Positions 1-64,000 of a stretch of DNA of 64,000 nucleotides are shown here, piece after piece. The translations under genes were made by a program, and so were the position numbers. The stretch covers positions 849,982 through 913,981 of the forward strand of contig KK106985.1 of the NCBI GenBank assembly GCA_000611775.1. Direction: 5' to 3'. The notes under the pieces are model-generated. The model was not told the DNA's origin. It was given only the letters and a program-made list of their open reading frames with translations, and ran no database searches. Source of the DNA: Umbilicaria muhlenbergii. Lineage: Eukaryota > Ascomycota > Lecanoromycetes > Umbilicariales > Umbilicariaceae. Numbering within the stretch: position 1 is the stretch's first letter; each line of letters begins with the position of its first letter.

Positions 1-930
1 GGTAGAAAAATCACAACTGTTTTTCGACTGATGTTGTTGCTCCTTTGAATAATGCTCAGTAACCCTCTTGTGACTGAAATGAATTAAGTATTGTGAATAA
101 CTTGTAGAGAGCGTAATAAACTGACTAGGCTCATTCGCATTTGGTATGGCCTTGCGCAACGGATGAATGTGGGGGAACCTGTTTGGAAGACGCACCCCCT
201 TGGAAGACGCACAGAGAGACAATGTAGTAAGAGAGTGACTCCACCTCCAGCAGATGTGATTCGTTTTTAGGGCTCCCTTTGTCTTCACTGGATATGTTGC
301 GGAGACTTCGACGACACTCACAAAGCGGCTGTTTAAGCGGTACGCTTTGTTGGTTGTATCCCAACAATGGCATTGTCTAAACATCGCAAAGGCGAATATA
401 GACACAAGGTAGATTAGAAACGTACAACATTACTGTTCACCTAGGACTTCGCGTATCGTACCGTACCTTGTGTCCCGATGGACTTTCGTTTGTGTTTATC
501 CGACACTCCTAGAGATAGTACGTGACGCTTTTCCCTTGATCTCTTCGGCGCTTGTTGATTGATTCCTGGGAAATCGGAGCTTTTACTTACTACTGTTAGG
601 ACGTGTCCTACTAAAATTGATGGAACCAGCCCAGTAAAGAATATCTCAGTGGTTGCATCGTTGCTATGCTGTCAATCTCCGGTGGTGGCTTGAAGGTTAT
701 TAGACTAGGATCACTCTCACCAATTCAGTAGAATGGACTGCTTTGGAAGCCTCGGTTTGTTTCGTACCTTTTTCTTTATCTATGTACAGTTCTGCAAGCC
801 CGTACTGCTAGAGGAGGGACAGCCTAACTCCAACCGGTTTGGGATCGAAACTGCCAGCCTTACACCTAGAGCACGGTACCTGCCAAAAGCAAAAATTTAA
901 GCACAAAATGCAAAAACAAACGATGCGGAC
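1..930. other. No supported gene
   Basis: GC-balanced sequence downstream of the minus-strand gene at 931-2385. An 80-codon minus-strand ORF (131-373) shows no recognisable domain, signal peptide or splice-linked extension, so I do not call it. The stretch probably holds that gene's 3' UTR and terminator, but I see no decisive signal. Confidence 0.5.
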
Positions 931-2385
931 TCACGGTTTGATGTCGAAAGTTTCCAAGTCCGCCAGAGCCTCTGCGATTTCCTGGGCGAGTGTGGTCTTT
1001 TTCTCGAACTTCCGGCCCCATCCTTCCCAAACCTTTTCGAGGTAACGTCTTTGACGAGCCTGCCGTCGATGGTGCATATAGGTGTGATACGCACCATCGA
1101 ACTTGACAGTGTTACCTCCTCGGACCACCAGGCTTCGGCTTCTGGGTTTTTGGGACCAGAGATCCGGCAGCTGGGCTTCGGCGGGGTGTTCGGGGATGGA
1201 AGTGGACGGGCGATGAGAGTGACGGTGGGCTTGGTGACTGGGGCGCAGGACTGAGAGTTCGGGGCGTCTTTCACGGTGCTTCAGCTCTGCGAGAGCCTTT
1301 TTGTAGGCTACTCCCCCCGTCAACCTCTGAGCGAGAGGTTTCCGTGGGACGAGCTGGAAGTCCGCGTTGGACACTCGCCTGAAATTTTTTTTCATTTCTG
1401 CGAGGGCTTTCTTGTGGTTCAGTCCTCCAGTCAGCCTTTGAGCGAGAGGTTTCTGTCGGAAGAGCTGGTGTTCCTCCTTGCGGATGGCCTCGAGTTCCTC
1501 CTGAGACAGCGCGCGCACGGGAACACGCAGAGGTTCAGGAAGATGTCTTCCATCTCTCTCAGCGGGGATCACCACGAATTGCGGCCGCTTGTTGCGGCTT
1601 CCGGAAGCGCTGTTTTGGTGATTTGTTGCTGCACCGTCGAACAGTGATGGCAGAAGATGCTCCGAGAAGAAATGTCGTTGGGAACTTGGGAGAAATTCTA
1701 GTTCACGATGCAATTTTCCGTTCCTGGCATCGTTGCCGAATTCTTCCATGTTTCCGCATGTGATGGCTGGGATTTCCAGACGTGGCAGACGCTTGATAGC
1801 GTCGTACCGGTATCCGAAAGTGCTGCGGTTGAGCTCTGCCGGTGCGCTTGGAAACAACTCTGTCGAGAGAAATCCTGAAGGTCTTGGGAGAGGTTCTGGT
1901 GAGGGAGACGGTTCTTCGACGTTGTTGCCGAACTCTTCTTGATCGGGCTCGTTATCAGCTTCCTCGTCAGTGATTTGCAGCTCGAAACTTTCAGCTGTGA
2001 TCTCACCGTCTGGCAGAAGCTCGTCCGCGGAACGAAGACTCCGCTCGGATGTTGGATTTGAGGAACGAAGACTCCGCTCGGGTGTTGGATCTGGGTTGCG
2101 AACCACGAGGGTGCCTGTGGATGAGATGAGTGTGGAGGACCGAGGAGTGGTGAAGCGTTGCTGACATGAGGTTGGAGATGTTTGAACCAAGTAGAAAGAG
2201 GGAATTTCGGCCCTTTTGGCAGATTTGTCTGCATCAGGGTGAGCGAACAGGACGTCGATGGTGATCGTAGACGCACGGCGAACTCCCCGCGCGAATTTCG
2301 CGAACACTCCTGTGAACTTACCCATGTTTCTTGTTGATTGCTTCTGATTCGACCAGGTGCCTGAACCCCTCAACAAAGTACTCAA
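931..2385 (-). CDS. Hypothetical protein, 484 aa, with internal repeats
   Basis: A single uninterrupted 484-codon frame in GC-balanced DNA; I recognise no family. What can be seen: a basic N-terminus, a Pro/Ser/Glu-rich acidic middle (about residues 90-180) holding a short duplicated SERSLRS-type motif near residues 97-118, and towards the C-terminus two copies, 37 residues apart (about 305-333 and 343-371), of a unit with core KPLAQRLTGG followed by KKALAE. The C-terminal 70 residues are basic and then charged-helical. No membrane segment or signal peptide is evident. The start is uncertain: Met21 (ATG ending at 2325, protein beginning MGKFTGVF) looks as natural as the longest-frame Met. A nuclear or cytoplasmic, partly disordered protein is likely, but that is inference. 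The frame has none of the TGA damage seen in other genes here. Confidence 0.6.
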   Translation of the reverse strand: MSTLLRGSGTWSNQKQSTRNMGKFTGVFAKFARGVRRASTITIDVLFAHPDADKSAKRAEIPSFYLVQTSPTSCQQRFTTPRSSTLISSTGTLVVRNPDPTPERSLRSSNPTSERSLRSADELLPDGEITAESFELQITDEEADNEPDQEEFGNNVEEPSPSPEPLPRPSGFLSTELFPSAPAELNRSTFGYRYDAIKRLPRLEIPAITCGNMEEFGNDARNGKLHRELEFLPSSQRHFFSEHLLPSLFDGAATNHQNSASGSRNKRPQFVVIPAERDGRHLPEPLRVPVRALSQEELEAIRKEEHQLFRQKPLAQRLTGGLNHKKALAEMKKNFRRVSNADFQLVPRKPLAQRLTGGVAYKKALAELKHRERRPELSVLRPSHQAHRHSHRPSTSIPEHPAEAQLPDLWSQKPRSRSLVVRGGNTVKFDGAYHTYMHHRRQARQRRYLEKVWEGWGRKFEKKTTLAQEIAEALADLETFDIKP

Positions 2386-3430
2386 GTACTGCTACAATAC
2401 TCGACTGGCGAGCAGGAGAGACTTTGATGGACTTTTGGTTGAGGAGTTAACGGGCGAGGCCTGATGAGGAAGGAAGCGTGGCAGCCATGCTAGCATTATA
2501 TGAGTGACTCGAAAGCCGACTGAGACAAAGAACACCAAACAAAGGCGTTGTCCTCCTTTGAGACATATCGCATTGTGTAAACAGTGACAGCATCAAAGGT
2601 CATTCTGGCTACAACAAAGCCTTTCGCAGCACAATAGGGCAAACAGTGTAGTGGATCTTACTGCGAATGTTAGGCTTATGATCCACCACTTGGTGTTGTA
2701 TCTGTCGGGCGGGACTCCATACGTAATCAGCAAATTACCTTCCGTAACAATAAAACGTCCTACCTGAAGCTTTTGTGCCTTCGAACCACCGCATCTGCGC
2801 TACCGGTTGATCCCAACGCCTAAGTCTGTGCTAAGACGTCCCGACTAGATACGGATGTACTTGTCCGTTTGGCGTATAAAAAATGGAAATGCATGGTGTA
2901 TTCTTGAGTTCGGATCAGAGGGGACGACATTGCGTGCTGTTGAACTGAATATGTATTATCTAGGCACGTATGCGATACGCTCCTCACACCCTGGGAAGAG
3001 GTATCGGATGCGTAGTCAAGATTGAGGATGCCCAACCCTGTGGCCTGCGGTGAAGGCACCATCTCTATTTCCGTGTCGCTCGTTAGGTGGTTTCTTTTGG
3101 AGGACAGCGTCACAGTCCAAAGGACGACGCAGCTTCGCCGGGCATGAAAGTACTTCTTTCATATTAAAAAGTGACTGCTCAAAGAAATCCATCGCATGCA
3201 CCCATGGCTTAAGAATTTGCTAGTGGATCGCCAGCCACCTCAGACGTACGTAGTGTCCTCAGTCCGGCGCCGTGGAGGCTTCTTGGCACGAAAAGACAGA
3301 AATCTGCGCCCAGCTTTTATTGGAAGCTTAGACCACACCTTAAGTCAAAGGAAACAACCTCACTCAGCTTAAATCTAACCCTTGAAACCATTCATCAACG
3401 CAACGTAGTAGCTGTTTATAACTAGTAGAA
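2386..3430. other. Intergenic, upstream of the 931-2385 gene
   Basis: GC-balanced DNA. A 97-codon minus-strand ORF (2820-3113) has no recognisable features and is not called. Towards 3300-3430 base composition begins to shift into the AT-rich block. Confidence 0.4.
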
Positions 3431-3909
3431 ACTATTTTCAGGTACCAGAGCGGCCGAAAAGAGATGGTTTGGTAGCTGCTTTAAGCAGCCCGGGTACCGT
3501 GCAGGAGCCCAGCTGAGCTGAGCACTGATTATCTCAGTGTTCTTCATGCAGTGCCTCCCTTCAACTCATCATCCTCCTTCAAGCATAAATTGAGGCCTGG
3601 AGCCCACCTTTTTGTCTTTAATTCATTCATTCCCTCACTCTCATTAGATGAAGCAGGACTTCACTTGTATTAATTTGCCTGCGCCGCTATCATTCTTTGA
3701 GTCGTCAGGCAACAGTTAATTATAAAGTCACCCTGACCTGCAGATCTCCTTCCATACCACTTTGCTCACTCACTGCAACAATCCTGTATTGTTCAGGTTG
3801 ACGGCATGAGGTGAGCAACGCGTCAAAAGCATCAGTTGCCACTGAGGTTCTATGTTAATGAGCATGCACAGCTCATCATGCAAGAGAAGACTCCCTCAAA
3901 ACCTGTCAA

Positions 3910-6390
3910 CAACATGAAGAAGGGCGTGGCATCAATGCTGAGAAAGTGAGAGGGGTGATTTGTCTTTCATCAAAATCTGTGATCAGCTTCACTAATAAAC
4001 TCATTCATTAGGTTTTGTGATGAACTTGAATATCATCCTGAAACCTTCTTTAAAGATGCACAAGTGCCTGACTTCAAAATATTTTGAAAATGAACGGTGG
4101 ATCACTACAACAGAATCAGCGTGACTTCAAGTTTGAAGAACTACTGACGGCTTCTAAGAATGCATGCCCTCAACAAGGCTGATTAAGTCTTCAATTCACA
4201 TGAGAGAAGGGACATATGCAACATAAGATGCTGATTTTTCTGAGCTTTGAGAAGCTTCCTTCTGACGTTTCAGATCTACACAGTATATTAATATGCTCAT
4301 CTGAGAATATCACCTCTGCACCCTCTCAAAGAAAAAACTGATCATCAGCCTCAATGATCTCTACCTTCTTCTTTATACACAGTGAGTGCTTGATGACTCA
4401 ATATTTAAGGATGAGTGACAGCAGGTTCAACTTGCAATCAGCTTATTTACAGCTGCTTTTTTCAGTTGCTGATCATGTTCACTGTTCAACACTCAAGTCA
4501 AAGTTGATGATCCTGATGACTCAAACACACTCATGGATGATATAGCAGTCATCAGCGTTCAAGTTGTTAACAAGGTTGTGAGTGATATCAAAATCAGCAA
4601 GAGCAACTGTAATAATGATACTGTCAGATTTATCAACATCATTGACAAGGTTGACTGTGATTTCAATACAACCTGAGACAGTGACAATGACAGTGGTAGT
4701 GATTTCAGCTCACTTTGTAATTTTGATGAGGATTGTGACACTGATGATGAGTGTGATGCAGAACTTAAAGAAATTCAGTCATTCTTGTATCATCATTTCA
4801 TCATCAGCATCATTGTTAATTCAATGCCTGAGGAACTTAATCTGATCTTCATGAAAATGACACTTCTTCACATCAAAGGGGAAGATAACAATTCATGAAT
4901 GTGAAGATATATGCAAGCCCCTCTTCCCTCTCACCTTGAATCAGCACTGATCCGTGGCTGACTTATACATATTCAGAAAAACATTGATGATTAATGAAGA
5001 AAATGATGATTCACTGTTCTCCCTCCTTGATCACTTCATATCACTCATGATTGATGATGATGCTTTCAAAGCCACATATGTGAAAAACGTTGAGAACATG
5101 TTTCAGGTGAAGATATCATCAGGCAGGAAAAGCTTAACACTGAAATGAAAATGTTGAGTTCTGAATCTTTCAGTCTTCCATGAGCTGATGCGTGATGTGA
5201 GTGAAGTGAGCACATCATCAACTGAATCTTTGCTTATCAGCATGTGGATCTGCTACCTCAAGCAACTCAAGCAAACCACAGGTTTCAAGTGTTCTTTTAC
5301 TTAATATGAGCTCAGACGTGACCTTCTGAATGTCATCAACAGTATGTGCACTCTTTGATCTCAGCTTCCTCATTACTTTCAGAGAATCAGTTAAATACTG
5401 ATCTTATGCATTATTCACAGATAGCGCTCCCACTTCTGTGCAAGATCAAATCTTTGATCATAAGTAAGAAGTCATCAATTATTATTTGAATTAAGAGATC
5501 TGATTCAACACTGAGTCTTGTTACCTCAGAAGGCCATTGAATGAGGTGATTTAAAAGATGGCTAAGCTGATCAGTTTAACAGTGAACATGAACACCCTCA
5601 AGGAGTTATCATCTGAGCAGAAAGTCAAGTTGACTCAGCACTCTGAAGTAATTCAATTCAGCTGATGAAACAAAGCTCTCACAGCATGAATTCATGCTGC
5701 AGGATACAAAATCATCTACAACACTGAAGAAACATCCCTTTTCAAAAAAAAGAAAAAGATTGAGGCTCAGTTAAGTTGCTTGAAGATTAAATTACACAAT
5801 CACATGATCACGCAAGCCTGAAAATGACACTTTCAGAAGGTGAACACATTAGCCTTTGACACTCAATTTTCTGCAATAGCTGTTCACACATGAGACACTC
5901 ATCATTCACAGTCAATTAAATATAACATTCTTGAGTGTGCTGAGATGATTCAACTCACCTGCAGTCCTGATGATGATGATAGTGATGAAGAAAAGCTTCA
6001 GTGAAGAATTCAGGTCATCAAAGCCAGAGTGACCTTGTGTCATCAGCAGGAAACTCAGCGCCGTGGTTAATCAAAGTTCATCATTAAGAAAGAGGAGTCA
6101 GAGGATGTGATGAAGGAGTTTGAGGAGGATGCAAAAGATGAGTTTTCAATGATCTGCTGACTCACTCAATGCCTGTTCTGCCTGAGCAATGAAAGGCTAC
6201 CTTATCTACATCAGGTCTATGAGTACGTCAAACTCAACAAGATGATGAATAAGGCTGAGAAGCATTTGAAGAGGTTCACATCAAAAGATCAAGTCTCATG
6301 TCTGCATTCATAATGCAAGACAGCAGAACTAATCCTGTCCTCTGTTATGACTTTCAAGAATCATTCAGCTACGGTGCATAAAATCTTTTT
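3910..6390 (+). pseudogene. DUF3435-type tyrosine recombinase fossil (Starship-captain family) with C-terminal zinc finger
   Basis: Fragments in the plus-strand frames match, in correct order, the fungal DUF3435/tyrosine recombinase family. A conserved N-terminal block (4012-4190) contains HYNRISVTSSLK and LLRMHALNKAD. A second block (4345-4490) begins SLNDLYLLLYT. A region near 5000-5150 resembles the DDAF...FQVKISSGRKSL segment. Near 5570-5830 lies a helical segment with LSSEQKVKL. The tail at 6150-6380 has QCLFCLSNERLPY and a C2H2-like finger (C-x4-C ... H-x4-H, ending HSATVHKI). A likely intron lies at about 3955-4011, with an ACTAAT branch-like motif. In-frame stops, mostly TGA at Trp or Arg positions, are scattered throughout, so it is dead. 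DUF3435 proteins are the tyrosine recombinases that mobilise Starship elements; I see no element borders here, so an isolated recombinase or Crypton-like element is equally possible. Confidence 0.75.
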
Positions 6391-7399
6391 ACATGTATAG
6401 CATTGCTCATTCTTAATCAGGATATGTCACTGTCTGCTAAATCATATCATTGCAAAAAGTATAACATGAATTACTACTGTTCCTGTTGATGTTTCTTTAG
6501 GTGCTTTACTTTCAACCTTCACTTTCTCATCTTTATAACTTGCACTTTCAGCTTCTCTGCCTTCATTCACTTATGAATCCCTTTTCACTCCTCTGAATTC
6601 ATTAATTATAAGGTTACTGTAATAATAATGGCATATCTTTCAACCCCTTTAACTCACAGGTCTGATATTGAGTACATGATGCTCAACTCATGACAATCTG
6701 CTTCAGTTCTGATAATTTGCTTTAATTCTGATACTCTGTTTCAGTTCTGACATCATGCTCTGATTTTGAGTATTCTACTTTAATTCAGCAAATTACTTTC
6801 ACGCCTGAGCAGCTTCTCCTAGACTCATGCTGCGTAGAAGGCTCATTCATTCCTTATAAATTTCATACTTTAAGCTTCAAGCATCATGATGAGTGCTGAT
6901 GCAAGGGAGGTCCTCTTGCTTAAAGTCTCAGACTCTTCAGAGGGTAGACTTTTAACATACATACTCATAAGTCCTATTGATAATATGAGCAACTTCAGCA
7001 ACATTTGTGCTCACAGTTATCACAGTCAGTGATTGTGAATAATCTGAGGAAGAAGACCTGCAGCTATGAATGAATAATTAAAGTTACAGAACTGAAAGAA
7101 TCAGATGATATTGAACTTTTTAATGAGTATGACAACAATTATGCAGAAGATGACTATCATGCTGAGAAGAGAAGAGAAAAGAAATGAGAGGAGGAATATT
7201 ATAAATGAAGATGTCATCCTTATTGAAAGAATGATTCTGATTATGATTGAATATATTCTGTGCTTCTTCCTTTAAATGATTATATTCTCATTCATCCTTC
7301 TCTTTCATCATTTGTGTATAGCTTTGCTCACACTGCTGACGCAAGATGAAGGAGCTCACAGAATGAAGGATGTCATAAGAAGAAGAAGATCACAAGATA

Positions 7400-7745
7400 A
7401 ATAAAATTGTAGAAGAGATACTGTTGTAGGATGAAGAATGTCACAGGATGAAGAATGTTACTCTTATCTGTCTTTGTCCTGTGACAGTTGTTTTTGTGAT
7501 CCTAGAATAAGAGGTGTCTCAGGATAAGAGATGTTCTAGGATAAAAAGTGTTTTATGACAATTAAGTGTCTCAGGACGGTGAGTGTCTCAGAATGATTAT
7601 CTCAGAATGATGAATGTCTCAGAACAGATGTCTCAGGATGATGAGTATCTCAGAATGATTATCAGATGATGAGTGTCTCAGGACAGATGTCTCAGAATGA
7701 TGAGTATCTCAAGATGATGAGTGTCTCAGGATGATGAGTTGATTG
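7400..7745. repeat. Degenerate short tandem repeat
   Basis: Imperfect head-to-tail copies of a 15-20 bp unit with core GATGAGTGTCTCAGGAT (variants GATGAGTATCTCAGAAT and CAGATGTCTCAGGA) run from about 7480 to 7740, with looser copies (ATGAAGAATGTCACAGG) from 7400. It lies inside AT-rich block 1 after the recombinase fossil. No coding function is visible. Confidence 0.7.
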
Positions 7746-8600
7746 ATTGATTAATTGATTCATAAGCTGTCTTTAGTGACAGTTATGCAGCATACATTTA
7801 TAAATATAAGTGTTCTCACTTCTTGCTTTCAGAGAGTAAGCTTTTCTCTGCCTCCTCTTGTTGCATTCTGTAGTTGCTTCTGCATTTATAGATTTAATGA
7901 CTGTTCTGTATCTCTGTACTCATCAGGCCTTTCCTGGCCCTCCTCTGCTTCTGTATATTAATATGTGCTCATCTGTGTTATAATTGTGTACTGTGAATGA
8001 GATTGTCTTGACTTCTTGTACTGTTATTGACAGGCTGCTGAATTCAGTCCTGCCTAGTTCAATAGCTCTGTATGAGTATGCTACATTGAGTGCTGATGTG
8101 ACTGTAATTGTGGCAGCAGAACTATCTGTGGCATGCTTGTTAATGTGTTTCATGTCATTGTTTGCTTGAGGCCCTTCTATTATGGCAAACTGACAATTTG
8201 AAAACTGCAACTTTGTTTTCTTCTTCTGCTCATGACATTCTTCAAGGGAAAGCAGTCAGTATCATTTCTGTTGATCATCAAGCTCATTTACAATTGTATC
8301 TTGAGCATTCACATTCATTGCAGCAGTTCAGATGAATTCTGTAGTGATGAGAAACAGGAATCATATTCTTTAATGAAGATGTATTGTTTCAGGTTTCAGC
8401 TTCCTCATCTTCATTTATGATCTGCTCAAACCCCTACTGCTTCAGATATAGTATCATGTGGATAACACCAGAATTGAATATGATTATGAGTATGTTAATC
8501 TGTTATATCAACACAATATCTGATTCTGATACCTCATGAAGTCACCATGAGATGCCCCGCAGCTGAGGGACATCAAGGATATTGAGGAAGGAGCTGGGAA

Positions 8601-8910
8601 TAAAAGCACAAAAGTCTCTTATGATTGCCTGAACACAGTCAATGGTTATGTCGGAATGCCTGTCTCTTACATCAGCGCCAAGCAATATTAAGCTAACTGG
8701 AAAACAGTTCTGCGTCTTCAATTCTGGCTCCCTTTCTTAATACTTTGGCCATCTCATGTCCTTTTCATATATACCGCCTCATTTAATGCGACCCTTGACT
8801 TCGTCCTCCCGTAAACATATTTTGGGCTTTCAAAGTTGGCCACTGGTCGCAGGGGAAAGATTGTGGGGAAAGCGGTGGAGGCGGTGGAGGCTTTGAGCCG
8901 TAGCAATAAT
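8601..8910. other. Transition from AT-rich block 1 to GC-balanced DNA
   Basis: Composition returns to normal between about 8560 and 8780. The minus-strand 85-codon ORF at 8783-9040 crosses the transposon's left terminal repeat and is not a credible gene. The last six bases (8905-8910, AATAAT) match the bases after the transposon's right end. Confidence 0.5.
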
Positions 8911-8946
8911 TGGGGCGTTTAGCAGTTTCTTTGTAATGTAGTACTA
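8911..8946 (+). repeat. Left terminal inverted repeat of the Harbinger element
   Basis: Reads TGGGGCGTTTAGCAGTTTCT onward for 36 bp and matches the reverse complement of 11858-11893 with three transitions. Transposase binding or cleavage end by family knowledge. Confidence 0.9.
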
Positions 8947-9059
8947 CGTACATAGCGTCTCGGAATAATAGATAGTCCGGTGCTAGGCTTAATATGGTAA
9001 TATAGAACTCTATTGTTGCCACCCCCCCCTTTTTCGACATAGAATTTCAATATTTCTAT

Positions 9060-10349
9060 ATGGATCAACCACGCCTTGCGCTGCGGCTTAAACGTCGCCT
9101 GCGTCGAAAGCAGCTGCGTATACTCGGTTTATTTCTCTTTTTATACATTGAAAAGTACATGTTGCTGTCGAGACAGCATGGTTTTGCCGCGCGGGTGCGG
9201 CACCGGCCAATACTCCCACAATTTGAATATATGCCTAGAAATGGCCATTTTGACGTTGATAACTGGTCAGAGGTCAACTTTAAGGCACTGTTCAGGTAGG
9301 TCCTTCTATTTGTACTGTGCAATGACTAATATCAACATTTCAGAGTCTCCAAGACTCACATGCGGCGAATCCTCCCCTTTTGCGGACTCGACGAATTACG
9401 CCTTCGAAATCGGCTTGTTTCCACATCAGAAGAGATGCTCTGTCTGGTCCTCATGCGGCTCACCTTTTCAGTTCGCCTGATGTCTCTCTGTCCCGTCTTT
9501 GGCCGCTCTACAAGCTGGCTTTCTGTCGTTTTTAACGACGTTGTATTACACCTTTTCGCTCGCTGGCGTCGTCTGCTGGAATGGGATCCAGACTGGCTGA
9601 ATTTGGGGCGGCTCCGAGGCTTTGCCCGGGCTATACAAGAGCAAGGAGGGGACAATATATACTGGGGCTACATAGATGGAACTCGTCGGCGAATTGCTAA
9701 GCCAATTCACCACCAAGGACGCTGGTTTTCAGGGCACAAATGGTATCATTGCTTTGCAATGCAAAGCATTGTGACTCCTGATGGACTTATTGTCAGTCTC
9801 TGTGGTCTGTACACAGGGAATTGCTATGATTCTGAGATTCTGGAGCAGTCTGGGGTGCAAAGAAGACTTTGAGAAGTAAACCCGCCCCCCTAAATGTTCA
9901 ATTATGCTTGCTAATTATGATATACAGGTCTGAGGACTCATACAACATAATGACAGGCTCTTTCTATATGAGGACAAGGCTTATGGACACGGAAACTTCA
10001 GGATATTGGGGGCATTTTGAGCCCACGGCGGAATCTTGCCCACAGAGGTTCAAACTGCTTACAATACTGAAATGGCCATGTGTAGGATTGCTGTGGAGAA
10101 TGGATTTGCTTATGTGGCCAATCTTTGAATGTATAATGACTTCCCTTATCAGCTACACATCGGTAAGTCTTCTTCTTTAGCCATTAAACATGCTAATAAT
10201 TCAGTTTAGGTCTTTCACTCATTTCAGCATACTACGGGGTATCTGCAGTCCTCTGCAATGCCATTAATTGTCTAGTTCCTAATCAAATATTCACTCGTTT
10301 TGAGTGTGCACCCCCCTCACTAGAGGAGTATATGAGGTGGTACAATTAG
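9060..10349 (+). pseudogene. Harbinger-type DDE transposase, interrupted
   Basis: Exon 1 (9060 to about 9296) encodes a basic N-terminus followed by an intron ending in CAG near 9343. Exon 2 (to 9872) carries the conserved block VSKTHMRRILPFCGL, the first catalytic Asp in GYIDGTRR, the SGHKWYHCFAMQ block, and the second Asp in GNCYDSEIL. After a poorly defined junction with an intron-like stretch (about 9873-9927), the third acidic site lies in LYEDKAYGHG, then MAMCRIAVENGFAYVANL. Another intron starts near 10161 (GTAAGT). The last exon gives YYGVSAVLCNAINC and the family's usual ending PPSLEEYMRWYN. It is broken by a frame stop at 9870-9872 and in-frame TGAs at 10018-10020 and 10126-10128; the second stands where the family has Trp. 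Its stop abuts the stop of the convergent gene at 10350. Confidence 0.85.
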
Positions 10350-11618
10350 CTAGATCTCTTCCTCCTCTTCTTCCTCTTCTCTTCTCCGTTTTCTCCCTTG
10401 ATTATTGCCTGCTAACATTAAAAGTATAGAATCTACCTTCTCCTCTGTTCTTCTTTGAGCTGCAGACATTCTCTCAAGCTCCTCTGCAAGCTTCACATTC
10501 TCCTGATCTGCTTGCCATGCTCCTCTCCACTCATCCATGAATTGGCCAAGGAGATTGGTTTTATGACGCTTTGGAGAAGTCTTCCTTCTTCCTCCCTGAC
10601 TTCCTCTTGCTAACGTGCCTCTAGGCCTTCCTCTTTCACTCCTCCCCTGATTTCCCTGCTGCTCAGTCTGCAGTGGAAGCCTTGGTTGACCCCCCCCTTG
10701 CAACACCCCCTTCTGAAGCGCCGCCACAGCCTTGAATGGCCTTTGTGTTGCTTGAGAGTCTTTCTCAAAGTCTTCTCCGCCCTCCGCCTCCTTCAATTCA
10801 TTGTTGTCGTCGTTGTCGTCCTCACCATAGATGTCTGCATCAGAGAAGAGCCTTCTGTTGCTGTTTCACTCCTCAAATCTCTTTGCAGACTCTGTTTGCA
10901 GTTGGAGATTGAGGCTTCACTCTGCCTGAGCTGTTTCTTTGTCCATTCACTGACTGACGTGCTGTAGGCTCTCAGCGTTCAATGCTGCATTTCATTTGTC
11001 AAGTTGTTCTTCTCTCCTACTCAGTTTATCGACTGTTTGTTGAATTGCATGGCTCCGGACAGCCGACGCTCATTGTCTTGCCAGGGTAGTAATCTTTTGA
11101 TTACAGTTCTTGAACTCTTTGCCTGTTAGGCGGTGAAACTCATCCTGAATTCTCTCTCAGAAGGGCCCCTTTTCCTCCCTTCTTAACTGAGAGAACTCCT
11201 GCTGACGCTGACTGCAGATATCAACCAGTTCGTCCAAATCCTGCTCCGTCAGGTCAACTCGCTGGCTTGAGAGGGGAAGACTGAACTCCAGGGGTTGTTG
11301 GGAGCTCGGCGGAGGCTGTTCGGAGCTCGGCGGAGGCTGGGAGGAAGGCGGCGGAGTGGCTGAAAGGGTGGTGAGTGGGTGAAAAGGGGGTCTCAGAGGT
11401 GTTGTAGGGGTAGGGCAGGTGTATTGCATTCGTTGCAAGTCTCCTGGTACCACTGTACCCTCAAGCAGGCCTTGGGTGGCTTGGGAGCTTTGCTCCAGGC
11501 GCTCCATAGCCTCTGGAGAAAGACGCTGGCCCGCGAACAGGGTTCTAGTGGCCAGCGGCAGCAAGGGGGTGCCTGTCGTGAGGCTATTCACGCTCGGCAG
11601 TCTTTGATTGTTGTACAT
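10350..11618 (-). pseudogene. Second Harbinger gene (Myb/SANT-like accessory protein), interrupted
   Basis: Two open stretches on the minus strand look like the ends of one gene. The 5' part (11618-11157, 153 codons) is Pro/Ser-rich and ends in an acidic helix around LTEQDLDELVDIC. Reading on past a TGA gives ERIQDEFHRLTGKEFKN, which resembles the FW..I...F...TG..Y core of Myb/SANT-like DNA-binding proteins encoded by Harbinger elements; the TGA stands at the expected Trp. The 3' part (10796-10350, 148 codons) has a basic Gly/Arg-rich linker, a coiled-coil-like helix (NVKLAEELERMSAAQRRTEE) and a terminal KRRREEEEEEEE tract. Several further stops lie between them (about 10797-11156). In the family this protein helps the transposase reach the nucleus and the TIRs. 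Assignment rests on position and the helix pattern. Confidence 0.6.
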
Positions 11619-11761
11619 ATTGCTTTAATTCGTTCAATTGTATCTAGTCTACGTCTATAGCTACTAATCGAGTCCTTGAACTGACGTTGAATTGAGTTCC
11701 GCCATGGCTCCATAGTGGGGTCAACCCTATTCACTATTGCCTGATTCGGCCTACATAGTGC

Positions 11762-11798
11762 TACGTAGCTCGGATGTAGGCTACATCCGAGCTACGTA
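11762..11798. repeat. Perfect 18-bp hairpin inside the Harbinger element
   Basis: TACGTAGCTCGGATGTAG (11762-11779), one unpaired G, then its exact reverse complement (11781-11798). It lies about 60 bp inside the right TIR. It could extrude as a cruciform or bind a dimeric protein; the function is unknown. Confidence 0.9.
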
Positions 11799-11857
11799 AC
11801 ACTAGAAGTACTGACTTTTCGTTATTAAACCTCATTGGTTGCTATTCTATATATGGC

Positions 11858-11893
11858 TAGCACTACACTACAAAAAAACTGCTAAACGCCCCA
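11858..11893 (-). repeat. Right terminal inverted repeat of the Harbinger element
   Basis: Reverse complement of the left TIR with three transitions; ends ...AAACGCCCCA, followed by AATAAT as outside the left end. Confidence 0.9.
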
Positions 11894-12254
11894 AATAATA
11901 CAAGTAATGGCAGTCGTCTTTTCCTGTTCCCGGCGCACGTGGGTGGTCTGAGCTCCCGGCTTTGCAACGTCAATCCGATTTATCGGCACTGACTGGACCA
12001 GTGCATCTCTGCCTCTGCCTCTGCCTACTGCATCCTTTTAGCATTTCCAACTCTGCTCATTAAGCGCAACCCTTTTTTCGAACTTCTATGCAAGCACAAC
12101 GGGCTAAGTGAGCGAGAGCCGGAGCCGTGGCGGAAAAGGGGAACAAAGCCCCCCTTGTCGGCACCAACGCAGTTCAATTCTTGACTTGACCTTGACCTTT
12201 CCCAGTCTGCCGCCATGCTCATTGTAATCAGTCCAAACCATCTGCGAGGCCGCC
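11894..12254. promoter_or_regulatory. 5' flank of the SYG1-like gene
   Basis: The 360 bp between the transposon and the MKFAK start codon would hold the gene's promoter and 5' UTR. Pyrimidine stretches and a CTGCCTCTGCCTCTGCC short repeat (about 12008-12026) are present; no specific factor site can be supported. Harbinger insertion this close may have disturbed expression. Confidence 0.4.
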
Positions 12255-15200
12255 ATGAAGTTCGCCAAGTGAGCACATCTTCCCAACTCGTTTGTCGCAC
12301 CTTGCGCGCAAACTAATCGAAAACCGCAGAGAGCTAGAACAGGACCTGGTGCCGGAATGGAGGGGCCAAATATCTGGACTACAAGGTGATCCCCAGTTTG
12401 GTCGGCATACCCATCCAGGTACTGATCGTTTTCTCTCCTAGACTGGCAAGAAAAAGGTCAAGGCTGTTGCACGGGCTTTACGCAATGTCAACCAGACTCC
12501 CAAAACTCCAGGACGTCAGAAATCAGCCAATCTCTTCTCCGCCGCGTCCTTTCAGCTACTGATACAGAACCGATCTCCATTTGACAGCGCCTTTTTTCAA
12601 ACTCGCCCCAGCCCTGAACAAAGTCCCGCTCAAGGCGGAAGGGATGGGCTGCGGAGCGGCAAGTTGGCGTCCAGAACCTCCAGGGGCGAGAGTAGTTCCT
12701 TTGACTACTATGAAAATACGCCGCCTATGACAATACCCGAGCACCGCGCGTTACAAGGAACTGATGATGGCTCTCCGTGGGACAGTGGCACTGTAACAAA
12801 CTACGGGAGCATCATTGCATCTCTCATGAATCAGGCCATTCCAGTGGGTCCTCCCGCGTTAGAGTTGCCAGATCCGGCATTGTCACCAAATGAGGATTCA
12901 TTTGCACGACACAACCGTGCTTGGCGGAACAGTCAGCTTGCCACAAACGTGACACCTCCTCTAAGACGCACAGCAAGCACTGCTGGTGATGCATATGAAG
13001 TTGGTAGAACGCATACGCCGTCAAAACTTAGTGTCACGCTGTTGCCAAAGCATAGAAATGCGCTCAAAGGTCAGAGAACATTTTCAACTCCTGCTGAGGC
13101 TGGATCACCCGCCCGTCCGGCATTTCTGAGGCGGATATTCTTCAATGCTGGCTCAGAGTCTTCACAGAGTCGTGATGTTCCACTTGAGGCTTATAAGGAG
13201 TTTGACCTCCGTCAAGCTGAGTTCTTCACCTTTCTCAACAAGGAGCTTGACAAAATTGAGTCCTTTTACTGGATGAAAGAGGAAGAGGCTACTGAACGCC
13301 TTAGAGTGCTCCGACAGCAGCTGCATGAGATGCGTGACTGAAGGCTTGAAGAGGTCCTTGCGGCACAGCAAGCAAAGGAACATGCGTGAAGGGAACAAGA
13401 ACAGCAGCAGTTTGGAGATGAGCAAGATGACAGAAGTGGGTCCAATGGCGGGCTCAATGTCTTCCATTCATCAGGTATCAGGTGGATGAAGCCACTAGAG
13501 CATGCTATCAGGGTTGGTGGTCCTCATTTTGGCAAGAACATCAAGGCTCTTGGGCCATTGAGCTCTCTGAGCGGCCCTTCACCGCAGCGCCTTGCAGAAG
13601 ATAATCGCACAGACTCATGGCGGGACTTTATTCGCTGTCAGATTCTTCATGATGAGGTTCCCTATCAATCCGCAAAGAGGAAGCTCAAATTAGCTTTGCA
13701 GGAGTTCTACCAAGGTCTTGAGCTGTTGAAGGCTTACACGCTCATGAACCGGACTGCTTTCCAGAAGATCAACAAGAAGTACGACAAGGCCGTGAATGCT
13801 CAACCACCAGGTCGATATACGTCTGAGAAGATGAATAAATCCTGGTTCATGCAAAGTGAGGTACTCAATAGTCACATTGTGGCTGTTGAAGACCTTTACG
13901 CTAGATACTTTGAGCGTGGCAATCATAAAGTAGCAGTTGGTAAGCTCAGGAGTAAGAATCCAAAGGCTGGAGAATACAGCAGCAGTGTGTTTAGAAACAG
14001 CCTCTTGCTTGCGGCGGGCACGATTCTGGGTATACAGGGTATCAACTAATACAGGCTATTTAATGCAGGTATGAAGAAGGCCATCGCTCAGATGAACCCA
14101 GTCACACTAACATCATCTCCATATATACGGCGGTTACTTCCTTGCGAATTTGTTATGTCTTCTGTTCTGCCTTGATGCTCGAATATGGCTCAGGGCAAAA
14201 ATCAACTATGTTTTCATATTCGAGTTTGATACCCGCCCGGCACAACCTGGATTGGAGGCAACTATCTGAGGTCAGCCATGCCTCCCGAGTATTGAGGGTG
14301 ATGAGCTAACAACAAGACTTTAGTTACCATGTTTTTTCCTCTTTCTCCAAGGGCTCTTCATGTGGCTGAATTTTCAACAATCAGGATCTGACGCAATGTT
14401 TATATACTGGCCTGTTGTCCTACTGAGACTTACTGTACTTATTCTGTTCTTTCCGGGACCGATCCTGTACCATAAGAGCCGTGAATGGTGAGCTTATTCA
14501 AATGTAAGCCCTCACGACCTGACCCTTCTTGGTAACAACAGACTAACGAGCGGACAGTTTAGGTTATTGCTTGCAGGTTTATATCCCGTGGAGTTCCGGG
14601 ACTTCTTTCTGGGCGACATGTATTGCTCGCAGACATATGCCATGGGTGTAAGTGATCTTACTTTTCCTACCCTTTGACCATTGCAGAGCTGACTGTCAGG
14701 CAGAATCTTGAGCTTTTCTTCTGTCTGTATGCGGGGTACTGGAACAATCCCGCTTGATGCAATTCAGGCCATTCTCGTGTCCTGGGATTTTTCTTGACCC
14801 TACCCGGCATATGGCGTGCCTTGCAATGTCTTCGTCGATATTACGATACACGGAATGCCTTTCCGCATCTGGTCAATTGTGGAAAATACATCTTCACGAT
14901 CCTCTACTACATGACACTCAGCCTCTATCGAATCAACAAAGTTACTAGCCTCAAAGCTCTCTTTATTGCCTGCGCTACGATCAACGCCGTTTACACTTGT
15001 AAGTCCAGACCATCCCTACGAATATCAACCCTGACTGACCAATTCCAGCGATCTGGGATCTCGCAATGGACTGGAGTACGTATCCTTCACCCTTCACCAG
15101 AAACCCCCCATTAACTCTCTCCCAGGTCTGTGCAACCCCTACGCTAAAAACCCCTTCCTGCGGGACGTGCTCGGGTACAAACGCCCGTGGGTCTACTACG

Positions 15201-15907
15201 CCGCCATGATGCTCGACCTCATCCTCCGCTTCAACTGGATCTTCTACGCCATCTACAGCAACGACCTCCAACACAGCGCCGCCCTCTCCTTCTTCGTCTC
15301 CCTATCCGAAGTCTGCCGCCGCGCCATCTGGACCCTCTTCCGCGTCGAAAACGAACACTGCACCAACGTCGGCCGCTTCCGCGCCAGCCGCGACGTCCCC
15401 CTCCCCTACGACATCCCCCCCTCCCAGCCAGCCTCCCCCACCGACCACGACGACGCCCACCGCCCCGCCAGCGACGAGCCCCTGCACCAGTCCCGCCTCT
15501 CCGACCCCCACCCCCACCACCATCAACCGCACCGCCGCGCTTCGGGCCTCGACCTCGAAACCGCAGCCGCCTACGTCGACGCCACCCCTGGCTCCGCCAC
15601 CCTCAGGCGCCGCGTCACGCCCACCGGCCCCCCCTCCACCCCCATGCGGCGCGGCATCGCCCGCGTCGGCACCATGATGGCGCAGGCGCACGCGCAGGAT
15701 TTCGAGCGCAAGCGCAGACCGGCCGTTGGCGACGAGGCCGATCAGGCGGACGAGCGGCTGGGCGGCGCGGACGCGGGCAGTAGTGATGAGGAGGACGAGT
15801 TTGAGGTTGGGGGAGGGGTCGAGGCTGAGGTGGATGCGGAGGTCGCGGCGGCGAGGGATGTCTTGGATGCGGAGGCGTTGGTTGCGAGGAGGGGGGAGGG
15901 TGTCTGA
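12255..15907 (+). pseudogene. SYG1: SYG1/XPR1-like SPX-EXS phosphate sensor/exporter, degraded
   Basis: The start MKFAK (intron GTGAGC at 12269) then ELEQDLVPEWR is the classic SPX N-terminus. The second SPX part (12442 on) reads TGKKKVKAVARALRNVNQTP, and later NKELDKIESFY with EEEATERLRVLRQQL. The EXS part gives FRNSLLLAAGT (near 13990), GLYPVEFRDFFLGDMYCS (14580-14640), LPGIWRALQCLRRYYDTRN (14800-14860) and FRVENEHCTNVGRFR (15336-15380), then a long acidic/His-rich tail to a TGA at 15905. Several GT-AG introns separate these. SPX senses inositol pyrophosphates and EXS proteins export phosphate across membranes. In-frame TGAs at 13339, 13387 and 14755 stand where relatives have Arg. One extra G in the run at 12361-12365 and a 4-bp duplication near 14232-14239 shift the frame. 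It is probably a pseudogene, unless these are assembly errors; three CGA-to-TGA-type changes argue against that. Confidence 0.85.
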
Positions 15908-15916
15908 GGGGTGATG

Positions 15917-15963
15917 AGGTGGGGTGGGGTGGGGTGGGGTGAGGGGTGAGGGGTGAGGGGTGG
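15917..15963 (+). repeat. G-rich tandem repeat (GGGGT / GAGGGGT), G-quadruplex-prone
   Basis: Four GGGGT units followed by three GAGGGGT units directly after the SYG1-like stop codon. Runs of four Gs at 1-3-base spacing fit the usual quadruplex consensus on the plus strand. It lies where the transcript's 3' UTR or terminator would be. Confidence 0.8.
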
Positions 15964-16763
15964 ATGCATGTCGAGGGGTTGGGCATGCTTGTGGAGGCAG
16001 ATGGGCGGAAGACGAATGGAGTGGAGGGGAGGGGAGCTCAAAAGGGAACTTCGGGCACAAGGCCCCTCTGCTGCACCTGTCGTGCCTGCTGTTTTCTATA
16101 AAAAAGCAATATCTTTCCTTTCCTTTTCACACCCAAGCCCCCCCTCCCCGTACCTCTTTCCTGCTCTGCTCTGCTCTTCCTGCGCTGCTCGCCCACCACG
16201 CCTTCTTGCTTCTTGGCATCGCCATTACACCCACCGTTTTTCTGTGCCCACATTTCTTGACGCCCTGGGGTCAGGTAGCGCACGCACGCGGCTGCTCGGT
16301 CGCTGCGGCGGCTCTGGCTCTGGCTGTCGGTCCTGCATGGGAGCTTTGGTGCGTGCGAGGAGGTGGAGGGTGGGGTTGAGTTGAGGGTAGCGCGGGTGTG
16401 GGCTTTGCGGGTGCGGGGTGGGTGGGATGAGGGGCTGGTATCGGAATGGAGAGGAAGGCGCGAGAAAGGAGAGGGACGGGAAAGGGTGGGGGTTCGGACA
16501 CCGGTGGTGTGGGGAGGGGTGTGATGGGTCGTGCATAGATGGGCTGGTGTGGGACGATGGAAAAGGGGGGGCTTGAGTTCTCTCTGGGGGTTGGCTGGCT
16601 GTTTGAGATGCGGGTTGGCCTATGCTTCGGGTTCGTGGGGTCAGGTAGGTATGTATAGCTCTTCGCTGGACGCCCATGCCCGAATGATGACGTGACGCGA
16701 CTCGATACTACTGAAGCTATCACGGTCGGCCTTCGCAGCGCGCGTGTCTCCATCCCGTCCTTT
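15964..16763. other. Intergenic between convergent SYG1-like and AIM6-like genes
   Basis: Strand-asymmetric, G-rich on the plus strand and C-rich on the minus. It generates several long shadow ORFs rich in Pro or Gly that have no recognisable domain. It should contain the two genes' 3' UTRs. Confidence 0.45.
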
Positions 16764-17787
16764 CTAGAACGTCTCCGCCGCCGCAGCCAGGTCATCCGCG
16801 TTGATCAAGTCAACCCCTTCATCCCACAAGATCCGCCATACTTCATCGCGCAAAGTGGTCGGCCACGACGGCAACTCGTAGTACCGAACCATGATCCCGC
16901 GCGCGTGCGCCGCGCCGATCTGTTGCCGCAACAAGGCCATTTGCGTGCCGTTGAAGGGCTGCGAGATGTTGCGCACGACGCCGAACTGCTCAAGGAAGGA
17001 GGCGCTGGCGATGGGCGAGAGGGTCGACGTTATGTTGATCGCCGAGGTGAGCAGGGTGTCCAGGGGGGCGTCGTAGAAGTAGTCACGCGTGGGTTGGGAG
17101 GCGATGAAGGGGAGCGGCGAGTTGCCCGTGCCCATGACGGTGATGGGGCCGAGGGTCAGTGGGAGGCGGCGCTGGCGTTGTAGCGGGTCAGGTAGCCGGC
17201 TTGACGGAGGGGGTCGAGGGCCGAGAGGACGGAGGGCCAGGTGGAGGTGCCCTCGGTTTTGACGTCGACGAAGAGGTAGAGGGTTTGGGCGGCGTCGGTG
17301 TCGAAGACGCCGTTGTTGGTCGGGGCGGCGACGAAGGCCGAGGTGGGGTTTTGCCGGTGTAGGGTGTCGAGGATGGGGTCGATGTAGAGGGAGGCGAATG
17401 TGCGGGGGGTGGTTAGGGCGGACTGCTCGTGCCCGATGTAGAGGGTCTGGTTGTAGAGCCAGACGTCGGCTTCGGTGCTGACGCAACCGTAGGAGAGGGC
17501 TGTGTAGAAGGGGATGGTCCGCCAGTAGTCGTTGTGCGAGTGGATGGGTTTCTGAGGCGAAGGGGGAGAGGTTAACAGGGGTCTAGACGGCGGTGGGATG
17601 GAGAGAAAAGAAAGGTGGGAGGACGTACGGGGACGATGCCTTGAGTTAGGTCTGTGGGGTAGTGGTATAGGTCACTCTTGTCGGTGTTGGCGAGGATGCT
17701 CTGGAGCGTTGAGGAGAAGGGGGGGATATCGGCGCTGAGGGCTAGGGCCGCTATGAAGGCAGCGCCGGATCCGAGCAGGAGCTTCAT
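16764..17787 (-). pseudogene. AIM6-like PLC-type phosphodiesterase, one frameshift
   Basis: Exon 1 (17787-17629, 53 codons) starts with a hydrophobic signal-like segment (MKLLLGSGAAFIAALALSA). A 77-bp intron (17628-17552, GTACGT...CTCAG) joins in phase to exon 2, which opens with PIHSHNDYWRTIPFYTALSY and STEADVWLYNQTLYIGHE. These are the His/Glu/Asp residues of the PLC-like phosphodiesterase (TIM-barrel) fold as found in fungal AIM6-like proteins. Next comes TLYLFVDVKTEG, then, in another frame, LGPITVMGTGNSPLPF, GIMVRYYELPSWP and the final DLINADDLAAA. The frame change falls near 17155-17175 in a GC-rich tract: either a real indel or a sequencing error. Everything else is in place for a protein of about 380 residues. 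The exact substrate is unknown for this family; secretion or membrane lumen is inferred from the signal segment. It converges on the SYG1-like gene. Confidence 0.75.
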
Positions 17788-18661
17788 GTAGGGTAGCTAG
17801 GACGGCAACCGAGCAGGCATATTGGTTTGAGTGTGAAGAAGCTATACGCTTCTCCAGGACCGGGCTCGTATGACATCTTCAGTCATATATACGCACGTAT
17901 ACCTTAGGGTCGGTAGCAACGGGCGAAGGCTGGGCCGGAGTGGCCAATGGTAGGCATACGTGGGCGCTGCTGCTTTTGGCATCAACATTGTCACACCGAT
18001 TCGATTCGCGTTCGCATTCGAAGTTGGATCCGGAGTATCAGAAAGAAGAAGGATGTGTACCTTGGCCGTGGCACACTGCAGCAGATGTCTGATGTATACT
18101 GTAAGGTGCAAGTTGCTACAGTAGCACGTGATCTGCCATACCACAGGCCAATCGCGTCGCTCCACTTCCTCTCCGCTCCGCTAATTCTTCACTACTGTGC
18201 TCCGTATTGTGTCTGACCACCGCGAGCAATGGGCAATGGGGAGCCCCGTTCTCGGCACTGCCAGGTCTCCGAAGGGGCCAAAAATGGCGGAATTAAACTC
18301 TGTTCCTGGCCCAGTCTACTTTTCCGAGGGAACGTACTTCGGTACGCTATTAGCTTAGGGATATTAATGGGTCCCGAGCTACATTTAAGAAAGCGGTAGA
18401 GGTTATGAGGTTATTCGCAAGAAAAGACCCTGCTCCAGGCTCAGGTGAGCCTCCGCAAAGCGAAAGTCTTCTTCCGCGAAAGTTACATACTAGTCGCTCC
18501 AAACTGATGCCTCCGAAAATTGCAGCTCGGATCCTTGACCAACATCGAAACCTATAGTAAAGACGCTGAACGGCTTGACATGATTGCTTGTGCCGAAATC
18601 CAAACCCTTCCTCGGGATGTCTTCTGCGGTTTTTGTTCATACCAACAGTCTTCCTCGATCA
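17788..18661. other. Intergenic, upstream of AIM6-like gene and downstream of DUF7924 gene
   Basis: The first few hundred bases next to 17787 should hold the AIM6-like promoter. Short ORFs on both strands (107, 89 and 96 codons) have no features and overlap one another, so none is called. Confidence 0.4.
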
Positions 18662-20364
18662 TCACACCTTCTTCTTCTTCTTTATAGGAGCTGGCCTCTC
18701 TTGCATTGACGTGTCCGGCGTGATCTGCTGTAAATCAAATTGGCTTGGCTGTGAGTCTGGTCCCTCTACTAATACTTGATTTTCAAGTTGTCGTGGAAGT
18801 CCGGAAGGCTCCGATAGCTGTGGCTCCGACTGTTGAGAAAGTTCGAGATCGAAGTCAGGCGGCAAGTCGTCGACGAGGGAGCGGATCCTTTTGAGGAGAG
18901 TGAGCGAGTAGTAGTAAACCGCTACAGTGAATTTGTATGTCGTCCATCTCTCCTTGCCATTAAGCGCTGTGATATCAAAGGTGTGAATCTGATGGCGGTA
19001 TATTTTTGTCTTAGGTCCGTCAAATACAGGGTAATAGCCATATAGTCTCACTGTTCGGTGATCGTGAGAAATTGAGAAAGTCTGAAGTTCTCTGTGAAGT
19101 TCCTTCTCCCTCTTCACCAATTTGAAAAGCTCAACGATACCTCTTACTGCAAGAGTCATGCTGTGAGCGTTCTGTCGATCTGCAATTTCCAGTCCTGTAG
19201 CACCGCACTTTACCTCGCAGGTCAGGAATGGAAAGAACATATAGTAAGTAGCCTTGAAATAGGATAAACTTGAAGGGTCACCAAGTAAAGGCTGCATTTT
19301 GCTGAGCTGATCATCCGAGAATACAGATCGACTGAAGCCAACGGAAAAATCGGGTTGTGGACGAGGGTTTGTGATGGGGATAGAGTTGTTCCAGCCCTCG
19401 TTGACACTTTCAACCAGGATGTCGAGATTCGTAGCACCAAACGCGGCGAGACTTTCTGGAGAGGGAGCGAGTAATCGAGCGATGTCTAGAATAATTCTGG
19501 CCTCATTTTTGTCTCGCAGGTTTCGACAAGCTGTATCGAAGACATCATCACGAAATAAGGTCTCTTTCGGAGTAGTATACTCCTTCTTAAGTAGATCCTC
19601 ATGGAGAGCCTTGCTTGCGTCTTTAAGTCCGAGCTTAGATTCATCCATATAGCTGTCGCCGAGTGTCTCAAGCAAAGTTGGGTAGCTTGCATTCCTGTAT
19701 GGATAGCTCTTCTCTTCTCTTGGCCTTTGGTCGCTTGGGGTTGCGGAATGAGTAAGACTGGCTTCTGATCGTTTACGTCGAAGAGACGCAGATGATTTTT
19801 GTCTCGCGAGTAGATGATGCATCCTGTCCTTCTGAAAATACTCCTTTGGCCAAGTTTTTTGCTCTGCCCAATGACTGATATGGCTTTGCTGAGACGCGCT
19901 GAGGCGACTGGCTGTTCCCTGATCGAACGTCTGCTTGCGAGAAGGGCTGAAGGGTGAAGGTCGAAGCCGTTTCTGAGGTCGCCCGATCGGTACGTGATTC
20001 GTTAGGTCCTCCGCCTCTCGGAGACGCTTTTGGCGCTTTGGTGGTGAAGGAAGGGGTTGATTCTGTAGTTCCGCAAGTTAGGTTGGTTCTGGATTGTAAG
20101 GCGAACATTGTATACATACCTCTTCTGCTGAAAGAGACGCGTGTCTCCTTTCAAACTTTCGTCCGTCAAGACTCCTTCGAAGTTGTGATATGCGTTCACT
20201 TCTTCGTTGTGCTGGTACTTTCTTGCCACCTTGAGACCGTGTTGCTGCGAAGAGTCAGATCAAACAGTTTCGCTGCAGACCACAGAGCGGTATGTACCTT
20301 GGTCTCTTTGCGCCGGAGCACGCGGTCTTCTTTGGGCGCTTAAAAGGTCTCGAGGCCTGGCCAT
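18662..20364 (-). CDS. DUF7924 domain protein (three exons, about 530 aa)
   Basis: Exon 1 (20364-20298) starts MARPRD; intron 20297-20245 (GTACAT...GCAG). Exon 2 (20244-20120) is basic (GGKKVPAQRRSERISQLRR); intron 20119-20063 (GTATGT...ACAG). Exon 3 (20062-18662) runs open to the stop. The three exons join in phase, 64 codons then about 466. The N-terminal third is basic and disordered, with SHWAEQKTWPKEYFQKD just before the domain. The DUF7924 core includes ESVNEGWNNSIPITNPRPQPD, SYFKATYYMFFPFLTCEVKCG and DRQNAHSMTLAVRGIVELF. The D...E-V-K arrangement resembles a PD-(D/E)XK nuclease centre, which is inference. The C-terminus is Lys-rich (IKKKKKV). A nuclear location is likely from the basic ends. 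The biological role of DUF7924 is unknown; such genes often occur in expanded, variable sets in fungal genomes. Unlike its neighbours, it is intact. Confidence 0.85.
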
Positions 20365-21015
20365 GGCGAACGGAGTCACAGAGGGTTGGCAGCTCACTTA
20401 TAAATGCTCGCGAGTAGCCCGATGAAACGTGAAACGCCAAGCCGGAGAGATGGTCCCCGCACTGTACGCTAACCTCAATTGGCGGGATTCATGCCCTCGA
20501 GACTTCCTATCCAAGCTGCTGCCTGTATGCTGATGGCCCCCTCTCCATCAGCTCGTATTTGCCGCCCGCTCTAAGTCAAATCAGTCAACTCCTCTGAGCA
20601 GCTTGTTCAGTCAGGCCATCATCGTTTGATCTAGCCACCAATCCTCCAGGAAAGCCTGTTCGGACGACCTAGACCAGCCAGGCTGCAACCTCAGAAATGT
20701 GCTCATCCAGACGACGCTAGGGCCTGACAGTGCCCGCATGGATTCGTGTCACGTTGGTAAGCAGTATCGCTCCTATGAGCTTGGGTCGCATGGATCTGCG
20801 CCTTCAGAAATGAAAAGCCAGACCTCAGACCTGTGCGGTCTTGGTGTGACCCCAGGTCATGCCTTCCGATCCTTCTCGTTCTCACAAATGCACCACGCAG
20901 GAGCCGGTGTCTAGTCAACTGGGTACTTCCTCAGAGCTGGCCCTAATCAGTCCCTTGAATCCCGACAAGGCTTTCATTATCAGGATCTAGCCTGCTTATC
21001 TCTTGGTTACGCGGT
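20365..21015. other. Intergenic
   Basis: Upstream of the DUF7924 gene. Short ORFs of about 71 codons on each strand at 20699-20918 are mutual shadows without recognisable content. No gene is supported. Confidence 0.4.
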
Positions 21016-21610
21016 ATGGCCCGGAGTTTACGATGCCTCTCGAGCAGGCTAGTTCCACTGGGCGCAGCAGTTAGATCGAGATTCTCCATGCAGCTTCTGT
21101 TGCAACGCGGCCTAGATGGGAACTCGGACCTTTCTGAAATGGAAAAATGCGCTATTGTCTTAGTCGTCATACTATGGGTTCGACTTTCGTGTAGATTTTT
21201 GATTGACCACTTTCGTTTGAAAGGTCGTAGGCGTTATAGAGGTGATCGAGAGGAACTATAGGCTCATCGCTGCTATACATAAGTGCTTTCGCTGCAGCGC
21301 GACCATGTAAAATCGTTTCTCTTGTGTCTATGGCTTTGTACCCAGAATATGAGTCAGAATACCCCAGAGCATCTTGGTGCCGCCTTGCTTTTGACAACAT
21401 TGGGTGGTTACCTCAACGTTGCGAAGATACTGCTAGAGCACAGAAGAGAATGTTTACAATTCGCTGACAATCATGGAAGGACATCGTCCGACATCTCTTG
21501 GCTTTGCGTTATCGAGAAGGAACAACGGAATGGTTCAGCTGTTCATTGACAACGGTGCTCCGCTTGATTCAGCGTGTTGAATGTTGTCTGTTGCGCTGTT
21601 GCGCTGACCG
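21016..21610 (+). pseudogene. Ankyrin-repeat gene remnant
   Basis: Pieces of ankyrin repeats can be read on the plus strand in changing frames: SMQLLLQRGLDGN (near 21090-21130), GGYLNVAKILLEHRREC followed by DNHGRT (21400-21490), and FALSRRNNGMVQLFIDNGAPLDSA (about 21500-21575). The helix-turn-helix rhythm with the LL.G/NG.. turn is typical. Repeats are about 33 residues apart where measurable, but stops and frame changes intervene, so the gene is dead. N- and C-terminal partner domains are not visible, and the protein's former role is unknown. Confidence 0.6.
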
Positions 21611-22118
21611 TTCAGGTTCATGTCAGTAGTGTGTCCATCAATGCATGTCTCGATACGGTACTGTTCTTACTCCTGAACTGTACTGTGCTGCTTCAGTACT
21701 ATTCCTTGCCTCATTTCTCGTGCTATTCCGTACTGCTGACTGAACCGGAGAAGAGTGTCCGAGGCGTGCTTTGCTATTGATGCCACCTTAGAAGAGCGAG
21801 GAGCAAGCCTACCCGATCAAGCCAAAGGCATCCATGTGAGCTATCATTCAAACCACTACGCACATCATTCCCGTCATTCCACATTCTCGTCATCCTGTGA
21901 AGCATTTCTCTGGCTTCACTCTTTTCCAACCATGTACTTGGGCCTCACCGCCTAATGCCTCACTGTCCTCTAACCTGTCCTTTACTTCGCTGCTTCCCTT
22001 TCATCCTCCGCGCTGTCTGCCTTGAGACCCTCTGTGCACAACTCTGCGTGCTCTATAGATTCTCCTCCTCACATGCTCAATCTAATCAGCAAACTCACAA
22101 TATTTGACGCTGCACAAT
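21611..22118. promoter_or_regulatory. 5' flank of the P450 gene
   Basis: About 500 bp with CT-rich stretches (21960-22080: CCTCTAACCTGTCC, TCATCCTCCG) typical of fungal promoters. The start ATG at 22119 follows CACAAT. No specific operator can be supported. Confidence 0.4.
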
Positions 22119-23832
22119 ATGGTAGGGAGTTACAACTCTAGCGCCATCTGGGTGCTCGGCCTGGTGGTAATTGCCTACCTACTCTACCTTCGTTTTCTCA
22201 GAGTCAAACGTGATCCGAGGGAACCGCGTGTGACACCTCCAACCATACCACTGATCGGTCATATCATCGGTATACTGCGATATGGCAACGACTACTACGG
22301 CATGATCAAGTAAGTCGGTCTTGCTTGCAAAGCATCACTTTCCCCAGTTCTGACCAACCTCAGCGCTTCGCAGCAGCTACCAGTCTTTACCCTTGAGATA
22401 TTCAACACGAAGACATATGTCGTCAACTCTCTTGACATGGTCACCGCCACCCAGAGGAACACCAAGACTCTTTCCTTCAATCCATTCCTTTTCTGGGCCA
22501 GCAAGGCAATAACTCAGTTTGACAAACCAGGCCTAGCGGTTGTTGACAACAACATCGAAGGCGCCCAAGGAAAATAGTGCTACATTCCGGAGATGCTGGG
22601 AGGCGTCCACCAAACTCTAGCCCCCGGCCCTGCATTGGACAAAATGAATTACACTACACTCAACAAGCTATGCCCGGCAATTAATGGGCTTCGGAACAGA
22701 GACACTTTCGAGTTACAAGATTGGATTCGTGGGCTCTTCACTGTATGCAGCCTTGCATCTATCTATGGACCAGATTGGATCAGTAGTCCAGAGGTGACCA
22801 AGGCATTCTGGTCAGTTCGTAACCCCGATGAATTCGCTTGTGCGACGCAGGCAACTTTACAAAGAAAAAGATTGGTAACAATGACTAATATTAAACAGGG
22901 ACTTTGAGCGTGACATCACAACCCTTTGTGCAGACACATTCCCCACAATTCTAGCAGGCAAGGCTTACAAGAGCCGGCAACGCCTCTTCGATGCATTCAA
23001 CGAATATTTTGGCAAAGGGGGCCAAGAGCGTGGTTCCGAGCTCGTCAAGGTAAGATACAACAGCGGCATCAGAAACGGATTAACGCTCGAGCACATCGCC
23101 CGCGGCGAAACCGCCCTCCTCCTCGGCGTCCTCCCCAGCGTCGTCGCCTCGACCTTCTGGACCATCCTGCACGTCTTCTCTCAGCCCACCCTCCTTCAAG
23201 ATCTCCGCCGCGAGATCGAAACCGTCGTCTGCACCTCCCCTTCCCACCCCGACTCGGCCACCCACCTCATCGACATCACCAAACTCCCCGCCCACTGCCC
23301 CCTCTTCGTCTCCGTCTACCACGAAGCCATGCGCCTCAAATCCACCAACGCCTCCGTCCGCAAAGTCCTCGCCGACACCCTCGTCGGCGACTACCTCTTC
23401 GCCAAAGGCGCCGTCGTCCAAATGCCCAGCGTCGCCATCCACAACAACGCGGCCTTCTTCGGCCCCGATCCCCAAGCTTTCGATCCCCGCCGCTTCCTCA
23501 GACCCGACCCCGCCAGCCTGTCCAAGGGGCCCAAGCGGCCTGCGGCCGCCTTTCGCGTGTTTGGAGGCGGCGCCACGTTGTGTCCCGGACGGCATTTCGC
23601 CAGTACGCAGATCTTGGGCTTCGTCTCGGCGCTGCTTATGGGGTTTGACTTCATGCCTGCAAGTGGGGGGTGGGTCATGCCGAAGCCGATGGGTAGTCGG
23701 CTTATGACTGCGATTTTGGGACCGGTCGCCGATGTGAGGGTTAGGGTCGAGAGGAGAGAGGGGTGGGAGAATGTCAGGTGGGGGTTCGTGACTAGTGAGG
23801 TTACGACGGAGATTGAGATGGATACGTTGTAG
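22119..23832 (+). pseudogene. Cytochrome P450 monooxygenase with one in-frame TAG
   Basis: Start chosen at ATG 22119 (MVGSYNS), giving an N-terminal membrane anchor (AIWVLGLVVIAYLLYLRFL) then the proline-rich hinge TPPTIPLIGHIIG. Intron 1 runs from 22310 (GTAAGT) to the CAG near 22363; exon 2 contains VFTLEIFNTKTYVV and GGVHQTLAPGPALDKMN. A second intron starts near 22812 (GTCAGT) and ends AAACAG near 22899. Exon 3 holds the I-helix region (GETALLLGVLPSVV), the ExxR motif in HEAMRLKS, and the heme loop FRVFGGGATLCPGRHFAST with the axial Cys, then ends at TAG 23830. It is a microsomal, heme-thiolate monooxygenase, closest in feel to fungal CYP7/CYP8-like P450s; the substrate cannot be read from sequence. 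An in-frame TAG (22575-22577) stands where relatives have Trp and would truncate the protein, so it is probably inactive unless this is an error. Confidence 0.8.
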
Positions 23833-25145
23833 GGGGTTGGTCATGGGAAAGGGGGGTTGCGGGTTTGCGGTAGGGAGATTGGGGCGGTGCGTGGCTTGGC
23901 TGCGGGAGGAGACTTGGGCTCCAGGGAGTGAGGCTTGGGTGCTTCTGAGCCGATTATCTGTCCATGCGCAGATGGGATCTTTGCGGGCTGGAGCTCTAGT
24001 AGGGAGCCACGACGCCATAAGGACGCTGGTCCTGTTGTTGCGGGCTATGGATGGATAGGTAGCTATCATCTAACGGCGTAGCAGCCCGTTACATCATTCC
24101 AAGGCCGTTGGTTTGCGAGCTTTGCTGCACTGGTGAAGTTGTGGTTGTCCTAGCAGGTGAGTCGGTATGCCCGCGCCGGATGTTCGCTGTCTGCAAGTGG
24201 AATTCGGGATTTGGGTGGTGGTCGGGGCAGACCGCCTAGCTGTGGCGAGTATATAGAGGGGTCGGAGGTTGGCTGGCAAGTCTGATCTACTGATTACAAG
24301 GACGAAGCTAGAAGGAAAGTCACTGCATAATTGAAGAGGTCCGCTAGGAAGGCTGACGGGGCTGATGATAGATGGACATCTACGGAGGTGATGGTGCGAT
24401 ATTGGAAAGACTCCTGTCTGCTGCTTATTCCTCAAGGTGATGCTAGAGTGAGAGGACCGAAGCTGTTCTTTCACGGTCTCTGTCCTAACGAACCTGCGTT
24501 GCGATTGGGATTCCCTGCCGTTCTCGTTTCGTTTCGTCCCGGTTTCGAGAGGATCTGGAGGGGGCTGGAATAGGAAGAGGGTGGGTGGTGGATGGAGTTT
24601 GAACGCTTCGAAGAACTTGGGATAGGGTTGGGTGTATGTTTTGTCGATTCATATTTAGTTGGTATGTCAATGTACCTGGCATCACTGTAATGTTCACCAT
24701 CTTCGCCCTTTTCACAATTATGGATATCCGCCAAACCAGACCGAGGGTGAATAGATTTGTGGAATTGTTTCTAGTTGACTGGTGCTAGGTCATTCCGAAT
24801 CGAGATCAGTCGTTGAATTTGAGTGGGTTGCAGTTAAAATGGACGAAGGGTTTTGTGTGTGTACAATGGATAGACAAGCTGTTGCAACAAGCAACTCACT
24901 ATGATGACCAAGAGTAACAACTGGAGAATGCGGCAAAGCGCTTGCAATACTTTGAAATATGGCAGAAGTACAGATCGGGTTACAATTGCAAGAGCCCTAC
25001 AGAGAAGTAACGAAAAAAGCAGTAATTCATGCAAATCTAGGACTCCAAACGTATGTAATTACCTTCTTGGCTGAACTGCTCCTGTCTGACTTGGTGTTTC
25101 TCCGCGTCTGTGACGGGGTCTCAGTGAGAGGTTGCAGCATATTCT
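23833..25145. other. Intergenic, border of AT-rich block 2
   Basis: Downstream of the P450 gene. Overlapping short ORFs on both strands (60-126 codons) lack domains. GC content falls from about 24600 on and CpG becomes rare past about 25150. Confidence 0.45.
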
Positions 25146-25149
25146 TTTG

Positions 25150-26681
25150 TCTTCTTTGATTGACGTGAAAATCATTCAGAGCCGTCTTTATCACTTTGAT
25201 GAATTATACAGCTGTCATCATAACAAGCTGTTCAAGACATAATGTTGTGCTGAACTGGTTGCTTTGGTGCTGACTCTTTTAGTGCAGCAGCATATGTCTT
25301 CTTCTTTGGTGGAAAAGCTTTCATTGAGACTCAACAGTTGCGTGTGAAATGTCCTGACTTTTCACAGCTATAGCAATTCCCTTTGACTCTGATACCTTTT
25401 GATACTTGCTTGATTCCTCTCTGAAATCAATTCCTTCAGAATGTTGCATCAATTTCCATTGACTGAGGGCCGTAATAGGGTTGATTGTTATACTGAGTGC
25501 TTTTGTGAGGCTTGTTCACCTTCAGTGATATGTAGTTCTTCTGGCTTTTCTTCATAGATCTTTCATACGCGCGGTTGTCAATAATGACTGACTTTTCAAT
25601 CATCTTGACTAAGGTACTTGGTTGCTCTGATCAGGAGATTTCATCTTTGATGAAGTTCTTCAAGCCTTTGTAGTACTGCGCAGTTAAGGCAGTGTCATCT
25701 CAATTCATATATGCGGCGTGTCTCTGAAAATTGACTGCATACATTGTGGCAGCTCCTTTCTGCATAATATTGCAGATTTCACGCTCCGCGGTCCTTTCTT
25801 GATTAATGATCTCAAACACAATTCTTATCTGCTTCTTGAACTCCTCTAGACTGATAAAGATCTCATTCATTTCATCATTATGATCCTTCTTCTCATTTTT
25901 CATATAGTCTCAGAGGGTCAGCTCAAATCAATTGAGAGCATCAGACCTCAAGTAGAAAGATGTGTATAATACTTTATCAACTTCCCTTTTGAACATGATG
26001 TGATTGAGGTGAATGTAAGTATCAAGTTGAGTGAGGAATAAACTCAACATCCTTCATTCTTTTAAAAACTTGTCTGATGATGAGATCTTGATCTTCATCC
26101 TTGATGACGTCAGACTCTCAGTGACTGATGAGTCATGACTGAAGATTGTCATCCTTGTGAGGGACTCATGAGTCACAGTTCATTTCACAACTGATATCTT
26201 GATGAGTGATGCTCAAAGTGTAACAGGTGATGTTGTAGTGACAGAGATAATATAATCATTCAATGAACTATACCAAGGTACAATCAACCACGTCACAGGT
26301 ATAATTATACCACTGATCACATGTAGACTCAGATAGAACTAGAGGTTGTAGACTTATGAGATTGCATTTAATACATGAGTTGAGCATGAGCTCTTAACTA
26401 TGAATCTACCTGTGATTATATAAAATTTTAAAAGACTCATGTGTAACTGTACTGCTTGATGTGTGTAACCTTTCTGCTCAAGGTGCTCATGCTCTGAGCA
26501 TCATGAGCAGTTGAGTGCTCAAGGTGCTTATGCTCTGAGCATCATGAGCAGTACCACATGTACGCCTACTGCATGTATCAATTAAGTGCTCAGGGTGCTC
26601 ATGCTCTGAGCATCATGAGTAGTACTGCATGTATGCCTGCTATGCATACCAACCAGGTACCATCTAGTGAGAGGTGTAACA
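25150..26681 (-). mobile_element. Ty3/Gypsy-like element, gag end with LTR (broken)
   Basis: The minus strand carries gag-like sequence: a helical capsid-like segment (about 25690-25900) and a CCHC zinc knuckle near 25340-25375. It lies next to a 463-bp LTR at 26219-26681. Gag therefore follows its 5' LTR on the minus strand. The rest of the element is not present to the left, where the block ends at about 25150. The coding part is broken many times. Related LTRs are at 52773-53168 and 63215-63676. Confidence 0.65.
26219..26681 (-). repeat. LTR, family 1 (463 bp)
   Basis: On the plus strand it begins TGTAACAGGTGATG and ends GTGTAACA. Inside, a unit of about 65 bp with core GTGCTCATGCTCTGAGCATC occurs three times (26480-26640). 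It shares its start and a dozen bases of outside flank (GATGCTCAAAG) with the LTR at 63215. Confidence 0.75.
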
Positions 26682-27659
26682 AGTCATTACTGCAGTTGAT
26701 GTGAATAAATGATTAATGATTAACCTTCAGCTCATCTTTTTACTTGTCATTGATGATATTTCTCTTCTTCTCAACAGACTGCTCCTTATCAAGACATGAG
26801 GGGAAAGCAGAGCAGCTCAACCTCATTGTAAAGATTTAACACAGACTACTCAGGATGCAGTTCACAAGTTAAAGGAGGATTATAACAAGAAAATGTCATA
26901 CCTGCCTCTTTTTCACCTTCAGAAGCTGCATAGGAAGTGTTCAAAGCTCTGAAGAAGACCTTCATGAGTGCTTCATTACTGTGCTATTTCAATGAAAATA
27001 AACTCATGAGGGTTGAAACTGATGCCTCTGAGTTCACAATTGGTGAAATTTTAACACAACACTTTGAGGTTGACGGTCAATTGCACTGATTATCAGTCAC
27101 ATATCACAGCAAGAAGCTGTTAGATACTGAGACCTGATATGATATTAATGAGCAAGAGCTCTTTGCCATCATGAAAGTCATGCATCATTGATGACATCAC
27201 TGTTGAGGTGCAAGACATCAAATTGTCATACTGACTGATCATGCAAACCTCATTTGATTCATGACTACCTCAAACCTCACATGAAGGCAGCTTAAGTGAG
27301 CTGAAAAGCTCACTGAATAACCTGATTATGAACTGCTGAAGATTGTCAGAGAAATTATACATGCTTGCTGTGATGAACTGCGGTCAAGACGCTCAGTATG
27401 ACAGAGGCTACAACAAAAGAATGTCATACCTGTCACAATGAATACTACTGGTATGATGAACACTGAAGACAGCGGTCTTATCAGAACATCAACAGTGAGG
27501 AATTTATTTACTTAAGAAGAAATTAATCATAATGAACTGCAGTCAAGACACTCAGTATGACAGGAGCTATGACAAAAGAATGTCATATCTGTCACAATGA
27601 ATACTACTGATACAATGAATGCTGAAAACGGCGGTTCAATCAGAACATCAGTGATGTGA

Positions 27660-28440
27660 ATGCAAGCTGTAATGAAAATGAAATCAATGATATCACTGAA
27701 ACATCAGTAGTGATGAATATACCAGTATGATGCATACTGAAGCTGATGATATGATTAAAACATCAGCAGTTCATGACCTATATGCTCAAGAAGCAAGCCG
27801 TGATGTTATATCAGTATGATGCATACTAAAGCTGATGATACAACTGAAACACCAGCAGTTCATGACTTATATGCTTGAAGAAGCAAGTCATGACTGAACA
27901 TGAAGAATTGAGTGCAGATTCTGAGTAGCACTCAATCAAAAATAGCACAGCAAGCACTGTAGTTATGAATGATGATGCAAGCTGCATTCCTTTAATCTTT
28001 AAATTAAGGATAACACTCTTCTGCTGACACTGTTGAAGTGCTTCAACTCATGTCTACTCACTCACCCCTAGATGAGGAGATAACAGCTTATACAAGAATG
28101 TTTATTGAACAACTTGAACATATGAGTCATACTGAACAGTTGAAAGATGATTTGATATGATGAGTATGACAGAGATTAGCTACCCCTCTCAAGGATAAAA
28201 ACAACTTGACTGAGTCTGAGATGATAAACATGAATATGATGCAGTGATCTCATCAGAACATCAGTGATGTGAAATCTACATGCTTTAAAAGCAAACCATG
28301 ATGAATATATCAGTATGATGCATATTGAAGCTGATGATATGACTGAAACATCAGCAGTCAGTGCCTACATGCTTGAGAAGCAAGCTGTGATGAACATATA
28401 AATACAATGAACATATCAGTGATGAATACACATCAGTACA
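27660..28440 (+). repeat. 91-bp satellite array, left part
   Basis: Imperfect copies of a unit containing GAAACATCAGCAGT, GCTCAAGAAGCAAGCCGTGA and ATCAGTATGATGCATACTGA. The array is interrupted by the palindrome at 28461-29804 and continues after it. The reverse-complement version is at 39500-40140. Confidence 0.75.
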
Positions 28441-28460
28441 TCAGCAATTTAGCAAGTTAA

Positions 28461-29804
28461 CTTTGAGTTAGTTTTTAACACTTTGAGCGCTCTGAGCTTC
28501 TGATCTCATGTCTCAGCTAATAGCTGCTCTTAGCATCCTCTGAGCACTTTGAGCTCAACCTTAAATCTTGAGCAGAACATCAAAATTTTGTGATAAAAAA
28601 ACAATTATTAAAACAATTGTTTAAACAAGTACACACACAGTGTTATAATAACAGTAAAACTTATAATAAGTAAACTTTTGCTAAAATTCACTTTTCTGCA
28701 ATAAAAAATCATGATTTGTTGAGTCTGAAAGCACTGTATAAGTGTTGAGTTCTGAATATTTAAAGAACTTCAAGATTTTCATCACTTAAAAATTTACACA
28801 CTTTAATAACTTTTGCACCTCAACAGATATGAAGAAACTTTTAATGCATAAGTTATAAAGAACAGTATTCTCTATGAATGATAAATTAAAAGTTTCTTCA
28901 TAACTGCTGTTGTTGTTAAGTTATATTTAATTCAAGTTTTCAATAGTGAAAAATCTTTTAAAAAAAGTCACATACTTTGAATAACTATTGCGCTTTTATA
29001 CTTATGATATAACTTTCAGTTTATAAGTTGTAGAGAAGAAGCTATTAAACAGTTTTCTTATACAAACTTTCTTTTTATGTGTTGTTGTTGTTGAGTTATT
29101 CAAAAAGTCATTAAAAGTCTGATTATTAATGTTGTGATTTTCATCACTGAAAGTTTAAAATCAATGTAACTTTTTAACAACAACAGTTATAAAAAAACTT
29201 TAAATTATAAAACTGTTTAATAGCTTCTTCTCTACAACTTATAAACTAAAAGTTATATCATAAGTATAAAAGCGCAATAGTTATTCAAAGTATATGACTT
29301 TTTTTGAAAGATTTTTCGCTATTAAAAACTTGAATTAAATATAACTTAACAACAACAGCAGATATGAAGAAACTTTTAGTTTAACATTAATAGAGAATAC
29401 TATTTTTTATAATTTATGCATTGAAAGTTTCATCATATCTGTTGAGGTGCAAAAGTTATTAAAGTGTGTAAATTTTCAAGTGATGAAAATCTTGAAGTTC
29501 TTCAAATATTCAGAACTCAACACTTATACAGTGCTTTCAGACTCAACAAATCATGATTTTTGATTGCAGAAAAGTGAATTTTAGCAAAAGTTTACTTATT
29601 ATAAATTTTACTGTTATTATAACACTGCGTGTGTACTTGTTTAAACAATTGTTTTAATAACTATTTTTTTATCACAAAATTTTGATGTTCCGCTCAAGAT
29701 TTAAGGTTGAGCTCAAAGCGCTCAAAGGGTGCTAAGAGCAGCTGTTAGCTGAAACATGAGATCAGAAGCTCAGAGCGCTCAAAGTGCTAAAAACTAACTC
29801 AAAG
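28461..29804. mobile_element. Palindromic foldback element, 1344 bp
   Basis: The two halves (28461 to about 29130 and about 29135 to 29804) are near-perfect reverse complements. The left end begins CTTTGAGTTAGTTTTTAACA and the right end finishes TAAAAACTAACTCAAAG. The arms keep pairing through AAAATTTTGTGATAAAAAAA and through the inner TATAAGTTGTAGAGAAGAAG to the centre. No coding frame exists. It splits the 91-bp satellite array, so it arrived later. It is probably a foldback or MITE-like DNA transposon; I cannot identify a clear target duplication. Confidence 0.85.
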
Positions 29805-31130
29805 CTTGACTGAAACATCAGCAGTCAGTGCCTACATGCTCAAGAAGCAAGCCGTGATGAATATATATCAATATGATGCATACTGAAGCCGGCAGTGTGA
29901 CTGAAACATCAGCAGTCAGTGCCTACATGCTCAAGAAGCAAGCCGTGATGAATATATATCAATATGATGCATACTGAAGCCGGCAGTGTGACTGAAACAT
30001 CAGCAGTCAGTGCCTACATGCTCAAGAAGCAAGCCGTGATGAATATATATCAATATGATGCATACTGAAGCCGGCAGTGTGACTGAAACATCAGCAGTCA
30101 GTGCCTACATGCTCAAGAAGCAAGCCGTGATGAATATATATCAGTATGATGCATACTGAAGCTGATGATATGACTGAAACATCAGCAGTTAATGCCTACA
30201 TGCTTAAGAAGCAAGCTGTGATGAATATATCAGTATGATGCATACTGAAGCTGATGATATGACTGAAACATCAGCAGTCAGTGCCTACATGCTCAAGAAG
30301 CAAGCCGTGATGAATATATATCAATATGATGCATACTGAAGCCGGCAGTGTGACTGAAACATCAGCAGTCAGTGCCTACATGCTCAAGAAGAAGCAAGCC
30401 ATGATGAATATATCAATATGACAAGTATGATGAACATACAAGTACAATGAACATACAAGTATAATGAACATACAAGTACAATGAACATACAAGTATGATG
30501 AACATACAAGTATGATGAACATACAAGTATGATGAACATATCAGTACAACAAACATATCAGTATGATGAATACTGAAGCTGGTGATGCAGCTGAAACATC
30601 AGCAGCAGTCAGTGCCTACATGCTTAAGAAGCAAGTCATGATGAATACATATCAATATGATGCATACTGAAGCTGGCAGCATGATTAAAACATCAGCAGT
30701 CAGTGTTTACATGCTCAAGAAGAAGCAAGCTGTGATGAATATATCAATATAATGAATACTGAAGTTGATGATATGATTGAAACATCAGCAGTCCATGATC
30801 TATATGCTCAAGAAACAAGCCGTGATGAACATATTAATATGATGAACATATCAGTGATGAATATATCAGTATGATGAATACTGAAGCTGATGATACAATT
30901 GAAACACCAGCAGTTCATAACCTACATGCTCATGAAGCAAGCTGTGACAGATTAAGTCATGATAAATATATCAATATGATGAATACTGAAGCTGATGATG
31001 CAGTTGAAACATCAGCAGTTCATGACCTACATGCTTAAGAAGCAAGCCGTGATGAATATATATTAATACAATGAATACTGAAGCTGATCATACAACAGAA
31101 ACATCAGCAATTCAGGATTTAAATTGTGAC
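29805..31130 (+). repeat. 91-bp satellite array, right part
   Basis: Regular copies spaced 91, 91, 91 and 89 bp (ACTGAAG at 29882, 29973, 30064, 30155, 30244), then increasingly degenerate ones. A short ATGAACATACAAGTA microrepeat runs from 30425 to 30545. CCGGCAG in four of the units keeps a rare CpG, suggesting recent amplification of those copies. Confidence 0.85.
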
Positions 31131-31214
31131 AGATATATCAGTACAATGAATATACATGAGTACAACAAAAGTATGACAATTATTATGACATTTTGTCATA
31201 CTAAAGAAAAATGA

Positions 31215-31510
31215 AAAGAGAGTAAAAAAGGCAGATTTATGTTTAAACAGTCTGAACAATTCTGAACATGCTGAACAATTCAAATGATTCAAACAGTCTG
31301 AACAATTCTGAACATGCTGAACAATTTAAATAATTTAAACAGTCTGACATCTGAATGATTCTGAACATATCAAATAATCTGAACAATTTAAACAGTTTAA
31401 ACAGTTTAAATCACCCCTCCTGTCATCATAAACATGTGCATGTGAGATATCAAACAAGCTGAATAATCTGAATGTTTTAAATAATCTGAACAGTTTAAAC
31501 ATGACTTAAT
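31215..31510 (+). repeat. Low-complexity tandem repeat (GAACAATTCTGAACATGCT type)
   Basis: Short imperfect units built from CTGAACA, TTTAAACAG and TTCAAATGA. The mirror copy lies at 39125-39390 in the sister element, so this is part of the element's 3' region. Confidence 0.7.
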
Positions 31511-32234
31511 TAATGTCATAAGGACACTCTTTCCTGATTTTTCTCAAGAGGTTTTACAGATTTTATTAAGACCTTATAAGGTATTTACAGCAAGAGTCAA
31601 GAGAGATTCATTAAACATGTTGAATAATCTGAACAGTTTGAACAGAATTTAATTAATGTCATAAGAACACTCTTTCCTGATTTTCCTCAAGGGGTTTTAC
31701 AGATTTTATTAAAGTCTTATAAGGTATCTACAGCAAGAGTCAAGAGTGACAAGTTCATTAAAGAAGGTGACTCATCAATACAAGTTTTATTAAGGCCTTA
31801 TAAGCTTACAAGGCACTTATTGAAAGCTCACAAAGGTGATCATTTCACTTCAGAAGTTCTTTATAAAGAGGCAGTCATGAAAGTTCTTCACAGAGAGGCA
31901 GTCATGAAAGTTCTTCATGCAGAGACATTACAGGCCTACAAGACACTTATTAAGAAGTATGACACTGCAAAAAATGTTGAGCTGTGAGTTATGAGCTTCA
32001 TGACATCCCCTTTAAAAGTCATGAGAAGTATGATGACATGTCATAAGAGAGATGATGAAGAAGAAACACAAGAGAGAAGTGTTTTAAACTTATGATGATT
32101 AATCTTATTTTAGCATGACTTCACACCCTCACTCTACATGATTAAACATTTATCAGACTGTCATGATGATGTTTATGATGTTAAATTCAGAGTCAATTGA
32201 CATCAGAGACAGTGTTATGAGAAGGGAAATGCTG
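31511..32234 (+). repeat. Element 3' region with duplicated segments
   Basis: Two copies of a segment of about 135 bp (TAATTAATGTCATAAG...GGTTTTACAGATTTTATTAA at about 31505 and 31640) are followed by GTTCTTCA-type short repeats. The reverse-complement counterpart is 38183-39124. No functional frame. Confidence 0.6.
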
Positions 32235-32498
32235 TGTCAGAGTCATCATATATAGTATGACAGTACAACAGTATGACAGTATGTCATTATAACTTAAATA
32301 TGATGACTCAGCGCCTAGTGCCTTGACATCAAGTGAAAACTCTTTACAAGGAGATTTAGAAACCTGCTTCCTCAGTGATCAGTTTTGTCACTGAATAAAA
32401 TATGTATAATCACTGCATTGACTTCATCATGATTATATTGCTTATGACACTTCATTTAAACATCATTATGATGACCATCATACTACCTGCCTTTTACA
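32235..32498 (+). repeat. LTR, family 2 (264 bp), 3' LTR of the left Gypsy element
   Basis: Reads TGTCAGAGTCATCATATATA ... CTGCCTTTTACA and is the reverse complement of the LTRs at 37909-38182 and 42756-43029. It marks the left edge of the histone-bearing core. Confidence 0.8.
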
Positions 32499-32639
32499 CA
32501 ATTAAGTAAACATTAACATATCTCAGAGCTGGCAAACACAGGTCTGTACATCAATTATGTTATACATGAGCTTCATCTTAACATTTCATCATCACACATC
32601 TTCTTTCATGTTAAAAATGAGTGATCAATGTCCTTTAAA

Positions 32640-33135
32640 TTCTGCCCCTCATCATGTTTCATAATTTGTGCATCAGCTTCATATCCTTCACCTGTAATGT
32701 AACACGCTGTGCATAAATTGCAACATGATTTGTCACTATTGCTGAGTCAGTCTAGGGTTGACTTGAGGATTGTAATACACATTGTTAAACTCTGTCATTA
32801 AGAATGCTTCTGCTGCCTCTTGAAGAGCATTTAATGCACTTGACTGTATGTGATAATGATCAAGTCTCTCAACATCAGACATGATTTTCCTGATCAGTCA
32901 CTTAAAGCTTGTCTGTAAAAGAATCAACTTTGTAGTTTTCTGATAACACTGAATTTCTTAAAGTGTGACCGCTGAGCTAGGTTAAGTTGTGTGTCAGAGA
33001 GGGAAATAATTTTCAGTACACACTGCTTGATTTAAAGTGATAAGTTCTTTTAATCTTTTTAACCTTGAATTGTGCAGATCTGATCATAGATGATGCATTA
33101 TCTTGTGAAGCAAGCTGATCTCTGATAGAGGACAT
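32640..33135 (-). pseudogene. Histone H3-like gene fossil, copy 1 (CenH3-like loop 1)
   Basis: ATG at 33135 (MSSIRDQLASQDNASSM), then a basic tail (FKVKKIKRTYHFKSSS), an intron-like break (about 33013 GTGTGT to 32970 CTAG) and the histone fold. The alpha-N/alpha-1 region is SAVTL-stop-EIQCYQKTTKLI, loop 1 MSDVERLDHYHIQSSAL, alpha-2 NALQEAAEAFLM. After a second intron-like stretch, IYAQRVTLQVKDMKLMHKL matches the H3 alpha-3 block ([19 protein letters not shown]). Between the Ile of LVREI and QS there are 12 residues against 10 in canonical H3, and QEAAEAFL is the CENP-A/CenH3 form of helix 2. A few in-frame stops show that this copy is dead. The histone assignment is secure; the CenH3 class is inferred. 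Confidence 0.8.
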
Positions 33136-33626
33136 GTGCAGTACAATTTACATCATTGATGTAAAAATTTAACAGAAGTGAAAGAGGTTGAAGAAGTTAA
33201 AACTTAATGTAGAAAATTTAAAACCTGTCTAAGCTCACATAATACAAGAATTTAATGAGCTTAACAAGCTTATTATAACTGAACATTGCAGCAGCCTGCA
33301 ACACTATGAGATGATATTAAGACTACAGTAAAGATCATTATAAAGATTATCATAAAAAAGTCATGCAGAAAACTTAACAATTGAAAATTAAGATTCTGCA
33401 TTCATGTACTGAACTACATAAGGAACTTTTTGATGCAATCATGTTTATACTGTTTAAATCCTTGATTTGAAATTCTACATCTACATCATGATCATCATGA
33501 GTCATTATCTCATTGCATACTGCATACATCATGATCACACATCACCTGAGCACTATCTTTTCAGAGGCATAAATGCTGCGCACACACAAAATTAGCTGAT
33601 TAATATTATCAATTAGATTAACTTTG

Positions 33627-34223
33627 TCACTTACAGACATCAGTCATAATTTTCTGAATTCTCTTTATCAGTTTCATGTCCTTCACCTGAATAGTGACAC
33701 GCTTTGCGTGAATCACATAAAGATTACACATTAAGATGATCAACATGATCATCATCTTATACTTAAGATTTCAAGTACTCACTTTCAAACTTCATTATGA
33801 TGAAGGCCTTAACTGCCTCTTGTAATGCTTTGAGTACTGAATGCTGAATATGAAGTTCTGAGTGAATGCTATGTGTGATTTCATGAATCAAGTGATGAAA
33901 GAGTACTTTGTGAATGAGGAGTTCAGTGATCTTCTGATAACAGTGAATCTCATGAAGGGTGACAGCTGTGCTGAAGTTAATACAATGAATATTCTGAATG
34001 TAATGATGAGATACATACTTTCTTTCTTATAATGATATTGTCATCTCTGTGAGTCAGCAGCTTTGATCTTTCTACATGTCATGACTTTTAGCTTCTTCAG
34101 TGCTGCAGGAGATTTGATGAAGATCTTTTTAAAAACTTTTATTGCTATTAATTGTCATTGTGTGAGATTGACATGCGCAGTGAATCCTGAAGCTGAATCA
34201 GAGTCACAGGCAGCAGAAGACAT
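33627..34223 (-). pseudogene. Histone H3-like gene fossil, copy 2 (canonical loop length, long tail)
   Basis: ATG at 34223 (MSSAACDSDSASGF) begins a tail of about 50 residues, basic in its second half (SPAALKKLKVMTCRKIKAAD). After an intron-like break ending CTTCAG (near 33974), the fold reads TAVTLHEIHCYQKITELLIHK, a loop of canonical length before HIQHSVLKALQEAVKAF, then an intron starting GTGAGT (about 33795) and [20 protein letters not shown]. The match to H3 ([37 protein letters not shown]) covers the whole fold. It differs from copies 1 and 3 in tail and loop, so it is a separate H3 paralogue, not a duplicate of them. Fewer stops interrupt it. The plus-strand coding-like segment starting near 34250 diverges from it with a short shared 5' space. 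Confidence 0.8.
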
Positions 34224-34239
34224 CTAGTAAACAAATTAA

Positions 34240-35170
34240 TAAAATTATTAACATTCTGCTGATTGTTCTTACAGCTGTGTTGAGAGAGACGTTGAATGCA
34301 CTTTCAAGAAAGATATTGCATGACAAGCAAAGCTCAACCACTAAGAAATGAACATTCAAGGAGGAAATTGAGAGAAATCATTATTCATGTTGTGAGTTTA
34401 ATGATTATTATAAAAATTGTCATAACACGTCAAGCTGTTAGTGAGACGGCGCTAGTGAAACCTTAAACTCAAGTGATTATTCTGCCTCACTCTCTTTATC
34501 AACTCTATCAACTTCATCATCTTCATTTCATCAAAACACAACAATTTTAGTTGATTTTCTTCATGTTTCATCTTTAATTTCTTCTGTATCACAAGTATCA
34601 TTCTCAGCATCATTAAAATCAATCAAAAAGCTTCACCTGATATGATTTCTTCAGCAAGCTTTTACACATTCTTAAGTTAACACTGAAAAAAGCTTTAAAT
34701 CACTCATCATGACCTTCATCAGTGATGATGAGTCAATGATTCATGAAGAAATCATTAATAATATCTTTTGCAAATGTAAAGTCATCATTAAGAAAGTAAA
34801 TACTGCTTCTCCCTCACCTGTATATTCATCAAGATTATTATAATGATTATCATAACTGATTGATGTTATAGTCTTCTTCAGTCTTCTTGAGTGAGGCTGA
34901 GTCATCAGTTAAACATCATCACTGAGGCTGCTCAGTGAAATACACAGCATTTAAAAAGCCTCAAGCAGCTCTCTTCATCAATTCTTACATTGTTAAAAAT
35001 CATGAAAGAATGCAGGGTCTCAACACTTATGAGAAAAAATATGAGAAGGTCAAAAAGGTTGATGTTAATAATCTCACATATCATCTTCAGTAACTGTGAA
35101 AATCAAAAGACTATGTGTCTGCATCAGGTGAAGTGCAGAAGCAGTTGAAGAATGCATTTACATAAAAAAT
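34240..35170 (+). other. Coding-like segment of unknown type, divergent from H3-like copy 2
   Basis: The plus strand after 34260 shows protein-like stretches without long open frames: charged AVLRETLNALSRKIL, a Ser/Thr-rich region (34490-34620), an acidic MTFISDDESMIHEE (34701-34740) and a helical KPQAALFINSYIVKNHERMQ stretch (about 34958-35020). Intron-like segments containing a TTATCATAA motif occur at about 34400 and 34850. I do not recognise the family. It may be a partner gene sharing the H3-like copy 2 promoter. Confidence 0.35.
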
Positions 35171-35244
35171 AAAAAACAAACAGTTCACACTTTTTTTTAT
35201 AATAATCTTTATGATAATCTAAATACTAATCACTGTATTTAAAA

Positions 35245-35451
35245 TTACTCAAGGAGTTCACGTGAGTGTTGTAAAGCAGACATATGACCTTGACTCAGAT
35301 GATAATCAAGATGATAAAAACTTAAACTGAGAAGATATAAAGTCAAATTATGATGACCCTGTCTTTGTTGTAATGCTGTAAAGTAATAATCACAACATGA
35401 AGGTTCCTGATCTGAATGTTGATATGCATATGAGTGAATTTTCTCTGACAT
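35245..35451 (-). other. Small unassigned ORF, 68 codons
   Basis: An open minus-strand frame rich in His, Gln, Tyr and Leu between the two histone-like regions. No domain is recognised. Its openness in this stop-rich DNA is mildly unusual, but chance is a fair explanation. Confidence 0.2.
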
Positions 35452-36079
35452 GTCAGGCTGAGCAACAGATGATATGTTTGAGATGAAAAATTATTCATTA
35501 AATGTGATGCTGTCCTCTCTGTTCTCTACATCATAAGATGAAGATGATAAATGTTATGTTTAATCTTGAAGGTACTCTCTTTATTATGCATTATTTTAAT
35601 TAAGCAAACACTAACATATCTCAGAGCTGACAAATGCAGGTTCATACATCAATTATGTTACATGTGAGCTTTATCTTGACATTTCACCATCACACATCTT
35701 CTTTTCACGTCAGGAATGAGCAGTCTGATTTAATTTAAACTCATGAACTTTGAAGAAGGATAAGAACTTTGTTGAGTTATCTGAATCTGCATCATGATGA
35801 CTGAAGGACTATGATTATGTTATGCATGAATAAAAATCAGACTTCAACCTGAAATCAGTCAAGGAAGTCTTTGATGTCATCATGACTCTTGAAATTCATT
35901 CACTTGCACAGTTAGCTCATCTTTTATCATCTCAAGTATGCTTGATTATGTTAATGAATGCAGCTGATTCTGAGAGTGCAGTGTATCTAAATACCTTGAA
36001 TTGAACTTATGAGATTATCAAGACATAATTTATTGAAAGCAAAAACATGAATATAAAGATTTCAATCATAATCAATGTT

Positions 36080-36594
36080 CTTTAAATTCTGCCCTTCATC
36101 ATGTCTCATAATTTGTGCATCAGCTGCATATCCTTCACCTGTAATGTAACACATCATGCATGAATTGTGACATGATTTGCCACTATTGCTGAGTCAGTCT
36201 AGGGTTGACTTGAGGATTGTAATACACATTGTTAAACTTTATCATTAAGAATGCTTCTGCTGCCTCTTGAAGCACACTCAATGCACTTGACTGTATGTGA
36301 TAATGATCAAGTCTCTCAACATCAGACATGATTTTCCTGACTAGATGCTTAAAGCTTGCCTGTCTCAATATCAAGTCTGTACTTTTTTGAAGACGTCAGA
36401 TGTCTTGAAGTGCAACTGTTGAGTTAAATTAAGTAATGCATCAGGGAGGGAAATAGTTTTCAGTACACACTGCTTGATTTAAAGTGATAAGACCTTTTAA
36501 CTTTCTTTACTCACTTGATGTTTAATTTTGATACTGTCTTTCATGCTGTTGTTTCATCATTCTGTGAAACAGAGGTCTCATAGTCAGTGAGCAT
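36080..36594 (-). pseudogene. Histone H3-like gene fossil, copy 3 (duplicate of copy 1)
   Basis: A possible ATG at 36594 (MLTDYETSVSQNDETTA) precedes a basic tail ending VKKVKRSYHFKSSS, as in copy 1. The fold region is STVALQDI, RLQKSTDLILRQ, SFKHLVRKIMSDVERLDHYH, then IQSSALSVLQEAAEAFLM and, after an intron-like stretch, CVTLQVKDMQLMHKL. Loop 1 has the same two extra residues as copy 1, and the QEAAEAFL helix-2 signature is kept. A 63-codon open stretch from 36374 covers alpha-1 to alpha-2. This copy belongs to the direct duplication with 32500-33135 but differs at many transitions, so the two have mutated independently. Confidence 0.8.
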
Positions 36595-37079
36595 GTTAAG
36601 TATAATTTTAATCATCTTTTCTAAACTCTACGTCCTCAAGATCAAAGGCATCTTTCAGAATCAAGAAAGCAAGTGAAAGCAGACAGAAAAAGTGATCACT
36701 ACACAGTGTTAAAGTTCATTTAATTTAAATTAAATTATATGCAGGAGCTTGTTTAAAGAATGAAATGAACTTCTTACTCACTTAATTACTTTAAAGACTA
36801 TCATAACAACTGTGTCTCAAACAGATGACGCTTTGACTTTTGAAAAATTAATTTAAGATGAAATTCAAAATGAACTCCTCCCTTGCACATATCACATTAC
36901 TTTAAAGATTATCATAACTTTCTTGCATATTTGAGCACAGCCTTCTTTTAAGTTTCAACATTAAATATTTTCTACTTATTCAAGATTCACCTGTTTGTAT
37001 TCTCTTATAAAGCTGAGCATTATTTTTTAAAATTTGAACAACACTGTAATTCACATCATCTGTCTCTTTTTTTGCTAAA
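36595..37079. other. AT-rich spacer between H3-like copy 3 and the BED-finger gene
   Basis: Divergent intergenic space between minus-strand copy 3 and the plus-strand gene at 37080. It contains two nearby TTTAAAGA-TATCATAAC motifs (36790 and 36900) like those in the intron-like segments of this core. No gene is recognised. Confidence 0.4.
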
Positions 37080-37908
37080 ATGACTCAGGCATCATCATCA
37101 CAGTTGATGAGTTCATTTTCCTCTGATATAAATTTTGAAAGCCTCACATCTATCAATGTAAATCTTGTGTGAGTTGAAAAGCGCCGGGATTGTTACCTTT
37201 GAACATCAGATAAGCATGAGGTGTTTGTGAAATGATAACAATAAACACAGTGATATCTGATTAACAGTCAACTTGAGTGAGGTGCTCAGAAGAAGATTAT
37301 ATGAGGTTCAAGAAAGCAGATCAGAGCATGAGAGTTTTATTAAAAAAATACACATCAACTCAGTGAATTTTCAAAGATCATATGTCTTCACTGTGATGCA
37401 GTACTTGATTATTCTTCAATGAGCAGTGAGACAGAGATGATGAATGATCACTTCAGAACATCAAGATGTAAGTCAACAGTTAAATTTCATGAGTTGAAAC
37501 AGCTTAACATCAGAGAAGGATTTCTTTATGAAGTGAGTCATTAATTATCATAAAGATTATCATAAAGGCTGACACTGATATTCTTGCAGCAGCAATAAAG
37601 AAGACTAGATCTTATTTAAAGGACAAATCAAAACCTTGAAAAGAAGAATTTCTCAGAGCAACTTTTTTACATCATGATCTCATTAAGCCTCTTCATGTGC
37701 TCTGTCAACAACATTAAGTTTCAGTGAGCTTTTTACTGCTTAAACAGGACAATCACCCTTGAGTTTGCATCAACAATAAAGTGAAGACTCATAACACAGT
37801 TAAATCAAGTTCAGACATTACTGTTGCAGGATTTGCTTAATGATGTCATGAAAGTTGCACTTGCTCTTGATTACTGATCATCCTTCAACCGGCAATCCTA
37901 CATGATCA
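37080..37908 (+). pseudogene. BED-type zinc-finger gene, 5' part of a split hAT-like transposase
   Basis: ATG at 37080 (MTQASSSQLMSSFSSDINFE). Downstream, a zinc-binding block reads IICLHCDAVLDYSSM ... NDHFRTSRCKSTVKFHEL (37375-37500): C-x2-C then H-x5-C, the BED-finger pattern of hAT transposases and their relatives. A GTGAGT...TTGCAG intron (about 37542-37592) precedes AAIKKTRSYLKDKSKP and FLRATFLHHDLIKPLHVL. Several TGA stops are present. At 37909 the sequence is cut by an LTR element flanked by GATCA on both sides. The DNA resuming at 43030 carries hAT catalytic-core sequence on the same strand, so the two parts probably belong to one gene. The BED call is from spacing; the link across the insertion is strong. 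Confidence 0.6.
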
Positions 37909-38182
37909 TGTAAGAGGCAGGTAGTACGACAGTCATCATAATGATGTTTAAACAGAGTGTCATAAGCAATATAATCATAATGAAGTTAATGCAGTGATTA
38001 TATGTATTTTATTCAGTGACAAAACTAATCACTGAGGAAGCAGGTTTCTGCATCTTCTTGTGAAGAGTTTTCACTTGATGTCAAGGCACTAAGCGCTGAG
38101 TCATCATATTTAAGTTATAGTGTCATATCATAATGTTGTACTATAGTGTTGTACTGTCATACTATATATGATGACTCTGACA
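37909..38182 (-). repeat. LTR, family 2 (274 bp), 3' LTR
   Basis: Direct repeat of 42756-43029; the 5-bp GATCA target site precedes it. Confidence 0.9.
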
Positions 38183-38394
38183 CAACATTTCCCTTCTCAT
38201 GATGTCATTCCTGATGCCAATTGACTCTGAATTCATAATCATAGACATCATCATGATAGTGTGATAAGTGATTAATCATGTAGGGTGAATGTGTGAAACA
38301 GCATTAAGATAAAACTGATCACTGTAAGTTTAAAACACCTCTCTCTTGTGTTTCTTCTTCATCATCTCTTTTATAACATGTCATCATACTTCCT

Positions 38395-38885
38395 GATAAG
38401 TGCCTTGTAGGCTTGTAATACCTCTGCATGAAGAACTTTCATGACTGCCTCTCTGTGAAGGACTTCTGTGGATGCCTTTTTATGAAGAACTTTTATGAAT
38501 GCTTTTTTATAAAGAACTTTCATGACTGTCTCTTTATGAAGAACTTCTGAAGTGAAATAATCATCTTTATGAGCTTCTGATAAGTGTCTTATAAGCTTGT
38601 AATGCCTCTGTGTGAAGGATTTTCATGAATATCTCTCTGTGAAGAACTTCTGTGACTGTCTCTCTATGAAGAACTTCTGAAGTAAAATAATCACCTTTGT
38701 GAGCTTCTGATAAGTGCCTTGTAGGCCTGTAATGCCTCTGCATGAAGAACTTTCATGAATGCCTCTCTGTGAAGAACTTTCATGACTGCCTCTTTATGAA
38801 GAACTTCTGAAGTGAAATGATCATCTTTGTGAGCTTCTGATAAGTGCCTTGTAAGCTCATAATGCTTTAATGAACTTGTCACTCT
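38395..38885 (-). repeat. Tandem repeat with GAAGAACTT(T/C) units
   Basis: A unit of about 150-180 bp, itself built from 30-bp subunits (core GAAGAACTTTCATGACTGCC), repeats about three times. On the minus strand a 63-codon open frame repeats VLHKEAVMKV-type heptads. The left Gypsy element has the same motif in opposite orientation at 31850-31960. Confidence 0.65.
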
Positions 38886-39124
38886 TGACCCTTGCTGTAG
38901 ATCATCAATAAGGTCTTGATAAAATCTGTAAAACCTCTTGAGAAAATCAGGAAAGAGTGTTCTTATGACATTAATTAAATCCTGTTCAAACTGTTTAGAT
39001 TGTTCAGCATGTTTAATGAATTTCTCTTAACTCTTGCTGTAGATACCTTATAAGGCCTTGATAAAATCTGTAAAACCCCTTGAGGAAAATCAGGAAAGAG
39101 TGTTCTTATGATATTAATTAAGTC

Positions 39125-39390
39125 ATGTTTGAATTATTCAGATTGTTTAAAATATTTAAATTATTCAGCCTGTTTGATGTCCTGCATGCATGTGTTTATG
39201 ATGACAGGAAGGGTGATTCAAACTGTTTAAATTGTTCAAATCATTCAGATTGTTCAGCATGTTCAGAATTATTCAGACGTTTAAACTGTTTGAACTGTTC
39301 AGGTTGTTCAACATGTTCAGAATCATTCAGACTGTTTAAATCATTCAAATTGTTCAATATGTTCAGAACTGTTTAAACTGTTTAAACATA
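39125..39390 (-). repeat. Low-complexity tandem repeat (TTCAGATTGTTCAGCATG type)
   Basis: Reverse-complement counterpart of 31215-31510. The 83-codon plus-strand ORF here is only an open reading of the repeat. Confidence 0.7.
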
Positions 39391-39499
39391 AGTCTGTCTT
39401 TTCTACTCCTCTTTCATTTTTCTTTAGTACAACAAAATGTCATAATAATTGTCATACTTTTGTCATACTCATGTATATTCATTGTATTGATATATTCAT

Positions 39500-40146
39500 C
39501 ATAATTTAAATCCTGAATTGCTGATGTTCCTGTCATACTGCTGACTTTAATATTCATTGCATTGATATATATTCATCACGGCTTGCTTTTTAAGCATGTA
39601 AGTCATGAACTGCTGATGTTTCAATCATGCTGTCAGCTTCAATATTTATTATATTAATATATTCATCATGACTTGATCTGTCACAGCTTGCTTCATGAGC
39701 ATGTAGATCATGAACTGCTGATGTTTCAGTTGTATCATCAGCTTCAGTATTTATTGTATTAATATATTCATCACAGCTTGCTTCTTCTTGAGCATGTAAG
39801 CATTAACTGCTGATGTTTCAATCATATCATCAGCTTCAGTATTCATCATACTGATATATTCATCACTGATATGTTCATCATATTAATATGTTCATCACAG
39901 CTTGCTTCTTGAGCATATAAGTCACAAACTGCTGATGTTTCAGTCATATCATCAGCTTCAGTATTCATCATATTGATATATTCATCACGGCTTGCTTCTT
40001 CTTGAGCATGTAGGCACTGACTGCTGATGTTTCAGTCACATCATCAGCTTCAGTATGCATCATATTGATATGTATTCATCATGACTTGCTTCTTGAGCAT
40101 GTAAGCACTGACTGCTGATGTTTCAGTCACATCATTACGCTGCATC
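39500..40146 (-). repeat. 91-bp-type satellite array, sister copy
   Basis: Units with TCATCACGGCTTGCTTCTT and AACTGCTGATGTTTCAGTC read as the reverse complement of the array at 27660-31130. The array is interrupted by the TGGGTT-rich unit at 40147 and resumes after the gap at 41471. Confidence 0.75.
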
Positions 40147-41001
40147 ATGGGTTGGGTTTTACCCAGTGGGTTTGGGTTTGGGTTGGGTTTGGGTTGAGTT
40201 TTGAGGTGGGTTATACATGTCAAAACTCAACCCAGAAAAAACCCAACTCATTTAACTCAAACTCAGAAAATTCTGAGTTAACCCAGTACATACAAATAGT
40301 TATGGTAGTCTTTATGGTAGTCAAGAAAGTCAGTTCAAAAGGCGCCTTCTTAAGTCATTTTCAAGGCCATTTTTTGAGGCCGTCGTTGAAGTCATTTTGA
40401 AAGTCATTTTGAAAGTCACTTTGAAAGCTGTTTTTCAAGGCCGTCATCAAAGCCATTTTAGAAGCTGTTTTTCAAGGCCGTCGTCAAAGTCATTTTGAAA
40501 GCTGTTTTGAAAGTCACTTTGAAAGCTGTTTTTCAAGGCCGTCATCAAAGCCATTTTAGAAGCTGTTTTTCAAGGCCGTCGTCAAAGTCATTTTGAAAGC
40601 TGTTTTGAAAGTCACTTTGAAAGCTGTTTTTCAAGGCCGTCATCAAAGCCATTTTAGAAGCTGTTTTTCAAGGCCGTCGTCAAAGTCATTTTGAAAGCTG
40701 TTTTGAAAGTCACTTTGAAAGCTGTTTTTCAAGGCCGTCATCAAAGCCATTTTAGAAGCTGTTTTTCAAGGCCGTCGTCAAAGTCATTTTGAAAGCTGTT
40801 TTGAAAGTCACTTTGAAAGCTGTTTTTCAAGGCTGTCATTGAAGCCGTTTTGAAAGCTGTTTTGAAAGTCGCTTTGAAAGCTGTTGTGGTAGTCTTTATG
40901 GTAGTCAAGAAAGTCAGTTCAAAAGGCGCCTTCTTAAGTCATTTTCAAGGCCATTTTTTGAGGCCGTCGTTGAAGCCATTTTGAAAGCTGTTTTGGAAGT
41001 C
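40147..41001. repeat. TGGGTT-rich end plus CpG-retaining 98-bp minisatellite
   Basis: The unit begins with GGGTTGGGTTTTACCCAGTG and GGGTTTGGGTT runs (40147-40215) and a GAGTT/AACTC inverted pairing (40195-40240). A 98-bp tandem repeat follows, with GGCCGTCATCAAAGCC starting at 40439, 40537, 40635 and 40733 and divergent copies either side. Unlike all surrounding DNA it keeps CpG (GGCCGTCGTC). TGGGTT-rich ends are typical of some fungal hAT elements, so it may be a hAT-derived MITE that amplified internally. The right end is lost in the gap. Confidence 0.65.
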
Positions 41002-41470
41002 NNNNNNNNNNNNNNNNNNNNNNNNNNNNNNNNNNNNNNNNNNNNNNNNNNNNNNNNNNNNNNNNNNNNNNNNNNNNNNNNNNNNNNNNNNNNNNNNNNN
41101 NNNNNNNNNNNNNNNNNNNNNNNNNNNNNNNNNNNNNNNNNNNNNNNNNNNNNNNNNNNNNNNNNNNNNNNNNNNNNNNNNNNNNNNNNNNNNNNNNNNN
41201 NNNNNNNNNNNNNNNNNNNNNNNNNNNNNNNNNNNNNNNNNNNNNNNNNNNNNNNNNNNNNNNNNNNNNNNNNNNNNNNNNNNNNNNNNNNNNNNNNNNN
41301 NNNNNNNNNNNNNNNNNNNNNNNNNNNNNNNNNNNNNNNNNNNNNNNNNNNNNNNNNNNNNNNNNNNNNNNNNNNNNNNNNNNNNNNNNNNNNNNNNNNN
41401 NNNNNNNNNNNNNNNNNNNNNNNNNNNNNNNNNNNNNNNNNNNNNNNNNNNNNNNNNNNNNNNNNNNNNN
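41002..41470. other. Assembly gap (469 N)
   Basis: A run of N interrupts the 98-bp minisatellite. Size may be nominal. Frames shown across it are artefacts. Confidence 0.99.
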
Positions 41471-42755
41471 TATTCATCACAGCTTGCTTCTTAAGCATGT
41501 AAGTCATGAACTGCTGATGTTTCAGCTGCATCATCAGCTTCAGTATTCATTGTACTGATGGTATTTGTTGTGACAAGTATGACATTCTTTTGTCATAACT
41601 CCTGTCATACTGATTGTCTTGACTGCAGTGTCATTACAGCAAGCATGTATAATTTCTCCTGCACTGACTTATAATCCTTGATTCTTAAATGAAAGGACTG
41701 TCACACTCTTTCAGCAATAATTGAGGTACTGACAGTCTTTGACAGTTCATAGTTTTTCAGTGAGCTTTTCAGCTCACTTGAGCTGCCTTCATGTGAAGTT
41801 TGAGGTCATCATAAATCAAACAAGGTTTACATGATCAGTCAATATGATGATCAGGTGTTTAGCGCCTTGACAGTAATGATGTTAATGATGCATGATTTTC
41901 ATGATGACAAGAAGCTCTTGCTCATCTGTATTATATCAGATCTCATTATTTAGCAGCTTTTAATGCTGCTTCAAAAAATGAGAAGGAAGTGAGTACAACT
42001 GCAAGTGATATTAATTGCAGATTATGCTTGCCTTCATGATGTCATCTCTTTTAAATAAAGATTGCTTCTCAGCTGTTTGAAATACATCTGTGAAGTCATG
42101 ATACTCAGGAGGTAAACTGTCATAAACATTGTCATACCCTTTGTCATATCATAATGAGTTCATTTGTAGGGTATATTCTTTCATATCAATCATTAAGTTT
42201 ATCAGCCTCTAAAGTCTTCTTTTCACTGATGATGAATACTCAGTGCATGATAATATGTTTTAACTTTCTTCATAGGAATTTACCTGTATCATAGTGATGA
42301 TTTGAGTTTGCATGAACTAAAAATGATAGCCTGAGAACAAAAGGAGCTGATGTGTTGTCTTGTATGATAAAAAAGCAATTGCTATAGCAGTAAAGTTGAT
42401 CATCAGTGTTGTACATCATAATCATCAGTATGACAAACTCTGATAACTCAATTCCTTGTCATACATGTTGTAGTTGTAGTCACTGACGCTCAATGACTTC
42501 CTGATTGTGAGCAGTGGCTGCCTCAAGGTCATTAATGATGTCATCAGAGTTACTTGCAGTGATGTGTTCATGCTCATCATCTTTGATGTCTGAAATAAAG
42601 GTATTAATGACTGATAATGTAAACTTGTTAAAGGAAGACTCTGATTCAGCATGATTATCAGCTGTTTCACTGACTTAATGAGATTAAAGTGTTGATGTCA
42701 TCATGTTTTATGCTTCTGACATGACTGTTTACCTGAAGGTACTGAGTGATCAGTA

Positions 42756-43029
42756 TGTAAGAGGCAGGTAGTATGACAGTTGTTGTAATGATGTTTAAAT
42801 GAAGTGTCATAAACAATATAGTCATGATGAAGTCAATGCAGTGATTATATGTATTTTATTTAATGATAAAACTGATCACTGAGAAAGCAGGTTTCTGCAT
42901 CTTCTTGTGAAGAGTTTTCACTTGATGTCAAGGTGCTAAGCGCTGAGTCATCATATTTAAGCTATAGTGTCATATCATAGTGTCATATTATAATGTTGTA
43001 TTATCATACTATATATGATGACCCTGACA
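42756..43029 (-). repeat. LTR, family 2 (274 bp), 5' LTR
   Basis: Direct repeat of 37909-38182; followed by GATCA, the same five bases that precede the left LTR. Confidence 0.9.
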
Positions 43030-43400
43030 GATCATTATGATATACTTCATTGATTAAGCTTGAACCTATCATCAAAGACTTCTGACATTTAAGTCAGTTC
43101 ATGAAAGACACACTGAAAGGAACCTGATCATTATTCTTGATGAAGTCATTGCAAGACATCATCTGCAAGGCTGAATTCTGACAATTACAACTGATAACAC
43201 ATTTAATAATCAGACAATGCATGAGGAGCTTGTGAAACTCTTAAGAGAGAAGAACATAAATATAAAATTAATTCACTCTGAACATGAGAATGTCAGGACT
43301 ATGCAGATTATGAATTAATGCATGTGTTTTAACAGACTGACATTTAGCTACAGAAGAGAATTTTAATTTAAGAAGCAAGAAGAAGAAAAAGCATGAAGAA
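43030..43400 (+). pseudogene. hAT transposase core fragment
   Basis: The plus strand reads ILTITTDNTFNNQTMHEELV followed by KLLREKN (about 43180-43260). This matches the hAT catalytic-domain segment around the second Asp (TDNASNN). The sequence just before it (ILDEVIARHHLQG) fits the preceding beta strand. Stops interrupt the frame. It continues the DNA cut at 37908, where a BED-finger gene on the same strand ends, so the LTR element landed inside this transposase gene. The expected PCLAHVIQL block is not recognisable further right. Confidence 0.65.
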
Positions 43401-45787
43401 TAAAACTTTTATATGTATGTTAAACTCATTAATTTAATCACTGCTAACCTGTTCAGTCATATCATTTGATATCATTTGAATCATTCAGTTCAGTTCAACA
43501 TTCAGGCATAAACTTGACATCACTCTCTTCTCTGTTTAATGAGTTTTATAAGCTGATCATCTACCTTTCTGCTTCATTATTGATGTATTCAGTGACTCAG
43601 TCAGCTTATTCAAGTACCTTTCATGAAATGCTTTTTTCAGTTCAGGTGAGTGTTTGAACCTGTCAGTGTTGTATCAGGTCTTGTCAGGTGAATATTTTTT
43701 TCATGTCACTTTGTATTATAATTTATTTCTTCATCAACAGCTGTCATCAATTTGTTCAACTTCTCATTTCAGTTCAGCCTGTTCAGTTATTACAGGTGGC
43801 AGAGGTGGCTTAATTTATTCAAGTAAAGAATCATTCACAGTGAGCTGTAGTAAGAAGATGTGAAAGACAGAGTGTATCTTCATTGACTCAGGCAGTTCAA
43901 GCTCATATGCTTGAGCTGAAACTTTCTTCTTGATTCAAAAAGGTTCTTCATTCTTGTGATTCAGCTTCTTGAACAAATGAGTCATTTGAATGTTCTTCAT
44001 TAACAATCATATCAGGTCTCTCACTTTATATGCTGAGGTCAATATTCAGGTTTTGTTCATGAAATCTTCTTGCTGAAGTTGTGCTGCTGTCATGTTGTCT
44101 TGTAACATCACATGTAGAGCTTTCATATGATTCATTATGAAATCAGTCTTTTCCTTCAGGATTCATTCTCTTGTCAGCAGTGAAGTGATCAATCATTCAG
44201 GGTTGAAGCTCATTCAGGGGTGATATTCCTTATTCACAAAGAATGATGAGACTTTGATGAAGTCAGAATCTGCATTGTTGGCTGTAAACTCAGTCATTGA
44301 TAATCATTTAGTTCAGTCATCTTGCTGATAGTTCACAAATGCTCTAAGATATCATTTAATATTCACATTCACATTTTCAGACTGCTTGTCTGTCTCAGGG
44401 TGAAAAGTGGTTGAAGGTTTCAATTTGATTCAGAGTTGTTCACATAAGTATTTTCAGAGTAATGCTACAAATTGTGGTCCTCAGTCTGATGTTATGATTT
44501 GTGATAGCTCATGAAATCTTCATACATTTTGAAGCAAGAGTTCAGTAATGTATTCAGTTGATGTTTCCTCATCCTTATCTGTTGAACAAGAAATATAATG
44601 TCTTTCTTTAATCAGTCTGCAAATGACTGTCAGGATTGCGTTGAACCCTTTGCTTTCAAGTAACTCAGTAATCAAGTTGAGTGAAATATCTTGCCATGAA
44701 TGACTTAAAATTGAAAGTGATTTCAGAGCTCCTTGATACTGCTCATTCATGTTCTTCATTCAGCGGCAGATGTGGCAATTCTGAACAAAATGACTGACTG
44801 TTCAGTTCATTCAGGGCCAGTAGTAGAAGCATGCAAGCAGTTTCAGAGTCTTTTGATGTTCAATATGTTTTATCATCAGCTGTTCATGAGCTTCCTGAAT
44901 TAATCATTATCATAATTTATTCTTATCTGAATCATTGTTGACTTCTGAGACTCATACACATTCTTGATAAAGCAGTCAGCCTTTGTCCTCAGTGCAGTCA
45001 CTGAGAGAGATCTTGATTAAATGTCTTGCCTTGATCTGTAATAAGTTTAGAATTTCCTGGCAGAAGTCATCTGCTATCACATAACAGGTAATCAACTCAT
45101 TTAAAGTCTCATTCAAGACCTGTTCAGTTGATTCATTCAGAACATCATTTGAATTATTATTCAGATCATTCAGGGCCTGTTCAGTTGATTTGTTCAGAAC
45201 ATCATTTAAATCATCATTCAGATCATTCAGAGCCTGTTCAGTTGATTTTAAAAGCTGAGGAGCTTTTTCTTTTTGTTCAGTGATGATGCATGAGTTTAAG
45301 CAGCGGCTCAGTAGCATGATTTAAGATTGATATCATAATCACTCATCATCCTCATTCTTCTTTAGTTGATTATCTGAGTGTTTAATGAGTGTGTTCACCT
45401 TTTCATTTTCCTTGCCTGTTCAGTAGGTGATCACAAAGTTGAATTGTGAGAGAAATTCAGCTCATCTGATTTGTCTGTGAGTCAGTTTCTTGATCATTAT
45501 AAAGTACTTCAGAGCTTTATGATCTGTTAGAATTTAAATCAGATTCTTCATTCCTGTTAATTCAGCACATCATTCCTCTAGACTTCAAATGATGATCAAC
45601 AATTCTTTGTCATAAATTTCATAGTTGCATTCAGCTGGTATGAGTTTCTTAGAGAAAAATGTCACTGAATGCATTAATCTTTAATCATCTCTCTGAGACA
45701 GTACTCCTGTGAATACCAGATCAGATGAGTCACATTTAAGATAACATGTTCAGGTTCAGTCAAAGTGTTGTAATATTAACATGTTAA
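43401..45787 (-). mobile_element. Ty3/Gypsy element, pol 3' half (broken, truncated)
   Basis: Minus-strand pol fragments in order from right to left: RNase H (about 45420-45750), a linker with a 63-bp tandem repeat (45110-45250), integrase zinc-binding and core parts (44300-44960), and an integrase C-terminal segment (about 43790-43970). The element is cut on its right side by the LTR at 45788. No LTR of its own is identified on the left. Broken many times. Confidence 0.7.
45110..45250 (-). repeat. 63-bp tandem repeat within Gypsy pol
   Basis: Units around TTCAGATCATTCAGAGCC and TGTTCAGTTGATT recur at about 63-bp spacing. On the minus strand they read as repeated STEQALNDLN-type blocks, a coding-length (21-residue) period. 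Confidence 0.65.
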
Positions 45788-46242
45788 TGTAAGCGTACTA
45801 CCGTGAGGTAATATCTTAACTAAGAAATTATGAAGCTATGTGACAATAATGACTTAAGCTTATAGTTGATGGTTCACAATAGTATGATATTGCTAGTAGG
45901 TAGAGAATTATTGTTAAGAAAGAAAGTGAGACATGCTTTAACCTCATAATATATCCCTTCTGAAGTTAACCTGCTTGAGGAAAATCTCATGAAGCAGTCA
46001 CCTCAGTAAAGCTGCTTTCATAAGGTGTTCATTACTGAATCACACCTCTGTGAGGTGTCATCAATGATGTTAATTTCTTTAACCACTTTCATGAAGTGCT
46101 GAGAGTGATGTTTATTGACTGAGCTCCCTCATGAGGTTGATTCATTAGTGAAAGTTACCTTCACAAGGTTGCACTGTTGTTAAGTATAATCTTTCTTATT
46201 CTGAATTAGCACCTGATGAGTTCTGTACACTGAATGCTCACA
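45788..46242 (-). repeat. LTR, family 3 (455 bp), 3' LTR of element A
   Basis: Starts TGTAAGCGTACTACC, ends ATGCTCACA, followed by TTGCCCCCCCCCTTC (polypurine tract complement). The same family occurs at 52405-52474 (partial) and 56453-56852. Confidence 0.8.
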
Positions 46243-49200
46243 TTGCCCCCCCCCTTCAAAGGCTCATGCCCTCATGAGTATGATGATGTTCACAGTTGCA
46301 AGCCTTCACTGAGAAGTGCTTCACAATGCATCAGTAACAGTTAAAAAAAATGACCCTGTAGGTCAGAAAAAAAAAATTAAAATCATAAAAAAAATATGTT
46401 GTGAAGCTCATTAAAACTCAGTGGGAAAAAGAGTCTCCCTTCACAAGATGTTTATGAAGTTATGATTGATTTATACACTGACTCAGTGTTTATGATGATT
46501 GTTGTTCATTTGTGAGCCTGTTCAGCTGTTCATGAGGTCATTCAGATTCACTTTGTCAAGCATCATGAATGACTTCACGTGAGTCATAAGGTCAGAGTTT
46601 TCACTGTCAGTAACCTTCACAACTTCAATCCTCTCACTCTTATCAGGTAAGTTCATGATAATGATTCTTATAATGCACTCTTGTAATGTTTGTCCTCATG
46701 ATGCTTGCTTTCATGATGCTTGCCTTCATGGTGCTTTTTCACTAACAGTGATACAGCTCATCATGTTTCACACTGATCATACAATTAATGTCTTTAAGTA
46801 AATCATTTGTGATTCTTGTTTGTTTCCTTCATTTATGCGGGCTGATGATGAAGCCTCATGCAATCACACCTTTCATGAGGTCACCCTTTACAGGGAGCCT
46901 CAGCTTCATGATTATGTTGTCTCACAACAGCTCATTCAGCTCACTGATCATGAGCAAGATCATGAGATGATTTGTAAGTGACCTTCATGATCACCCTCTG
47001 TGAGAACGCTTCATGACTGACCTTTGTGATAATAATCATGAAGATTAAGAACATCCCTCCTCAGACTTGTGAGTCATGTGTTATTGTCACTGCAGGTCAT
47101 GATCTTAATTATTTTAAGAATTGTTTCCTCTCCTTTTACATCATCAAGTGTGTGAAGTGTCTTTGATACATCAGCAAAGTCTGCATCTTCCTGTGTATGA
47201 CTTTATGATATGTTTTCATGAGATGCTTTTGCTAATCATTTGCAGCTCTGTCTTCATCATCTTCAGCCTCATCATCTTTCTCATGAGAACTGAGTCTGCC
47301 TTCACCTCTGCCTCTGCCCCCGGTCAACCCTGACCCTGAGGGTTGCAAGGAGACGCGCAAGGCGCATAAGCAGAAGAAATGCTGAGTGAGCAAGACTCAC
47401 AAAGCTGCTGTGACTGCTGTTTAAGCTCAACACCTCTGTGAAGGTGAAGACTCATGAGCTTCACTGAAGGGAAATATCACTGTGACAAACTAATGATGAT
47501 TGAGATGTTTAAACTCTTTCAGAGGTAAATATCAGCTCCTGTGAGAATTATCCCTCACAGGACTTTAACTCTGAGTCAGACCTCTTCATGATGTTAAAGA
47601 TTAATAAGTCTTGACAGGCTGAAGTCAACATGACTCATCTCTTCATGAGTCTTCAGGCTCTGTGAAGTGATTTCACTTTCAGTCCTCTGATAGCTTAATG
47701 CTCTGATGAGCAGAAGGAATCTTAACTCTTTGCTTAATTCTCTCATGAACATGTACTGACATTGATTATGACTCATGAAGTCTCAGAAAAGTCCTCATGA
47801 AACTTTTTAATCAATTTCTTGAAGTTGCAGATGTTATTCACAGATTTTTAAGTAATCTCTGAGGATTCCTTTCACACAATGTGATATTATAAAACAGGTT
47901 TATCCTCAGGGCTGATCACAATTCATGAGGCTGTTATAACCTCAACTTCTCACTCCCTTTCAGCTGAGTCTTCTGTGAGGTGAAGTGATTTAAACTCTGA
48001 TGTATCCTCACCTGCCCGCGGTTTATGATCATGAAGCAGGTTAACATAAAACACATTATAAATATGAAGTTCCTTCAGTAGTTTCAGTTGATAAACAACA
48101 TTCTCAATCTTTTTTATAATCTGAAAGGGTTCATAACACTGTCAATTCAGCTTTCATGAGGATCACTTCAGAGTTATGTTTTTAACCTTTAATCAAATTA
48201 ACTGTCTGACTTTATAAGTCACATCAAGGTGAGACTGATTGTAATGTTTAGCTTGATACTCTTGAGACTTCACAAGAGCTTCTTTTCAGTAGAAGAGTGT
48301 AAGCTCATGTTGTACATGAACTCAGTTAATGTTAAAAGTGAGGCTCAATTGTCCTGTTGATAATTGACATAATTTTACAGGTACTGTTTCAGCATGCTAT
48401 TCTGTTGTTCAGTCTGCTCATCAGTTTGCAGATGAAAGGCAGTGCTCAATCAACAATTAATCTTCAACATGAACATCAAGTTGACTCAGAGTCATGAGGT
48501 AAAAACAGATTCATGATCTGAAATTAAAGCTTGAGTGACTTCATGCAGTTTAACAATCTCTCTCACAAAGGCCTTCATGAGTTGATCAGCAGTTCAGTCC
48601 TTTCTGGCTGAAATATAATGTTTCATCTTTGAGAATTTACACATCATCATCAGTATGATATCATACACACCCTCATAAGCATGGCTCTCTGAAAGGTCAG
48701 TTATGAAGTTTAAAGTGAGTACCTCTCAGAGTCCCTTCAGAATAAGTATGAGCTGTAATAATTCAGATTATCTTTCACAAATGACTTTGACTTCCTGACA
48801 GATAAGACAAGAATTACAGTATTCCTGAATTTGCTTCTGCATGTTCAGTCAGTAGTACTTTGCATGTATTAAAGTAAAGATTTTCTCTGTCATGAGGTGA
48901 CCTGCAAGTGACTCATCATGATGCTTCTTAATAATCTCAAGTTGTAATGACTCTGCATGAGGTATATAAAGCATTGAGTTAAAGTATAAAAGATCATTCC
49001 TTCATGATCAAAGTGAGTGAGAACCTGACATTCTTGAATTAACTTCATGAGCAGTGATCTGTTTCAGCATATGCTTCATGAGGGGATCAATCTGCAAGAA
49101 CTCAGGTAACATTTTAATGAGAGAAGTGTTAACCTCCTCATAAGGTCCTTCATTTAAAACAGCCTCAGAGGCTCATTTCTGTTGATTTCACTGTCAGAGA

Positions 49201-52200
49201 CTTGTTGTGCCTGCAATTAATACCTCATGAAGATGTACCTCTTGAGTCAATAAATCATCTCTAAACTCAACTGAAATTAAAGTTACTGTCAGGAACAGCA
49301 CCTGTTGCAACATTAAAGCATTCTCAGTCTGATTCTCTTGTTTCACTTCATGTTGATAATTAGGTCTCCGTGAAGGGCTGTCAACAAGATTCAGATTTCC
49401 CTTTCAGTAAGTGATAACAAAATCATAGGCTGATAAAGTCAACACTCATCAAACCTGTCTTCATGAGAGCTTATGAGTAGTCATAAAGCTTCACAAGCTT
49501 GAATAATTTGATAACACTTCAACTGAATGAGTGAATCCTTCTAAATAGTGCTGTCAATGATGAAAACTCTCAACTATCATGAGCAGTTCTTCATCATGAG
49601 TTTCATATTTTCATTTCATGAGTATCATCTTTCATGAGAAATAGGCTATAACTCTTCACTCATCAGAGTGTTTTTGTGAGAGAATGCTTGAGATCACATA
49701 CTCTGAGGCATTCATTTCAAGCTGTATTAATAATGTGATGTTGAAATGCTGCAGGAACAGAGCAGTAGTGAAAGCTTGCACAAGAATTTTAAAGGCAGTC
49801 TGTGCCTTTAAAAACAGAAAGCCTGCCCTTCATGAGATCAACTCCTTGTTTAATTTTGCATTAAACTCCTTAGTGGTCTTCATGAGAGGTGCAGTGATAT
49901 GTGAGAAGCCCTGTATGAACCTCTGATAGAAGTTCATGAAGCTCAGAAATGTTTACACTTCATGCACACTTTCTGACTCTGATCAGTTGATAATGATGAA
50001 TATGTGATTCATCTTCATTTCAACCCTCATATCTGTGATAATGTATCTCAAGAAGGGCACACGCTTCACATTAAATAAATATTTAAAAAGCTTTGTGAAC
50101 AACTCTGTCATGAGCAGAGCTTTCAAAATAATCTGAACATGCTGTTCATGCTGACTCTCTTTCATTGAGTAAATCAGTATATCATTCAAGAATATAATCA
50201 TGAAGATGTTTAAATGTTCATGAAGAACTTCATGAATATAAGACTGAAAACTCATGAAAGCATTGATAAGCTCAAAAGACATAATCAAGTATTCATAGAG
50301 TCTGTACTTAGTATGAAAGACTGTCTTTCACTCATCACCCTCACATATGTGAATGTGATAATAAGCATTTTTAACATCAATCTTCATAAAGATCTGAGTG
50401 TCACAGACATGATTCATGATCTCATTAATCAGTGATAAAGAGTACTGATTCTTTTAAGTAATAACATTTAACCTCTGATAGTTCATGCAGAGCTGCAAGC
50501 CTTCATCATTTTTAAATACAAAGAGCACTGATGCTTCTGCAGAAGATCACAACAGCTGAATAAACTCATTCATGAGGTTGATATTTAAATACTCCTGTAG
50601 TACAGTCAACTCCTTCATGAAAAGATTGTACATAAGATCAAAAGATGATGTTATTCTCTTCAGCAGGTTAATTGAGTGATCTTCTTTATGATGAAGAGGC
50701 AGAGTTTTCACCTGAGTTTCTGAAAAGACCTCTGTGAGGCTCTTATAGACTTCAGGAATCAGGTTCATAAAGTTTTTTAATTCATTAAAATTTATCACCT
50801 GCAATCTCTGCATCATGTAGTTCATCTTAAGATCTCTGAGTTTTCTCATGAGGCCTTTTATGATGATCTCTTTTAACAGTGAAGTTGTTAAAGAGTTTCC
50901 TGCATCTGACCTTCACTGTACTATAAGATTGATGAAGTCAACCTTCAGATTATTTCATCATAATCATGATAATCTTAAGATTACTGGCATCTTTAAGTCA
51001 GCAGAGGTAAAAGGTTCATAAGTTTATTTTCAGACTTCAAAAGAGTCCTGAACCTTTATCACTTCATGATAAACAGAATAAGTTCACAAGGTATCTTCTT
51101 CAGCATGATGAAGTGATAACATCTTAAAGACTGAAGATAAGCCCTCTGCAATATCCTTGTGAAGAAGATTGAGGTCATTAACACTGTCAAGAACAGTTGA
51201 AAGTGATCTTTCTGCAAGATGTACTGTGAGTCATAATCATGTCTTCATCTTAAAAGATGCACTCTTCTCTGATCTTGACTTCACAGTGATCTTCACAGTA
51301 GCCTTAAAGACTGCTGTGACATGATTACTGTTATTAACTGAACTGATTGACAGAGTCCTGCTCACAGTGTTGTTTAACTTCTTCTTAAGACAGTTCAGTT
51401 CTTTATGTCTGCACTTGTCACAGTAGTTGCAGTCTTCATTAAAGAACACTCCTCATGAGAGTTCTGAATTGTGCAGTGTAGTGATGATGAATGTTGTAGG
51501 TTTATGATCTTTTCACTTCATGATGTTCACAGAAGTGCTTCTGCTGAAGTCATTATTCATGATTATTGCCTGTGAGTGAGTTTCAGTCCTGATGCTGAGA
51601 TGAAGTTTCTTCATGAGTGTAATCAAATCTTCATGAGAGTTTGAAAACACAGAGTGTTCATGAATCTTCTGCTTCATGACATGATTCAGGCCCTTGAAGA
51701 AGATCATTAACTGAATTTGATGATAATCCTTCACTTCATTTTTTATTTAAGTCAGAAGTTCATCTGACCTGTGAAGATACTCATTATCAGATTCACTGCT
51801 TAACTTGTGATAATTCATTCAATTCATTCATGTGTTATACACTCAGTTATCACAGTTTTTTAAAAGAGACTTTAAAAAGTTCTTCTGACTTTCTCAGGTA
51901 TCTTTTAAGCTCTTTTCTTTATGATGTGTGACTCATCACTTTGTAATTTTGTAGTTCAGATATTAATCTGACTCTTCAAGGCAGAGCTTCATGAAAAGAT
52001 GCTCAATTTGATGTACATACTGCTGAAAGTGAGGATAGTCCTTCATACAGTAGAGGTCTTCATCTTTGACTCACTTTTCATAGCAGGCGCATTTCAGAGT
52101 TGAAGATAAATTTGATGTAAATCATCTGTGAGCTTTAAGCTCAGCCTGCCTAGTATGTTCCTTCTCACTCATGAGTTGAATCTTCACAAGTTGAATTTTG

Positions 52201-52474
52201 GTATTCATCATGATGAACTCCTCAGAGAATGTAGGAGTGACGTGTCATGACTGAGAGTTAAGAATGATAAAATCATCATTAATTGTTGCTTGCAAAGTTT
52301 CTGAAGTGATTTGTGAAACTGTTGCAGAGGCTGATTAAGGAGTTCATGAGTTTTCAGTCATTCTTGCTGAACAGCGTCCTTACAATGAATTGAAGCAATA
52401 AAACTGTAAGTGTACTATCATGAGGTAATATCTTAACTAAGGAATTATGAAGCTATGTGACAATAATGACTTAA
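45788..52474 (-). mobile_element. Ty3/Gypsy element A, near full length (broken)
   Basis: The 3' LTR (45788-46242) is followed by a polypurine tract on the minus strand (C-run at 46245-46254). Then, right to left in coding order: gag (51500-52350), CCHC zinc knuckle (about 51400-51450), protease region, reverse transcriptase (49980-50850, with the FLNDILIYS active-site region), RNase H (49300-49900) and integrase with the DDE-core region (48300-48900). The 5' LTR survives only as 52405-52474. Sister copy B (53169-56852) is nearly parallel from 49070 on. Broken throughout, tens of stops; old, but dating is invalid because of the mutation process. Confidence 0.8.
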
Positions 52475-52772
52475 GACTGTGATACAATATACTCTGTCAG
52501 CCTTACTGTACCCACCTGAGTACAGGGTGAGAATTAAGGTTAGGACTTTTCAGTCTGAATGCAAGTAACACACTTTTCAGAATCATCACTCACACAACAG
52601 TCTTTCACATCATCAACACATCATTTACATGATTGCATGATGAAAAGAGTGAGGTTGAGCCTATGAAGAAGATTATGACATCATTAAGAGAAGTTCAGTT
52701 TCTTTTGCACTCAAGAAGTAAGCATGAAGATGTTTAAGTTTTTAAGAATAAAAATCTTAAGGAGAAAGTTAA
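52475..52772. other. Unassigned 298-bp AT-rich segment
   Basis: Lies between the truncated LTR of element A and the family-1 LTR. No coding or repeat identity is recognised. Confidence 0.4.
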
Positions 52773-53168
52773 TGTTAAGGCTTCTGCATTATAGTATTAA
52801 TGAAGTATGCAGTGTGAGCATACACATGATACTGCTCACCTTGCTCACCTGTCAAGCATGCTGAGCATGAAGTGTTACATCATGTTGCTCACCTTGCTCA
52901 TCATGATGAGCATGATGAGTACACTGAGCACATGAGTCTTCTATAGTTTATATAATCACAGGTAAATTCATAGTTAGGAGCTTATGCTCAACTCATGTAT
53001 TAAAGACAATCTCTTAAGTTTATGATTATTAATTCCCTCACTTGATCTTAACCTTAAGATCATTATATGATCATGATAATTCATTGAACCTTGTCTAGTT
53101 CATTGAATCATACTTATAGTTCATTGAATGATAATATTACTTCAGTCACTATGACATCACCTGTTACA
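52773..53168 (-). repeat. LTR, family 1 (396 bp), inverted copy
   Basis: Reads TGTTAAGGCTTCTGCATTAT ... CACCTGTTACA, the reverse complement of the LTR at 63215-63676, lacking most of its 19-bp tandem units. It abuts the truncated left side of element B. No matching 5-bp flanks are seen. Confidence 0.75.
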
Positions 53169-56100
53169 CATATGCTTCATGAGGGGATCAATCCACAAGA
53201 ACTCAGGTAACATTTCAATGAAAGAGATGTTAATCTCTTTATAAGATTCTTCATTCAAAACAGCCTCAGAGGCCTGTTTTCATTAGTTTCACTGCTGAGA
53301 ACTTGTTGTGCCTGCAATTAATACCTCATGAAGGTGTATCTTCTGAGCTAATAAGTCATCTTTAAGTTTAACTGAAATTAAAGTTACTGTCAGGAACAGC
53401 ATCTGTTGCAACATTAAAGCATCTTCAATCTGATCCTCTTGTTTCACTTCATGTTGATGATCAGGTCTTCATGAAGGGCTGTTAACAAGATTCAGATTTC
53501 TCTTTCAATAAATGATAATAAAATCATAAGTTGATAAAGTCAACACTCATTAAACCTGTCTTCATGAGAGTTTATGAGTAGTCATAAAGCTTCACAAGCT
53601 CAAATGATTTGATAACATCTTAATTGAATGAGTGAATCCTTCTAAATAGTGCTGTCAATGATGAAAACTCTCAATTATCATGAGCAGTTCTTCATCATGA
53701 GTTTCATACTTCTGTTTCATGAGTATCATCTTTCATGAGAAATAGACTGTAACTCTTCACTCATCAGAGTACTTTTGTGAGAAAATGCTTAAAATCACAT
53801 ACTCTGAGGCATCTGTTTCAAGCTGTATTGATAATGTGATGTTGAAATGCTGCAGGAACAGAGCAGTAGTGAAAGCTCACATAAGAATTTTAAAAGCAGT
53901 TTGTGTCTTCAAAGACAGGAAGTCTGCTCTCTGTGAGATTAACTTCTTATTTAATTTTGCATTAAACCCTTTAATGATCTTCATGAGAGATGCAGTGATA
54001 TATGAGAAGCCTTGTATGAACCTTTAATAAAAGTTCATGAAGCTCAGAAATGTTTACACTTCATGCACACTTTTTGACTCTGATTAGTTGACAATGATGA
54101 ATATGTGATTCATCTTCATTTCAACTCCTGTATCTGTGATAATGTATCTCAAGAAGGGCACACGCTTCACATTAAATAAGTATTTAAAAAACTTTACAAA
54201 CAACTCTGTCATGAGCAGAGCTTTCAAGACAATTTGAACATGCTGTTCATGCTGACTCTCTTTCATTGAGTAAATTAGTATATCATTCAAGAATACAATC
54301 ATGAAGATGTTTAAATATTCATGAAGAACTTCATGAATATAAGACTGAAAACTCACAAGAGCATTGATAAGCTCAAAAAGCATAATCAAGTATTCATACA
54401 ACTTGTACTTAGTATGAAAGGCTGTCTTTCACTCATCACCCTCACATATGCAGATGTGATAATAAGTGTTTTTAATGTTAATCTTTGTAAAGATCTGAGC
54501 ATCACAGACATGATTCATGATCTCATTAATCAGTGATAAAGGGTATCAGTTCTTTTAAATAATAACATTTAACTTCTGATAATTCATGCAGAGCTGCAAG
54601 CCTTCATCACTTTTAAGTGCAAAGAGCACTGATGCTCTCATGAAAGATCATGACAGCTGAATAAACCTGTTCATGAGGTTGATATTTAAATACTTTTATA
54701 GTACAGCCAACTCCTTCATGAAAAGATTGTACATAAGGTTAAAGAATGATGTTGTTTTCTTCAACAGATTAATTGAGTGATCTTTTTTATGATGAGAAGG
54801 CAGAGTTTCTGCTTGAGTTTCTGAAAAAACCTTCATGAGGCTCTTGTAAGCTTCAGAAATCAAGTTCATGAAGCTTTTTAATTCATTAAGATTTATCACT
54901 TGTAATTTCTGCATCATGTAGTTCACCTTAAGGTCTCTGAGTTTTCTCATGAGATCTTTTATGATGATTTTTTTCAGCAGTGAAATTGTTAAAGAGTTTC
55001 CTGCATCTGACCTTCACTGTACTGTAAGATTAATGAAGTCAACCTTCAGATTATTCTGTTATAATCATGATAATTTTAAGATTACTGGCATCTTTAAGTC
55101 AGCAGAGGTAAAAGGTTCATAAGTTTATTTTCAGACTTCAAAAGAGTCCTGAACCTCTATTACTTCATGATAAATAAAATAAGTCTGCAAGGTATCTCCT
55201 TCAACATGATGAAGTGATAATGTCTTAAAGATTAAAGATAAACCCTCTGCAATATCCTTGTGAAGAAGATTGAGGTCATTAGCACTGTCAAGAACAGTTG
55301 AAAGTGATTTCTCTGCAAGATGTATTGTGAGTCATAATCATGTCTTCATCTTAAAGAATGTACTCTTCTTTGATCTTAACTTCATGATGATCTTCATGAT
55401 AACCTCAGAGGCTGCTGTGACATGATTACTGCTGTTAATTAAACTGATTAACAGAGTCTTGCTCACAGTGTTGTTTAACTTCTTCTTAAAACAGTTCAGT
55501 TCTTTATGTCTGCACTTATCACAGTAGTTGCAGTCTTCATTAAAGAATACTTCTCATGAGAGTTTCAGATTATGTGATGTAGTGATGATGAATGTTGTAG
55601 ATTTGTGATTTTTTCATTTCATGATGTTCACAGAGATGCTTCTGCTGAAGTCACTGTTCACAGTTGTTGCTTATGAGTGAGTTTCAGTCCTGATGCTGAG
55701 ATGAAGTTTCTTCATGAGTGTAATCAAATCTTCATGAGAGTTTGAAAACACAGAGTGTTTATGAATCTTCTGCTTCATGACATGATTCAAGCTTTTGAAG
55801 AAGATTATTAATTGAATTTAATGATAATTCTTCACTTCATTTCTTATTTAAATCAGAAGTTCATCTAACCTGTGAAGATACTCATCATCAGATTCACTGC
55901 TTAACTTGTGACAATTCATTTAATTTATTTATGTGTTATACACCTGATTATCACAGTTTTTTAAAAGAGACTTTAAAAAGTCCTTTTGACTTTCTCAGGT
56001 ATTTTTCAAGCTTTTTTCTTCATGATGTGCAACTCACTGCTTCACAATTTTGTAGTTCAGATATCAATTTAACTCTTCAAGGTGAAGCTTCATGAGAAGG

Positions 56101-56852
56101 TGCTTAATTTGATGTACATATTACTAAAAATGAAGATAGTCCTTCATATAATATAAATCCTCATCTTTGACTCACTTTTCATAGTGAGTGTGTTTTGAAG
56201 TTGAAGATAAATCTGATGTAAATCATTTGTGAGTTTTAAGCTCAGTCTGCCTAGTATGTTCCTTCTCACTCATGAGTTGAATCTTCACAAGTTGAATTTT
56301 GATATTCATCATGATGAACTCCTCAGAGAATGTAGAAGTGACATGTCATGACTGAGAATCAAGGATGATAAAATCATCATTAATTATTACTTGTGAAGTT
56401 TCTGAAGCGGTTTGTGAAACTGTTGCAGAGGAATGAATTGAAGCAATAAAACTGTAAATGTATTATCATGAGGTAATATTTTAACTAAGGAATTATGAAG
56501 CTATGTGACAATAATGACTTAAGCTTATAATTGATGGTTTACAATAGTATGATATTGCTAATAAGTAGAGAATTATTGTTAAGAAAGAAAGTGAGACATG
56601 CTTTAACCTCATAATATATCTCTTCTGAAGCTAGCCTGCCTGAGGAAGGTCTCATGAAGCAATCATCTTAATGAAGTTATCTTCATGAGGTGTTCATTGC
56701 TGAATCACAGCTCTGTGAGGTGTCATCAATGATGTTAACTTCTTTAATCACTTTCATGAAGTGCTGAGAGTGATGTTTATCAGCTGAGCTTCCTCATAAA
56801 GTTGATTCACTAGTGAAAGTTACCTTCACAAGACTGTGCTGTTGTTAAGTAT
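53169..56852 (-). mobile_element. Ty3/Gypsy element B, 5' half with LTR (broken, truncated)
   Basis: Parallel to 49070-52475 of element A: RNase H, reverse transcriptase (about 54080-54950), zinc knuckle (about 55500-55560), gag and then a family-3 LTR (56453-56852). Integrase and 3' LTR are missing, cut by the LTR at 52773-53168. Copies A and B differ mostly by transitions at scattered sites, so both mutated separately. The LTR is itself cut by element C at 56853. Confidence 0.8.
56453..56852 (-). repeat. LTR, family 3, interrupted by element C
   Basis: Starts TGTAAATGTATTATCATGAG and matches 45788-46187, up to the GTTGTTAAGTAT point where element C begins. Confidence 0.8.
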
Positions 56853-57059
56853 TGTTACAGCTAGTTATTTCACTTTATAAGTAAGCTTAAAACTGTTGCA
56901 AGAGGTGAGTTATTTAAAACTAAAAAAGTATAAAGAAGGAAGCAGTCTTGTGAGTGCAGTCATGACATAAATGTCAAAGTGTCAAGACACACTAATCTCA
57001 ATTTAATTTAATGTCAGGTAGTTCAATATCTGTCAGTGTCAATTAATCATGTCATAACA
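56853..57059 (-). repeat. LTR, family 4 (207 bp), 3' LTR of element C
   Basis: TGTTACAGCTAGTTATTTCA to TCATAACA; same length as 62866-63072. Confidence 0.85.
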
Positions 57060-60000
57060 TCACCCCCCTTCAGACAGGAGGACTGTTCTCAGTTTTCATC
57101 TTAAACTTTTCATCTTGACTGCCTTTTGAATTCTTTATTGACTGTCATGTTGTTTTCATTCATCAGGTTCAGCTCTTCACCTGACTTATAAACATTTAAT
57201 TAAACTTGTAGCCTCCTCAGTGACCTCACTCTGTTCAGATAAGCATCATGATAATCTTTTACCTTTTGAGGTGACCTTATAAAGTCAACAGCGTCATATC
57301 ATTCTGAATCTGAATTGTATCTCTCTCAAGCCACTTAATATTGCAGGATGTTGTTGCAGATTCAGCTTGTTAAAATTTTTTTCACTATATACTCAAGTTG
57401 ATCATTAACTTCAGTCAGTGACTTCAGGTCCTGAATTTGATTCAGCATTAAATTATTCATCACTTTCCTTAAATGATCAGCATGAAAGATGTTGTTCATC
57501 TTCATGTGTTTAAGTAGCTTCAGAACATAGAAGTGACTTTTCATGCTGAGAATTCAGTAAAGGCCTGTCACTTGATGATTTAACTTTAAGTTAAATCTTT
57601 CAGTGGTTCAATCCTTTCAAGTAATGTAGACTCAGTCTCTGATGAAGAAGTTTAATTTTCTTCAGTGCTTATTTGCTTGATCTGTCATCTTATTTTAAGT
57701 CTGTTTCAGGTTTTCCTTTGCTCATTTAATCATGTCATGAGCTTTAATAATGAAGGTTTGAGCTTCTTCTCTTGTCAATTGCTCTCTTACAGTGTTTGAG
57801 GATTGCATTCACTCTTTTCAATGAAAGTGTAGATGAGGGGTCTGTCTCAACTTTAACTTATAAGGTAATATGCCTGTGAACTCATGAGTGAGAACCACTT
57901 GAGTGAAATTCATTACTGATAAAAGGTCTGATCAGTTGTCTTAAAAGTGATTCATGAAGGAGTGAAGCTGTTGATTGATGTATTAATTCAGTACCTCAGT
58001 GCTTTCATCTGTCTGTGAGTGATATGCTGTTGAAAGCTTTTGCTTTACTCTCACAAGCTTGCAGAGTTCATTCATGAATGCTGAGATGAATTAAGACCCT
58101 CAGTCTGATGTTGCTGTCTCAGGTGTTCTGTAGATTCTTCAGATGTACTCATAATACAATTGCACAACTTGAGCTGCTGTAACTATCTTCTGACATGACA
58201 GTGAGAAGGCCCTTTTTTTAAAGTGATCAACAATGATAAATATGTTGTCAAAGCCTTTCTTGTCTCATGAGAAGAATTTAAAGTTGAATGAGATATGCTG
58301 TCAGCACTTATCTTTAATTAATAAAAAGTGAAGTAGGCCTGAGGTCTTGTCTCAGAGTACATGCATTCAATGACATGTTCAGCAGTTTGAAATAAAAATT
58401 AAACAGTCATTTGACAGACCTGATCAGTAATATTAAACTGACAACAACTTTGCTGTCTTAATCTTGCCTGAGTGTGCTGTCACAGGCATTGAATGAGCTT
58501 CATTAATCAAATGAGTCTGCAAAGTGTCAACATTCAGCATCATGAGCTTCTCAAATCATGTAAGAAGATTATTTTAAAGCTTTCAGTTTTATTTCTTCTT
58601 TCTTGTCATCTGATGATACTGGTTCAGTGATTCATGAGAGTGATTGACTTGCAGAATCTGATTCATCAGCTGATAAAAATTTTTCACCTGTTCAGTCTCA
58701 TTCAGTGAATCACTTTTAACATTTGTTGAATCCTCACCTATTGTGACTATTATGCAATTAGAATTCAGAAATAATTATGTTCATGTAGTGATGTTCTTTT
58801 CTTTCTGAGTGATCAACTCATCATGTTTTCTTGTCAGAGCATCAACAATGATGTTGATTATTTCTGAGTGATAAGTAATCTTGAAGTTGTAGTTTGTCAC
58901 AATATTAACTCATTTAGCTTGTCATAAATTAAGTAATCACTTGATGATAAAGTACTTTAGAGCATGATGATCTGTAATTATGACAAAAGGAGCTGCTTAT
59001 AAGCTTAATAACATGTCATGTCATTCTTGAAGAACTTTAACAACTGCTAACATCTCTCTGTCATGAATCTCATATCACATTTCCTCAGATAACATTGTCT
59101 TTGAGAAGTAAGTTGCAGGTTTTCACTTGTCATCTTTCTGTTGCTGAGTGAGCACTTCTGTAACAACTTCACTGCTGACGTCTGTCTTCATTCAAGTTTT
59201 CAAATAAGGTGAGTAATGAGCTCAGATAGCATCTGATAACATCAGCTCTTTTGCCTTCTCAAAAGCTTGAATTTTCAGCTCTTCTAAGGGGTGTCAAACC
59301 CCTTTTGTGGTCAGTTTTATCAACAGATGTACAACTTGACCTCATTTTTTTAATAAGTAATGATAAAAGTTGCAGAATCTCAGGAAGGACTGAATTTCCT
59401 TAATTAATTTTAATAACAATCAGTTCTTGATGACAGAAACTTTGTCTGAGTTCATTATAATACCTTCAGTACTGATGATGAAGCTCAGAAACTTGATAGA
59501 TTAAATGTTGAACTCACTCTTCTTTATGTTCACTTGTAGACTTGCTTTCTTAAGGTATTGAAGCACCTTTTTAACTTGAGTGTCATGTTTCAACAGATCC
59601 TCTGAGTAAATTAAAATATTATTCACATAAGCTGTGCAGAAATCATTCAGGTAATTGAATAAGACATTATTAATATACTTTTAAAAAAAGGTGAGTTCAT
59701 TGCAAAGGCTGAAAGATAAAATCTTGTATTTATAAAATTCATACCTCATTTGAAAGGTGATCAAATCTTTAGCAGATTTCTTCATTCATATTTGATAAAA
59801 TGCCTGCTTAACATTTAGCTTGATAAAAATCTTTGCTTTAGTCAGTTGTGCTAGAGTCTCTTTAATTAAAAGCAAGAGGTATTTATCCTTCTTAATGATT
59901 GCATTGAGCTTTCAGTAGTCAACACAAAAACATCATCCCTCTTCAGGTTTCTTTGCAAAGAGAACTGATGACATGTAAGAAGCATCACTAGAGATTATGA

Positions 60001-62865
60001 AATTCTTTTTCAGATGATCTTCAAGGTAAGCTTTAATTAACTTTAACTGCTTCAATGACATGCTGTATAAGGGGCTTGAGGTCAGGTTGTTTTCATCTTT
60101 CAAGATGATATCATGATTCACTTTTTCCTTATGTAAAGGCAGCTGATCTGATGCTGCCTTGCTGAAAACCTTCATAAACTCTTAATACTGATGAGGTAAT
60201 TTTTCCTTTACTCTCTGATTCAGCTTTATATTATTCTGCAGCAGCAGACAGAGGTTCCTTCAGTTTTTTATTAAATGATTAACCTCATGAATGTTAATGA
60301 CATTAATAATCATCTCTTCTTTTTTAACATTGCATAGGAAGTTTTCTGCTTTCAGAAATGCAATATTCACTTCTTGATAAAGAGGAGATTTATGATCCTT
60401 TGATTTCTTTACATTCAATAAACTTTGACCTTCATTCATTAAATTACTCATGTGGTTCATTGAACTTTTCTTTTCATTCAGTTGTTTTTTCATCTTATTG
60501 ATGTTGATCTGTTGTTGAGCTCTTCATGTCTTTGATTATGCCTGTAGCTGCAGGACTGACTTTTTAAGCAGTTTAATAAATCTTTTCTTTCACTCATTTA
60601 ACCTTGTTGAATGTTCAGTATCCTCAGGGTCAGCTTTGTTAAATGTCATTATGATTTCATCTCTTTCTGCTCTTCTTAAGATCTGAGTTGATGTTGCTGC
60701 CTCATGCAGATTATCATGTCATTCAGCATCTGCTTAATATTCTGATTTAACTTCTGATAATTGTAATTCTTGCTTTAATATTATTAAGTTCTTGCTTGCC
60801 TGATATTGAGCCTCCTCAGGTCAAATCAGCTTTTGATTAAAGTAATCAATTAATATCTTAATCTTCTTGAATCATTTCCTCTCAATCAGAACATCATGCC
60901 TGCTGATGTTATAAAATAAGAAGTGAGTAGAAATTCATCTTCTGTTAATCACTAAATTTGCTGTAAATGCTCTGAAGATCACCTCAGCATTTTGATTATT
61001 ATATTTTGTTAAAAGAACTGACCTCTGTGCTGTCTTGATGTATAACTGCAGATGTTTTTTCACAAATTTAAAGTGCTTCTTGTGAATGAAAGTCTTCTCA
61101 ACAACATCAGTGTTTAGCAGAGTTGTTACCTTTATGATTAAGCTGTTGACTGCAAGTTGATAATCTCAGATCAATGATGACTTTTTTAAAATGTTTAATA
61201 TTTTCATCTTGCTTATCTTTGCTTCTTCTGTTGACTCTAGGGTGAAGACTTCACCTAGAGTAACTTGTTTTCTGAATTTAAATAATCAGAGTCTACAGCC
61301 TTTGCCTCAGCTTTTTTTAAACTTATCAGAATAATCCCTCATCAGGTGTTCTTTCTTATTGCAGATGTAATAAATTATATCAGTTAACATTAATCTGATT
61401 GCTTCTCATGCAACAGCAGTGATTGTGATGATTGTCTTCTTTTTAAATTTAAAAGTTGACTGCTTTCTCTGCAGCTTCTGTTGATTCTTTCATTCCTTGA
61501 TTTTTTCATCTGCTTTGACAAGATCTCTCATGAACTGTTGAGCCTTCTTATAGTAAGTGTCAAATGACATGTTCTCATCAACAACATAAATTTTCATTTA
61601 AACTCAAAGTGAGTTGTATAATTTATCATGAATTTTCTCTTTTCACTGATCTGTTGACATCTTCACTGAGTTCATCAGTCATAGAAACTTTAACTGAAAC
61701 ATGTTAAAATCCTCAAGATAAGACATCTTGAACTTCTTCAGCTGCTTTCATGTCTTCAAGTGATGATCTGAATTCTTAAAGATGTTCTTCAGGTATTGAA
61801 TAATCTCTTCAACATAAATCTCTCTTCCTGACTGAGCCTTCAATCATGAATAAAGGTGTTCAGCAGCCTTGCTGTCAACTCACATCTTGATGTAAATCAC
61901 TCTGACATGTTCAGCTTCATCTTAATCTGACTGATTGAATTAATCATCATTGATTAATAACTTGTTCTTCATCTGATCATCTCATACTCAGAATGTGAGC
62001 TTAAGATCATCATTCAAAATTGATGAATTTGAAAACTTCACTGAATGCTTCTTCATTGTGTCATTCATGTTCAATTTAAATGTGCCTTCTCTTGACCGCT
62101 CTGCTTCAGGATTGTTAAATTATTAAGTTAACTTCAACACATCCTGTTTCAGTTCTTGTTTCTCAGTTGTTAACTTCTTTATCTGAGAGTTTTTCTGATT
62201 ATTCTGTTCTTTTAGATTCTGTATCTGTGCCTTGTATGAATCTCTCTGATTTAGCATCTTCAACATTAGATGACAAGTGTTTTTCAGATCATGTGCTGCT
62301 CATTATTGTAAATTTTCAGAGGTCACCTCACCTCAAGAGTTCATCTTCATGATGTTTATTATTTTTAATCTCTCATGATCATCTGACTGTCCTTCAGCCA
62401 AGGATAATCTTTCAGATTAAGAAGAGGTCTCTCTCTCTTAATGTGATTTAATCATAATTTCTTCAGTGCTTCAGACATTTACTTCTAGTGCTGAGATTAT
62501 TTGATTCAGAACCTTGCTTTTTCAACTGCCTCTACTGCAGTTGCCTGTGCTTATAAATAAGTCTTTGAGGGTGTCTACATGTTGCAGGACTTTTCATTTG
62601 TTGTAACTGCTTCTCACAATTATCTGTCACTGTGACAGAGTACTTCTTAATCATTCATTGCTTACTTCTCACAGGACTTGAGAATTGATTGTTGATAATT
62701 AATTAATGAATTTAAGATGTTCTAGGAACCTCCTGATCACTTGATAAATTATGAGTTGAGATGTTTGATGATGTTGAGGAAGAATTTTCTCATTAATACA
62801 CATGTTTATTTCAGCTGATATTCTGTCACCTTCAGAGGTTGAAAAGAGTATAGGTACTTTTCTAA

Positions 62866-63072
62866 TGTTACAGTTAATTATTTCACTTCATAAGCTGATT
62901 TAAAACTGTTGCAAGAGGTGAGCTATTTGAACTTAGAAAAGTACAAAGAAGGAAGCAGTCTTGTGAGTGCAGTCACAACATAAATGTCAAAGTGTCAAGA
63001 CACACTAGTCTCAATCTAGTTTAACATCAGGTAGTTCAATATCTGTCAGTGTCAGTTGATCATGTCATAACA
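62866..63072 (-). repeat. LTR, family 4 (207 bp), 5' LTR of element C
   Basis: TGTTACAGTTAATTATTTCA to TCATAACA; pairs with 56853-57059, differing mainly by transitions. Confidence 0.85.
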
Positions 63073-63214
63073 TTCAGTAATGAGATTTTAACTCAGATTA
63101 CTTTGTCAGAGGGTTGTGCTGTGACTGATCAATCTCTCTCAGTGAAAGCAGACATCATGAGACTGATGAGTCAGTTTATTGCATGACTGATACTCTGTAA
63201 GTTGATGCTCAAAG

Positions 63215-63676
63215 TGTAACAGGTGATGTCATAATGACTGAAGTAATATTATCATTCAATGAATTATAAATACAGTTCAATGAACTGAATGAGGTTCAAT
63301 GAACTGAATGAGGTTCAATGAACTGAATGAGGTTCAATGAACTGAATGAGGTTCAATGAACTGTCATGATCATATAATGATCTTAAAGTTAAGATCAAGT
63401 GAGGGAACTAATAATCATAAATTTAAGAAATTGTCTTTAATACATGAGTTGAGCATGAGCTCCTAATTATGAATCTACCTGTGATTATATAAACTATAAG
63501 AGACTCATGTGCTCAGTGTGCTCATCATGCTCATCATGATGAGCAAGGTGAGCAACATGATGTAACACTTCATGCTCAGCATGCTCAACAGGTGAGCAAG
63601 GTGAGCAAGATGAGCAGTATCATGTGTACACTCACACTGCATACTTTGCTAATACTATAGTGCGGGAGCCTTAACA
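63215..63676 (-). repeat. LTR, family 1 (462 bp), with 19-bp tandem units
   Basis: TGTAACAGGTGATGTCATAA to GCCTTAACA. Contains four full copies of a 19-bp unit TTCAATGAACTGAATGAGG (63278-63355) that are missing from the copy at 52773-53168. The 140 bp to its left (63073-63214) resemble the stretch left of the LTR at 26219 and may be element leader. By analogy the parent element is on the minus strand. Confidence 0.75.
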
Positions 63677-64000
63677 AGGAAGAACATCAAGATTTTCAAG
63701 ACAGAGAACTTTTTTTTTTTGTGCAGCAATGAGTTTTCTAGTTATAACAGTACTTTCAGTGTAAGAACTACTCAGTTTACTGAGCTCTACAAGTCTCTCA
63801 TAAAAAATTTTGTCATAACTGTTGAGGTGTCAAAGTTATTCAAGTTGCAAGCTCAAATTATCACAAAACTGTCTGACAGAACATCATCATTTTCAAAGCA
63901 TGATCTTGTCTTTTTTGTACAGCAGTGAGTTCTTGAGTTAAGACAATACTTTCAGTGTAAGAATCACTCAGTTCAATGAGATCTACAAGTTTCTCATAGA
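63677..64000 (+). repeat. Direct repeat of about 198 bp, running off the window
   Basis: TACTTTCAGTGTAAGAA, ...TCAGTT..., CTACAAGT(C/T)TCTCATA and the preceding TTTTTTGTGCAGCAATGAGT recur about 198 bp apart (63711 and 63909). The tract near 63830 (GTTGAGGTGTCAAAGTTATT) resembles inner parts of the palindrome at 28461-29804. The end lies beyond the window. Confidence 0.55.

Follow-up and report, generated by a model that had tools for sequence, protein, structure and literature searches.

How did three degenerate genes of the histone H3 family come to lie side by side in transposon-rich, hypermutated DNA of Umbilicaria muhlenbergii? In filamentous fungi, H3 is encoded by a small number of genes and is a strongly conserved protein (PMC3538342, PMC5307856). 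The loci were first noticed in a sequence-only reading of the window (a stretch of 64,000 nucleotides), which proposed that they had been part of a repeated, perhaps mobile, unit.

Structure of the H3-like Loci

The three loci are found on the minus strand, all in one orientation and within 4 kb, and the coordinates first assigned to them were correct within about 30 bases. The exon/intron structures given here were modelled by hand.

32659..33135, minus: c1, H3-like pseudogene (hand model, profile matches)
c1, minus: exon 1 33135-33024, intron 1 33023-32972, exon 2 32971-32783 (hand model)
c1, minus: intron 2 32782-32736, exon 3 32735-32659 (hand model)
33627..34223, minus: c3, H3-like pseudogene (hand model, profile matches)
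c3, minus: exon 1 34223-34019 (2 stops), intron 1 34018-33966 (GTATGT..CACAG) (hand model)
c3, minus: exon 2 33965-33783 (open), exon 3 33730-33627 (open) (hand model)
c3, minus: intron 2 33782-33731 (GTGAGT.., AA at acceptor) (hand model)
36106..36594, minus: c2, H3-like pseudogene (hand model, profile matches)
c2, minus: exon 1 36594-36471 (2 stops), intron 1 36470-36419 (AA at acceptor) (hand model)
c2, minus: exon 2 36418-36230 (1 stop), intron 2 36229-36183, exon 3 36182-36106 (2 stops) (hand model)

As modelled, each copy contains two introns of 47-53 bp whose positions and phases are identical across c1, c2, and c3, and several of the splice sites are mutated. Exons 2 and 3 of c1 hold three in-frame stops, while the stops in c3 are confined to exon 1 and its fold exons are open. 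The c1 and c2 sequences share 80.9% identity over 549 aligned positions. The canonical H3 tail reads ARTKQTARKS; the N-terminal tails of the copies (37, 41, and 68 codons in c1, c2, and c3, respectively) are unlike it and are basic close to the fold; introns and basic tails had both been anticipated from the sequence. With stops in all three copies and tails that are not those of H3, none of the loci is a functional H3 gene. The locus is dead DNA today and consists of three pseudogenes.

Histone Identity

Results from Pfam, the PDB, and a local profile are concordant and confirm that c1, c2, and c3 belong to the histone H3 family (PF00125), as had been proposed. Stop-free pieces match PF00125 with E-values of 1.1e-8 (33766-34026, minus) and 1.9e-8 (36186-36395, minus), followed by 1.3e-5 at 33630-33770 (minus; slightly under the curated cutoff), 5.8e-5 at 32739-32897 (minus; under the curated cutoff), and 0.021 at 32662-32751 (minus). 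In frames with X replacing stops, the values are 8.7e-22 (three stretches) and 3.1e-8. The top phmmer match in the PDB is H3.2 for c3 (1.6e-11) and the H3.1/CENP-A chimera 5zbx for c2 (2.5e-9).

The local HMM, made from six H3/CenH3 sequences and run on six frames of the window, matches the middle and last exons of all three loci and nothing beyond them at E < 0.1. The middle exons score 49.0 (c2), 44.5 (c3), and 42.2 (c1) bits, far above 4.0, the highest value seen when 32400-37900 was dinucleotide-shuffled 500 times and each shuffle read in six frames. The last exon of c3 scores 16.6 bits, while support for the last exons of c1 (7.0) and c2 (5.5) is mainly positional because shuffles reach 4.0. 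An AlphaFold2 model of c3 with c1/c2 rows (pLDDT 74.4, pTM 0.41, two long helices) is uninformative.

The copies differ in loop 1, which is two residues longer than that of H3 in c1 (motif ALQEAAEAFL) and of H3 length in c3, which also lacks AAEAF; c2 matches c1 in loop 1 and in AAEAF. The gene type appears to be a divergent H3-like variant that is neither plain H3 nor clear CenH3.

Other searches gave DUF6996 matches under the cutoff (E 0.0057 and 0.024) and 0 matches from Rfam (gathering scores) and ARAGORN. In a scan of prokaryote genomes, 7 of 58 candidate stretches encode H3 (76-92% identity); these are on MAG contigs, are probably eukaryote contamination, and were left aside.

Hypermutation and Probable Past Coding Function

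A RIP-like process had been suggested for this DNA, and C-to-T hypermutation is indeed present, with CpG and CpC depleted. Classic RIP with its CpA-to-TpA bias is rejected, as the CpA signature is absent from 25.5 kb onward (TpA/ApT 0.59-0.68, (CA+TG)/(AC+GT) 1.6-1.7). The remaining C/T differences between copies have their highest counts at CpA and CpT; per site, the Ty3 pair shows its highest rates at CpG and CpC, and rates in the LTR pair are about equal. Between the two members of the Ty3 pair, a 3.4-kb duplication, there are 375 transitions and 27 transversions. At the 11 Arg columns of Aspergillus nidulans H3, 21 of the 33 cells in the three copies are CAN or TGN, 7 are Arg, and 5 are other. 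Repetition may have been the trigger of mutation.

Differences by codon position 1/2/3 are 37/23/47 between c1 and c3 and 39/26/54 between c2 and c3, a pattern typical of coding genes from which we infer that the H3-like genes probably worked before the hypermutation. The pattern of selection is absent between c1 and c2 (18/9/14).

Flanking LTR Elements and Relative Age

The cluster is bounded by two copies of one LTR element and lies outside both.

32235..32500, minus: LTR of the left element, 266 bp, abutting flank E
32501..32642, minus: flank E, 3' of c1 and common to c2, 80.6% to 35599-35742, stopping at the left LTR
35599..35742, minus: flank E downstream of c2, where the sequence continues beyond the LTR start point of c1's copy
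37909..43029, minus: right LTR retroelement, with paired LTRs and TSD

The LTRs of the right element (37909-38182 and 42756-43029, 274 bp each) differ by 28 transitions and 0 transversions, the TSD GATCA is found at 37904-37908 and 43030-43034 as expected of an LTR retrotransposon, and an RNase H remnant lies at about 41.76-41.96 kb. A second LTR of the left element was not found in the window. The inverted repeat around the cluster was considered as the ends of an H3 element and rejected, since its arms are the two LTR-element copies, one of them with paired LTRs and TSD. The LTR copies are younger than the histone duplication: c1 and c2 differ by 30 transitions and 11 transversions in 261 bases versus 28 and 0 in 274 for the right LTRs (transversions, Fisher p 0.0003), and flank E is cut off at the left LTR.

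Search for a Carrier

The neighbour initially described as a BED/hAT-like gene shows a weak BED finger, and a hAT domain was not found.

37080..37908, plus: possible BED-finger gene fragment, ending at the right LTR element
33333..33357, plus: motif M, composed of two 12-bp units and preceding the c1 candidate ATG by 198 bp

The zf-BED match at 37344-37541 (plus) has an E-value of 0.019 and scores 15.4 bits, under the cutoff of 20.6. Related copies of motif M precede c3 by 180 bp (at 34403) and c2 by 190 bp (at 36784), and further copies lie at 34833, 35195 (minus), and 37543, with a weaker one at 36895. The BED fragment holds a copy in a possible intron, identified by eye. With transitions allowed, the motif also occurs twice in Ty3 DNA (51279, 55380) and within the 40.3-40.9 kb array, and is not specific to the cluster.

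Six-frame searches of 27.0-56.5 kb at E up to 0.1, and of both 34.2-37.9 kb and 43.0-47.5 kb at E up to 10, revealed no DUF659 or hAT dimerisation domain; their sensitivity is limited because such a gene would be degenerate and truncated. A search for 14-bp TIRs with 8-bp TSDs gave 0 matches for left ends in 25400-27110 or 32501-33700 and right ends in 36700-37908 or 43030-43860 (20 shuffles, 0-1). The sole match inside 32501-37908, at 32945-33930 (shuffles 0-2), was rejected as both of its ends lie inside genes. The LTR elements may have removed the ends of a hAT element. The H3-like plus BED unit has no second copy in the window. The mobile H3 and hAT unit proposed earlier remains a sensible idea for which hAT domain, TIR with 8-bp TSD, and recurrence in the window were all not found.

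Comparison with Published Elements

The sequence-only reading held that no described fungal element carries H3 variants; in fact, hAT elements with H3-like genes have been published (PMC3538342, PMC6710886). Manning et al. (2013, PMC3538342) describe hAT elements of Pyrenophora tritici-repentis that carry H3L, a histone distinct from both H3 and CenH3; this case is also termed transcript capture in a 2019 paper (PMC6710886). The resemblance lies in an H3-like gene with an altered N-tail, linked there to a hAT-type gene and here to a possible BED-finger gene fragment, and the long form of about 5.6 kb compares with 5.4 kb between the LTR elements here. The P. tritici-repentis copies number 26, are very similar and for the most part intact, and have TIRs and a hAT dimerisation domain (PMC3538342); in contrast, the cluster contains three divergent, dead copies and only a weak BED finger, and a TIR was not found.

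In the Mycosphaerellaceae (Pseudocercospora, Cercospora, Sphaerulina), H3-like copies were amplified by hAT elements and killed by RIP (Dhillon et al. 2019, PMC6710886). That study attributes the copies of P. fijiensis and its five relatives to hAT elements, although a hAT domain was recovered in only 4 of the 6 genomes (PMC6710886). Similar to the present case, the H3-like copies are degenerate and were inactivated by C-to-T mutation; in P. fijiensis, each hAT element has one or two of them, in AT-rich blocks only. However, the P. fijiensis copies are intronless and lie in a 9.5-9.9-kb element with a 20-bp TIR and 8-bp TSD, and CpA-to-TpA RIP is reported for all six genomes (PMC6710886), whereas here there are three copies with introns and a shared upstream motif, and CpG/CpC depletion without the CpA signature.

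Additional H3-type genes are also known from other fungi. Aspergillus terreus has an H3 paralogue with two introns, and A. oryzae, A. sojae, and A. parasiticus have partial H3 duplications; the account in PMC5307856 does not describe these as hypermutated, clustered, or transposon-linked. The relevant part of PMC10878826 concerns an H4 variant and holds nothing on H3.

Origin of the Cluster

An intron-bearing, divergent H3-type gene multiplied as genomic DNA, most likely by a BED-finger (hAT-type) transposon that carried it, and then hypermutated is the best explanation, to which we give an even chance. An intron-containing gene would have been copied as genomic DNA to give at least three linked copies, most likely by a DNA transposon like the published H3L/hAT elements. 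The copies would have diverged during a coding phase, after which a RIP-like C-to-T process changed Arg codons to those for His, Cys, and Gln or to stops, with damage to splice sites as well. Later than the histone duplication, members of one LTR retroelement family came to flank the cluster. The weak BED finger, the motif that the BED fragment has in common with all three H3-like genes, and the published precedents favour such a carrier; the results of the carrier search argue against it, as does the retention of introns, in contrast to the intronless P. fijiensis copies. Processed copies are disfavoured because introns are retained with common positions and phases.

It is nearly as likely that a host gene for an H3 variant was simply duplicated in tandem on the spot, in which case the copies would have been caught up in a hypermutated, repeat-rich block with no carrier and the BED fragment would be an unrelated neighbour. 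The common orientation of the three genes and their spacing within 4 kb, a repeat unit that barely exceeds the gene plus E, and the retention of introns and upstream motif would all be expected of such duplicates, and the patchy identity of c1 and c2 (an identical 45-bp stretch in intron 2 but 60-67% over the 60 bases that open exon 2) is consistent with gene conversion among arrayed copies. Precedents are the two-intron A. terreus paralogue (PMC5307856) and an H3-like expansion described for Puccinia graminis without a transposon link (Manning et al., PMC3538342). However, the BED fragment also holds motif M, and the sole published group with degenerate amplified H3-like copies assigns them to hAT elements (PMC6710886).

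Descent from the host centromeric histone gene is improbable. The loop 1 of CenH3 exceeds that of H3 by at least two residues, in agreement with the sequences compared, and c1 and c2 resemble CENP-A/CenH3 in their longer loop, AAEAF, and non-H3 tails, as well as in the chimeric top PDB match of c2. All three copies have Phe at the Tyr position of H3 and KDM where Cnp1 and Cse4 have RDM/KDM. In contrast, c3 lacks the longer loop, the copies share TLQ/TIQ with fungal H3, and scores against A. nidulans H3 (181.5, 180.5, and 214) exceed those against Cnp1, Cse4, and CENP-A (at most 172.5). Furthermore, LPFAR, a motif of aspergillus CenH3 (PMC5307856), is replaced by FKX, FKH, and FHH.

Giant viruses can carry histones, but an integrated large DNA virus is a very improbable source, given two spliceosomal-type introns per copy as modelled, Pfam matches that are to histone and retroelement domains and include no core gene of a DNA virus (frames scanned; plus 57-64 kb and minus 25-27 kb excluded), and no relative in three viral-contig scans.

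Implications

Returning to the transposon-cargo explanation, the cluster most resembles an already described phenomenon, namely a hAT transposon with H3-like genes that were later mutated to death. On a bolder and rather unlikely version, the transposon brought along functioning histone variants of its own: an H3 gene with introns and a promoter would have split inside the element into CENP-A-like long-loop and H3-loop types before the host mutation system destroyed it, and the element may have set its own chromatin. If the loci were transposon cargo, the diverged loop types would be evidence of cargo use.

Because H3 genes are few and strongly conserved in filamentous fungi, their repeated capture by transposons raises the question of why this gene is taken. 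If the cluster is a further case, it would extend the phenomenon to a lineage in which CpG and CpC are depleted by hypermutation, and H3 would have been captured as genomic DNA, introns and upstream sequence included, that could be expressed at once, as opposed to as a retrocopy.

Identity and Gene Structure

For three minus-strand loci, called H3-like genes in the sequence-only reading, the searches used stop-free pieces, reading frames in which each stop was written as X, and a local profile built from H3 and CenH3.

32659–33135 (minus): decayed H3-like locus c1
33627–34223 (minus): decayed H3-like locus c3
36106–36594 (minus): decayed H3-like locus c2

Pfam, PDB and local-profile searches place the H3 fold in all three, and the local profile detects no further locus in the window. 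The middle exons score 42–49 bits, far above the best of 500 shuffles (4.0 bits), while scores for the last exon are 16.6 (c3), 7.0 (c1) and 5.5 (c2), the latter two barely exceeding the shuffle best. The histone call is borne out, and c1–c3 are genuine H3-like pseudogenes. Since H3 outscores CenH3 as the match for each, the loci are termed H3-like variants. Over 85 columns, identities to A. nidulans H3 number 39 (c1), 40 (c2) and 44 (c3). Loop 1 is longer by two residues in c1 and c2, which also carry AAEAF; neither feature occurs in c3.

Exon and intron structures are hand models, in which ambiguous splice sites were assigned to the site preserving the phase common to the copies. In these models the first exon encodes the tail (37 codons in c1, 41 in c2, 68 in c3), intron 1 falls in phase 1 inside the Thr codon of H3's GTVAL, the middle exon spans αN to α2, and intron 2, also phase 1, lies inside the Asp codon of FEDTN ahead of the last exon, at all three loci. 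The basic N-terminal tail and introns previously read at each locus are both recovered in these models; the tails are basic just ahead of the fold and do not resemble the canonical H3 tail. Intact donors survive in c3 (GTATGT, GTGAGT), the second-intron donor is AT in c1 and c2, and an AA acceptor is read in intron 1 of c2 and in intron 2 of c3.

Hypermutation

The GC content of the window drops from about 0.5 to below 0.4 at about 25–27 kb. Beyond 25.5 kb the observed/expected ratios are 0.04–0.19 for CpG and 0.42–0.53 for CpC, and the dinucleotide ratios give no elevation of TpA. A separate CpG-depleted island (ratio 0.21) lies at 3500–9000 between stretches of 0.94 and 0.81. Also in the window are a DDE_Tnp_4 transposase piece in less mutated DNA (9330–9869, plus; E 2.8e-11), a 471-codon ORF between two stops (386 codons counted from ATG) matching DUF7924 (18665–20077, minus; E 1.4e-94), and a P450 domain (22885–23829, plus).

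Transitions outnumber transversions by 375 to 27 between the copies of a duplicated degenerate Ty3 stretch, by 28 to 0 between the LTRs of the element right of the cluster, and by 68 to 35 between the c1 and c2 units. C/T differences between duplicated copies are most numerous at CpA and CpT. Per site, they reach 0.33 at CpG (4 events), 0.25 at CpC, 0.16 at CpT and 0.15 at CpA in the Ty3 pair, and 0.14–0.18 without context preference in the LTR pair. We infer that CpG sites were exhausted earliest. The 11 H3 Arg columns in three copies make 33 cells, and 21 of these read CAN or TGN, the expectation from CGN. The transition excess and these Arg columns uphold the proposed RIP-like mutation of the H3 loci. 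PMC4352252 describes a CpG signature in some fungal genomes, with CpG plus CpA in Tuber melanosporum.

Surrounding Repeats

The inverted arms flanking the cluster are LTR elements, and the H3-like genes sit outside both.

32235–32500 (minus): left LTR, the same LTR in opposite orientation to the right element
37909–43029 (minus): right LTR element, 274-bp LTRs, 5-bp TSD GATCA

No partner for the left LTR was found in the window. The right element holds a less mutated insertion (40149–41001; CpG ratio 0.54 in that kb), which runs from a GGGTT-rich beginning into a 98-bp tandem array, includes two less-decayed copies (40298, 40882) of a 25-bp motif of two 12-bp units, and is followed by a 469-bp N gap (41002–41470). 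Coding-like stretches with a 27-bp repeat (9-residue, VLHKEA-type) lie within the LTR elements at 31628–31984 (plus) and 38374–39026 (minus); neither has a Pfam match above cutoff. A near-perfect palindrome occupies 28461–29804 (638-bp arms, 94% complementary, 68 bp apart). The Ty3 DNA is a direct 3.4-kb duplication (48991–52475 and 53097–56523, 87% identity), and reverse transcriptase, RNase H and integrase domains occur on the minus strand at 41.5–56.5 kb.

Divergence and Order of Events

Transitions and transversions number 30 and 11 for c1/c2 (87 codons), 52 and 55 for c1/c3 (85 codons), and 59 and 60 for c2/c3 (85 codons). Differences at codon positions 1/2/3 are lowest at position 2 and highest at position 3 for c1–c3 (37/23/47) and c2–c3 (39/26/54), a pattern not seen for c1/c2 (18/9/14). 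Such a pattern would be expected of genes diverging under translation, and uneven hypermutation could contribute. In intron 2, c1 and c2 are identical for 45 bases, and in exon 2 for a run of 30, but they agree at only 60–67% over the first 60 bases of exon 2; this patchiness suggests that gene conversion took place. No transversions separate the LTRs of the right element, which makes it younger than the c1/c2 duplication (Fisher p 0.0003 against c1/c2). The left LTR starts at the end of the 3′ flank of c1 (32501–32642), and the matching flank of c2 (35599–35742) continues past that point.

A Possible Mobile Carrier

The sequence-only reading knew of no described fungal element carrying H3 variants. 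However, hAT elements bearing H3-like genes are already published in PMC3538342 and PMC6710886, so this ground for novelty falls. As described in the latter, P. fijiensis has 784 H3-like copies, confined to AT-rich blocks at one or two per element, with all but the original inactivated by RIP, and five further genomes also have copies. These elements offer the best model for the cluster. Against it count the kept introns, the number of copies (three) and the lack of a hAT domain and of element ends, in which the cluster differs from the elements as described there, as well as a transposon-free H3 expansion in Puccinia graminis (PMC3538342).

The proposed BED/hAT-like neighbor survives in part: a BED finger is present as a weak match (37344–37541), and no hAT domain appears in Pfam results for the frames scanned. 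No TIR and TSD pair for an H3 unit was found in the stretches searched, nor a second such unit in the window. In favor of a mobile unit may be counted the 25-bp motif, located 180–198 bp upstream of the candidate starts of c1, c2 and c3. With the c1 copy as query, limits looser than the actual matches, and 3227 control 400-bp stretches taken outside the cluster and the motif-bearing array (39.9–41.5 kb), the matching fractions were 0.0065 (c3) and 0.018 (c2), which serve as a guide only for a motif found by eye. The motif also occurs within the BED fragment (37543) and, when transitions are allowed, in the Ty3 DNA (51279, 55380).

Among the papers listed by literature searches that covered few subscription journals, none was seen to report an intron-keeping, hypermutated trio of clustered H3-like genes. 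A mobile carrier for these genes is plausible and unproven; the dead H3-like genes themselves are the kind of thing already described.
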